Source: Gordius sp. MW1
Lineage: Eukaryota; Nematomorpha; Gordioida; Gordea; Gordiidae
NCBI GenBank assembly: GCA_964036665.1
Contig: OZ038530.1
Span: forward strand, 16,762,001-16,826,000
Reading direction: 5' to 3'
DNA: 64,000 nt
In this document: in pieces, positions 1 through 64,000 of the stretch
Layout: the number at the start of each line of letters is the position of its first letter
Position numbering within the stretch: position 1 is the first letter of the stretch
The notes under the pieces: generated by a model
Told to the model about the DNA's origin: nothing
Databases searched by the model: none
Seen by the model: only the letters and a program-made list of their open reading frames with translations
Translations under genes and position numbers: made by a program

Positions 1-1577
1 AATGGTATTAACAAAAACAAAATATTAATTTAATGTTAAAAAAAAATTAAAAAAAAAAGTTTTTTTTTAGTTTTAAAAAAGGGCTAAATTCTTAAACTAC
101 CAGCCCGATTCGCTCGAAACTTTACCCGTAGGTGCCCAGGGCGGCCGGGGGTAAAATAACCTTTTCAGATTCCTAAAATACCTTTTCATTTTTAAAATAT
201 CGGACATTTCCCTGCCACACGTGCGGTGTAATATCTATGACACGTAGAAAAATTTTACTAATTATGTAAACTTACGCGCGCCCTCTAATAAAGTACAATT
301 CGTGTTTGAGTTTAATAGTAGATTCAATTTAATTAGAAATAACGGGCTATGATTATACCTTTGAAGGAGGTTTGGAATTTTGTGTTAGTTTCTATCGATA
401 TATTTTATCGTAAATTAGAATCTAATACCTATATTATTTTTTTAAATATTACTTTTTAGGTTTTCTATGAAATCACAATCTAATTAAATGAAATATATTA
501 ACCCAATAAAAAAATATATATGCATTTATAAGGTTAAAAATATATATTACATAGTTGGCTGTCTGTTAGACCATCTATAATAAATTTTTAGGTTATATAT
601 AAAATTTGGCCAATGGTCATTTTTTTCATTGGTAAGCAGCCAGGACACGGTAAAAGTGGATATAAATTCATAAGTCAAAAAAAACGAAAAAATAAACTCG
701 GATTCACATTTTGGCCAATGATCATTTTTTTCCATTGGTCAGCAGCCAGGACACGGTAAAAGTGGATATAAACTTATAATAGTCAAAAAAAAAACTAAAA
801 AAAATTTTCGAATCACATTTTGGCCAATGGTCATTTTTTTCCATTGGTCAGCAGCCAGGACACGGTAAAAGTGGATATAAATTCATAATAGTCAAAAAAA
901 ACAAAAAAAAAAATTTCGAATTACATTTTGGCCAATGGTCATTTTTTTCCATTGGTCAGCAGCCAGGACACGGTAAAAGTGGATATAAATTCATAATAGT
1001 CAAAAAAAACGAAAAAAAAAATTTCGAATCACATTTTGGCCAATGGTGATTTTTTCCATTGGTCAGCAGCCAACGGACGGCCAAAAAGTCATAATAGCAA
1101 TGGTAGTAACAGGAACAATCATAATAGTAAAAAAAAAACGAAAAAATAAACTCGGATTCACATTTTGGCCAATGGTCATTTTTTTCATTGGTCAGCAGCC
1201 AGCGGACGGCCAAAAAGTCTTATTATCAATGATAGTAACAAGAACAATCATAAGAGTCAAAAAAAACTCCGGGATTCTAACCCCAAAACTAGTTAAATTG
1301 CATAGCAATTACCAAAATTTAAATATAGATATACTTATGCATTAATTTAACGTAGCAATTAAAACCCGACCCCGCCCGAAAGCGAGGGAGATAGAGATGA
1401 GGGGTGGGGCACCTCTTGATAGAGATGAGGGGTGGGGCACCTCTTTCTCATGCATTAATTTAAAAAATCGATAACCTAATATACCCAATGCAAATAGATA
1501 GGGTAACGGACGGACAACGGACAACGGACATCAACGGACAACCAAAAACGAGCCCATAAATTGCATAGCAATTAATA
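1..1577 (-). mobile_element. Minisatellite-bearing element, copy E (reverse; 5' end at 1,577)
   Basis: Read in reverse it has the AATTGCTATGCAATTTATGG terminus at about 1,560-1,577, a (GTCC)n relic, two GAGGTGCCCCACCCCTCATC blocks (1,380-1,445) and six CCAAT-hairpin units (about 600-1,270, spacing 105-130 bp). The tail and terminal hairpin are not present; bases 1-60 look like a further unit edge. Confidence 0.55.
95..300 (+). mobile_element. Helitron-like body fragment
   Basis: AAACTACCAGCCCGATTCGC followed by TCGAAACTTTACC resembles the interior of the Helitron at 19,563-19,900. No Helitron ends are visible here, and the CGGCCGGGGG segment beside it is of unknown origin. Confidence 0.3.
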
Positions 1578-1579
1578 AA

Positions 1580-4500
1580 CAATACTTTATACTACATTTA
1601 TCTAAATCAACATTACCATACATCATTGGATTTAATATGCTATGATAACGACACCCTATTTCCATTTTATAAGTTTATAATACAAAATTAATGCATATAA
1701 GTACCAATAAAAATAATAAATCCTCATTTTACTTTTGCTTTCAAATTTTATATTTGCTTAATACGGTAACAACAAAACAACGAGTAATAAAATAATAATT
1801 AGAGTGATTAAATATAATACCATTTTATTCTTGAATTGAAACAAGTAAAATTTACGTAGAATATAATGGAGATTGTTAAATAAAGGCTATAAAATTTTTT
1901 ATAATCCTTTTCAACTTATCCGCTTGAACTGGCTTTAGTTTTTTTTATTATTAATAAAAATTGGTCAGAAAAGATAAAATATATATACTGAATAAAATTT
2001 TCAAATTTAAAAGTAATTTTTTTTATTTAAACATTAAACTGAATGGAAAAAGTAATTAATAATTAAGTATTGCATAAATTGGTACATTTTATAGTAAATA
2101 CCTTATAATAAATATGCCAGGAAGTAGCTTTATATCATAGATATAAATTGACTTAAGCTTTTAAACATGGATAATTTTATGCAAAAACGAGTCAATTTAT
2201 AATCCATGTGATTGAACAATTTTTTCCTCTTAAAAAGAATAATTTTTTCCTCTTAAAAAGTGCAATTTTTCAATAAATTTTTGCGACAACCATATCTGAA
2301 ACTGATAAAGAATAGAAGCATTACCATAAATTTTTTGTTTATTTTAAATCCACATTTGTGAAAATAAATAAAATTAATTCTAAAACATACCATAAATTGC
2401 TTAGCAATTAATATAGTATTATAAATGTTTGTAACATATTAGGATTTAGCAAAAATTATCGTTTTTTAATTTCCCATTATAATAGAGGCCATTTTGTATA
2501 GCTTTGTTAATTCTTTCTTTCCTAAACCATATCCAACATGCATAAACTTAGTAAATAACAAAAAGCTAACCCCCATCAATCTGATTTAATTAATTTTTTA
2601 GGAAAAACATATATATAAAGTATGTATGATACAGACAAATTTCGATAAATTTGATTATGAAACTGCCCATTTGGTCGGTTTTTTAGATGCAAAAAGGAGG
2701 AAGAAAACGATAATAAAATTTATATTTAAGGCTGCCATGCCATGCAATGTTATATCCAGATTTTTAGGAAGCAAGTTAATTACCATCTTTCTTTAAATTT
2801 AATTTATAATCATCGGGTAAAAAAATCGATTTTTTATGTGTACAAAAGCGTTTAATATTAATTTTATTTGCTGTGGGATAGCATTTAGTGGAGTGAGCAA
2901 TACATACTTTTTGTGAATAACAATTGTACATATTAGCTGCTAAGGTTAATAAATTTAATTTTTTTTCAAATAACGTTTTTAAAATGTTTAATTAGATTTC
3001 ACACATTTAATTTTAAATTTATGCAAGATCTTTTATATCTTTTCTACGTGAATTGTTGGGCACTTTTTTACATTTTTAAATTATGATTAGGCGATGTGAA
3101 TTAATTATAAATTGAAAAATAAAATGTCTCTAGAGAATGATGCCAACCTCTTTGAATATTATATCCATATTTTAAAAATATCAAATGTTCACCTATTATT
3201 TTAATTATAAATTTAATATTGTTAGTAAATAATATAATATGTTCAAAAGATCAGAAAAAACTATGGCTGTTCAATTGATTTTTGCGATTTGATTTATAAA
3301 AAGATTTTTTAGGAATACCCGATGTTTTTTTTATTTCGTGCCTTTAAAAGATAATTTTACTATACCTAAACAAAAAGAGTTTTAAAATTTAACAAAATAA
3401 GAGTTAAATTAATTAAAGACCAGCACCATAATTACTAAAAAGCACGGTTTTGTAATTTACAGATTTTTAGCACCCATAATGAATATAATATCTTAATAAA
3501 TGAATGATAAACCAAAAGTCCAACATAAATCTTAATCAAACAAGGATGATTTCCGTTTTGACGACTAAAGCATGTGTATTTTTAAATAAAAGTAATAAAA
3601 GACAAAATCGTTTTTTATTTTAAAATTTTTGACACATAAAGAAACTCTAATAGTGTGATGCCTAGCCTGGTCTGTTTTAATTAAAATGAACTTTTTAACT
3701 TTTGTTGATATTTTAAGAATGTTGTTGGCTAACTTTTTTCCTAATTTTGATCCAATTAATAGAGTTATCTAGCTGTTTTTAAACAAATTAACGGAACGAC
3801 TGATTATGTTTGTTAAAACATTATTTCATGAATTTTGTAATCAGGCAAAAATTTACTCTTCTTTACATACCTTAAAATTGGGGTTCGAAACCGTCAGGCT
3901 ACAAAACGTTTCTATTAATCTTTCATAACAATTTGGGTTAACATTGTAAAGATTTAATTACTAATTCAACGTCTTATAAAAGGTTGAATCAAAAACAACA
4001 CCATAAAATTTTGAAATGTAGAAAGATCAGGGAGGCGGATGGCTTTAAAATTGTAAAAAAATATCAAAAAAGGTGGAACTCATAAATTTCTAACATTAAT
4101 CACCATTAGGTTTATTAAATTTATCAATTTTTTGTAGGGGGTTTATAAAAGCTATCAAGCTAATGTAGAGTTAGAGGGTAAATAAGACAAGTTGAGTAAA
4201 GGCTTTCATTCCAAAAAATGTCTAAAAACACTATGAATTTTTAGAATACAAGGTTATTAATCGATATAATACATATTTTATTTATACCAACCCTGAGCTA
4301 ACTTTTAAATCTAAAAAAACATCAAAACTAAATCCAACCCCATATTTAGGCTTGTGAACGTATTGAAGCACTGAGGTCATTAAAATGTACTGACGTCAAT
4401 GGAATGCCTCGTGCTAACTCTATTTTGATGTTTAAAATTCCTTTTTTAATTTTAATTGAACCGATATAAATAATAGCCATGATCGTTTCTCTAATAACAA

Positions 4501-7030
4501 GAGCCTATAGGCGAACTAGGGTAGAGGCAACGAGGGGCACCTGCCCACCCGGTTAATTCAAAATGTTTAAAAATATTTAAAAATACCTTTACCCTTCTTT
4601 AAAGCTTAAATAAATATTTTGCCTTGCTCTACTGATACTGAATATATCCTTAAATTTAATAATATAATGTTTCAAACAAAAATTATAGAAGAAGTTGAGT
4701 GAAAAAAAACCGTTTTGATATTTATATTTGCTCAAGTCACGCGAACCCACTCGCCCTAAGTTTAATATTTCTACTAAAATATTTATTTATAATAACGTTT
4801 GAGTGCGACAAAAATATTAAACTAGTTTTAACGTATATGATAAAATTTCATTTGAGTATATAAATATAATTCATATTGGCCGTAATAATTGGCCGCATAT
4901 GAATATCTACTAAGCCCTATGTCTGACGTGCAATAAATCTTAGACGAAAGCTGTTGACCATAGTATTGCTTTTTAACCACAGCTATAATTTGGAAGATCG
5001 TTCTTTATTTTTATGCTATGCAAAGTGTGCTTTATTTTATTTAATAGTTTTGCGATAATTTGAATGTTTAAGATGTCATATATGTTGGCTAAAAAAATGA
5101 ATTGAGAAAAATATATGACATCTCTCAAAAGTTTATTCAAAAAGTATCGATGTTATATATTTTTGCTGCAACAACTATATTTTTAACATTTAGATTCATT
5201 ATTTCCTGAATTCATAATATTAAATATAAATTAATCTAGATAAATAAAAACCAAAGTTTAATATCTTTCTTAAACACAGGGAATGCTAGTTTTGACACAA
5301 AATAAGATTCTCAAATGAACTATATATATACGTTTAACATATTTAATTACTAGGTTGCAAAATTTTAAGACGTAACTTATGAATGTGGTTAAATTGCTTT
5401 TAATTTAGTAGCCATTTTAATCTGTGGTAAAACCGGTTCAGACTATAAAGTGTTGTCAAGACCTAATTTATAATGTTTATTATCCTATTAAAATTCAACC
5501 ACTATCTTAAGGCCCGTTAAAATGTTACTTTTACAATATATAATACAAATTTGTAATTATAAGGTTATTTTGTCCTCGTGACATTTTTTACCTCTCCCAA
5601 TGCTTCCGTCGTTTTGAAAGATAATTTTAAGCTTAAAATTCTGGTCGCGTAATGAATATAAATTCACACTTTTTAAATAAATATCAAACCCGTTAATTTA
5701 CTAGATTCTTAATACAATGGCGAATATTGTGATTTGAGGACAAACAAATTAGTAGCTTAATTTGAGAAGTTTTTGGAGATAAGAGGCAAATTAATTTTAA
5801 TTCTTCAAAATGAGCAAAACTTTTTATTGATATAGGTAATTATATCAAAGTAATTAGTACGCTTAAATTGGTAACAAAACAACAATCACTAGCTTAATCA
5901 AGCCATAACAAATGTATGCTATTGATTCTTAAAGTTTAAAAGTAACTGCCTTATTTTTTTAACACTAATTAAACATTTATATATTCATCTTGGATGTTAG
6001 GATAAAATAAGTCCTAATCTGAAAAATACCTGCTCACGCGCTTTATAGATTTAAAGCACTGCATCTGCAAATCAAAATTAAGTTTAATAGCACGGATATT
6101 GTTAATTGTGTATATATGAAAAAATCTATATAGATTTTTATTCTGGGATAAATAAATTATAAAATAAAGGATGTAAAATATTCCTTATAAATTGACCAAT
6201 AAATTAAATATTTGAGCCTCTCTAGATGACAGTGTTTTGCCGCATATATAACTAAGCAACCTAGTAGTCTATGGGTGATTATGGAGAAATAAGATTTAAA
6301 TATAATCAAAACATAATACAAATAAAGTTAATAACAGTTGTATAATTGTAATTTATTGAAATTTGATAAAACGAATAACGAAATAAACTTGGTTTAAAAA
6401 ATTGACCTTGCTATACTGATAAAAATATCGCCTAAACTCATGATACTTTTTCCAACGATAAAAGAGCAATAAGATTCTGCTAACAAATGTCTATAATAAC
6501 TCCCATAATGATATTAATTAATAAAATAAAATGAATATAATGTCTTATAAACTTATTAGTATATTAATATTTCTACTTGAACAAAATATAGGTTATATAT
6601 GTGTGGTAGAGAATTTATTAAAGAATTGCACGGGCAAAAAAATTCTGTTATAGTTGTCTCTTAAGTTATTATAATTATGCACTAAATTATACATACAGTG
6701 CGGGCGATAATAATATGTAATTGGATTAAAAGATTTACTTTATATTATCCCAAAAAAGTAACAGACAGCTTTTAAGTTTAATGCCTAACTCTTTAAGGCG
6801 GTAATATTAACTCTTAAGGACAGCATAAAAACCTATAAAGCTTTTTGAGATTTAACTATTAAAATTTGGACACAAACTTTGACTGGAGAGTATCAGAGCA
6901 ACAGAAATTTAACTTTAACGTCTATATCTTTTTAAGCTATGTTGATATTATCAATGGGCCAATAAAAATTATGCCTGTTTCAAAAATTTCATCTCATTAT
7001 AGGATTTTAAAACGACACTTAATATCTTCT
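1580..7030. other. AT-rich stretch with no gene seen
   Basis: I see no exon-like GC-rich patch, no recognisable protein and no clear repeat family here, apart from a small direct repeat of AATTTTTTCCTCTTAAAAAG at about 2,218-2,265. If the SAC3 gene has upstream exons, they should lie here or in 8,061-8,761, but none could be supported. Confidence 0.6.
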
Positions 7031-7034
7031 TTCT

Positions 7035-8060
7035 CTTTATCAGTTATTTAGTCCCACAGTCGTGGGGTTTGTTTTGCTAAGCTTCTTCCATCTTGACTGG
7101 GTGAGTGTCATGTCTTGACTAATCTCTTTAGTTTTCATAACTTTATCGCCTTGCCCTTTCCACGTGACACGGGGTCGTCCTCTTCCTCTCTTCCCCGGTA
7201 CCTCCATGTCCATTACTTTTTAATTTACGTCATCCGTGTCCCTTCTTAGTATATGCCCATACCACCTTAGCCGATTTTCGTTAATCATGTCCGCCATAGG
7301 TTTAATACCCATTTTTGTCATGAGAAAGTCATTCGTCATATGGTTGAGCTTGGTATACCCCAAGCTCCACCGTATAATCATCTCTGTGGCCTGTAATAGC
7401 TTTCTTTCCGTGGTGTTTAATGCCCATGTTTCACTTCCACAGAGTAACACTGGTCTTACGATGGATTTGTAAGCTTTGCTCTTCAACCATATTGGCATTT
7501 ATTGTCGCACATTACACCGGATATACCGCCATTTAAGCCATCCTTTTTGGATCCGGGCATTGACTTCTGTTGCGCAACCTCCCTCTTGATGTAGCATCGA
7601 GACGAGGTATGTAAACCTCTCTACTTTTGGGTACTTTAGAGGGTCATCCAGCGATGGGCTGCTTTTACCGTTCATTTCCATGTATACCGTTTTTTGATCG
7701 TTGATTTTTAACCCATATCCAGCTAAGCGCTTTGACCACTTTTTGGTTTCTTCGAATACTTTCTCCCTTATTTCCTCGCATAGTACTATATCATCGGCAT
7801 ATAGCATGCCCCATGGCGATGGCTTTTGAATGTTCCTCGTTATCGTGTCTATAATTATATTAAATAAAAAGGGACTTAAATCAGATCCTTGATGTAATCC
7901 AATATTTAACCCGAATAAATTTAGAGTCTCCAACTGTCGTCCTAACGCAAGAGTTTGAGTCTTGATAAATATTTTTCACAAGCCGTATATTATATTTACA
8001 ATTATTAAACAATAATGCATAACCTACTTGAAGCTTCTGTATTACGAGATTTGCCTTATG
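7035..8060 (-). mobile_element. Degenerate RTE-type non-LTR retrotransposon (reverse-transcriptase 3' half)
   Basis: Read on the minus strand, the blocks follow the RTE reverse-transcriptase order: IYQDSNSCVRTTVGDS, GLHQGSDLSPFLFN, MLYADDIVLCEE (the YADD catalytic box), GLKINDQKT, VRPVLLCGSETWALN, ENRLRWYGHILRRD, then the tail GKRGRGRPRVTW. The frame is broken by a shift near 7,900, a stop at about 7,500 and a stop near 7,220, so it cannot make one protein. The 5' half, with the endonuclease, is absent. It ends about 700 bp upstream of the SAC3 gene. The tail sequence recurs at 20,548-20,785. Confidence 0.85.
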
Positions 8061-8761
8061 GCCTTTTAATGCCATAGGTGTTATAGTCATTCTATATTTT
8101 TATTGTTATTTTAATAATATTAATAAAAATACCGTAAACCGTGGGTAACATTTAGTTTGGATTGTTATAGTTCTCAATTTACTCAGACCCTATTAAAAAC
8201 GACATTTAAGCTATTTTAAACTTATACTGCAGCTAAATTATTAGCAAATAGCACGTGAATAAAATTACTTCAACTTTAAGTGAAAATGACGAGTTGACTT
8301 CATTGTTATTGAATCAAAACGACAAAACTATCAAATCAGCTGTTTATTTTAAATATAGTGAAAGTAAAAAATTAATATAAGTACTTATATGCACATACCA
8401 TTTATATTTTTGACTTTGTAGTTTGATTTTCAAAACGTATCATCAAAAACATCTTAACTATGATGGAAAGGTTACTAGAATGCATGCATCTTTAATTTGA
8501 TACAAATAACCTCAATAGTTTTTTGATGTTAATTATATTGTTAAATAGATAGAATATTTGTTTAAATGGTATACATTAATGATTATATTAGAATTACTAA
8601 ATTAAGTTATTTTTATTTTTAAAAAATTATATATAATTATAGAAATTTAGATCATGACAATAGTTACTTATTGTTATTATAGTCAAAACTATGTGTTTAT
8701 TTAATCTTTAAAAATGGCTATAGTTGCTTAAGTAATTATATATTATTTTTTAATCCTTATA

Positions 8762-9657
8762 ATGCATGCTAATTGTTGCCTTATCACAAAAGTTATGAAT
8801 GGCTTTAGGGGAAAAGGGTATATGCAATTATTGGATCTGGCAACAACCAATTTTGAAAGGTACCTGGCCATCATACAGAAGCGTTATGACATACTCGAAG
8901 CTCGTGATGCCTGGCTTAGGAAGCAGCAAAAAGCAGTTGGCCCCAATTCTAGTTGTGCAATAGCCACTTGTATTGACATGTGTCCAGAAAAGGAAAGGTA
9001 CTTACGTCAATTGCATAAACAGATCAGCATCTTCGAGGAGTCACGTGATAAGGGGGGCGGGAGAGGGCCCCCTGCAACCCCTCACAGAATTATCGATGGG
9101 GGTCGGGCTATCAAAGAGTACAGTCGTTCGGCGGCGGACAAGGAAGACGCGTTGGGTAACGAGCTGCGCACCTTAGACGCTTTGGAACACGTGGTCGATC
9201 ACCTGATCGATCACGTCATGGGCGACGTCCCCACCCTGACTGATACCTCCAGGGTAGGCGAATACTACAACTTCGTCTGGAGTCGGACGCGGGCCGTTCG
9301 GAAGGACATGACGCAGCAGGCTCGCCACCACCACCATGATTACGTGGTGGCAGGGGATCACGTGACGGCGGCGCGAGGGGAGGAGCGGCGGATGGCGGCC
9401 ATGTTGGAAAAGTGCGCACGGTGGCACATCTTTTGCGCCCATCAGCTGTGTCACTTGGAGCCAGGTCTATTCGATCCCAAACTTAACGACGAGCACCTCA
9501 CCAAATGTCTCCAGGCCTTGAAACAGCTGTACGGCGACATTCGCGCAAAGGTCTCGTCTCTTTCACAATGTCATGCATCCTCTTGGGCCGGCGAGGAAAA
9601 ACGCATTAACGAACCCGAGTTTCAAGCATACATTATACTTCTAAACCTAGATCGCAG
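8762..9657 (+). CDS. Exon a of the SAC3/GANP gene (first half of SAC3 domain)
   Basis: The exon ends in CGCAG|GTAGTT at 9657/9658, phase 2, and joins the TATAG|C acceptor at 12100/12101 so that LNLDR runs into SQGDIVPHIA, matching the family order LLSLNKGDI. Its 3' two-thirds (about 9,050-9,560) are strikingly GC-rich inside AT-rich DNA, which creates long antisense open frames that I treat as shadows. Possible alternative starts are ATGs at 8796 and 8821. An acceptor such as the TTTAG ending at 8808 would also allow an unseen upstream exon. Confidence 0.8.
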
Positions 9658-12600
9658 GTAGTTATTGTTCTACCTTTCTAAGTACCCCATCATGTTTGTG
9701 CACTTAATTATTTTCACTCTAATGGTAGGACTGGGCGCAACTGTTAATATGCACAACTAATAATGAATGGGCTCGTGAAAATAAATTGGCGAATTTTTAC
9801 GTGTAATTCGATTGAGTGATCCACAAAGTTTTAAACTTTTTATTGCAATGTAAAAATATTATAGAGTATTAGAAATGTCTACATCTTAAAAAGTTCAAAT
9901 CACATTATATAGAAACAAATGTCAACATTAGGCCAAGTTGGGCTATTTCCTATTTAGCATTAGATTTGCTATATTCATATACGTTCACTAATATTCAGGC
10001 AGATGCACGTTTAAACGGTGAATTTAATTCATTGAATTCACATCTTCCAGGCTGCAAATGCTTGGCAAATTTTTATTTTGCGCAGTATCCTTAAAAATCA
10101 TTTTATTAATATTTGTAAAGAGGTTCGCTGTTTTATTTTTCGTAGTAAAGCTGCAAAGCTAAGAAATTGACGTAAAATAAACTTGTCACCTTGTATTAAA
10201 GTAGTGTTGTAAAAATGGATGGGTTTTGTTTGGTCGACCTTTGCTTTTAGTAGACTAAACATAAGCAAACCAAAGGTTTTTTGGTCTCTATATGTTTAAT
10301 CCACGTCGACTAAGAAAAACAGGCCACAAAACCGTTGGTCTGTTCATGTTTAGCCGACTAAAACCAAAGGACGATTAAGCAAAACCCATCCGTTTTTACA
10401 ACACTAATGTAAAGTAAACTAGATTCTAATAAAGATATGCACTAAACTTGAAGCGTTAATTAGTTACGATTTATCGTCTGCATTTTTTACTTTACACGAT
10501 TTACACCGAACTTTTATCACTTATTTGCTAAGCTCTAATGAAATCAAACATTTGTCAACCAGTTTTGTTTGGTTATCATTTTTAGACTTTTGATTGTAAA
10601 ATATAATTTTAAATCTTTTGTCGATTCACGGCCCTTGTAAAAAAAACCTTTTTTGCCATTTAAATATGATTTTGAGATTCTACAAATTTATTAAGGGTGT
10701 TATTTAAATGCATAGTGAAAAATTCCATAATGCTCAGTTGTTTGTGCTCAGTTTTTAATTCAATTTGCTCAGATTTTTAATTAAAAATGTTCAGTTTTTT
10801 TATGCTCAGATTTTAATTAAAAAGTGCTCAGTTTTTTTGTAAACAAATGTTCAGTAATTTTTCAAAAAATGCTCAGTTTTTTTGCAAAAAATATTCAGTT
10901 TTTTTCAAAATATGCTCAGTTGTTTGTTATTACTAACCCTAACCCTAACCCTCTTTAATAATAGTTAAAAATTATTAATTTAAATTGCCTATTTATAAAA
11001 ATTATTTTTATCTGTGGAAACCTTAGAGAGCTTTTATAATCGTTGTAAGTTATTACTCTAAATTTGTATAATAAAAATCGGGAAATAACAAGTGTAGCTA
11101 CATATAAGTGATATAATCCCAAAAATATTTTGAGGTCTAAAAGCTCAGTTGATTGAATGTGTGACTAGTTTCAATAGCTCGTAGGTTCGAATCCCGCACC
11201 TATCTGTTTTTAATTAAAAATTAAAACCACTTTGCATAAAAAACTTGGCAAGTGTAATAAATCTATCTGAACATTTAATAAAAAACTTAACACTTAATTA
11301 AAAACTTGGCAAATTGAATAAAAAACTTGAAAAATGGCAAAAAAAAACTTTGCACTTTGAATAAAAAACTGAGCACAATAATTTGTTCTCATTTATTAAT
11401 AAGGGGACGGGCCATAAAGTCTGTTATCCTCTATATTTGATGGATAATAAGTAACATAGATATCCCACAGCCATTAAAAACCCGTTTGCATAGCAATCAA
11501 AAACATGTTGGACAGGACGGACGGACGAACAATCGCAAACGAGCCCATAAATTGCATGGCTATTAATATCATTATTGGTAAATCATATAGAGGGGTCTGG
11601 GAGGAACTTTATTTTTAAACAAAGAAATTTGAATCATATAGTACCAACTTGGTTTTAATTGACAATATTAAAATATATAGTTATGTAGCCATAAAATTAA
11701 ACTGATATTAATATGCGTGATATATAAATAAAAGTTATATAACCGATTCGTCCTTCACGTATTCAAACATAATTGACAAAAGCAAAATAAAAGTCCTTTA
11801 CAGAAGTATAAGTCCACAACCATTAAAAGCCTTTATAAGTTTCCACGGCAATTATGCAAAATTACATGTGGAATTCGACTCACTCACTCACTCACTCACT
11901 CACTCACTCACTCACTCACTCACTCACTCACTCACTCACTCACTCACTCACTCACTCACTCACTCACTCACTCACTCACTCACTCACTCACTCACTCACT
12001 CACTCACTCACTCACTCACTCACTCACTCACTCAAGACAAGACAACGAAAAGCGAGCCCATAAATTGCATAGCAATTAATTAAATAAATAATTTCTATAG
12101 CCAGGGTGACATAGTACCTCACATAGCTTCGCTGGCGCCCGAAGTATACGATAGTGACTCCGTCAAATTCGCCTTCCATATTTCGGCCGCCTTCCACAAC
12201 GGAGATTACGTCAAATTTTTTTGCCTCATCAAGCGCAAAGCTTCATTCCTCCAAGCTTGCCTACTGCACCGTTACTTTTACCAAGTCCGAGCGGCTGCCC
12301 TCGATAAGATGGGCGCTTCCTATCGATACTTAACCCGAAACCTCTTTCCCCTACCACTCTTCGCTCACCTCTTATTTTTTGACGACTTGGACCAGGCTCG
12401 TTCCTTTCTAGACCATTTCGGGTTAGCTTACGACGACGTCCACGTCTTTTTAGAGCCCCTGAGCCCAGGACAATATGGCACACCTCCCGCTACTCACAGG
12501 TAAAGCCGGTGTAATATCTAGTGATGCGGAAAAACCGAGTCTCGTCTCGTCTCGTCTCGTAAAACCGAGACGAGACGAGACGAGAATTTGAAAAATGGAG

Positions 12601-15600
12601 TCGAGATCGAGACGAGAATTTTGAGGTCGAGACGAGACGATACGAGATTTTCTCGGCGAGATCTCGACTTTTTATTGATCGTTAGATTTTAGTAAATTAT
12701 TGTGTATTTTAATTTACATTTAAGGTATTAAGTGTAAATCAATATGTATGGAATATATTTGCTATTAAAAAAATCCCAAGTGTAGTTAATATTATATATT
12801 TTTGCAAAAAAATTAAATTTTGACAATCATTTACCTAAGTATGGTTGATTTTTGTCATACATAAATACGTATTCATTAATTTAAAGTTTAAACCTTATGT
12901 TGTTAATTCTATAATTATGCTGCTTTTATTGTTGTTTTTACAACGTTTTAATTTGTGCAACTAGTTATCAATTCTGTAAATAATAATAACATCATTAAAT
13001 GTCACTCGCACTTTGTGGTTTATAGCGCTATAGTAAAAATGCAATAAACACTATGGGCTATAATTAATGATGGTTATATTAATGGACTTAAACATTTGCC
13101 TTAAATATGTTAAGGTCTACTTTGAAGCATTAGCAAAGGTTAATAAAGAGTCTCATTTTGCTCAATTACGCAACTAAATCAACTATAAGCGAACTTATAA
13201 TTTTCGAAGTCCATTTATAGTTGACAGACACAGTGAATTTAATACAAATATTATAATTTGCTAGAACAATAAAATTTAATTTTTTATATTTCAAATTTAT
13301 TTATAGTTTTTTTAGTCTGCACTTTTTATAGAAAACGTTATCTTTATGAGTTAATTCATATCTTTATTTTGTCAATGAGATGTCGTGTCCCGCTAAATTT
13401 TTGAAAAGTTTGTTTAAAGTTTTTCGAAAAATATAAAATTTGCCATTTGGATTTTTGAACACTTATTACATTTTTAATAAAACAGGAGAAATTTTTATTC
13501 CGAATATATTTTTTTTTTAAAGTCGAGACGAGACCGAGATTTTTCAAGACCGAGACGAGACGAGATCGAGATTTTCTTAATCGCTTGCGAGACGAGACGA
13601 GATTTTGTTTTCGAGACCGAGACGAGACGAGATCGAAACACTAGAATATCCATTTCCACGACGCTCAAAAAAATCGACATGCCAATCAAAAAATTTTCTT
13701 AAAATTTGAAATTAAATTTCTATGGGCTAAGACAAACGTCAATCAACAGATGTTTTTAGTTACTAACCTATAAAATTCACAAAAATATTGATTATAATTC
13801 AACCATGGTTTGCAAGATTAATTAAAATTTATCATATTTGTAATTAAAATTTTTTATATTTAGCATTCTGCATTTACTTCTTTTGATATGTGTTTTTGTG
13901 CTTGAGCTGATGATCATTGATCTATGTTTATAATTCCTTTTAAATGGCTGATATAATTTATAAAGTCAATATTGTATTTGGTACATTTAATAACCTAAGG
14001 GATATTTGAGTGAGTATTTAAATACATTAGCTAATGATCATTATATCTGATCTATGTTTATAAGCCTATCCTTTTAATTGTAATTTTGGTAAAGCTAATT
14101 GATGAACTCAATATTGTATTTGGTACATTTATAATAACCTAAGGGATATCTGTTGAGCTTGAGCCAATGATCATTATATCTGATCTATGTTTATAAGCCT
14201 ATCCTTTTAATTGTAATTTTGGTAAAGCTAATGATGAACTCAATATTGTATTTGGTATATTTATAATAACCTAAGGGATATCTGCTGAGCTTGAGCTAAT
14301 GATAATTATAGCTGATCTATGTTTATAAGCCTATCCTATTAATTGTAATTTTGGTAAAGCTAAATGATAAACTCAATATTGTATTTGGTACATTTATAAT
14401 AACCTAAGGAATAGCTGAGTTAGTACTTGAATACATTGAGCTTGAGCTAATGATCATTATATCTAATCTATGTTTATAAGCCTATCCTATTAATTATTTT
14501 TATTGTCTATAAGCTTAATTCTAAGGTAAAGTTTATAACTTAGACTAATAAAGTAAAAGATTTTTTAATAAGCTTCAAATGATTATGTGCATTTTTATAC
14601 AAAACTAGAGATGAAAATACAAATGCTTGAGCTTGACTAAACTGATATTCATAATATTTTTGATCTAACCTAAATTTATAAAATACATGTGAAAAAAAAG
14701 ATTTGATAATATACTTAAATGGCTAAATTGATAGTTTGTTAGTGATTCTCTAAATTTTAATTTATAATTTAGATAATTATGCATAGTAATTCCTTGAAAT
14801 ATTTTGTCTTGTGTCGTCATTTTAGTGTCTTCAAAAAAATACATGTTTTTGTGCCAAAACTAACCTATTGAGCTTTTAGGAAGATCACATGATATGGCAT
14901 ATAACTCGTTATTATGCCATATTAACCAATAGGAATGTTCAACTGAGCGTCGTCGTTTTTTAAATGTCGACGTTTCAGATCATTACACCGGCAATAAAAT
15001 TTTTCTTTTTAATCTTCTTTTTCTAAAAAATCCAAACTAAGTTTTAATAGTCTATAGGCCATTTTTTGAAAATTTATCGATACATGAGGGCATTTTAATT
15101 TAATTGGTCCAATTAATAAATAAATGAGCCGATATGAGTGACCATTAGCTGTATCGTGCGATTGATATCCTAATTTCTCTGTTGTGAACAATTTTCGCTT
15201 GGCCATTTTAATGTAAATATATAGTTTGTTAAAAGTATCATTTAAATGTATATTGGCAGACAAATTTGCACAAAAACCTTTCTAGCTTTAACTGTTTTAC
15301 ACATATCACAGGGAAAGTTTTATAGAAAAACAACTGGAGGGAGACATGATAGCCCACGTCAAATCCATCTTATACAACGGAGCCCCCGGGTACCCTTCAC
15401 CGCGCGTTGTTATTAGAGAGCCTACGTCATCTTTCGACGAAACTATAGAGGATGGACCTTATAGAGGACAGCCACCTCTCTCCGAATTTTGGGAAGTTGG
15501 AGTCAATTATGCATCCCAGAAACGCACCTTTGCATCGCAATTTAATAACGACATTGGCAACAAGTCTCTAGTTAAACCATCTCCCAAGATAGAATTGTTA

Positions 15601-17886
15601 GGCGTGCAACACGACTATCGGACCCGAAATGATGATAAAAAGGAGCTTCCAAGTTTCACTTTTGTCACTAAGCCAAGGATCTCGGTCGCTGATGGTCGTT
15701 TTAAAAATCTCGAAATCGTAGCACAGCGACTAACTCAAAGCTACTTGAACAAATTGATCCGATGGGTCATGCACGACTATGCTAGAGCGATGATATACGT
15801 GCACAAACAAATGCGAAATTTGGCCCGAGCTCTGGCACTTAAGACTTTGGATGAATTTATCGTTAAAGAGGTTCAGGAATTTTTAGAGGCTCAAGAATTG
15901 CACCAGCTCTCACCTACCAGTGATGTTGATACTCTAAGTGATGAAGAGCCTGTCAAAATGGCTTCTCTTATCGAACCTCGTGAATCTTTAACTAATATAG
16001 CCATTCATATATACAGGGAGACTTTAATCGATTTCGTTGAGGGTGTCCTAATAAAATGCGCCCAGGACGCGATAGAGGCAAGCTTGAAGGCGTCTAAAGC
16101 CGATGCGAGGTATGCTATTGAGCAACGGAAGCAAGCCGACGATTTTAGACGGTTTTCGTTGGAAAGGCGTTATTACCTTAAGTGGCGTAGAGTTTGTTGT
16201 CGCATTTGGGATCGAAAGATTCAAATTTTACAAAGATTCCCGTTAAATTCTCGTAAATGTTTTACCACACCTTCGTTGATCTCAAATAATCTTCCAATAC
16301 CTTTCTATGCTATCGAAAATTATGAAGACTTGCCTGATACCTTAAGCATCGGCCCGTCTGTTAGCGCTTTTAACTCTGAATCACGGCTTGGACAAGAAAA
16401 AGATATTTATTACAAGGCGATATATATTATATTTAAAGAAGGGTCGGAATTGGATGAATTTTGCATTTACCAGTTATTTCCCTTTCTCTGCTCTCATCAG
16501 ACCACCTCGGACACCGGTAGGCATTCATCCTTCCCAGACCCTCTACACGGTAATATTATGCATCACTATGGTGTTGTAAGTGGGTTATCCATCGGGCAAA
16601 ACCACTCATGCACACTCCATTATTTGGTTACCTTCATGAAATTTGATGCAACCAACGAACCTCTATATCATCCTAACCCATCTAAACCTAGCTCCTCGGA
16701 ACCTTTAACCATCAACGACCAGAACATATTCGACTCGGAATTGGTTCTCATCCTTTCTGAATCCCGAACTGATTCCGCAGCAAGGATATGTAAAACTATA
16801 TTAGAACGCATACCTAGCGAACAAACCTCCCAACCTTTGATTATCCATATGCATATCAATGCCAATCGAAAACCTTCTTTCCAACCTCTTATTAATTTCG
16901 ATGTGGAATGTAAGAACTTTGCAAGCCTAATCAAGTCCATATTTCCCCGAACGACGATCGATAAAGAAGTTACCGTGCTTTCAAATTATCTCAAATCCCT
17001 AAATGGTTCGGAAACGGTCTTTTCATTGTCATCGATCAAAATTTTTTTGGCTGCCACAGTTGTAATAGAGACCCACACTCAAGTAACTATCCCACCTCCT
17101 CCGTATATAAGCGTCAAAGCGAGTCACCTAGTGGATTACCTTTTTAATGCCCTTTGTCGCTTACCTTTTGCTCAGGACGATGAAAAACATCTCACTCAAC
17201 ATTGGAGCCCGGTTGATTTGGTTGAATACTTCAACGGACCTTTATTAAGCGGCATGACGCGGTCGATAACCGAAATAATATCGAAGGTTCCTCAGTGGCC
17301 TCCATTAGATTTTGTTAAGATACTCAAACCTCGCTCAAATACTTTATCCGACGTGGCTGCGTCAAACGCCCTAGCTTTGTCACGTCTAAAGCTCCTCATA
17401 GAAAATATCAAATTGCCCAAAATAACTTCAGAGCACGCCACGAACCTAAATAAATATTTAAAGGATATAGATCATCTGGAACGGCCCGACATAACGGCTC
17501 TAGAAAGTTTTCAACGGAAAAGTTTTCTAGATGTATTCGAAAAACGGCTAGGGAGCCTTAGATTAAGTTTGGAAGTTGATTTAGTTAATTTTATACTAGT
17601 GCAAGATACTATTGATCATGAAATTGTATTATCTTTTCCGGTTCCACGTTTAAAAAATCAATTTCCCTTACCCAAAAATCTGAGCAACTTTAACGAAAAA
17701 GATTTGCGAAGAGATTCATACGGTGTGTTACCTGCAATTGATAGTATCAAACGAAAAAAAACACGGCGAATCAATACAAACGGCGGGAGAAAAAAATCAG
17801 CCCTTATTTTAAACCTCAATGAAAGGATCTTTAATCTAACATTTAATATTCAAACACAAAAAAAGAAACTAGCCGGAAATTTTTAA
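8762..17886 (+). CDS. SAC3/GANP (MCM3AP, Xmas-2)-type mRNA export scaffold protein, 3 exons
   Basis: Exons 8762-9657, 12101-12499 and 15312-17886 join in phase (2, 2), giving 3,870 nt and 1,289 codons before the stop. The SAC3/GANP family scaffolds TREX-2, which links transcribed genes and mRNPs to nuclear pores. Residues about 70-80 read CIDMCPEKERY, the family's CPDMCPEKER signature; KEYSRSAAD (118-126), FVWSRTRAVRKD (171-182) and FCAHQLC (224-230) follow, and exon 2 completes SAC3 (GDIVPHIA, KFFCLIKR, LLHRYFYQVR). Exon 3 carries the GANP-like middle helices (YYLKWRRVCCRIWDRK, the likely centrin/ENY2-binding region) and the C-terminal block. An insert near residues 187-212, including five histidines, interrupts SAC3. 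The start is the weakest point: ATG at 8762 puts SAC3 almost at the N-terminus, whereas animal relatives have FG-repeat or RRM regions first, so 5' exons may be missing. The gene converges on the ZMYM gene. Family assignment is firm; the start is not. Confidence 0.88.
10202..10406. mobile_element. hAT-type MITE, TAGTGTTGTAAAAA ends, SAC3 intron 1
   Basis: Ends TAGTGTTGTAAAAATGGATG and CATCCGTTTTTACAACACTA belong to the same family as 38,040-38,212, with the inner arms GGGTTTTGTTTGGTCGAC and GCAAAACCC. The target duplication has decayed (TATTAAAG/ATGTAAAG). Confidence 0.8.
10715..11385. repeat. Inverted GCTCAG/T-tract repeats around a tRNA-like core
   Basis: From 10,730 to 10,925, at least eight units of TGCTCAGTTTTT or TTCAGTTTTT are spaced 20-40 bp. 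From 11,255 to 11,380 the opposite orientation appears (AAAAACTTGGCAA, ending AAAAAACTGAGCACA). Between them are TAACCCTAACCCTAACCC (10,933-10,951) and a tRNA-like segment. The whole reads as one repeat-rich element in SAC3 intron 1. Confidence 0.5.
11133..11207 (+). repeat. tRNA-like sequence (SINE head or tRNA pseudogene)
   Basis: An A-box-like AAGCTCAGTTGATTG lies 34 bp before a perfect B box, GGTTCGAATCC (11184-11194). The acceptor and T stems do not pair properly, so this is not a working tRNA. Pol III promoter spacing is right for a tRNA-derived SINE. Confidence 0.45.
11460..11575 (+). mobile_element. Short relative of the same element family
   Basis: CCCACAGCCATTAAAAACCC is followed by a (GGAC)n core (GGACAGGACGGACGGACG) and the terminus AACGAGCCCATAAATTGCAT. 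Confidence 0.55.
11800..12083 (+). mobile_element. Short non-autonomous element with a (TCAC)n core
   Basis: Its 5' part, AAGTCCACAACCATTAAAAG and ATAAGTTTCCACGGCAATTAT, and 3' part, AAAGCGAGCCCATAAATTGC, flank the microsatellite. The same two ends occur without the microsatellite at 25,788-25,898, which fits short HINE/DINE-like elements with variable tetranucleotide cores. Confidence 0.55.
11878..12034 (+). repeat. (TCAC)n microsatellite, about 39 units
   Basis: There is a perfect tetranucleotide run with no visible interruption in SAC3 intron 1. It opens two frames reading (LTHS)n, which are not genes. Confidence 0.97.
12101..12499 (+). CDS. Exon b of the SAC3/GANP gene (second half of SAC3 domain)
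   Basis: The acceptor is ATTTCTATAG|CCAGG; the other AG three bases downstream would put a stop in frame. The donor is CACAG|GTAAAG at 12499/12500. The exon encodes the alpha-helical end of SAC3, with the family-like stretches FAFHISAAFHNGDYVKFF and LFPLPLFAHLLFFDDLDQAR. The acceptor lies only about 22 bp after the end of a transposable-element repeat (terminus AAATTGCATAGCAATTAAT), so the 3' splice region is partly element-derived. Confidence 0.88.
12519..13643. mobile_element. hAT-like element with CGAGACGAGA repeat termini, copy 1 (SAC3 intron 2)
   Basis: The left end TAGTGATGCGGAAAAACCGA leads into CTCGTCTCG repeats and their inverted partners; the right end is more GAGAC repeats closing in GATCGAAACACTA. 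The interior is AT-rich and non-coding. TAGTG...CACTA termini fit hAT. AATATC occurs on both sides, but no exact 8-bp duplication is visible. Confidence 0.65.
13905..14490 (+). repeat. Tandem repeat, about 133-150-bp units, 4-5 copies
   Basis: Successive units begin AATGATCATTATATCTGATC near 14,033, 14,166, 14,299 and 14,449, each with TATGTTTATAAGCCTATCC, CAATATTGTATTTGGTA and AATAACCTAAGGGATATC; a more diverged unit starts at 13,908. It lies in SAC3 intron 2. Confidence 0.85.
15312..17886 (+). CDS. Exon c of the SAC3/GANP gene (middle and C-terminal regions)
   Basis: This 2,575-bp exon opens at TATCACAG|GGAAAG and stays in one frame to TAA at 17884-17886. The phase-2 join yields RESFIEKQLEG before the internal methionine at 15346 (residue 444), so that ATG is probably not a start. 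Helical segments with many K/R/E residues (about 500-640) match the GANP region that binds centrin and ENY2. The segment around 17,200-17,340 (WSPVDLVEYFNG, VPQWPPLDF) matches the C-terminal GANP block. The tail ends in a basic stretch, RKKTRR. I see no AATAAA directly after the stop. Confidence 0.87.
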
Positions 17887-18092
17887 TGATATTTCTGTAT
17901 AATGATACACTATTATTAATTGTAATCATAGCATATTATCTACATATTTTATGATTTATAATAGATTCACTTTGGCACATTAATGTAAATTTAGTAAATC
18001 TCTGGCGGAAATATTGAATTGGAATAAGGAATTAAGTAATTTTGTTAAATGATGCATAATACCTTAAGCAGTTATGAATTGACTGATGATTG

Positions 18093-18935
18093 ATTACACA
18101 GGTCTACAAAAAAACATCCCGCAATCCGACCAATAATTCTGATAGAGAATTTTACGCTGAAAAATAATATGTTTTTATTTTTGTTCTACAATTACCAGTT
18201 TTTTAGATATACGAGATTGAAATTGCCAAAAATGCCCTTTTTAAGCCTTTTTGAGCATATATTGCCACGGCATGTGTAATATTCAGTGAAATATATTCAT
18301 GTAGATTAAAATTCTTTTATTTTTTTATATCACCCTTGTACTCAAATTTATACGCGTTTGCGTAAACCCCTTCTCCTTATCAAAATTCGTCCCACGATGT
18401 CTGGTAAACGGAGTACATTAGGGTTCATACTGCGTACGCGATGTTTACTAACATATCTCTCTCCCTCCTCCACTCTCGCCCCCTTCATGTGTGCTTGGAT
18501 AGATATGGGGGCGGGAGTGGAAGAGATGGAGATAGGGAGAGAGAGATGTGTTAGTAAACAGCGCGTATGTAGTATGTACTCTAATGTACTCCTTTTTCCA
18601 GACATAGTGGGACAAATTTTGATAAAGGGAAAGGGTTCACAAAGACGCGAATAAATTTAAATATAGAGGTGTAACAAAAAATAAATTAATGGACCTCTAG
18701 ATGAAATTTTAATCTATATGAATATATTACTATTTTTCATTAAATATTAAAAATACCGTGGCAATATAGCCTCAAAAAGGCTTAAAAAGGGCATTTTTGG
18801 CACCTTCAACCTCGTATATTTAAAAAACTGGTAATTGTAGAAAAAAACTCAAAACAGATTATTTTTCAGCGCAAAATTCTCTATAATCATTGGTCGGATT
18901 GCGGCATGTGATCACAACGTCAATATTTGTAGAGC
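18093..18935. mobile_element. Foldback element: near-complete 0.84-kb palindrome
   Basis: The arms about 18,100-18,275 and 18,750-18,928 are inverted copies (for example CCCGCAATCCGACCAAT against ATTGGTCGGATTGCGG, and AAAATGCCCTTTTTAAGCC against GGCTTAAAAAGGGCATTTTT). The centre is palindromic too (GATGTCTGGTAAACGGAGTA near 18,398 against TACTCCTTTTTCCAGACAT near 18,590), with a CTCTCCCTCC core. The ends resemble CAGGTCTACAAA/TTTGTAGAGCTGTG. No clear target duplication is visible. It lies 200 bp after the SAC3 gene stop. Confidence 0.75.
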
Positions 18936-19120
18936 TGTGTTATTTTAAATTAATACTTAATCCTCCATCTATAGATTGTTAAATACCTAATGTTTTTCAA
19001 CTATTAATAAATATAGGTGTTTATAAGATAATGTGCCTAGTAACCGGTTTGTTTAAAGGAGGCAAAGAGGCAATGGCGTAGCTAGGCCTTCCCCCCAAGA
19101 GCAAAATCTTAAGTGCAGCA

Positions 19121-20235
19121 GGCGCGTAGCCAGGATTTTCTCGAGGGGGGGGGGAAAGCTGGCAAAATTTTTTTTACATTTTATTTGTAATTAAAAGTAA
19201 AAATTAAACAACCAAAAAGTCGGGCTCGCTGCTGGGCCCACTCGGCTAAGGGGTCGGGCAGGCTAATGTTCTAAATTGAGATTTTCAAGTAGGCCTGGGC
19301 GGGCACCATAATGAGATTTTTTATGTATTTTACTATTTTTTTGTCACTTTCTATATGTAAAAATTCTAGAATTAGACCAAATTTTTTTTATAAATAAGAC
19401 ACAATTAAATTTGAAATTTAAAATCGTGTTTTGGGCCCCGCGGACAGAATTAGTGAATTGGGCAAATTAAAGGGTTGTGGATGGCCTTGGCAGGCAATTT
19501 AGTTATCAAACCATGATGGGTTCTAGCAGAAAGACAAATATGATAAATGATAAAAGTATTAATCTTATATATAAAAATGAAACTATGTGTGTTGTGTGTA
19601 TATATACCGCCACCAATTTTAGAAAACTACCAGACCGATTTGGCTCAAAATTTTACAGTTTATTCCTGACACTCCGGAGCATGTTTTAAGATTTGTTCGA
19701 GCCAAATCGTTCGAGTAGTTTTCGAGTATTCGTACGCGTTGCACTGTATACGGAAATAGAGCAATAGAAGTCGAACATATAGACATCAAACTTTATTTTT
19801 ACTTTAATAACCGCTTTATCATCATATATGCCCTAAAATTTTAACATAATTTAATACACCCGGGTAAATGGCAAAACAACGTTTGCCGGGTTCATCTAGT
19901 TATATATATAGAATGAGGAACATAATAATAATCGCTTAGTTATCTACTTCCTGGGTCTGGTGCTTTCACGGGAAATAAATGTCCAAACAAGTTTTTTTTT
20001 CATAGCAATTTTCACAATCATATTCGGAAAATTTACAATGCATTTTGTCAAAAATTAAATCAAAAAAATTAAATGTATATATTATGTTTCTAGGTTTTTA
20101 TAAATGTCTTAATGTCTTTGATGTAACTAAACTATAATATTTTAACCCATCTGATTTAGTTATTAATCAAAAAAACTTTTCAAATTTTTGCCGGGGCGTC
20201 CCCCCCCCCCTCATTTACGCCACTGCTCCAGTGCG
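19121..20235. mobile_element. Second GTAGCCAGG-type element nested in the 19.1-21.1 kb element
   Basis: The left end CAGGCGCGTAGCCAGGATTT is followed by a G run; the right end is C-rich and closes with TTTACGCCACTGCT. The flanks AAGTGCAG/CAGTGCGG match only partly, so the boundaries are approximate. It contains the Helitron. Confidence 0.45.
19563..19900 (+). mobile_element. Short non-autonomous Helitron
   Basis: It begins with TC after an A (AA|TCTTATATATAAAAATG) and ends in CTAGT before a T, with the subterminal hairpin GGCAAAAC-AAC-GTTTGCC, the standard Helitron 3' end. The body has TACCAGACCGATTTGGCTC and ACACCCGGGTAAATGG, as in many animal Helitrons. There is no Rep/helicase coding. A related body segment appears at about 95-150 (TACCAGCCCGATTCGCTCG). 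Confidence 0.8.
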
Positions 20236-20547
20236 GAATTATATAATATATCGTAATTTAATTAATGATAATAATTTTTCACAGTCTTAAATAAGTAAAT
20301 TTCTTTATTGAGCTAAGTGACATATTTATATTATATTTCCGCTTTCTTATTTATTAACAAGCAGTGAAAAGGCGGGTAATTAAAACTTAACTTACTTTTA
20401 AAAGCCCAAAACAACTGCTTAAATCAAATATGTATGGTATATTAATTGGGATTATAAAGACAGTTCGCTATATAGTTTTACCAATGAAATCATTTTAGAA
20501 AATTTTTCTTGTCTATATAATCGTTTCATTTTGGGCATTAATTGATT

Positions 20548-20785
20548 TGAACAAACTCATCTTCTTTATCATTTGGTCCCACATTCGTGGGAATTGTTTT
20601 GGTGAATTTCTTTCATCTTGATCGGTTAAGTGCTATGTTTTATTTAATCTTTTTAGATCCAAGGTCGTCCTCTTCCCCTCTTCCATGGTTCCTTCATGTC
20701 CAGTATTTTTGGATTTAAATCATTCGTCCCCCTGTTTATTATATGCCCATACTACCTTAGCCGATTTTTAAATCAATCCCTCATA
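20548..20785 (-). mobile_element. Short 3'-end fragment of the same RTE-type LINE
   Basis: The stretch repeats, with drift, the order seen at 7,047-7,280: TTGGTCCCACATTCGTGGG, CATCTTGATCGG, GTCGTCCTCTTCCCCTCTTCC, ATATGCCCATACTACCTTAG. Only the 3' tail is present. It lies inside the hAT-like element at 19,071-21,138. Confidence 0.7.
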
Positions 20786-21621
20786 GGATGGATAAAGCTT
20801 TTATATACGATCCCGAAAAAAAAAATTAGCGGGCCGGGTCTATCATTTATTATTTTTATGGGCCCCGCTCATGGATTATATAAAGAGGCACGTTGCAGGT
20901 CTCTAATTTCGCATGCCCATGTGTAAGTCAAAAAACGAAAGAGAAAGGATCTAAAACTGTGGAACATAATATTGATGTGTCCTTACAGAAATAAGAGTTC
21001 AAGTAAATTTTGAAAAAGAAATTACGCAAGGGAATAGCTGATCATTAAGTCTGACAAATGGTTATGCAATTTTTTTAAACGTCATTGGCCCTCCTTTAAG
21101 TTCGCCCCCTCCCAAGGGAATTACTATCTAGGCCGCTGCAAAGAGGGAAAACTAATAAATCTTTTATGTTTAATCAAATTGAGGTTAAAACTATAAATTA
21201 ATATTAAAAATTTTTACCCCCCCCCCTCTTTTAACACCAATCTGCCCAAGTTTTGGATACTTAGACAAAAATGTTTAACATTCATACCTCTAATCTATTG
21301 TGCAGCAACATAATAGTTATTGGAGTATTTGATCAAAATAATAAGGTATAATTTTACACCTTACCTTATGAAGCTTATATTTTCAAGGCTAGACGCCTAA
21401 CAAGGCAGCATAATATATTATTAATTCTAGAGAACCTAATTGGGTAATGTTAATAATTATTTCACTTAGAACAGACTATTAAATCTTCGAATTGTTAAGA
21501 CAAATGTCAAGGGTTAATCTTGACCTAAATTTTTATGAAGCCTTCTCGTGAAATTAAGAAATAGATTCTGAATCTTAGCCTAAAGCTTTAAGTGGTTACC
21601 TCCAAAAATTAAATCGTACAG

Positions 21622-22098
21622 AGACTAATAAAACCATAGACTGCCGAACAGCTGATTTTTACTATTAAAATCATTCATATGTCAGAGTAGCTGTCATATT
21701 GTAGGAAAAAGTCAACAACAGGTATATTTATACTTCTCCACGATAAAATATTGAAGAAAATAAATAAGACTAATACTCAGTAAGTTTTCTTTTGCGCCAA
21801 AAATAGGAATTTTAATAGCCAAATACAATTATAAGGCATTTTCCGACACCTGGCCTCTGGCCCTCGATGAAGAGTAGTCACGCGTTTTATTTATTCATTG
21901 ATCGTGTTTTATATTTTTCATATATATATATTTTACCTAATAAATTTTTAATAATTTTTTTTTTATAAAAAATAAGTAAATTAGAACAATAAATTATGAC
22001 GAATTCTATTGTTTTGGTTACAAATTCCCTCAAAATAGCGCTTGCTATATTTGCTGAAAAATTATCAGCTGTTCGGCAGTCTATGGTTTTATTAGTCT
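21622..22098. mobile_element. 477-bp element with perfect 35-bp terminal inverted repeats
   Basis: The left terminus begins AGACTAATAAAACCATAGAC and continues TGCCGAACAGCTGAT; the right terminus is its exact reverse complement. The interior has no coding capacity. The target duplication is unclear (ACAG-containing flanks on both sides). Confidence 0.75.
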
Positions 22099-23388
22099 AT
22101 GACAGTAGCATTTAAAAACATTTTTGCTACCAGGGAAGAACGCTCCTGCACACCTGGCAAATTAAGCAACACATAATTTTATCACTAAATTTTGAATATT
22201 TTCTGTGAGGAATATAAATAATCCTGTTTTACAATTATCTCTTGCAAGTTATATATCATTGTCACGCTTAGATCCTCCATTGTATACTTAAGCACACAAA
22301 TTTTGTATAGGTTTGTTTTACTATATATTGCAATTCTAAAGAGAAATATAATATATATTGTATATATAAATTATATAAATATATAGATAAGCAAACTTTT
22401 TGAACTATTTTGACTTTTCGCCAGGCGTGCTGGATTCTGGAATTATATAACAAATGGTATCCATTTTAATATTTGATCTTTTGACCATATTCTATAAATT
22501 TTAATAAGTCTAAATGCGTTGTTTATGTAGTTATTAAAAAAGTACCTCAAGTAAATTTACCAAGATAATAAATAAAGTAAACCTTTTTTAGAATGACAAG
22601 ACTTACCATTAAACGAATTTTAAGTTTAGTTCCAGGAAAAAATTACTTTGGAATTTATAGGTTTTTGCCTATATTTTTTGTTGCAGGTGCATTGATAGAG
22701 TTTACCATGATCAAACTTAAGGTTGGCCAAGTTAACTTTTGTAAGTTATTGTAATCAACTTTAAGTTAAAACCTTTTGACCCCCCACAGTTAGTTCACTC
22801 AATTTTTATATTTGAATATTTCATTAATATATATATTTTACATCATGCATTCATAAGATGATCATTACAAGAGGAAGGAAGCAATCAAAATAGTTAAAAC
22901 CACTCTAAATGGTAAAGAACATGAAAGAAAAAGTACTGGATGAGTTAAATGATATGAAATATAATTTAAAAACCCCCTTTTAACATACTAAGAGTATGTA
23001 ATTGGTAAAGTTGAAGAAGTGCATTAATGTGAGGTTGTGATATAAACAATTCCACTTTGTGTGTGTAATATATACATGCACCTATACTACGTGTTTGTAA
23101 ACACTACTTGTATAAATATAATGTATACATGTAGGTCATCAAAATAATTTGTAAGATATATAATTTTGTGGGTGCTAGTGTGATAAAGAAAGTGTTAGTA
23201 CGAGGATAGGAATTAGAAATCATGATTTATTGAATGTCAAATAGTTTCTAATCTGCCATTACATTTGACATTTATATATTTTATATACAACCTAAAAAGG
23301 AGATGTAAAAAGGAAGGAAAATTTTATATATACAATATCATAAGGAAGGGGGGGGGGGAAAGAGATGACCATATTTTAGTTGCCTATA
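22099..23388. other. Intergenic DNA at the tail of the ZMYM gene
   Basis: This is the 3' flank of the ZMYM gene. No canonical AATAAA is obvious right after its stop. A G run at 23,348-23,358 and simple AT sequence are the only features seen. Confidence 0.5.
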
Positions 23389-26300
23389 TCAAAGGGCTAT
23401 ATTTGACTCCAATGTTTCTTTAACAATAAAAATCCGATTAAACATTTTAGCCAATATGGTAGGTGATAAGGCCTCTTCAGAATACCATAGTGGGCTGTTA
23501 GGTAAACACAAGCTCTCAGGTAAAAGATAATACACATCATCACGTTCTCGCGTACTATCGGGGCTATTTGCAAAAAATATACATTTAGAAGTCAGAATAA
23601 TGTTACAATTTTTTGTTCATTTTAAATATTATAATTGTAGAAATTAGGTTTAAATTTTTTGTACAGTTGATAATCTTAGTTAAATATACATTTCTTGTTA
23701 AAGCGTTTACTTGGCAATATCCAAAAAATGATATATACAAAATCTAAAAAAGTTTTGACACATTTAAAAGTAAACATGCATATTTCGTCATTGATTAATT
23801 TCATGTTAAAAGCTGAGAATTAATTTGGGCAGTCAATTATTGCTTGTGAAAAATCATATTTAATTAATCACATTAATTTTTGCCGTTATTTGTTGTCTAC
23901 TCTTTATAGCGCATCCACTTTTCGTTAATCACGATTAATTTTGTTTAAAAATTACAGGATTTTAGTATTATAATAAAGGATGTGATGATTTAATCGCACA
24001 AAATACATAGCAATTAATACCTACTTTGGTCGCATGAGTTGATTCAACACGTTATTTATTAATTTTAAATTAACCTAAATTGTGGTGAGATAGGTACAGG
24101 CTAATTAAATTAAAAAATGAATCTACCATATAAACAAAGGAGATATCTATACGAGGCCTTTAACATTATACATTATTAGGTTCATCAAATTTTGCTAGCA
24201 TATTCGTACAGTGCTTTAAAATAAAAACGAGATAAAAAGTTACTATGTGTAGAGTTGTTAAATTGCTATGCTTCAAACTTCAGACGCCAGCACGCACACT
24301 GAGTTGCTTAATATGCGCGTTAGCACAATATGTGCTCGCTGTTCGGTGCACTAGGCAGAACAGTAGCATATAAAATTGCTCGAGAACCGAGCAGAAACTC
24401 GAGCAGATGGTAGCTAGAGTTGAAGCAAGCAAGTTAGCAATTTAACAACTCTAACTATGTGTATCAATATTATTATGTTGTTTATATGCCCAAAAATGGC
24501 TTACCATTTAGAAAGGTAGAACTCGTATAGCCTGACGGGACACCTCAACGGATTTTCCATATTTTCAGCTTGTTCGTAAACCGCCACACCCTCTTCGATT
24601 TGCTCTTAACGGGCGGGAAAAGAAAAAATTTAATTAAGGTTGAAGAGCATCATTATCGGCTACATAGTTAAGGCTGTTTGAATTTAAAGTGGCCAAGTGC
24701 GCGTTAATATTAATGCAATGAGCCGACTCCCTTTTCCACACAATTTTTCCAAAAGCACCTCGTGGATTTCTTAAACGTCTTAAAAAAAGGGAATGCCGGA
24801 TAACTTATAAAAATGGAAACAAAATTAGATGAGCCTAAAATAAAGTATTCTGGTAAGAATTATTATATATATATCAATTAATTTCATCTACTGCGTTGTT
24901 AAGCACACCTTTTATTAGGCTAAAGGCAAGACTTTCCACAACTTGCCACGGAAACAAATGCATTCCTTTTACATTGTTTCATATGATTTTTAAACTTGCC
25001 TTCTATTTAAATCCCTTTTAAATACTTATATAAAAAGTACAAAGGTAACGTTTGGTAAAGGCTTAGACCGTATAGTAATGATTATCAAGTGCATGCACGT
25101 TCATCCTATAATCCTTCAACGGGCATTTCTTATATAAGACGTAAAAGGTCTAATATATAGGATAAAAAACGCCGAACTATCAAATTTTTGCCGATTCTAT
25201 TTTTTGAAAGACGCAGTCAGGCAAATCGAAAAATACAGAAGTTTTTTCCACAGGAAACTAGCGCCCTGGGCCATTTTGGTCATGTATATCTAATCATATA
25301 TTTTAAATCGTTTTGGAAAAGGGGATTAAGACAGCCCAACGTCCACAATTATTATAAAAATACACTCAATTCAAGTCGATCCGTTGCGAATTTACTTACA
25401 AAACACAGTTGTTTGGCTGTTTTGAATTATGACTTTTCAAGTTGCATACAATCATACTAAAGCATGAGAAATTAACGAATGCTTTATTAGTTGAGTAACA
25501 GATCTATGCGAATGTTAGTCCTAACGTGATGACAAATGGCCTAAAGCCAGGTTTTAGGTATCAAACTATCGCGTAATCATATAAGCCACCAATGCTCGTT
25601 CTTTAATTTTTGAGAATGCAATGCTAAATTATAGAATTTGTCTAGTGTATAATCCGATTAATGTGCACAATTGATTTTATTGAAAATAAAAAAATCTCAA
25701 AGGTCTAGGCCGTTGTTTCATATCGCGCCCAAGATATTAGTGGGATAAAGGTATTAAACTTAAATATTTGCTAGTGCAAAATGAAAGAAGTCCACAGCCA
25801 TTAAAAACCCATATAAGTTTCCACGGCAATTATTGAGAAAGTTGGACAAGACAGGACGGCAATCAAAAGCGAGCCCATAAATTGCATGTAGCAATTTAAA
25901 ATCAAATACTTAGTAAAGGATCATTACCTTCAACCGATTTATCGCCCGGCGGGTAAAAACGGAGCACAGTAGCCGATTTCCCGTCTTCCAACAGCTTGGT
26001 CACCTTTTGTACGTGTTTGAAGGAAAGGCTAAGATGCGCTTCCAGCGTAGTGAGGTGGAAGTATTTCGTGTTGAAATACAGTAGGGTGTTCAGCAATACG
26101 TGCGGTGAATGGGCGCCCAGTTGCATGCTCTCCCAAAGGCACTCTTCGTCGATGCGGGATAATAGCATGCCTACATCATACGCATAGAAGATTTGTATAT
26201 TTAGAATACAGGGCATTTAGTACCATGTAAATATTTAAATTATAAAAATGTACAACTCGTTAATAGCTTGAGGTAGATAAATATTTTTGCAAGCCGTGGG

Positions 26301-29300
26301 ATATGTATATCGTTTTAGAAATACATATTTCATTTATTCAAATTACTAAACTAAAACAAATGATGATAGTTATTTATATAGCAAGTAGATGACAACTCGA
26401 TATGTATTTATCCCAGTATATTCAAACACATGGGCGTAGCCAGCATTGGAATTAGAGGGGGGTAATAATGATTTAGGGAGTGGCAAATTTTTTGAAATTT
26501 TAGCCATAATTTAACTAAGTTTCAAGAAATTTTTGGATTTAGAGGGGGGAAGCCTCCCTTCCCTGCCCCCGCCCTTGGATACACCCGTGGATATTCATAA
26601 TCAGTACGTTCATGGGGTATGTAACGATAAAATTTACATCAATAAATAGGGATACTTATAATAAACGCTTGTTTTTACAACATGCCTACGCGCTTTGAGA
26701 AGCTGGAATAATCTTGGGTTGGTTAATGATCTCCTACATTATTTTCAAGTTAATCAACTCCCTTATCTCGTACATTTCTTTAGTGTATGCACTCGTTAAA
26801 AGTATATTATTTTATAACGATAGCTCAACATGAGCAAAATAAAATTTACCCTCGGTGGTGATTTGTGGTTCGAACCGTAACAGAACTTCGTTGAGAGAAT
26901 CGGTGAAGCTACCGTATAGGGTGTCGGTAAAAACGTTTTCGGAGCGCCCGTTGTCGAAAAGGCTACTTTGGATACCTTAAATTGGCATGCACAAAAAATT
27001 ATAAGTTTCCTCAGGAAAATCAAAAAATAAAGTTTGAGATAACAACAATAAAAATCAGGCACATAAGTGCCGCAAAAATTAAAAACACGCTAAATTGCTT
27101 ATTACGACTAGATAAACCACACGCATCATTAGCACAATAGTAAATGTAAGATAGTGATTTATCAAAACACATGCTTCACACGTTGCTAACTTCCTAAGAA
27201 CAAAAATACCAGTAAAAATCTTTTTTCAACCGAAATATGGGAGCCATTACTAAGAATTTAATCGCCACCGGAATGTTAAAGCCTCATACTGCCCCAAGCA
27301 TTCGTTCAAGTGACTAAATTAGTTTTACAGTGATGGCGTTGTGTAATCAAGTATAATAACCTAGGCAGAAGTAGTAGATAGAATCGGAGGTGTAATTTTC
27401 GTCATTCGGCTTTTTGATCTCTTTCACGAACATGGCGAGAGAAAGAACTAATTCGTCCGTGGTCAAAGTGAGGGGATCATCCTTCCAGTACGGGCCCGAA
27501 TTTCTGTTAAGATAATAAAATAACAAATCCATTATATGGTGTTATCATATACAGAGGGGGTGAAAATAAATAATAAAGTGTTGGTAGAACAGCCTTTTCA
27601 CGAGCTTTTTATTACCTGTTTAAGATTTTTTACACATAAATTTTAAAATCATAAATATATACTTTCTCATCAAATGCAAGTAGCGTTAAAGAGAAAGGGG
27701 GCTCTGAAAAATAACATATCTTAATAAATTATTAGCATCGTCGACAACGTGTAATGACTATGGCGATTAATTATGAAATTTTTAAAGCTATGTACGATCA
27801 CAAAGACTAGTTGTCAGTGGCGTAGCTAGGTGGGATGGGCCCCCCCCCCAAGGGAAAAATCTTGGGCCCCTGGGCCCCGTACGCCATTTTTTTATTTTAC
27901 CTTAGTTAAGAAAAAATATAAAGATTATAATTATTTGTTTTTGAATATAACTTTTAATTATAATATAAAGCCCAAATATTTGTTTAATAAATGCAATTTA
28001 ACGGTTTATAGCCTAATATTAACTTTAAATGATATTAGAAATGAGGATCACTATCAAATTCTTTATAATAAGGCGAAAGATTTAGCTTCAATTTTTGATT
28101 TAGTATCTTCTAAACATATTAAAAAACCAAAAAGTATAACACTTCACTTTTTACTCTTTTGAATCTACCAATTCATTAATTGATTTCAAAATTGATTTAT
28201 ATTATCCTATCATAGCAGAATTAAACATAAGATTTTCGGAAATCAATTATAATTTATATATGTCCTTAGAAGGTTTCATGGGCGTAGCCAGCATTTGAAT
28301 TAGAGAGGGGCAATAATGATTTAGGGAGGAACAAAATGATTATTTTTTCAAATATCAGCCATAATTTTAATAAATTTCAACAGATTTTTGGATTTAGAGG
28401 GGGCGGCCCCCCCTGGCTACGCCCATGGAAGGTTTAAACCCTTCATACCCTTTTTTAAATCTCTTTTATCAGAAGTAATTAACCATTATGAATTAAAACT
28501 GCCAGATGCCAAAATAATAATGGCAAAATTATATAATATATTATAATTCTTTACTTCGAATAAAATAAATTGCAATGATATTTTTTCACCTATTAAAATT
28601 TTGCTCTCAATAGTGTTTCTAAATTTTATTATTTTGACTAAAATAATTTTAACTATCCCAATAACTTCATGTTCATGCGAAGGATCGCTCTCATTGCTAA
28701 AATGGATTAAAACTATCTTCGTTCCATAATTGGACTTACCTTTACTGAGCTTAGAACATGACTTTATAAATGATTGATTTGCAACATCGAGTAAAAGGCG
28801 TAATGAACTACTATTAAAAGACTAATTTTAGTATTTAATGATAAAGTACATGGGCTTTTAAACTTGTTTTAAACTTTTTAACACTTTCAAAATATATAAG
28901 AATATTATTAAATTTACTAAAAAATCCATCCTGGATTCAATTTAATGTCCATCTCACATGCTTATTGTTTAACATATCTTGCATATTTTTATGTACCACA
29001 TGCACATATAAAGCCAATGAATTTCCAAAAAATAGTCTGTACACCATTTTTCCCCCTTTATTAGTGAAAAGTTTGATAAATTGATATTAATAACAAATTC
29101 CTGAATTTTAAAGATATAGAGAATTGTTGACGCATCAAAACTTTCAAGGGATACCAAAAAAATTCCTTTGGTGTCATTGGATTCAACAAAATGTACACAA
29201 ACGCTAAGTTGTTATGTGCATCTCACATCACTAATTTCATCTAAAATTTTTTAAGTAAAATTTTATTCATTTAATTCTGACAGAATATTTTTAAGGTTTA

Positions 29301-32300
29301 TTTAGCGGTTAAATTTATTAGTTCATTTTAAATTTTAGGTGATGTAAAGGGGGGGGGGGTTGTGCAAAAATACCTATAATATCATCAGGGGCAATAACTT
29401 CTAAATTAAATACTCATTCTCGAACGAATTTTAATTTTATGATTAATTTTTATTTTATGTTATGATTACGCCTTTTGAGGATCTAGCCTTAAAAAAGGCT
29501 TTTAAATGTTCTCATTGTTTTCCTGATATAAATGCTGCCTAAAAATGCTGCCAATATTGCATATGTAAAATTAAAATTTGTTATATATATGGCCAAGATT
29601 TTTTGGGGTTGTGGCAATAAAATATTTCTTGTCAATATCTCCGTTCCACCTTGTGCCCTTACAATTCATTTACACAAAAACTTATTATACCAAGTGAAAT
29701 TTTCTATATTGTTTCAACTACATTACTTTGCTTTATTTATGAATAAATTTTATTTATTTTATGCCCTAGAAACATGCGGTCTAAGACATACCAGTGTGAT
29801 GTTATTAGAAAAAATACACAAAGTAGTAGCGGAATTTTAAGTTTGTCCAACGTTTATGAGGGAAAATTTTTTCATTTGCGTTTGACCCATGGTCGTATCC
29901 AGGTTTTGGATTAGGAGGAACATAATTTTTTTAATTTTAAGGATTTTTGTAGTTAAAATTTTTTTGTCCCCCCTTATGGTTTCACCAGCTCAGCCCCCCC
30001 CCCCAGGCAAAAAGGCTAGCTACGCCACTGCTAGTTGTGAGCTTCCAATTTGCCAAAATAGAGCGTCACCCAATTAAAACATCAGCGATTTCGGCTAAAA
30101 AACAACCGCATAAGACTCTAACCATTGCAACAGAGCCTACACTGAACCAAGCTAAATGATAAAAATGGTTTGGAGCTCTAGCAACCACGTGAAATACCCA
30201 TATCAAGCAACAACACAAACTCACGTAAGGGCGAGCTCGCCGTTCCTCTCACGGACCCACCATTTGTAGGCACCGACCCCGTAAGTGGCTTCCATGTGTT
30301 TTTGATGCGGTTCCAGGGTAAATGTGTAAGGGGGCGAGAAATCTGGTATCCTATTAGATGCCCCATCCCTCACTCGGGTACCACTTTGCCCGTGGGAGTT
30401 ACGCGTAGAGGCAGAATGATGTTGAGTTTGACCGTTCAAGAGGTCCATTGTGCCGGTGGAAGGGTCAATCAGGGCTTGAAGCAATTGTTTTTGTTGCTCA
30501 TCCTGGCTGCTCAATACACCTCCTGCCCCTCCGCTATGGTCTTGGGTGGTGGCGTCGTTGTTTTGTTGTTGTAATAACTGATTTTGCTGTTGCTGCTGTT
30601 GCAAGTGCAGCGATTGCAAATGTTGTTGCAAGATGAGGGGATCTATGGGCGTTAAAGTTCCCGTTTGGGGGTCTATCGTGGCGTACGTTATGCTACCGTC
30701 CGCTACGAATATGTGTATACTTGTAGTCAAATAAATTTAATCCAATTTTTCGAAGCCAAATTACAATGACCATATTAAAATAAAACTACAAATAATGTCT
30801 CAAGAAAGGGGTATTATTTTAATCTTCAAAACTTGTGATAAATATCCTTATATTCTTCATAAACGCATAAGCTGTGTTAAATAATTTATACTCTTCACAT
30901 TCGGTTACTATTTTTTAATTTACCTTAATTAGGGATATAAAGACTTGATTTTTGTAGGCCTAATAAGACAGCTTTTTTATGCTCACATAAAGATGCAAAA
31001 CACAAATAGGCAAAATATAACTAGTTGGTTTGCGATGTATCAAATAAGTACCTTAGTAAATCCTTTAAAAATGGATTATACATTTTACAGACAGTAATAG
31101 AGTTCTGCAGAATAAGTTAGAATTTAAATTAGGTAGAGGTTTGAACTCAAGATATATTATAGGCGAATGAACATACAACGGCTACAACTTAAGTTAGTGT
31201 GAATTGTACTAATACTTAAGTCTCTACAATTTTTAATTATTTTTGTGTGGAGTCTGGTATGAAAATTATGAAAAGACAACAAAAGTATAAATAAAACGAC
31301 TAAATAATTACCATTTTGTATGGGGATGGCGGTGGTGACGTCTCCCCCAAAATTGGCCAAGGTGGAAGCATTAAAATCGCCGTCAAATTGTATTTGATAA
31401 ACTTCGTCGCCCGTACTAGTTATACCCCCTGCAGTTAAGGAGTGCCCTGTTTAAATCATAACAACTTGATAGAGGCTAACTGTGTCAAGGGCTACAAAAC
31501 TTTCACCGAATTAATATAAAGATGTAAAACCCGAGATAGGAGGATGATCGATGTTTTCAATATTTGGTTCGACATTAGTCAAGTAAAAAATATTTTAACC
31601 GCAACAAATAGTAGACTATGGGTAGATCAGATCAAATAAGGTATCAAATATTGGGGCAAATATCATATTAACGAACCGAGCCTAAAGCAGAACGCCTTAC
31701 TGATTAAACCAGCTTATAATATTTGGCACGGTTATGGCCGAATTCAATAAACCCCCAGCTAAACGATAAACGAAAAGTGATAGCAATTAATCTAAGCTCA
31801 AGGAAACACGTATAAAATTAAATTCGGATTACGTGACTCGAAAAGAGATATTCGGAATTTTATACAAGACTAAAAGGAAAATTTATGGGCTAAAAATCAC
31901 ACGTTAAATTTAAAGAATTGGCCATAAAAATCTTACCATCACTGTGATCGTAGGGATTCAAAGATTCGGGGGTTGGTTTAAAGCCGGGACTACCCTTGAG
32001 TGGTTTGAGGCGGACGGGATCGGGTGGGACGGGGATGTCGGGATTCATTTCTTCGTTTTCCGCCACCATTTGGGCTATAGCGAGTAGTTCGGATTGGAGC
32101 GGATCAGAAGGTATTTTATCCTGCAGCAACACCAAAAATTAGAGCAAACATTAAAATTGAGTCTAGAGTAGACTTTTAAAAAAACAATGTGGGCCCATTC
32201 AAACAAATTCCGATTTTGGACATCCAATTAATAAAGATTAATTTTGACTCGTTAAAAAAAACATCGCTCTTAGGTCTTGGGGTGCTTTATAAACCGTTAT

Positions 32301-35300
32301 CATGTTTTTTATGATACTTTTAATTACACATCTAACCCTATTTCTCTTATATGACCGTTGTTCAAGCTAGGATATTGTAACACAGCACTTAGGAAGTTAA
32401 TAATCTAAAAAGATGCATTGCTCTAATAAATTGCAAGGGACAAATTCAAACTCAAATCCAAAAGGGCGACTTAGGGAAAGAGAAAAGTATGAACACAAAA
32501 GCCCACCTCTCTGCAGTAAGCATTCGTGCAATTCTTATGAAATAAAATTATTATCATCAAAATGATCAAAAAAGTTTTGTACCTTGATGGATTTGATGTA
32601 TTTGCTAATCTCTTCGCCGGTGGAGTAGGTGGTGGGAATAAAGGTGGGCACCACAATGGGGACGGGTAGGGCTAAAGGAACCGGAGTGTAAGAAGTGTAC
32701 ATGTGCAGGGGGAAGGGGACGTAAAAGGGAACTGGTATCGGGATGGGCAATATTTTGGCCGGCTCGTTTTCTGTTATGCAAACAAATAAAAATATAATCC
32801 CGAGATTTTATCAATTTATATTTTTTCGACACGGGGAGTAAGAAACGGAATTAGATATTCAATGCCCATCTTGCAAGTATTAAAATGATGATTATGTGTA
32901 AACTTCATATAAGTAATTACCAACTACATTTTAGTGTATATTACCAAACCTACATGAATCAGAACGTGCGACTTAATTAATGCCAGTAAAATACAAACGG
33001 CTATATTCCTGCGATTAATTCTATCATTCAAATTATTATCAGATGTTTAAGCATTTAGAGTCTGCGTTAAGCTGATTCATATCATGCCTTCTCCTCGATG
33101 TACAACACTTTTAAATTTCTTCATAACGGGTTAACATATAAGTTTACATCTAAAGGTATAAAATCGTATTTTTAATTTTGATAACACTTAGCGATTCCAC
33201 ACAATCCCTATAATATTATTTACTAGGTCTTTAAAGGTTATTGCGTTCTGCCTGTGGTTGGGAAGGCTGATTGAATTAATTGACGTTGACTTGAAAAGTG
33301 AACTCTGATTTACAATGCCTTACCTCAATTGCGACAAAAGAATAATTTCCCACCTCATAAATGATGCTAAAGGAACACTTACAAAAAAATTTCCTTTAAA
33401 AAAGGTATCTAGGCGTAAAACAAAGTTTAAATCTAGCTTTCCAAGGCAAATCTTCGGTGTTTAAGGCCATAACTTACAATAACTTTGTCGTAATATGCCA
33501 CTTTTTTATCTTATCCTTTCCCTTACTTAACTTCATTTTTTTGTGCTTTCATCTCCACTTCTTCCTCAAAGATTGTCTTTATAAACCCGAAATATCGATT
33601 GCTATTTCCCATTACTCATTTTATTTAACTAACCTTACAGCTTTTAAACGACGAATAAACTAACTAACCGGTTTGGGTTTCTTTATGGACAGAGTTGGGA
33701 GCTTGAAATGAGGTCCCTTGCGACCTGACCAAAGGCTTTATGGAAGTAGATTTATTTTTAACGTCACGTGGGGGCACTGGCCATACCAGGTTAGGAGTGC
33801 CCGTAGCAGCAGTGTTGTTGGTAGATTTATCTTCGGACCCGACCACCGCTCTCAAAATGTCCAGCAATACTTTAAAACGATCCGACTTACTGATTGCTGC
33901 CATCTTTTTTATCGACTCTTTTATGCCAGCTAAATCGTTCTAAAAGATGGGGTTAAAAAGGTGTTTATTAATAATTTTAAGTTGAATTTATGGTGGTTTC
34001 GATAAACTAAAGACGTATTAAAATGGATACCCCAAAAATGTGAAAATCTGATTTCTTTACTAAATGCTGTGCAATTCATATATTAGGTTTAGGATATACA
34101 AAATGATTGTCTCGCTTTATATAATATCTCAAAATGGAGCATTCTTTACTAAGACTTAGCTGTCACGTTTTTAGAAATTCCTGTTACAATTTCAGCGAAT
34201 TCAATCTTCAAATTCCCGAAATCTATGGCTTTATTAAAGCCTCGTAATAAGATTGGTTCAAAGGTATTGACAGAGCATAACTAACTTTGATAGCTGGCGG
34301 TTTGTTGAAAGACCCATTTCCTGTGCCCGTGTCTACTTGAGGCAAAAAATACATTAATAAAATTTTCCAATCAATTTTTCAAAAGGAATCAATAAATAAA
34401 AAGATAAATCGATAATCGAATGCCTATAATAGTTTTTAATTTTAGAAACCTCGACGTGGCCCAGTGGTTTTTCGCTTAGTTTCGGATTTTGTCATCTGCT
34501 TCTTAAACATGGTGAGGCAGGGCAGTGAGCAAAAATGATGAGGATCTCCCTTGTTTGGGTCTAGTAGGGTATATTGAGAATTTCCGTCCTAAAAATATAA
34601 GGAAACGATTAAATTTTAACATGATTTTTAAGCGACACTTTCCATTACGCTTAACAAGCCTAGGTTATAATACGCTGATTCAAATTCATATAAAACAGTT
34701 ATTCAAAAATTAAAATGACTAAATTTGATAAGAGTGGAATACATTTGATGTTCATAGTAGACAAGTATTTTTCAATTTTTATTAGTTTCCCCATTACTTT
34801 GTCCCCATTTTTAGTTTTTATCAATGCTACTTAGAATGTTATAAGCCTTTATCTGTATTCAAAATTAAAATATCAAGATATTTTTAAAACCTCGATATAT
34901 TTGCTATCATTTCATTCAAAAAGACATTCATCTGATCTATGTAATCAAAAGATTAAACATAGTAATTAAAGCAGATGTTGCAGAAACCGATATTTTTTTG
35001 GATCTACTTTACTGTAAAGACTCAATAAAGTTTTTAAAAACCAAAAAAGCACATCAACCTCCAATGTAATCAGCGTGTAGAGTTTTTACTATAGTATAAA
35101 CCGACCAAAAATATGTGCAAACGCGAAATTTTGTCTTTTAAATGGTCGACCCTATTCTAAAATATAATCGGCCGCGAAGGACAAAGCTTTTAACCAACCC
35201 TTATAAGGGCAAAGGGTTAATTCCTTAGGAAAGCAACATCTGAAATCCCAAAATTACATTAAAAATGGCTTATAGCGAAAGGTAAAAACCATTTTAATTA

Positions 35301-38300
35301 TACGATGTGTCGAGACAATTAAAATGGGAAATTACCTTGCCACAATTGGCGCAGGCTCCTTTACGCCCATCCGATTCCGAATCTTGGTCCATCTTGTACA
35401 AGGAAACGCAATTTTGCGAGCAAAAATATTTGATCTCCGCTTCTGATAAAATAGAATAGGCCTTATAAAAAAATACTTCTTAACATAATCATGCTTGCCT
35501 CATCAACAAAGGTGTTTTAATGAATTTCAACTAATGTTTTTAACTAGCGGCTGGCTCATATTAGACCTACGTCGTTGAAGGTGGTAAACACTCATACCAT
35601 CACCATCTAAAGAGTCTATAGCGAGGAGGGCGTCCCTAGTGTAAGGCCCCTATCTTTATTTACCCCCTCCTCCATGGTCCTGAATCTCAACCAAAATTAC
35701 TATGAGGCGAGCGTTGTGGATTTTATAAAACCGCCACAATTCCTTTTCTACATTATTGTTAAAATGCATACGGTTGTTAGTAGTTGGTTATGCACCTTGA
35801 CAATTAAAACGCGCTATCACTCCGTAAGCATACATACATCTCACCACATTCGAGTCTCTCTGACAAAAGAATATCGTAGTGGTTTAAAAGTGCTCAAAAT
35901 TAAAATGACTAGCCCAATGCACACCATAACATAACGACTCTAGTAAACCCCTCGGCGCGCCCGTTACAACACTAATTTCAACAATCTTCAATTATTTTAA
36001 AATCGCGATTAAGTTTAAAGAATGACAAATATATAATATTTTCCAAATTTTTTAATATATATATCTTCTGCCAAGGATCATAAAACATTCAGATACGAGA
36101 TATTGCTCATTCTAAAATATTTATCCCCATAATAGCTTCCTGTTCCGCCACCTTTGGCAAGAAAGCATTGGCGTTTTTCAAATCGAAAGAGATGTCCCAG
36201 GGCCAAAACACTCACCCAGCTTTAATTTACGTAAAAAAATCGGCGTTTTAATAGCGAAACATAATAATATAAATTGCATAGCAATTAATATCTTTATCTG
36301 ACACATACATGGCCCTCAGTAGCTCTTGACGAATCTGAAGAAAAATTTCTTATTTATATTATGACATACTCGTTTATTGTATAATTTATGCATCTTTACC
36401 TAATAAAAGTATTTACCTTTCTCATTTTTCTTCTCTTCGTTGTCATCTTCTAGAATGACTGCCACCATATCCCTCACGTACCGCGTCACGTGACACCAAT
36501 GACAATCCAAGAGGGCGTGGTCCCCCAGGGGCGGGGCTCTGCCAGGGGTCGGCCGTGCTGCTTCTGTGGGGGTAGGGATTTTCGTTTTGGATTCTTTAAA
36601 GCTTTCCGTGCAATTCTGCAATAATTATCGATTATATAGCAGTTTTATAATTTAGACTAAAGTTTATTTTTACAACTCATGTTTTCCATATTAATTTTTC
36701 TTATAACCCGACTATACTAATCCTGCCCACGAGTGAAAAATACCATTTTTTGCACTTAGACTTAATTGTTTATGGGCATAATTCCAATATTACCATGTGG
36801 AATGCTAAAACTAGAGTCCAACAGGGTTTTTGATTTATTAACAACCAACTATGCCTATCAATTCCATAATTGATGAGAACAAAAATTAAGGTTAACACAA
36901 ATTTAGCCAAAAGCCATCTATTTCATCAAGTAATAAACCTGTATATTCACCAACCAAAAATCACAGATGTAATCCATCATTGACAAACGTTAGAACTCAC
37001 TCATCCTTCCCCCGCGCCAAAGCAAAAAAGATATGCAGATTCAAGATCCCCCTCAAAAATGTTAATGGTGAGCAATAAAACCCCGTTGAACGGGGATTAC
37101 TCCTCTCAAAACCCGTGAAATGGTATAAGTGTAAAACTAAAATGCCCCTACCTGGGAGCAAAAGAAATGGGTTCGGCCATCGATTGTCAGGGCAGACATG
37201 GATTTTCTGCCCGCCATAGAGATGTGACAATTTTCGCAACTGTTTTGACCCTTCTTTTGCGAGTTGCCAGCTGGGCTCTGACCACTTTTACCACCACCCT
37301 TGGGCCCAGCAAATTTTGCGAGAGAATTTTGTGAAGAGTTGTTGTTGGAGGAGAGAAAGGATTCCAAACAGGCTTCCGAACAAATTTTAACCAGGGAGGC
37401 GGGGGTGGGTGAGGGGGCCCCCTGACCCGGGCAAACCAAGTTTTGTTGGATGGGCTTGTTTTGCTTGCAGCCTCCGCAAATGTCGCACGGGCATTGCCCA
37501 GTTTCACGTTGCAATTTGTGGGCGTTCGATACCTTCTCCTCCCTTTGCAAGCAATCTAAGAAATATGGTAAATAGTTAGTGTTTTTAATATGCCGTCTGT
37601 TTTTATAATGCTTATAACTTCAAAAATAAATAAATAAACGCACAAAAATATCCTATGTTTTGATATTGTTTATAGTAAGCTGTGGATGGTAATATAAACT
37701 CCAAACATATCCACATGTGTCTGTTAACAGACAAGGTAATTAAAACAAGTCAATTCAAGGCATCTAGTTAGCATCACTTTTTAATGAATCCTTATGGATG
37801 GGATGTTATTTAATTTGGTCATATTCTAGTTTAATAGCTTATGTTTGCAGTAATTTTTTTTAATTTAAATTATGTTGGTCTTGTTATATTATAGTAAATT
37901 GAATGAATAGATTTCTTTTGTCCAAACCAAAAAAAACTGTTTATGTGCATATTAAACTATCCTAGAAATTAATATGCCATAATGATAAAAAGGCCCATAT
38001 AAATACAGTTGCCTTATAAAATTTTTACATTATATGTAGTAGTGTTGTAAAAACTATTAGGGTTTGTTTGGTCAACCTAAGATTTTGACATATGTAACAC
38101 CCAAAGGCTTTAACCCATTATTCTTAGTCAAAATTTGAAAAACAAACAGTCGAATGTTAGTTTTAGATAAAAAAAATTGACCAAACAAAACCCAGCCATT
38201 TTTACAGCACTAATATGTAGTAATATTTAGTTATGGCTAATCACAATTTTTTGTCAAAACTAACTTCTAGAGCAATAGAGATCTGTGCCTGATACAATAG

Positions 38301-39776
38301 GATTTGCCATGCTGGTGATATCTTTGTGACAATGATAGCAATATGTGGCTAGAGGATTAAAATTTTCCAGGCACGCATTTCCACAAAATTGCCTGATATT
38401 CCTGTTTTCAAGCTAAAAAAAATATATTTTTAAATATTTATGATGCCATTGACCACACAAAATTTTTGAGCTATATAATATACTTTGAGGCAATATTGAC
38501 CAAAGGCTTCTTTAGTTAATATTTTGTTGCATAGGTAACAGTTAATGCTGAGTTTGGGGAGAAATACGGATAGACAATGTTCACTACAAAAATCTAAATT
38601 GGAGTCAAGCAAAACCATTCTGCCTCCTTCTAATTGCTTCCCACATTCGACACAAGATGGTATAGAAAATTGTACAGCTTGGCATGGCAAGTGTTTGGGG
38701 CATATGGGTTTGGAAGAATCATCTTTTTACAATGAATATATTTAAAGCATAAAAGCTTACCAGATATGTATAGGTGGGATAAAAAATCAGGCATGGAGGT
38801 GTAGCAAAAGATGCAGAGTTTTTTAAAAATTATTTTCTGTTGTTTTATTGTACTCTCTGAAACACTTTCACCAGATATTTGATTTTCATCATCAGGTAAA
38901 GAAGTAAGTTGATTATCAGGTTCAACATTTTCTTGACCTATAACTTCGAGCAAGTTTTTATTAATAAAGACTGTTAAGCATTGTTTGTCACATATATAAA
39001 CATCAGAATTTATTATTGAGTTATCTAATGATGGTTGCTTTGGTATTTGATATTGACATGATTTAACCTACTCAAATTAAACATCAAGAATTAATTAAAT
39101 TACATATTTGCATATAATGCATTCATATACACCCAATCCATTTTGTTGTAAACTTTCATTTGATGAATCCTATTACATGCAAAATTCAAATAGGTCTATA
39201 TAAAATTTACTTTGTGATTCAAGTCAGAGGTATTAGTATGGGTTGTACTTGATTTGTTTTCATTGCTAGCTATAGGCTCTTGAGCAACTATTTCCATATT
39301 GCCTTGGTTTAAATACTAAAAAGGGTTATTTTAAAATAACTTACCTTGTAGGTTGTTTGAGATTTGAGTGCCTTGATAATCTACATCATTTGAAATCATT
39401 AGATCCTCAGTATTATGATTTAGATGAGGCATCAATGAATTTAGTAATGGTGCAATGTTAGTATCATTTTCAGAGTGATTTTGAGGCTCAACTTCATTAT
39501 TAGACTGTATTGTGGCATAAGCTTCACTAACATGATCTGAATTAAAGATTGGGCCATGCTCAGTGACGAGATATTTTGTGGGATGACTTGGAAAGAATAC
39601 AGAATGAGAATTGTTTTCATATTCCTTAGAGTTCATTAAAGGAGGTGGGGATAAAAATGATTCTATCATGTTAGAAGTATATAAATTATCAAGACCGTGC
39701 GAGTGATCTACATTTGATGTTTGTCCATTATTGTTTAATAATGAAGTATCCATTTGAGAGGGGTCGTTCATCACGT
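23389..39776 (-). CDS. ZMYM2/3/4 (Woc)-type MYM zinc-finger protein with Crypton-derived C-terminal domain, 20 coding exons
   Basis: Coding exons in transcript order: 39771-39345, 39302-39211, 39067-38761, 38722-38484, 38412-38265, 37555-37152, 36615-36417, 35442-35336, 34588-34450, 34332-34286, 33939-33669, 32770-32583, 32120-31937, 31446-31312, 30702-30225, 27503-27361, 26975-26850, 26170-25928, 24604-24505, 23563-23389. All 19 junctions are GT-AG and phase-consistent; the total of 4,152 nt gives 1,383 aa, close to human ZMYM2 and ZMYM3. Features in order: N/D/S-rich N-terminus; MYM fingers (about residues 174-690) with YFCSQNC, FCSLPC, FCGNAC and DFCSEHC; PIPIPVPFYVPFPLHMY (about 802-818); Q-rich run (about 985-1010); TYGVGAYKWWV; and the ZMYM/QRICH1 C-terminal domain with YWKDDPLTLTTDEL, SDSIYYFCLG, QLGAHSPHVLLNTLLYFNTK and NPLRCPVRLYEFYLSK. 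Relatives act in chromatin and transcriptional regulation. The weakest donors are after exons 9 (GTTTCT) and 16 (GTTATT). Confidence 0.92.
24250..24453. mobile_element. hAT-type MITE, TAGAGTTGTTAAATTGC ends, ZMYM intron 19
   Basis: Inverted ends TAGAGTTGTTAAATTGC and GCAATTTAACAACTCTA are flanked by the exact 8-bp duplication ACTATGTG (24242-24249 and 24454-24461). The 204-bp interior is non-coding. Confidence 0.9.
25788..25898 (+). mobile_element. Short relative of the (TCAC)n element, ZMYM intron 18
   Basis: AAGTCCACAGCCATTAAAAA, ATAAGTTTCCACGGCAATTAT, GGACAAGACAGGACGGC and GCGAGCCCATAAATTGCATG occur in order. The core has only a few GGAC-type units. Confidence 0.6.
26429..26590. mobile_element. 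hAT-type MITE (CATGGGCGTAGCC family), ZMYM intron 17
   Basis: It starts CATGGGCGTAGCCAGCATTG and ends GGATACACCCGTG, with the family body (TTAGAGGGGGG, TTTTTGAAATTTTAGCC, GGATTTAGAGGGGGG). The flanking copies of TATTCAAA/TATTCATA match at 7 of 8 positions. Confidence 0.75.
27815..30030 (+). mobile_element. 2.2-kb decayed hAT transposon inside a ZMYM intron
   Basis: The ends are CAGTGGCGTAGCTAGG and CTAGCTACGCCACTG, flanked by the exact 8-bp duplication CTAGTTGT (27807-27814 and 30031-30038). The plus-strand interior holds transposase relics: HYQILYNKAKDLASIFDL near 28,050, MSLEGF interrupted by a MITE at 28,277, KPFIPFFKSLLSEV after it, and ITSCSCEGSLSLLKWIKT at about 28,664-28,716, which matches the hAT C-terminal dimerisation motif. 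Stops and indels break the frame. It occupies most of the 2,721-bp intron 15 of the ZMYM gene, in the opposite orientation. Confidence 0.85.
28277..28427. mobile_element. hAT-type MITE (CATGGGCGTAGCC family), nested in the hAT transposase remnant
   Basis: The terminal inverted repeats are CATGGGCGTAGCCAG and CTGGCTACGCCCATG, with the exact 8-bp target duplication GAAGGTTT on both sides. It splits the relic transposase frame after SLEGF, so it landed in the older hAT copy. Confidence 0.88.
34450..39067 (-). other. MYM/FCS zinc-finger coding block of the ZMYM gene (exons 3-9)
   Basis: Seven consecutive exons hold repeated CxxC ... FCSxxC modules of about 40-50 residues. Finger halves seen are YICDKQC and CIFC (exon 3), CVEC and FCSEHC (4), FCGNAC, CYHC and LYCSR split before NC (5-6), CDIC, ICSEAC, CENC and FFCSQ split before NC (6-7), CHWC (7), YFCSQNC and CANC (8), and HHFCSLPC (9). 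In the family these zinc-binding units mediate protein contacts. Several fingers are split by introns between the FCS and the last NC. Confidence 0.88.
38040..38212. mobile_element. hAT-type MITE, TAGTGTTGTAAAAA ends, ZMYM intron 5
   Basis: The ends TAGTGTTGTAAAAA and TTTTTACAGCACTA lie between exact 8-bp copies of ATATGTAG (38032-38039 and 38213-38220). The inner arms GGTTTGTTTGGTC and GACCAAACAAAACCC extend the inverted repeat. Confidence 0.9.
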
Positions 39777-39913
39777 CTAAATAAAAAAAAGATTATTTTA
39801 CCAGACTACATATTTTTTAAAATATATGAATGCAATCTGATGGTCATATAACTACCAAAATGTCAGGTTTTCCTGGGCTAAAAGAGCGCAAAATGGCGGC
39901 TGTGTGTTTATGT
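39777..39913 (-). promoter_or_regulatory. Likely 5' leader, leader intron and promoter-proximal region of the ZMYM gene
   Basis: The first coding exon starts after a strong acceptor (TTTTTTTTATTTAG) five bases before the ATG, so a non-coding exon should lie upstream. A donor-like TTTTG|GTAGTT at 39856/39855 would give a 79-bp leader intron. Just upstream, 39889-39900 reads CAAAATGGCGGC on the plus strand, a good YY1-type site of the kind often found close to metazoan transcription starts. The exact start site is inference. Confidence 0.45.
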
Positions 39914-40989
39914 TTACTCAAATTGGTTTTATCATTGAATCATAATAAACCGATATTACTGTGCATAAAAGTAGGCTTTAAGAACTATATAATATAATAT
40001 TTAATACTATTTGTTGGAATTTGCATTCAGAAATATTGAAATTACAAAAATTTACATGAATAGAGCGTTATAAGGGGAACATTTTTTGCATTAATTAATT
40101 ACCCAGCATTAATATTTTCATATATTTGAACTGATAAGTTCGTCATGCATTAAAAACTAAATTATTATTCTATTTTTATGACATAAAAATTTATCTTAAT
40201 TTTTTTATATATAGAATAATTTTAAATTTACGTTGGGTTTAAAACAATATAAATTTATGTATCAAATATCAACAAGAATGACAAACATAAAAATTAACAT
40301 TTAAATCATCAAATTATCTATCTTATGTATAATCCGTCCCTATAAAATATTTAGACCCAGTCGACAATGCTAATAAGAAGAATTCCCATAAATCGCGCAA
40401 AGCACTAAGAAAATTACGAATAAATTATATATATATATCGGGGAACTAGCGGAATTATTAAATATCGAGAAGGCCACACACGAGAAAACCGTTATTTTAT
40501 TTATAAGCGAGAAACTACTAATTTTTGCCTGCTTGCACAATCTGCGCTAGCTACGGCATTTTTACAATGTAAGAAGGGGGGGGGGAATCATGGGAATAAA
40601 TCAACCATAACAGTTATTAGCTTCATTTTTAATATAACTTTTGAGGTCCATTATCATAAACAATGCTTAAACAATATAAAAAATTTATGGCCATGGACAT
40701 AAGGTATATATGATCATACCATGTTATTATTTTATTTAAAATTAGATTATCACATGAATTGGTTCCTTACGTAAATTTTGAGTTGCAAATGTAAATTGGT
40801 CTCTTAAAATGTTTTTTATTAATGTTTCTCTAAGTTCGTGGTTAATCCTTTAAAAATTTAATTTACATTTGTCTTTATATTTATACATTCTTTTAGTTAT
40901 CTAATAAGTTTTAATACCATGTTATAATTTGTGATGGTTCCTCTATTTATACATTAAATTTTCTTAACTGCGCGGCCATCGTCATCTCT
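39914..40989. other. Upstream flank of the ZMYM gene, nothing recognised
   Basis: AT-rich, with a G run at about 40,576-40,585. No coding or transposon signature was found. Confidence 0.5.
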
Positions 40990-42640
40990 CTCTACATGAA
41001 AATATTAATTTCATGTGTTAGTTACAAACTCTGTCTCCATAGAAATAATAACTAAATCCTTCCTTATTGCATCGTTGCGTTTAGTTTACCCTTTGCTTAT
41101 TCCTAGCATCAATCTTACTCCAACAAGGCTAGGTGTTGTTTCCTTTTCCCCATATTTTATGAGTTCGTATCATTTAATAGTGTTGGTTGTATTGTTTGAT
41201 TTACTGTTTAGGGTTACTGAAATTGTTTTTCACTCCTGTTCAATCTATTAATTTAATTCACCTAAAATTCCTCGCTTGGAATTCTTTATCAAATCCACCA
41301 TTCTCTTGAGGAGATCTTAAATATTTGAAGGATTCTAAATTTTTCAGCTCCCATTTAACCACATAATATAAACGATGAGCTCTTGCAAAATTTCATCAGG
41401 TCTCTGATTTCATATACACAACCCTTCTATTTGCCGAGACTCTTTCTTCTTGCATTTAACCAACTATTTAATGTATCGACCAATTTGTGTTCACCCACAT
41501 AGGACTAAACCTTCTACAACATAATTGCCCATGATAGTTCGTCGCAACATCCTTTGTTATAAGGAAATTATCATGAGAAAAAAATGCTTTTGATTGACTC
41601 CAGTGTAATGGAGAGATCATCTATTAGTTATCACCGCCGTAATTTAATCAAATGTTCTATACCCCTTACATATTTTTTATGGCCCTCACTTATCATGGCA
41701 CCTTGCTTTCGCGAGGACAACTAATTTTGAAAAATTTATTAATAGATTTTTTTGGTCAATTACACACATGTGCAGATTCTGCTCCCTTACTCAAAACCCC
41801 CATTAATGTTCCAACAGATGCCCTCTCCTGCATAAATCTAAATTGGTTGTCTCATAATTTTACCAAACCCTTGAGTTGTTTTTAGATCACTATTTTCTCA
41901 TTATATCACACATTTGTTATTATAATCCTGGATCCACCTATATTATACAGCTATCTGTCCGCTTGTAATGCATTTTACCTTTTTTAGATGTTAATGAAGA
42001 GGCGAATTAAGATTAAGATACCAATACCTCCTAACACTTTGAAACCTATACTATCTACCGAGTCCTTAACAATCCTGCTTCTGATATACAATTCGCTGCG
42101 ACTGCCTTTTTTTAAGTTATATATTTTTATCATATGTAGAATCTGGCGGTAGTGTATTAAAATTTCTTCTTCTCTCTCTTAATTAACTTTTCACATATTC
42201 TTTAGAATTTTGAGTCCTTGACTTTGCTTTTGAGGACAATTTGTTATCTTTCCTCGAATTTAGTTTCTTACAAATATTATACCATGATTTTAGCTTTTGC
42301 TACTCATCTTTTGGCCTATCTTTGAGCTATTTATTTAGCTTGCTGATTATATATCTTCAATACATTTTTGCACTTTTGAATTCTATTGCCAAGAGTCCTT
42401 GAGGATTTATTAGTATATCTTTCATCACATAACACCTTGTTCTATTGTAGGACCTTGGCATTTTACTGATCTTCCCGCGAATCAAGTTTCTTATTTGTTT
42501 AACCCAAATTTGTTGAAGCTCTTTTAACCTCTTCCATTTTATTGTAGCCACACTCATTGCACCTATCGCTATTCATCGCCATTTTTTGTAAAGTCCATCG
42601 CCAACAGTCTATGTTGGCAGGGTTATATTTTTCTCTGTAT
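40990..42640 (-). mobile_element. Heavily decayed LINE (reverse-transcriptase remnants)
   Basis: Minus-strand translation in shifting frames gives LINE-type RT traces: ESFKYLR followed by ENGGFDKEFQAR near 41,250-41,350, as in the KYLG...QENGGFDKEI stretch of RTE-like elements, and RLMLGISKG then TKRNDAIRKDLVI near 41,020-41,120, the family's RMLRW..G.T..DRIRN..IR region. A frame at 42,357-42,557 on the same strand is unassigned. Strong purine bias of this strand supports a decayed element. The boundaries are approximate. Confidence 0.45.
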
Positions 42641-43034
42641 TATATTTAAATAAACGTTCTTTTGGCGCATTCTATTGACGGGAAAGAAATAAATTTGAGT
42701 GGCGTTTTTAGGAAACATTTACTTTTTACTTTTTTCATACAAAAAAGATTTTTTATATATTGGAGTTTTACTAGCTTAAATACACGCAGATTAAAACAAA
42801 AGCTTTTGAATTTTGATGAATCTTATATAGCAGCCATCTGTATATATATGATATATGAATGTAACGGGAATTTCTTTGCGTGCTACTCCAAAAGTTTTCG
42901 ATCGATTGCTCTGAAATTTTACCAAAACATTCTAGATGGTATATACATACTCATGGGCGTAGCCAGGGGGAGACAGAGAGGGCGGCTGATAAATTGATCA
43001 AAAATTATCATTTTGCCCTTCCCTTAATTATAAT

Positions 43035-43848
43035 TAGTGTTTTGATGTCGCCTCGGGTGCGATTATAAGAATCTCGGACTCGTCTAGGGTTGGAAAAATC
43101 TCGGTCTCGTCTTGACGAGAATTCTCGACATATCTCGACTTATATTTTTTAAAACTTTATAAATATTTGCCCTATTTTTTTTAATTATAATAGAAATTAA
43201 TAAAATTAGAATAATTAAAATGGCGAACCATTTTTTATTACAAAACTCTATGAAAAACTTTACTATCGTTTCTATAGTGTAAAATATCCAATATTAAGGG
43301 AATCATAATTTTGTTAATTTACCCTAACATCCTCGATGTTAATTATCTAAAATAGAAATATTAAATTTGCTATAAATGTTTCAGATGGCTCATAAAGAAA
43401 AGTTTTGTTGTGTTTAGTCAACGACACGTATCGACACAAAGGCGGGTGTGGAGAATAAAGTAAAAACAAATAATATGACCGAAGGATATAGACATATGAA
43501 GTGATTAAAAATAAAGGAAAAGACGAGGGAAGACAACAGACACACAAATTTTTTTATTATTGAGGGATTCGATTATATTTTTGATTGTGTTTGTCTCGTG
43601 TATACTGGAATACACTAATTTTTATGATCATTCGATAATTGTGATCTTAGTCTTGGGATATAATAAATTTGGATTGCGTATTGTATATTCCCTGAAGTGA
43701 ACAAGTTTAAGCCGAGATCTCAAATAAAAAATTGGTCTCGTCTCGTCTCGAGGTCTAAAATCTCGTCTTGATCTCGACTCAATTTTTCAATTCTCTCTCG
43801 GTTTTTCGAGACGAGACCGAGATTTTTCTCGGTTTTTCCGTATCACTA
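43035..43848. mobile_element. hAT-like element with CGAGACGAGA repeat termini, copy 2 (opposite orientation)
   Basis: The right end, reversed, is TAGTGATACGGAAAAACCGA, matching the left end of copy 1. The left end TAGTGTTTTGATGTCGCC matches the reversed right end of copy 1. Two copies in opposite orientation define both termini of the family. Confidence 0.65.
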
Positions 43849-44929
43849 ATATTACCCTCATCTAATTCCAATCCTGCCCACGCCTACACCTTTTTTATCA
43901 CATGTGACAGCCGGAATCATGTTTTTTTTCGAGTTCTTGAGCCATATAGCCGAAGCGAAATACACAACTTTATCTAATTATTTTTTTTACAATGTTATTA
44001 TATATTGCGCAAAGTTAAAAACTAAATTTACCAACTCCTTATCATATTGTTAGTATTATATGTTTGCAAGCAGTAATTTCATACTTCCTAAAACCCATGT
44101 ATTTATAAAAGCTTTAAATTTTTTTGCCAGTTACAATTGATTTAATTTACAGAATTATTCTATTTAATTTGATAAAGTGCAACAAAATGTTTAAAAATTC
44201 GCATTCCCTTCCCACAGTCCAAGTTCAATCACATATCTATTATTTACAAATCCTAAGCATTTTTTGAATTGAAGACTGAGCCAAAGCAACGCTTGGTCGG
44301 TTTCAGCCATTTGATTAATTAAAATACATTAAACCCAAAAAAACATTCAGCATATCGCACACCAAAGGTCAGTTTGGTTAAATTTTTACCCAAACCCCGC
44401 CCGGTCCGAATTTCGAACGGGCTCGCTAGATTCGGTAATAATTAGAGCTGCCCGAACTGCCCGACCCAAAATGATAATTTTTTGTATTAGTACTAATTTT
44501 CATATTTTCCAACAATATTTATTTTAATTTTGCGGTTTTAGGATGGGAACTAGGATTAACACATATTATACATTCAAATAGAAAGGTGGTAATTAAGACA
44601 TGACACAAAATAAAACACTATATAAAGAATCTCATTAAGCCCTAATTTTCTAGCTCTCTTTAGGCGGGCGAGGAAGGGCAGTAGGCCAGGCTGGATTTTT
44701 TTAGTTTCTCTAACCCATCTCCCATTTTATTGAGAAGTAAAAGTGTCTGAGCCATCGAGGGTTAAAACAATGATAGACTTATAATTAAACCAGCGAATTG
44801 CAATTCCTTTTTGGGCGGGGCTAGACAGGTTGGCCATTATTATGGCACATGTATGCTTCGGTTTTGACCCCCCCCCCCAACATTTTTTCTTTATTTGGAC
44901 ATTGCCCTTGGTCGCCATGATCGTAGTTA

Positions 44930-45140
44930 TTGTCTCTGTTAGCTGCCTGGTTCCGGTCTCGACCTAGATGGTCCGGTTATGGCGGACCCTTGCCTCACAG
45001 CTGGATGTATTTTTAATGGCGGTCTCCTTGCAATCGCAAGGAAATGTGCCAGGGAAACTCGTGTGCGCCCGATAGGTTCCCCCATAAGCCTAACGAGCAG
45101 CGACTGTCGCGCTGGGAACGGTGCTGTTGCCAACACTTAC
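44930..45140. other. Unexplained GC-rich island
   Basis: About 210 bp of clearly higher GC sits in AT-rich intergenic DNA. Both strands have open frames across it (65 and 72 residues), neither recognised. It could be a coding exon, an RNA gene or a transposon fragment; I found no convincing splice or Pol III signals. Confidence 0.3.
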
Positions 45141-45312
45141 AAAACAACTCATAACATGCATGGGAGTTTTTTTAAGGATAAGATGGATCAAACATGAATT
45201 AATATATGTTGTTGTTGTTTTTTTGCACCTATTATGAATTGTAAAACTTGATTTCTCTCCATGCCTAATTTCAAAATTATTGATACTACACTTTTTACTA
45301 TATAAACTTTGG

Positions 45313-45700
45313 TAGAGGCCTACACGGGTGACCTTAAACAAGGTTTTCGGGTCGGATTCGGGTTAAAAATTTTGATATGCTTTAGGGTCAGGTCAAAGGT
45401 GATGAATTTCACAATAGCTTTGACAAAATACTCAAAACAATTAATTTTTTAATTTAGTAACTTATAAAATAATACTCTTATACATAATATTTTATAATTA
45501 ATATCAAAATATAATACTTCATTTTTTCGTATTTTCGGGTCGGTTTAGGCTCGCGAGCCGAGAAGTTAAAACCTTTTGCCGGGTTGGGTTGGGGTTGAAA
45601 CTTTTTTAACCCTTTGGGGTCGGGTCGGGTTCTAGATAAAAAATTTAAAACGCTTTCGTGTCGAGTTCGGGATAAAAAAAGATGACTTTGCAGACCTCTA
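45313..45700. mobile_element. 388-bp hAT-like MITE with GGGTCGGG-rich interior
   Basis: The ends TAGAGGCCTACACGGGT and GACTTTGCAGACCTCTA are imperfect inverted repeats. The interior is rich in GGGTCGGGTT-type motifs on both sides. No convincing target duplication is visible. Confidence 0.55.
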
Positions 45701-46041
45701 CTTTTGAGCCAGCCTGCTCTACAATTTTGCCCAGTATTTATCTATGTTTCTTCATTTTTATACCATTTTTTTAAGTTTAATTTAAATTTTACTACACTAG
45801 TTATAGATAATTTGGCTTGTTCCTTAACTTGATAGGTGGATACCTCAATTTTCGATTTATAAATTTAAGGATAATGTGGAGTTTTATGATATAGTTTATA
45901 GCATCCTTCGTTTTTTAGCTACATTTAGCCATTGTCTTACTATTCCTACATACCTATTTAATTACGCGTTGGGCTATGGCAATAAGGATGCGTTAATAAA
46001 TGGTTATTTCAATATTCTACCACGAGGGCCAAAGGCCCGAG

Positions 46042-47135
46042 TTTTTTTAAATTAATATATTGTTCTTGTTTATATTATTGATAATATGACTTTTTGACCG
46101 TGTCCTGGCTACTGACCAATGAAAAAATGATCATTGGCCAAATTATAAATCGAATTTTTTTTTCGTTCTTTGAATTGCTATATTAGGTTAAAATTGATAA
46201 TTACTTATGCCCCCCTACAAGGGTCTATGCCTCTACTGATATGGGTCCCTGTGCCCCCCTTCCCCCCCCCCCCCCCCACCCCCTACGGGTTCGAATCTTG
46301 GAGAGGGCAAATTTTTTTTTTTTTTTTAATATATTGTTCGTGCTAATACTATTGATAATATGACTTTTTGACCGTATCCTGGCTTCTGACCAATGAAAAA
46401 AAAGATCATTGGCCAAATTGTGAGTCCAAATTTTTCTCTCTCGTTTTTTTCGACTCTTATGTATTTATATCCTTTTGACCGTGTCCTGGCTACTGACCAA
46501 TAAAAAAAATGACCATTGGCCAAAGTTTATTAAATTTTTTTTTTATATTTTACATATAGGCTATTTGATGGCTATTTGACCGTTTGCTGGCTACTGACCA
46601 ATAAAAAAAATGACCACTGGCCAAAGTGACCTAAAATCGATTTTTTTTCTAGATTATAATTATGGCTAGTTATTTGGCTGACTGTAAACCATTAGCGAAA
46701 ATGACCAATGCCAACTGCCAAGGTCTGATTGGAAATTTGCTTTTCCAAGGTCATGCCCTCTATTTGCGTTCCTTTCGTCATTTTGATTAATTTAGAAGTT
46801 GATAAATAAGAATGAATGAAAGAAAACCTATTCCTCAATAAATAAAGTCTTAATAAATGTTTTATAGCAAGTTTTACAAAAATTTAAATTTTTTAAATAT
46901 TTGTATAAATAGAATTAACTAATCATTTTGCATTTCATACCCCCTATAGGCATTCTTGCCTTTTCCCACCTTTCTCGCCCATAAATTGCAAACAAATATG
47001 CTACGTTTATACGGAGTATAGATGAGTTTCGTTCCCCCTTCCCTCCTGCACCTCCCTCCCCCCTTTCCTTCCCCTCTTCCCTTCCCCTCCTCCCCTTCCC
47101 CCCTCCCCCTTCCCGCGAGGGCCGAAGGCCCGAGT
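46042..47135 (+). mobile_element. Minisatellite-bearing element, copy C (5' truncated)
   Basis: It lies between two hairpin ends (46,022-46,041 and 47,116-47,135). It holds about four tandem units, a box-B-like GGGTTCGAATC at 46,287, the fixed tail and the C/T tract, but lacks the TTGCTATGCAATT 5' end. Confidence 0.55.
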
Positions 47136-47137
47136 TA

Positions 47138-49117
47138 TTAATTGCTATGCAATTTATGGGCTCGCTTTTTGTTGTCCGTCCGTCCGTCAGTTGTCCCTCC
47201 AACGTTCTAGATTGATGTTTCGATACCCGGAGAGGGCAAATTTTTTTTTAAATTTAATTCATATATTGTTCTTGTTAATACAATTGATTATATGACTTTT
47301 TGACCGTGTCCTGGCTTCTGATCAATGAAAAAATGACCATTGGCCAAATTGTGATTTGAAATTTTTTTCTTGTTTTTGAATTGGTATATTATGTTAACAT
47401 TAATAATTACCCTATGCCCTCCCGTAGAAGGGCCTATGCCTTTACTGATGTGGGTTCGAATCCCGGCGAGGGCAAAATCTTTATTGCTGGTTTGAATCCA
47501 GGAGAGGGCAATTTTTTTTTTAAATTAATATATTGTTCTTGTTAATACCATTGATAATATGACTTTTTGACCGTGTCCTGGCTACTGACCAATGAAAATG
47601 ACCATAGGCCAAAGTACAAATCGAATTTTTTTTTTCGTCTCTTATGTATTTATATCCTTTTTAAATAGTGTCCTGGCTACTGACCAATGAAAAAAATGAC
47701 CATAAATCGAAATTTTTTTTTGTTTTTTTGTTTCTTATGTATTTATATCCTTTTTGATAGTGTCCTGGCTACTGACCAATGAAGAAAATGACCATTGGCC
47801 AAAGTATAAATCAAAATTTTTTTCCGTTTTTTTTGTCTCTCATGTATTTATATCCTTTTTGACCGTGTCCTGGCTACTGACTAATGAAAAAAGTGACCAT
47901 GGGCCAAAGAATAAATCGAATTTTTTTTTTTTTCGAATTGCTATATTAGGTTAACATTGATAATTACCTATGCCCCCCTACAATGGGTCCCTGTGCCCCC
48001 CCCCCCCCCCCCCACAAAGGTTTATATCTCTATTGATGTGGGTTCGAATCCCCGAGAGGGCAGATATTTTGTTTTTAATTAATATATTGTTCTTGTTAAT
48101 ACCATTAATAATATTACTTTTTGGCCGTCCACTGGCTGCTGACCAATGAATAAAATGACCATTGGCCAAATTGTGAAGCGAAATTTTTTTTCGTTTTTTT
48201 TCGTCTCTTAGGTATTTATATCTTTTTTGACTCTGTTTTGGCTACTGACCAATAAAAAAATGACCATTGGCCAAAGAGTAGCAAATATTTTTTCTTTATT
48301 TTAAATATAGGCTATTGGGCCGTTTGCTGGCTACTGACCAATAAAAAAATGACCACTGGTTAAAGTATAATTAGGATCAAATTTCTTCTCTAGCTTATAA
48401 TTATTGGCCAGTATTTGGCAGTCTGCTGGTTACTTACCAATGGAAAAAATGATTACTGGCCAAAGTGAAATTAAAATCGATTTTTTTTTCTAGATTATAA
48501 TTATAGGCTAGTTATTTGGCTGTCTGCTAACCATTAGAAAAAATGACCACTGGCCAAAGTGATGAAAAAAATGACCAATGGCCAAGGTCTGATTGGAAAT
48601 TTTTTACGTTTTTTCAATATCTTGTTTATACTATACATATGCGCATGATTTGAATAGAGTCTATACCCATAATTCAAATTATGGGTCGCCTACACCAAAT
48701 TGTTTAAATTTATACAGTATTAAAAAAACTCTAAATTGAAAGTTGTTTTGGAAGGATTACTATTGGCTTTTCCAAGGTCATACCCTCTATTTGCGTTCCT
48801 TTCGTCATTTTGATTAATTTAGAAGTTGATAAATCAGAATCAATGAATGAAAACCTATTCCTCAATAATAGCAGGGTTTACAAAAATTTAACCTTTTAAA
48901 TATTTGTATAAATAATTAACTAATCATTTTGCATTTTATACCCCCCTATAGGCATTCTCGCCCCTTCTCACCTTTCTCGCCCATAAATTGCATAGCAATT
49001 TTTTTACGGAGTATAGATGAGTTTCGTTCCCCCTTCCCTCCTGCACATCCCTCCCCCCTTCCCTTCCCCTCCTCCCCTTCCCCCCTCCCCCTTCCCATGA
49101 GGGCCGAAGGCCCGAGT
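47138..49117 (+). mobile_element. Minisatellite-bearing HINE/Helentron-like element, copy D (complete)
   Basis: It starts AATTGCTATGCAATTTATGG and GTCCGTCCGTCCGTC, has a GGTTCGAATCCC box-B-like site repeated at about 47,455 and 48,040, about ten CCAAT-hairpin units, the same tail as copy A (ACTAATCATTTTGCATTTTA), the C/T tract at 49,027-49,097 and the hairpin GGGCCGAAGGCCC. It follows copy C directly, head to tail. Confidence 0.6.
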
Positions 49118-50841
49118 TTCTATATTTATTGATTTATTATTCCCTTTATACAATATTTTTAAAAAGTTAACTTCCTTATCAAAAACGTAAATTCTTTCAA
49201 ATATGATAAGACTAATTATTATCATGAAGTCCTTATTCGATATTGCATGTGAATTATTTGTACATTTCACTTAAATAAAATGCAATAGACCTTGAGCAAA
49301 ATGACACTTAATGCATCGTTTAAATAGATTTATTAACTGAAAAATTAATTCTATTTGCTATTTAAATCTTATGTAACTATTTGTATGGCCATACAAAGTG
49401 TATAAACTGAATAAAGACTGCATGGGGAGAGCGAGGCCAGCGGGCCGGGCCTTTAAAGGCGATGAACAAAAAGTGCCTACCCAGTTTGAGCTCACATAAC
49501 CAATTTGGGTTATATTTGGCCCTTTTTTGCGAATATAAAGATGAACATAGGAATGCACATTGTAGTATAATGGTAAAAATTATATTTATGATGACTAACG
49601 TGTAGAATTTCAAATTATAGTAAAGGGATTTTAAGAGGAAATTATAAATTTAAGTCAGACGTGTTTCTATGGTGGAAGCATAGACTAATAGACTGCTCAT
49701 TCCCTTTTAAAAAGTGTACCCCATTTTGGCAGCCATTTTGATAAGTGAAACATGAATTTTGGCCAATTTATATGGTTTAATGAATTTTTAAAATCGCTAT
49801 AATGATTAAAATGGGTTGTTTCATGTTATAAGATCAATGATTATTGTCCAATGCAATCCATCGCTATACTAACTCTACTTCACTTATCAAAATGGTGGTC
49901 GTTTTTGGAAACACTTTTGATGCGTGAATATACAAGAGATGAGCATGGGTGGAAGCAACACCAATCATACTATTATTATATTAAGGGCACTTTTGGAAAT
50001 GTAAGTCATCTTTTAGAAGAGAGAGATCTGATTAAAATACGACAATATTAAATAGGGATTATAAACAGATATACTACTTTAATTGGGGCAGTTTGGTTAC
50101 TTAAGGAACGATACAACGTTCATAAATAATTTCCAAGTATCGTGGGCATTTTGTGGGCTTATTTTATTCAATACGGGCTTAATTCGGCGCACACTTCAGG
50201 TTTGGGTATGGGTCGAAAAAATACATTTCTGCGGATATAGGCAGTGACGCAACTTGATATTCCGGTCCATGCAGACCTTAAGGGCCCGTCTTAATATACG
50301 ATTCAACTTCACAGCGCCATACTTTTGTTTGTCTAAATATGCGATATACATGTCGTGGAATCAACAATTTTAGTTAGTTACCATATGAATATGCATTAAT
50401 AAGCGTAATTAAAGGATAAATATTTGTTTTATGAGGAGCAAAAACACAAAAACAGAACAAAAATGAAGTGACGCTCGTTTTAAGACGCGGCTATGTTTTA
50501 ACATGCATTCGCGTTTTTAATCTTGATTCAAAATCGCGTATTAAGACGCACTCTAATGTGTACTTCCGTTAATATTTATTATAAAAATCAATTGTGTTTT
50601 CATAACACATCAGACTTTTCATGTCGTTTAATTCATTGTGCAAACAGGAAGTAAAAACACGCATAGTTATTGAAATAAATATTTTGAAAGTTATGGTCAT
50701 TCCAAAATAAGCTTATCGAAAAAAAACCAAAATTAGCATTAAAAATAAAAAAAAACTAAAAACATACAAATAAATTTGACGCGCGGAAATTATTTTTTTG
50801 AATATAATTTATATATCCAAATTTAAATTAGTCCTAGCCTT
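49118..50841. other. Intergenic DNA with one foldback and no gene
   Basis: Only the inverted repeat at 49,725-49,905 stands out. A modest GC-rich patch at 49,425-49,500 has no recognisable coding content. Confidence 0.45.
49725..49905. repeat. Small inverted repeat (foldback/MITE-like)
   Basis: CCATTTTGATAAGTGAA at about 49,733 has an exact reverse complement at about 49,879. The arms weaken outside this core. No target duplication was identified. Confidence 0.45.
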
Positions 50842-51005
50842 CATGGGCCTAGCCAGCGTTGGGATCAGAGGGGGGCAACAATAATTTTGGGAGGGGCAAA
50901 ATGATCATTTTTTGAAATTTTAGCCATTATTTTATTAAATTTCAACAATTTTTGGATTTAGAGGGGGCAGCCGCCCCTCCCTGCCTCCCTTTGGCTACGC
51001 CCATG
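50842..51005. mobile_element. hAT-type MITE (CATGGGCGTAGCC family) with exact target duplication
   Basis: The ends are CATGGGCCTAGCCAG and TTGGCTACGCCCATG. The 8-bp duplication CTAGCCTT is exact at 50834-50841 and 51006-51013. Confidence 0.9.
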
Positions 51006-51703
51006 CTAGCCTTGCTATCACATCCATCAAAGATCAATTTAGGTTTTAGTCTTCTTAGGTAATTAATTACAACCGATTATCATTATCCCATCCCCTCCTT
51101 TATTGTAAACAACACCTTTTGAAAGGAAAAAGTCAGGATTTCTTTGATGTTCTCTTATATCACACAAACACACCACAGCAGACATTATTTAAATCACACT
51201 ATGACTATACAAACACCCTCCCCGACATTAATTTGTGGTTTGTTTAGCTTTAAACAATACGGCAAAAATAGATATTACTACACCTAGCCTGCGTAGCTAT
51301 CTTTTAATCAATCATAGATATATATAACGTTTATTTAAACGTTAATTAGAGTGGATAATGATGATTAACAAATTTACCAAGGGCATCAGACACCCCACAT
51401 CCCCCCCCCCCCATCAGACTGTTGATACATAATTATTGGATGATATTTAACCTTAAAAATAGATACTATCTCCCAACAATATAGAACCGGTGGTAAGTTA
51501 GGTAAATATTAGCTTAGCCCTATGTCTAGGTCATGTATAATAACATTATTTCAAGGTAGGGGATGGTAATTGATTATGAATCCTATAATATGTTTTAGTT
51601 TGTAATAAGTTTCACTAGGAAATAGGTGAACTGTTTGAAAATACAAATACATATCGAGATGTCAACTGATTGCTATATAAGCATAGACTAATATACAAGT
51701 TAC

Positions 51704-51883
51704 CATTGGCGTAGCCAGCATTGGAATTAGAGGGGGGCCATAATGATTTAGTGAGGGGCAAAATGATCATTTTTTGAAATTTTAGCCAGAATTTTAATAA
51801 ATTACCACAAATTTTTGAATTTAAGGGAGGGGGGCAGCCGCCTTCCCCCCTGCCCCCCCTCCCCTCCCCCGGCTACACCCATG
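51704..51883. mobile_element. hAT-type MITE (CATGGGCGTAGCC family)
   Basis: The ends are CATTGGCGTAGCCAGC and CGGCTACACCCATG, and the interior matches the copies at 26.4, 28.3 and 50.8 kb. The flanks CAAGTTAC/TAAGTTAC match at 7 of 8 positions. Confidence 0.85.
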
Positions 51884-53504
51884 TAAGTTACTATCATTTA
51901 ATATTAAGGATGGATTCGTTGTTAAATATTTTTAATTACAGTTATTCTATAGCATAATTTAAAGAAAGCAAATCAATAATTATAAATTTTTATGCCTTTG
52001 ACAGTTAGATATTGCATCAAAGTATCTTTAAAAACTTATTATGCGAAATTTATGAGGATATTGGCAATGTTATTAACGTTTACTTCGGCGAAATTTAAAT
52101 GTTTGTCTCAAGATTTGACTATATAAGCCTAGTCTAGGTTTTTGTTTATACACACCCGTTTTAGCATTGAGGTACTCAAGGGTGAGGATTTATAATAAAA
52201 ATTCCACCCCCTACTGATTTTAAAATTTCTTTTTTATTAAGATAATATACTATATTACAAAATTCATGATTTAAAATGAATGCTTACCTTAAATTATTTA
52301 AGCTTTTTAAAATGATTATGCAAAGGATTTTGTTAAACTTTTCTTTTCTTGTTATAGGCAATAGGTTTAAATTTTAAATTTAATATGTCTTTCTTGAAAA
52401 TTGAACTTAGAGAAAGAGTCTAATCGTACATTTTGTTTCAGAAAACTTGCATCGGTGAACCTTTTAAATTCACTATTATAGAAGAAAACGGACTTAAAAC
52501 GTCCGAAAAACTCGAGACACGTATTTAAATTATTATCAAAGGCAATAATAATGTTTTAGTGATCCTGCTTGTTCGTCATAATTTTCAATTAATAAAAAGT
52601 TCTAAGGGTTTTGTGGTCCTAATTTTAGCCAATTAAAATATAAATGCAAAGGAAAAATAGGTTAGGGAAAATTTGTTTTTCCATTTTATAGGATGAGATT
52701 ATCTTGATTTGTCTATTATTTATAAGACTGACACTATTATGATTAATTTTCTGAAGAATTGTACAGTTTGTGCATCGATTATTAATTTCAAAATAATAGT
52801 CTTATAACTAATTAGTTAAAATTAATTGATAAAATAATATAACTATCAAAACAACTATATTTTTTTTATATTAGTGAATGAGTTTAAGTGTGTTATTTCT
52901 GTACGCAATTTTAATTTATATGAGCTAAAGCCATTTTAAGGCAACATTAATGAATTTTTGCCTGGCTAATTTGTCACGTTGTAAGGTTTTTTTAAGCGAA
53001 TTGATTGTCGGAAAAACAAAAAAATTAGAGTGACAAAAAAGCATTAGAAGTTGGATCATAGGCAATGCCCGTTATTAAAAAATTATATTAAATCTAACAA
53101 ATTTTAAGGCTTTTATACAACTTGGGGGGGGGGGAGTCCAGGGGAGAGCCACATTATACTTAATTTTAAACATTTAATAAAATCAAAAACTAGTTATAAC
53201 ATTTTTACTTGCAATAATAATAATAGAGAGAGATACATTAAAAATGAAAAATAAATTACGCTATATATTAAATTATACTATAAATTAAAGCCTTAATGTA
53301 TTCAAAAAAATAAATCCTGTATGTATTTAAGGTAAAATGAAAATCCAAATCTTTCTCAGAACATATTTTTTTTTCAAACTACTGGAGTTGTACTAAAAAT
53401 TTATTTGGCGTTTTATATAAATGAATTTGTATAAATAATATATGGCGATGATATGAGGTTTTGAGCATTTATTCGTGGTTAGACCGCTACAAAAAAGCAC
53501 CCTA
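51884..53504. other. AT-rich 3' flank of the bHLH gene
   Basis: No gene or repeat family was recognised. A G run lies at about 53,125-53,135. Confidence 0.5.
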
Positions 53505-54489
53505 TCATATGGAATTAGATAGGGGATATAAGGCAATATCTTTAAAATCATCAGGAATTTCGTCCCTCATATCATTAAATGATTTTTTTATATCTTTAGT
53601 TAGGGAATTATGGATAATTTTGCGAGAGAACTCAGGCCTTAAACTGTTATGACAGTGATTAGAAACTTGCGTTTTGATCGTGAAATTGTGATTTTGGGGT
53701 TGGTTCGAACCTTTTACCTCCGAATCCTGCCTATATTTGGGGGCGTCAGAAGTGCAATTCAAGGCTTCGTTAACAGTCAAAGCTGATTGCAATGTTTTAA
53801 TGTATTCGATAGCCGCTTTTAGCGTATCAACTTTAGACCATTTTTTAGCACTTTTTTTGGTGTGATTATCGATTTTATCGTTCATATATTTGGAATTTTT
53901 GTTGGAAGCTAGGGTTTTTAGAAGGTCTGATTCATCAAACTGAGAACGATCATCACCAGGAATTTTTTTCTTGAGTATTTCGAATCCTTTATTAATCATC
54001 TTGACACGGTTTCTCTCGCGCGCGTTTCTGCGTCCAGATCCTGCGATAACTTTGTAGGGTGGGCATTGCGAGCCACTATACGTAGTTGCGGGAGAATTTA
54101 GGCATGAATCGGAAGAAGTGCTATTTTCAAAATGGCCCCTGGACTGCTCAAGTTCACTAGGACAGTAAGCCGCATAATAGGAAGTTAGTGGAGGTGTAAG
54201 AGAGTGCATATTTTTTGGTACCGATTCATATTCACGACTAAATTGATCGCGAGAATAGGCGCTTTCATGGGATGTGGTATCGTCTTGATGGAGCAACGCC
54301 CATTCAGATTTGATGTCCATCCTATGCCTTTGCCGGATCATAACTGAGCTATGACATGCATTGGGATTTTCAATTTCTGGAAGTTGAAAAGCTGCAATAA
54401 AACAAAAAAATATTAAACCAAAAGCTATAATTGGGTAATTAAAAATTAATTCGTTTTAACTTACGATTTATTTTAAAAGAACTTTGCAT
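53505..54489 (-). CDS. Achaete-scute-like bHLH transcription factor, 2 exons, long loop insert
   Basis: Exon 1 is 54489-54465 (MQSSFKIN plus one base, donor C|GTAAGT) and exon 2 is 54391-53505 (acceptor TTTTATTGCAG|CT); together 912 nt, 303 aa. The 73-bp intron is phase 1. The basic region and helix 1 are RRNARERNRVKMINKGFEIL (from residue 129), nearly the RRNARERNRVK of fly achaete-scute proteins. Helix 2 is KWSKVDTLKAAIEYIKTLQ (about 194-212). The loop between KKKIPG and KKWSKV is about 38 residues (S/D/N/K-rich), where vertebrate ASCL loops have only a few. A shorter reading from the internal ATG at 54341 (residue 26) is possible, but the spliced start has better signals. The family forms heterodimers with E proteins, binds E-boxes and drives neural-precursor fate. 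The usual C-terminal ASCL motif is not recognisable; the protein ends DDFKDIALYPLSNSI. Confidence 0.88.
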
Positions 54490-55751
54490 AAGTAGGATTT
54501 ATAAATTCCGTATAAATATATTGAAAGATTTCTTAGTTTTTACGAAATAAATTTTTAAATTAATATCTAAAGAATGGATTGTCCGTAGTTAGACCGATAG
54601 ACATAAAGAATGTCAGTGGGTCAGTCCTCGATGTAAAACAATAGTCACACTAATGCCATATCAGTGCAGTGATGTTTTCTTCCTTTATTATTAATGTTAG
54701 TTTGCTTTACCCTAATAAATGATGGACACAGTGGAGGAGATAGGAAGGACAGTATATTATGGGACCACAAGGGTCAAGTAGGTTGTTAATGATGGAGAGA
54801 TAGCCTACTTCAAGTGCTTAAATGAACAATATATAGATAGATAGATATATATACAAATATATTTGTTTTAATTAACTAGATACACTACACACTATACACT
54901 CTATTTCTTCTTTTCCAATCTAATGTAATCTAAAACAATGTGTGTAAACCCATGGCGGCTGCTGCGTCTTCCTTTATATGAGATAATGAAACTTTAATAT
55001 TGCTAATTATAGACATCTTACCAAATATTAGCTTGAGGTTAGTTCAATACTTTTAAATATGAACTTAATCAACACTTATAACTTTTAAAACAAACAATAA
55101 ATTAATTAGTTACAGCAAGAAAAGTTAGTAACTTTAGCTTTTAACGCTCATTGGATTTTAAAGGAAAACATTTTGTCCGGCCAAATAAGCAAAGTTTAAT
55201 TCAAACAGAGCTGGTCTGTATTTCAGCTGATATAAGGATTTTTACACTTCTCATATTTTTGAAGTACCCTTTAATCCTATGAAAGGTTTATAAAAAAATT
55301 TCAAGTCTTTCTCGATGATTTTTAAATTATATATTTTAGTATATGGTACAAGCAAATTAATTCCGTGATCCATATTTGTATAAAAATTTGGAGTTTTCGG
55401 AACCTAAGGTAGAAGGAATAAAGCGACTAAATCGGATTTCACATGCAAGATATTTTCGCCTCTCCAACCAAAACTCTAATCTTTCGACCCTAAAGAAGAC
55501 CTCAAGACCGCCAAATACCAGGCCCATCTCTCATCCATTATTTATATGCCAATTGTCGCCTCATGTTTTGGAACCTTCGGGCCCCATGCTCCTTTAATTT
55601 GTCTTTAAAATATTCCATAAGATATTGGCTAAAACAAATATTTGGTACCCTGATCGCAAATTTGATTTTTAATCCAACTGACCTATTCTTGCGGATGATA
55701 TTTGGGATGCTTTTGAGTTATAGCATATTTATTGTTTCCTATATGCACTTT
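54490..55751. other. 5' flank of the bHLH gene
   Basis: It should hold the promoter. AATTTATAAATCC just upstream of the ATG is only weakly TATA-like. The rest is unassigned; no second gene is seen. Confidence 0.4.
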
Positions 55752-57583
55752 TTAATTGCTATGCAATTTATGGGCTCGTTTTTTGTTGTCCGTCCGTCTG
55801 TCTGTCCGTCCGTTACCCTCCCTATCTATTTGCATTGGGTATATTAGGTTATCGCTTTTTTAAATTAATGGATGAGAAAGAGGTGCCCCACCCCTCATCT
55901 CTATCTCCCTCGCTGTGTTATTTTTTGAATTAATGCATAAGAGGTGCCCCACCCCTCATCTCTATCTCTCTCGGTGTGTTATATATAAGATTTGTTAAAT
56001 TATCTATTATATAATAAACATAAATAAAAGTTGTTTACTTTTAATTGCTATGCAATTTAACTAGTTTTTGTTATATAATAAACATAGATAAAAGTTGTTT
56101 ACTTTTAATGCTATGCAATTTAACTAGTTATATAATAAACATAAATAAAAGTTGTTTACTTTTTAATTGCTATGCAATTTAACTAGTTTTGGGGTTAGAA
56201 TCCCGGAGTTTTTTTTGACTCTTATAATTGTTCTTGTTACTATCATTGATAATAAGAATTTTTGGCCGTCCGCTGGCTGCTGACCAATGAAAAAAATGAC
56301 CATTGGCCAAAATGTGAATCGAAATTATTTTTTTCGTTTTTTTTTGACTTTTATGATTGTTCCTGTTTCTACCATTGCTATTATGACTTTTTGGCCGTCC
56401 GCTGGCTGCTGACCAATGTTATATAATAAACATAAATAAAAGTTGTTTACTTTTAATTGCTATGCAATTTAACTAGTTTTTGGGTTAGAATCCCGGAGTT
56501 TTTTTTGACTCCTATGATTGTTCTTGTTACTATCATTGATAATAAGACTTTTTGGCCGTCCGTTGGCTGCTGACCAATGAAAAAAATGACCATTGGCAAA
56601 AATGTGAATCCGAGTTTATTTTTTCGTTTTTTTTGACTATTATGATTGTTCCTGTTACTACCATTGCTATTATGACTTTTTGGCCGTCCGCTGGCTCCTG
56701 ACCGATTGAAAATATGACCATTGGCCAAAATGTGAATCGAAATTATTTTTTTCGGTTTTTTTGACTATTATGATTGTTCCTGTTCCTACCATTGCTATTA
56801 TGACTTTTTGGCCGTCCGCTGGCTGCTGACCAATGGAATAAAATGACCATTGGCCAAAATGTGATTCGAAAACTTTTTTTTCGTTTTTTTTGACTATTAT
56901 GAATTTATATCGACTTTTACCGTGTCCTGGCTGCTGACCAATGGAAAAAAATGACCATTGGCCAAAATGTGATTCGAAAATTTTTTTTTCGTTTTTTTTT
57001 ACTCTTATGAATTTATATCCACTTTTACCGTGTGCTGGCTGCTGACCAATGGAAAAAAATGACCATTGGCCAAAGTGAGCATCAAAATTTTTTTTTCCGT
57101 TTTTTTGGCTATCATTGACTTATAGAGTATCTGTTGGTACTGACCAATAGAGAAAAAGTGACCATTGGCCAAATTTTTGATTTTTTTAATTAAAAATTGT
57201 TCAAATTCTACAAAAAATTTCTCCCAACAATTCTGCAAATTCTTAACATTGTGTTGTTTTATAATATAATGTTTGTTAGACCCATAATCACTAAAGGCCA
57301 TAAAAACTAATGTAATACGCAACTAGATGCAAACACTAAATCTAACCCTAACCCTTGCCTATATTACATTTTGCCTATAATGGAAAATTTGTATAAATAA
57401 TTAATTAATCATTAGGCATTTAATACCCCCCTATAGGCATTCTCGCCCCTTCCCACCTTTCTCGCCCATAAATTGCATAGCAAATATGATACATTTATAC
57501 GAAGTACAGATGAGTCGTCCCCCCTTCCCTTCCCCTCTTCCCTTCCCTTCTCCCCCTTCCCACGAGGGCCGAAGGCCCGAGTT
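55752..57583 (+). mobile_element. Minisatellite-bearing HINE/Helentron-like element, copy A (complete)
   Basis: Structure 5' to 3': terminus AATTGCTATGCAATTTATGG (near-palindromic), GGGCTCG, (GTCC)n, two copies of GAGGTGCCCCACCCCTCATC, then tandem units with TGGCTGCTGACCAATG and ATGACCATTGGCC, a fixed tail with telomere-like TAACCCTAACCC, TTTCTCGCCCATAAATTGC, a C/T tract, and the terminal hairpin GGGCC-GAA-GGCCC followed by CGAGTT. There is no coding capacity beyond repeat-derived open frames. No target duplication is seen, which would suit Helitron-type insertion. Confidence 0.6.
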
Positions 57584-58011
57584 ATTTATTTTAATATCTA
57601 ATTTTTAATTATGTATCTAAATTGAAATAAATCCATTAAAAACTACATTCTCAAAACCCAGATTCTCTATCACACTAGCAATATGTACAGACTGTTACCG
57701 AAAAAGAATTATGTTTGTGCTAATTATTCCCCTTCTTATCTAACTCACAGCCATCTTAAGAAGGACAATCGTTGTTAGACAAAAGGACATTTTCAAAGAC
57801 TAGGTGAGGTATAAAATACTATTGGGGCAGTGAAACATGTGAAATACCGTGTACTTCATTACTCATTCGAATAAGAAAGGGGCAAAATCTTAGATAAGAA
57901 CATGTAGCCCCATGCCACATGGCAAATTAGAAAATGGTTTTTATAACAAGAAACAATGCGTAATTTATGTAGGCCGTTTTATCGAGCATAAACAATCTTT
58001 AATTTAATCAG

Positions 58012-58219
58012 GGTCAATAAGGTATTGGGCCTTGGTGGAAATATTGCCCCCTCTCGTAAGAAATCTCCAGTGCGGCCACGTCAATCATAGAAGTGGTGTT
58101 TTGTTATTATACATAATAGCTTATTTTTAGGGAGGCCTTTGTGGCCGTGAGGCTGCTTTAATTGGATTACGACGCGGTCATCTATCATTCGCAATTACAG
58201 CTTTAATTCTCGGTCAAGG
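58012..58219 (+). CDS. Candidate two-exon coding fragment, ankyrin-like, unassigned
   Basis: Two GC-richer patches in AT-rich DNA have splice-like edges: 58012-58055 (acceptor TTTAATCAG, donor CTC|GTAAGA) and 58131-58219 (acceptor TTATTTTTAG, donor CAAGG|GTAAGG). Joined phase 0, they read SIRYWALVEILPPL, then GGLCGREAALIGLRRGHLSF and AITALILGQ. The second part has the GREAALIGLRRGHL...LIL spacing of an ankyrin repeat. No start, stop or further exons were found, so this may be part of a gene with tiny exons or a chance arrangement. On the other strand, 58088 to 58014 also has a 24-residue open frame starting MIDVAALEISYERGQYF, which competes with this reading. Confidence 0.28.
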
Positions 58220-60215
58220 GTAAGGCAATTGTAGACAAAGACGATAGAAATCTACTAATTGCGAAGGTATCAACCGTCCCTTATTTAGTTTTTTTTCAAG
58301 TGGAGGATTAACAAACAATAAAACTTTGATTTAAAATGCATTTACATAGTTAATACTGTGATTTTAGGATTTAAACGTCTTAGCATTATAAGGAGCTGAG
58401 TGATTTATATAAAATATGAAATTATATATAACTTTCTATTGACGATATATCTTTCATGACCGTTTGCAGTTTGTGTATTTTAGTTTAGACAATCAAAATA
58501 TTGCATGAAATTTCAGGGAATATGATATTCTTGTTGGAAATTAGGTCTAAAACAAAGTTTTTTTTTTATAAAGTAAAGGCTTTTACTATAAAATTGGACC
58601 ACAAAATACAATAGAAGCGATATTTAAAGAGAAAAAATGTTTATTAAAAGTTGATTTTGATTAAGAGTTTTCCCTTATAACAACATCTAACACTGTGCAG
58701 GGGAGACCGGGGACTAAATAGCCATAAAAATTGAATCACGTTTTAAAAAACACTAAAAATTATTTTTTCAATTTTTTTGTTGAATTTTAAGGTCTATTTT
58801 TACTATAGGAAAAAAATTCGGATTGAAAAGAATGATAGTTTTCTCATAAATTAAATTTAAAAAAAAAACAAAAAATTTAAAAAATGCCCGGGGTATCGGG
58901 GGATAGATTATCTGGTGTATGCCAACTCAAATCAATAAAAAAATTGTTTATTATAAAACAACATAGAGAATGCAAATGTATGGTTATATTTTACATAATA
59001 CAATTAAAAATGGGTCGAGATGACAATCTGATTCAGGTACCCATAAAAGACAAACTCTCCTATGGAAAAAATCTTTAAATAGTCTATTAATAATCCAAAT
59101 TAAACTAAAATAAATTAATTAAACCAAATTATTGTTTTTTAAATCTTGATATTTGTCTCCGACCCCTATTTTAATAAACAATGAATAATTTAACATGTGA
59201 TATTGCAAAAAATTTAATCATTAGACGGGTTTTATTTAAAAAATATCCCTTTATAAGATAGAACATAAATTAATTTAAAATATACAGCCAAAAAATTTTA
59301 TGTCCAAGATACAAAATTTTGTCAAGGCTACTAATAGCCTCGAAAAATCGTTTTTCTTCTACACAAATTTTGCATTTTATTTTTTATAAACAAAAAATTT
59401 TGTACTTATACCTTATGAAAAAATACACACATGGTTTAAATTTTAATAATATATCATTATTATTTTAAAAAAATAATTACGAAGATATTAGTAACCCCGG
59501 GCTACGACTAGCTTCGGTCTCCCCTACGTTCCGCTAATTTTCAAATAATGTATCAAAAATGATGCCAAGGCGAGGAAAAATTAAGGAAAAATATACGGCT
59601 ATTTGGAATCTAATCTTAATGTATTATTGGTTTTTAGAAGTCATTTGTGACAATTTTCCCTATCTTCAATTGCAACGTATTCGATTTATCTAACGTTTCA
59701 GATTCAAATACCTAAGAATGAACGAATGTAAGTTCACTGGTCAAAAGTCAGTTCCACCCACCCTTTCCTGAAATCATTTTAACCTTAAATCAGACTTTTC
59801 GCTAGAATTTTATTTAATTTTTATACCCTTTATTTTTAAGAGTCATAATTTGGCATTCTCAAGAATTTTTACTCTTACATGTTAATTTAATTCTACGTGT
59901 TTAATCACATAACTAAGATTAGAGATTTGTTGTAAAAATGATTTTAATTGTGATATTAATACATTTTAATATATGAACCCTGCTGACAAAGTACTTTGTA
60001 ATAAAGCAAATGAATCCTTAAGTACTTGATTATAAGTAAATAAGTAACAAAGCTGAGGACTCTAATTGATTGTTATCAATATAATGAGTCTAACAATATC
60101 CCAAATTTTAATGTATATCGAATTAAATTTAATTTTAAAAGTATTCAATTGTTTAATATCAAGTTCGTTTATTTTGAATGCTTTTACATTTTGTCAAAAA
60201 AGATTTCCATGATGA
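58220..60215. other. AT-rich intergenic DNA
   Basis: No recognisable coding or repeat family is present. A small CCCGGGCTACGACTAGC patch near 59,495 is the only GC-rich spot. Confidence 0.5.
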
Positions 60216-60385
60216 CATGGGCGTAGCCAGGATTAAAATTAAAGGGGGGCAAGAAAGATGTAGGGAGGAGCAAACAGAATATATTTTAAAAATTTAGCCA
60301 TAGAATAATAAATTTTAACGAATTTTAGGATCTTAGAGAGAACAGCCGCCTTTTCCTGCCATCCCCTGGCTACGCCCGTCCCGTG
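60216..60385. mobile_element. hAT-type MITE (CATGGGCGTAGCC family) with exact target duplication
   Basis: It starts CATGGGCGTAGCCAGG and ends GGCTACGCCCGTCCCGTG, with a short expansion at the right end. The 8-bp duplication CATGATGA is exact at 60208-60215 and 60386-60393. Confidence 0.87.
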
Positions 60386-60804
60386 CATGATGATATACAA
60401 ATAAACAAATTTTCTTTGGTACATGGTTCTTCATCCCAGAAGTCAATGTAATTACATACAATGGTTAACAAATAAATTTTAAACGTCTTCTACAATTCAT
60501 AAGCTTTCTTTTGTTCGGCTTTTTATATAAGGGAGAAGATAGGATGCAAATACATTGTTTAGTTTGAAGAATTTTATTATTTGTCAACTTGTGAGTTAAT
60601 TTGTCGATTGCCTTGAACTTGTTAACTAGTTTTAAAGATTGTAGGGTTATATAAATATTGTTGAAAAATATACACCAAAATTAAAATTTATGCATTTGGC
60701 AGCATTAAGAAAGAAGTATGATTTATACCACATCTCTTTTTTTAATCCTATTGTGGTTAAAAAATTTCCAAACCATTTGGGATATATTTTCAGGCATTCA
60801 CGTA

Positions 60805-61672
60805 AGAGAAAAACACTTTGGCCAGTGGGCATTTTTTCTAATGGTCAGCAGGTTAAGAAACGTCTAAATACATAAGGTCCAAATATTAAAAAAACGAAAA
60901 AATTTTCCAATCAGACTTTGGCCATTGGTCATTTTTTCATTTGGTCAGCAGACGGCCACAAAGCCTATGATTATAATATAGAAAAAAAATTCGATATATA
61001 CTTTGGCCAGTGGTCATTTTTTTTATTGGTCAGTAGCCAGCAAACGGCCAAATAGTCTATATTTATAATATAGAAAAAAAATTTGATACACTTTGGCCAA
61101 TGGCCATTTTTTTCCATTGGTCAGCAGCCAGGAGACGGTCAAAAGGGATTTAAATATATAAGAGACAAACAAAACTAAAAAAAGTTTTTGATTTACACTT
61201 TGGCCAATGGTCATTTTTTCTATTGGTCAGCAGCCAGTGGACGGCCAAAAAGCCAATATTATCAATGTTATTCACAAGAACAATATATTAATTAATTAGG
61301 GCCTATGCCTCTACTGATATGGGTCCCTGTGCCCCCCCCCCTCCCCCATAAAGGCTTATGCCTCTACTGATGTAGGTTTGAATCTCGGCGAGGGCAAATT
61401 TTTTTTAAAATTAATTTATCAATGTTAACCAAATATTCAAAAAACGGAAAAAATATTTCGGTTTCCACTTTGGCCAATGGTTATTTTTTTATTGGTCAGT
61501 AGCCAGGAGACGGTCAAAAAGCCATATAATCAATGGCATTAACAAGAACAATATATTAATTTAAAAAAAATACAAAAAAAATTTGCCCTCGCCGAGATTT
61601 GAACCCACATTATTAGATACAAGTTGGACAACGGACGGACAATGAAAAGCGAGCCCTTAAATTGCATAGAAA
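60805..61672 (-). mobile_element. Minisatellite-bearing element, copy F (reverse, 3' truncated)
   Basis: Units with TTTGGCCAATGGTCATTTTT and ATTGGTCAGCAGCCAG run from 60,815 to 61,510. The reverse 5' end, GCGAGCCCTTAAATTGCATA, closes it near 61,672, with a decayed box B (GGTTTGAATCTC) at 61,375. The tail and terminal hairpin are missing. Confidence 0.55.
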
Positions 61673-62261
61673 TAAAAAATTAAACGACACATTAATTTAA
61701 TAGTAATTAAACCCAATTGTGGAAGTGTTCATTTTGATTTACTTTTGAGTCAAACATTTAAATTTGTTTTGCAACGTGTCGTGTCGTATTAGCTTGTGTG
61801 TGCAAATGAACAAAAAAAAAGTGATAGAGCAGTGGAAGTTCATTATTTGACGCAATAGCTTTATCGGAAGATTAACAAGATAAGTGTTTACAAATTATAA
61901 TTCTAATGCTGTTATCATATAATGACATTGGATCCCTGAAGACTTACAGCCGTTTTATAACAATTGTCCCTTGCCATTAAAAATTAACATTCGCTTAGGA
62001 TTACTTTTGTACTAGCAGCTAAATTTCAATTCTTGACACATAATTTAGATCCTCGGACTCTATCTTTTTTCATAGCTAAGCAAAAAAGTACCGTAAGTCA
62101 TTATTAGATCATTTGTCGCATGCTGTCTATCTTCTCAATTCTTCGCTCGGTTTCTATGTCTCTTTTATATACAACAGACTTTTTAATTACAATTTTCCTT
62201 GATCAAATTTTTTGCCATATATTAAAATACATATAATTATATCCCCTTTCTCACGATATTA

Positions 62262-62405
62262 TTTGCTATGCAATTTATGGGCTCGTTTTTGGTTGTCCAT
62301 CATGTTTTCCGTCCTTTGTAACTTGTAATTTTTAATAATAGCTGTGAAAACTTATAGGGGTTTTTAATGGCTATGAACATATGTTTCTGTAAAAGACTTT
62401 TAGTT
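62262..62405 (-). mobile_element. Short relative of the same element family (reverse)
   Basis: TTGCTATGCAATTTATGGGC, CTCGTTTTTGGTTGTCC and, at the far end, TTATAGGGGTTTTTAATGGC are the reversed ends of the 25.8-kb type, with almost no core repeat. Confidence 0.55.
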
Positions 62406-62420
62406 TGCATTTATAAATAG

Positions 62421-62667
62421 ACTAGCTGGCACCCGGTCAAAGTAGCAGAAAAATAGCAGCCAAATTGGTCAGAATTCATCAAGATTGGTCAGGACTTAAC
62501 ATAGAATTTAAGTTTTAACTTATAATTATGCAGTATAGGGTTACGGTTAGGAATACATCAGAAATTCCCTCCCCATTTGATATTTAATTTTAATATCTTG
62601 ATTATCTAAAAAAATATTTTTCTGTTTTTCATCATTCTGCGACTTTGACGGGTATTCTACTAGCTAA
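62421..62667. mobile_element. Possible MITE with CTAG-ended inverted termini
   Basis: The left end ACTAGCTGGCACCCGGTCAA and the reversed right end GCTAGTAGAATACCCGTCAA are similar inverted termini. One end alone also resembles a reversed Helitron 3' end (CTAGT), so the class is open. Confidence 0.35.
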
Positions 62668-63347
62668 TGACCGCTGGTTGGCTTTAATTAGAGGCAAATA
62701 TCCTTGTTAATTTCTATTTATTTTTGTCGCTTTATGAATTCTTTTGGCACCTGTCTAGGTTGTTGATTTATAACGGATTATTGTTTCTATACTTATAAGA
62801 ATTTATTATATTGATCGCATTTATATTCGAGAATTGATTCTAAGAAAACAATAATTTGGCTGTAGAGAATACTGGACATGTTTTTATAAGTTATAGGCGT
62901 ACAACCAAGTTAAAAGCTGAGTAATGGCTAATAAATCTCATCAGCATATGAAGCATATAATAGTTAAAAATCTTTTTAACAATTTTTTTTAATGTTTCTA
63001 TCGCGTCTCCGTCATGAAATTAGCCCCCCCCTCCTCGTCTCGTCTATAATGCTAGCCTAAGCCTATAACCATTGCGAGTGGGGGGGGGATAAATTCTCTA
63101 AACAATTTTCTTCTTTATTTATGGTATAATAAAGATTAAAGACCAGAAAAGCCCGGCTAGCTCGGCCTACCTGTCGGGTAGGCAACTGCTGTAAAATAGA
63201 TATTCAGGCATGGCCAGGCTGACATCATAGCAAGATTCGGACAAAAGTATATCAATGATATTTTTATGATATTTTATTATTTGTCACTTGTATATTTGAT
63301 TGTATATTAATAAAAATGTCTTTTTTTATTATTTCGATAAAAAGATT

Positions 63348-64000
63348 AAAAACTCGGGCCTTCGGCCCTCGTGGGAAGGGGGAGAAGGGAAGGGAAGAGG
63401 GGAAGGGAAGGGGGGACGACTCATCTGTACTTCGTATAAATGTATCATATTTGCTATGCAATTTATGGGCGAGAAAGGTGGGAAAGGGCGAGAATGCCTA
63501 TAGGGGGGTATTAAATGCCTAATGATTAATTAATTATTTATACAAATTTTCCATTTATAGGCAAAATGTAATAAAGGCAAAATGTAATATAGGCAAGGGT
63601 TAGGGTTAGATTTAGTGTTTGCATCTAGTTGCGTATTACATTAGTTTTTATGGCCTTTAGTGATTATGGGTCTAACAAACATTATATTATAAAACAACAC
63701 AATGTTAAGAATTTGCAGAATTGTTGGGAGAAATTTTTTGTTGAATTTGAACAATTTTTAATTAAAAAAATCAAAAATTTGGCCAATGGTCACTTTTTCT
63801 CTATTGGTCAGTACCAACAGATACTCTATAAGTCAATGATAGCCAAAAAAAACGGAAAAAAAAATTTTGATGCTCACTTTGGCCAATGGTCATTTTTTTC
63901 CATTGGTCAGCAGCCAGCACACGGTAAAAGTGGATATAAATTCATAAGAGTAAAAAAAACGAAAAAAAAATTTTCGAATCACATTTTGGCCAATGGTCAT
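63348..64000 (-). mobile_element. Minisatellite-bearing element, copy G (reverse, runs off the window)
   Basis: It opens with the reversed terminal hairpin ACTCGGGCCTTCGGCCCTC, the purine tract, the TATTAAATGCCTAATGATTA tail and two units, continuing to the window edge. Its sequence is almost exactly the reverse complement of 56,950-57,583. Confidence 0.65.

Follow-up and report, generated by a model that had tools for sequence, protein, structure and literature searches.

The 64-kb stretch of DNA analyzed here (the window) harbors a repeat family at six places, all of which had been named as copies in a first-pass annotation. The family is borne out by a profile of the repeat-unit core, for which the window supplied 21 seeds: it found 38 matches, every one of them within these places (6, 4, 11, 8, 6, and 3 per place), whereas 20 dinucleotide shuffles yielded a single match. 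The near-palindrome AATTGCTATGCAATT, which followed by TATGGGC opens the copies that have a 5′ end, as had been proposed, has 38 matches in the window at three or fewer mismatches (many counted on both strands; shuffle mean 8.2, maximum 16), and the GAGGGCCGAAGGCCCGAG hairpin occurs five times (four exact, one with one mismatch) and in none of 100 shuffles. While the six places stand, some of the boundaries and end contents assigned to them do not. Three copies each lack one end inside the window (the 5′ end in C, the hairpin end in D and E) and a fourth (F) is cut by the window edge, so that 2/6 copies (A and B) have both ends.

Copy A (47138–49118, plus strand) displays the full organization. 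It opens with the 5′ subTIR AATTGCTATGCAATTTATGGGC (47140–47161), consisting of the near-palindrome plus 7 bp, followed by a GTCC microsatellite slot (47174–47186) and 11 matches to the CCAAT-containing unit core (47312–48585), interrupted twice by a block bearing a tRNA-like B box (47453 and 48041). Its tail comprises a 3′ subTIR (48979–49000), which is reverse-complementary to the 5′ subTIR at 22/22 positions and lies 116 bp before the GAG end, a pure pyrimidine tract of 49 nt (49048–49096), and a 3′ hairpin (49101–49116; GGGCC-GAA-GGCCC, then GAG, then TT). The palindrome of copy A lies five bases (TTATT) after the GAG end of copy C (46042 to approximately 47134–47136, plus strand), which has four unit matches and a tail with 3′ subTIR (46977–46998, 18/22), pyrimidine tract (47051–47114), and hairpin (47119–47131). 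Copy C begins at an internal T run directly after an isolated hairpin end, GAGGGCCAAAGGCCCGAG (46024–46041, plus strand), whose upstream DNA has no family match in self-comparison and for which a search of 44000–46060 gave no convincing 5′ arm. Positions 46024–49118 hold three ends arranged head-to-tail. The second complete copy, B (55752–57583, plus strand), carries the palindrome at 55754–55768, GTCY repeats at 55788–55811, eight unit matches (56274–57173), a 3′ subTIR (57464–57485, 21/22), a pyrimidine tract (57518–57561), and a hairpin (57566–57578).

The remaining copies lie on the minus strand. Positions 1–1,577 had been described as a single copy, but self-comparison (matches of at least 60 bp) covers only approximately 573–1578 and nothing in 41–572; we therefore delimit copy D at 573–1578, with a 5′ end (palindrome 1559–1573) and six unit matches. 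Bases 1–31, also on the minus strand, match an internal module at 29/31 positions and probably belong to an additional copy that continues past the window edge. Copy E (60813–61679) has a 5′ end with a diverged palindrome (61660–61674), six unit matches, and an inverted B-box block at about 61293–61419. Copy F (63351–64000) consists of a tail and 3′ end that equal copy B at 629/632 aligned positions (gaps left out).

The 5′ end also occurs in four short relatives, for which we looked for 3′ ends and found none. These lie at 11780–12079 (minus strand, low end approximate; 22/22 to the 5′ subTIR), 11414–11566 (minus strand, low end approximate; 20/22, with a GTCC slot), 25745–25917 (minus strand, limits approximate; subTIR with a 2-base insertion), and 62259–62378 (plus strand, high end approximate; 21/22). 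In the first of them the microsatellite slot is occupied by (ACTC)39 (11878–12034), a clear example of a slot inside the 5′ module filled by a perfect repeat. Tandem GTCYGTCY has seven matches in the window, all within 5/8 five-prime modules; the other 3/8 are without tandem GTCY. Such a slot agrees with the published view of elements of this kind as vehicles by which microsatellites and satellite-like repeats are dispersed. Eight elements show a sharp 5′ edge, with TT directly before 7/8 of these edges.

A key trait of the family, not named in the first-pass annotation, is that the 5′ 22 bp return, inverted, 96–136 bp before the 3′ end in 4/4 tails (22, 21, 21, and 18 of 22 positions). Every inverted arm preserves GCCCATAAATTGCA exactly, giving an inverted subterminal repeat with at least 11 identical bp. 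Matches of at least 20/22 to the 5′ subTIR occur at nine sites in the whole window, comprising six 5′ ends and three 3′ arms. Taken alone, the 18/22 arm of copy C is no better than five lone window sites with 17–19 of 22, and what qualifies it is solely the alignment of its tail with the other tails. A pyrimidine tract of 44–64 nt separates the 3′ subTIR from the hairpin, and every pure pyrimidine or purine run of at least 30 bases in the window, four in all, adjoins one of the four complete 3′ ends (A, B, C, and F). These share a fixed tail, the tract, the GGGCC-GAA-GGCCC hairpin, and GAG before TT; the hairpin that had been given as the 3′ end of the family is present in 4/4 tails and absent from copies D and E. 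This short 3′ palindrome folds alone, while the best predicted DNA fold of tract and hairpin together pairs the tract with the hairpin rather than GGGCC with GGCCC (single-strand DNA fold z −1.7 for the hairpin alone, −1.9 for the 5′ palindrome, and −1.2 for tract plus hairpin). The 3′ edges are sharp and read GAG then TT in 5/5 cases. Within this window, ends are sharp rather than ragged wherever they are present, and target duplication amounts to TT at most in 2/2 complete copies; this flanking TT could belong to the target or to the element.

The number of units in the central arrays ranges from 3, in the copy truncated at the window edge, to 11, with unit lengths of 85–130 bp. A CCAATGG..CCATTGG core had been attributed to every unit. 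Among 32 units examined (6/38 matches were left out as partial or as derived from near-duplicate copy F), the full core is present in 7, CCAATG..CATTGG in 16, and CCAAT plus ATTGG in 21. The weight placed on the hairpin of this core is not supported. None of the eight pairs tested (one invariant and hence uninformative) changes on both sides among 28 distinct sequences of 32 aligned units, which gives no support to the hairpin as a selected structure. Pairing is barely beyond that of shuffled columns (90.4% vs. 89.9%; 137/500 shuffles reach 90.4%), with a covariation score of 0.038 vs. 0.041, and falls to 2.7–42.9% when partners are shifted by 1–3 columns, as expected of a consensus-derived helix. 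As the 7-mer CCAWTGG is self-complementary, two copies of it form a hairpin unaided, and the units are also readable as a direct repeat, TGACCAWTG (5–8 of 9 matches). Single-strand DNA folds gave z of −1.1 to −1.5 for three units read on the plus strand and −2.2 for one read on the minus strand, for which 5/200 shuffles folded equally well.

The copies appear devoid of coding sequence and known RNA genes. None of the four window open reading frames (ORFs) of at least 150 aa, a list without those running off the window, lies inside a copy, and a Pfam scan of 20 of the 79 window stop-to-stop ORFs of at least 75 aa detected no Rep or helicase domain and so revealed no autonomous partner. One window ORF has matches to GANP chains of up to 139 bits and to SAC3 chains of at most 25 bits, another matches achaete-scute homolog 1, and a further one DUF3504. 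GANP and ASCL1 chains are animal and SAC3 chains fungal, and a fungal host was rejected on these matches in favor of a probable animal one. With regard to the B-box blocks, the window yielded neither a tRNA in ARAGORN (bacterial code) nor an Rfam match at gathering; on 46000–49200 two Rfam matches fall far below gathering, one placing a frameshift element on a unit (E 0.47) and the other a tmRNA T-arm at the B box (E 0.5). Outside the window, prokaryote contigs contain 16 exact stretches of the 20-base 3′ end. BLAST (E 1e-3) of the two complete copies against 93 loci matched only 23–24 terminal bases, in two loci, and we therefore read the prokaryote matches as unrelated GC hairpins. A unit 15-mer has 77 stretches in IMG/VR, with nothing in BLAST of the complete copies against the 93 loci. 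Neither a 5′ 20-mer nor the 20-base 3′ end has an exact match in IMG/VR, and bases 56900–57590 had no match to phages.

Together, these features make it very probable that the family is a nonautonomous rolling-circle transposon of the Helentron branch (HINE, DINE-1-like), the class favored in the first-pass annotation. This reading draws on common termini, inverted subterminal repeats with a palindromic subTIR, the 3′ GC hairpin motif, TT on both sides without longer duplication, and two near-identical tails at unrelated sites. Microsatellite and tandem central repeats, frequent but not obligatory in the class, are also found (a GTCC/GTCY slot in 5/8 modules, as in several oyster HINEs; 38 unit matches). 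A Rep-helicase protein encoded elsewhere in the genome would nick the 5′ TT beside the palindromic subTIR; one strand would be peeled off up to a stop at the GC hairpin and GAG|TT, and the strand or a circle would then be joined into a T-rich site with no duplication of the target. Units of the central arrays may expand and contract through slippage or unequal exchange and probably have no role in end recognition. The tails of B and F, in opposite orientation at unrelated sites, are identical at 629/632 aligned positions and diverge straight after GAGTT, and the family on this sequence evidence therefore looks recently mobile.

Canonical Helitrons (Helitron1) have 5′ TC and 3′ CTRR termini and do not match the 5′ AATTGC, 3′ GAG, and TT flanks of the present family; they also insert between A and T, as described in PMC5148889. 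A noncanonical Helitron2-type nonautonomous element without endonuclease, rather than a strict Helentron, would share the mechanism and differ in protein branch. Fusarium Helitron2-like elements, as portrayed in PMC5148889, do share asymmetric terminal inverted repeats, and two subgroups have GAA-loop hairpins and TNAT/T insertion, but the palindromic subTIR, GTCC microsatellite, central repeats, and TT flanks are jointly nearer to animal HINEs, and we regard this assignment as quite unlikely.

Explanations outside rolling-circle transposition fare worse. True terminal inverted repeats and a target duplication are hallmarks of TIR DNA transposons and MITEs. A MITE or TIR transposon with a minisatellite core is very improbable here, since the outermost 20 bp of the two complete copies match as an inverted repeat at only 3–4 of 20 positions, leaving no terminal inverted repeat, and duplication does not exceed TT in 2/2 complete copies, even though the family is noncoding with inverted repeats and DINE-1 itself was called a MITE (PMC2374699). 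A dispersed satellite, spread through segmental or circular-DNA insertion without a transposase, might account for the variable unit number between arrays and for copies C, D, and E each being without one end. We consider it extremely improbable, as copies of differing unit number have common sharp ends and the 5′ end also occurs in relatives where the unit profile finds no units. Within the Helentron/HINE class, we think it unlikely that the tract and CCAAT units define a distinct subtype, in which the tract, able to pair with the hairpin in the predicted fold, would help to stop or switch the rolling circle, and the arrays would be putative scattered platforms for CCAAT-binding factors.

The HINE-like family instead looks like one of a known, ordinary kind, whose additions are the pyrimidine-rich tail and the CCAAT-containing unit arrays. 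It leaves understanding of the class unchanged and is a well-delimited addition to it, with a near-identical tail pair that points to recent movement. HINEs of the mite Metaseiulus occidentalis, as described in PMC4067079, likewise have a palindromic subTIR near the 5′ end (12–15 bp, 2–4 nt from the end), its inverted counterpart ahead of a 3′ palindrome, two or more Ts on either side, tandem repeats in some copies, and no coding sequence; their insertion is described as leaving the target unmodified. However, the 3′ subTIR lies 38–60 bp from the 3′ end in that account and 96–136 bp here, the 3′ palindrome lies 8–35 bp from the terminus and here 3 nt before TT, and the tract of 44–64 nt between 3′ subTIR and hairpin sets the present family apart; we take the mite distances as values of the mite set rather than as class-defining. 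The bivalve elements Cg_HINE and Pearl, in the description of oyster and bivalve HINEs in PMC7492417, share the GTCC/GTCY microsatellite in the left module, a satellite-like central array, and a right module with subTIR and palindrome. They differ in having a subTIR plus a separate IR where the present family has a palindromic subTIR, and in unit length (about 160 bp in Pearl vs. 85–130 bp here, a comparison of length and not of unit sequence). Drosophila DINE-1, from its description in PMC4067079, shares subTIRs, microsatellite, 3′ stem-loop, TT preference, and central repeats, but has a separate inverted repeat that we do not see here. Finally, the Fusarium FoHeli Helitron2-like elements resemble the family in their asymmetric terminal inverted repeat and, in two subgroups, the GAA hairpin loop, while FoHeli1 and 2 are described as inserting between TNAT and T (PMC5148889), in contrast to the TT on both sides here.

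Window self-comparison (matches of at least 60 bp) and a unit-core profile, for which 21 seeds from the window were used, locate the minisatellite-built family at six sites: copies A (47138-49118), B (55752-57583) and C (46042-47136) on the plus strand and D (573-1578), E (60813-61679) and F (63351-64000) on the minus strand. Across the whole window the profile yields 38 unit matches (11, 8, 4, 6, 6 and 3 for A to F) and none outside the six copies, with a single match in 20 shuffles of the window. The first-pass annotation had also assigned 41-572 to a copy; self-comparison at the same threshold shows no match there, and bases 1-31 resemble an internal module of the family (29/31). Part of the family forms a head-to-tail cluster, in which a hairpin end at 46041 is followed directly by the start of copy C and then by copy A, whose palindrome lies 5 bases beyond the GAG end of copy C. 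At 24-39% G+C per 2 kb the window is AT-rich; it is also eukaryotic, most likely animal, as it includes parts of a GANP/SAC3 gene (8732-9658, 12084-12500) and, on the minus strand, a reverse-transcriptase fragment (7502-7975), a DUF3504 ORF (25905-26216) and an achaete-scute-like bHLH protein (53508-54455). Neither Rep nor helicase was found among the 20 of 79 window ORFs of at least 75 aa that were run against Pfam.

Copies A, B, D and E and four short relatives (12077-, 11564-, 25917- and 62261+) have a 5′ module in common, containing AATTGCTATGCAATTTATGGGCTCG with few differences. The DNA flanking these eight modules appears unrelated, and TT directly precedes the module in seven cases (TA in 25917-). 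Five of the eight carry a tandem GTCC microsatellite after AATTGCTATGCAATTTATGGGCTCG, and all seven non-overlapping window matches to GTCYGTCY (47174, 55788, 55796, 55804, 61633, 11519 and 1508) fall within 5′ modules. Instead of the tandem, 25917- and 62261+ each have 2-3 single GTCY, while the slot in 12077- is filled by a perfect (ACTC)39 of 157 bp (11878-12034), which is probably intronic because it sits between two SAC3/GANP ORFs. Two lone near-palindromes, at 2388-2409 and 36265-36286, also follow TT with no further family sequence seen, and may be where other elements end.

All four aligned tails (A, B, F and C) carry the 5′ 22 bp in reverse complement, with 22, 21, 21 and 18 matches out of 22; this inverted arm lies 96-136 bp upstream of the GAG end. 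Control stretches of 470 bp away from the copies gave 11-15/22 in 1581 of 1622 draws and 17-19/22 in the other 41, which are explained by five lone non-family sites at that level on the whole-window map (2388, 22641, 23994, 24488 and 36265); on the same map, the sites with at least 20/22 are six 5′ ends and three 3′ arms, and no others. The arm of copy C (18/22), alone not above background, is counted on the strength of its tail's alignment to the other three. The last 200 bp of the four tails have 88-99.5% identity of aligned positions, gaps left out. A pure pyrimidine tract follows the inverted arm (64 nt in C, 49 in A, 44 in B and F), and no other run of pure pyrimidine or purine in the window reaches 30. 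The terminus reads GGGCC-GAA-GGCCC-GAG, then TT and unrelated DNA. The final 29 bases, folded as a DNA single strand, are predicted to form a GGGCC/GGCCC hairpin; once the tract is included (79 bases), the best predicted fold has the tract paired to the hairpin.

Both ends are present in two copies, A and B, where target duplication is at most TT and the outer 20 bp compared as inverted repeats have just 3-4 matching positions. Copies B and F are oppositely oriented, their tails are identical at 629/632 aligned positions with gaps left out (95.4% over 676 by BLAST, with gaps and a little flank included), and they part directly past GAGTT. From this tail identity and abrupt divergence in sequence we infer recent copying of the family to new sites; the family has probably been active recently.

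Unit spacing is 85-129 bp, with one gap of 161 bp and four of 262-274 bp. Three long gaps hold a block with a tRNA-like B box (46288, 47453 and 48041); in the fourth, in copy E, the block (61293-61419) is inverted relative to copies A and C and its B box is changed. A CCAATGG/CCATTGG hairpin had been proposed for every unit. Among 32 units (6 of the 38 matches, partial or from near-duplicate copy F, were left out), CCAAT plus ATTGG is kept in 21 and the full hairpin in 7, a weaker pattern than proposed. Aligned units show no compensatory change in hairpin pairs, twelve invariant columns are scattered across the unit core without singling out CCAAT, and we saw no evidence of selection maintaining hairpin or CCAAT box. 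Internal growth is suggested within copy B (56000-56703) by about three occurrences of a 57-64 bp block with the near-palindrome and two of a 290-bp block (94% matches).

Other repeats lie elsewhere in the window. A dispersed repeat of about 150-200 bp looks like a MITE: its five copies (26387-26588, 28251-28429, 50820-51020, 51657-51896 and 60203-60379) are bounded by inverted ends of the form ATGGGCGTAGCCAG ... CTGGCTACGCCCAT or variants of it. At 11120-11200 a tRNA-like head, AGCTCAGTTG ... GGTTCGAATCCC, precedes a run of Ts and may mark a tRNA-derived SINE; ARAGORN reports no tRNAs across the window. Tandem repeats of about 20 bp, of the type TGCTCAGTTTTTAATTAAAAA, occupy 10727-10980 and are followed by CCCTAA repeats.

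We consider the family very likely to be a HINE-like non-autonomous Helentron, adding to an already known type of element. Our literature search found no paper linking non-autonomous Helitrons to a CCAAT box together with tandem repeats, and the word polypyrimidine was absent from the Helentron papers among the matches listed; these keyword searches, the whole basis for the suggestion, hint that the CCAAT-unit and pyrimidine-tract details are perhaps undescribed. The mite HINEs of Thomas and colleagues (PMC4067079) have palindromic subterminal inverted repeats of 12-15 bp, which lie 2-4 nt in from the 5′ end and 38-60 bp short of the 3′ end. A palindrome of 5-10 bp is located 8-35 bp before the 3′ terminus, and two or more Ts flank the elements on either side, the target being left unmodified. 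Oyster HINEs (PMC7492417) carry a microsatellite in the left module (GTCY, GTCC or GTCK in several elements) and satellite-like central arrays. Against the traits given in these two sources, the window family departs in the two 3′ distances and fits in the others, insertion without target modification being probable, and its asymmetric inverted repeat is common to fungal Helitron2-like elements (PMC5148889).
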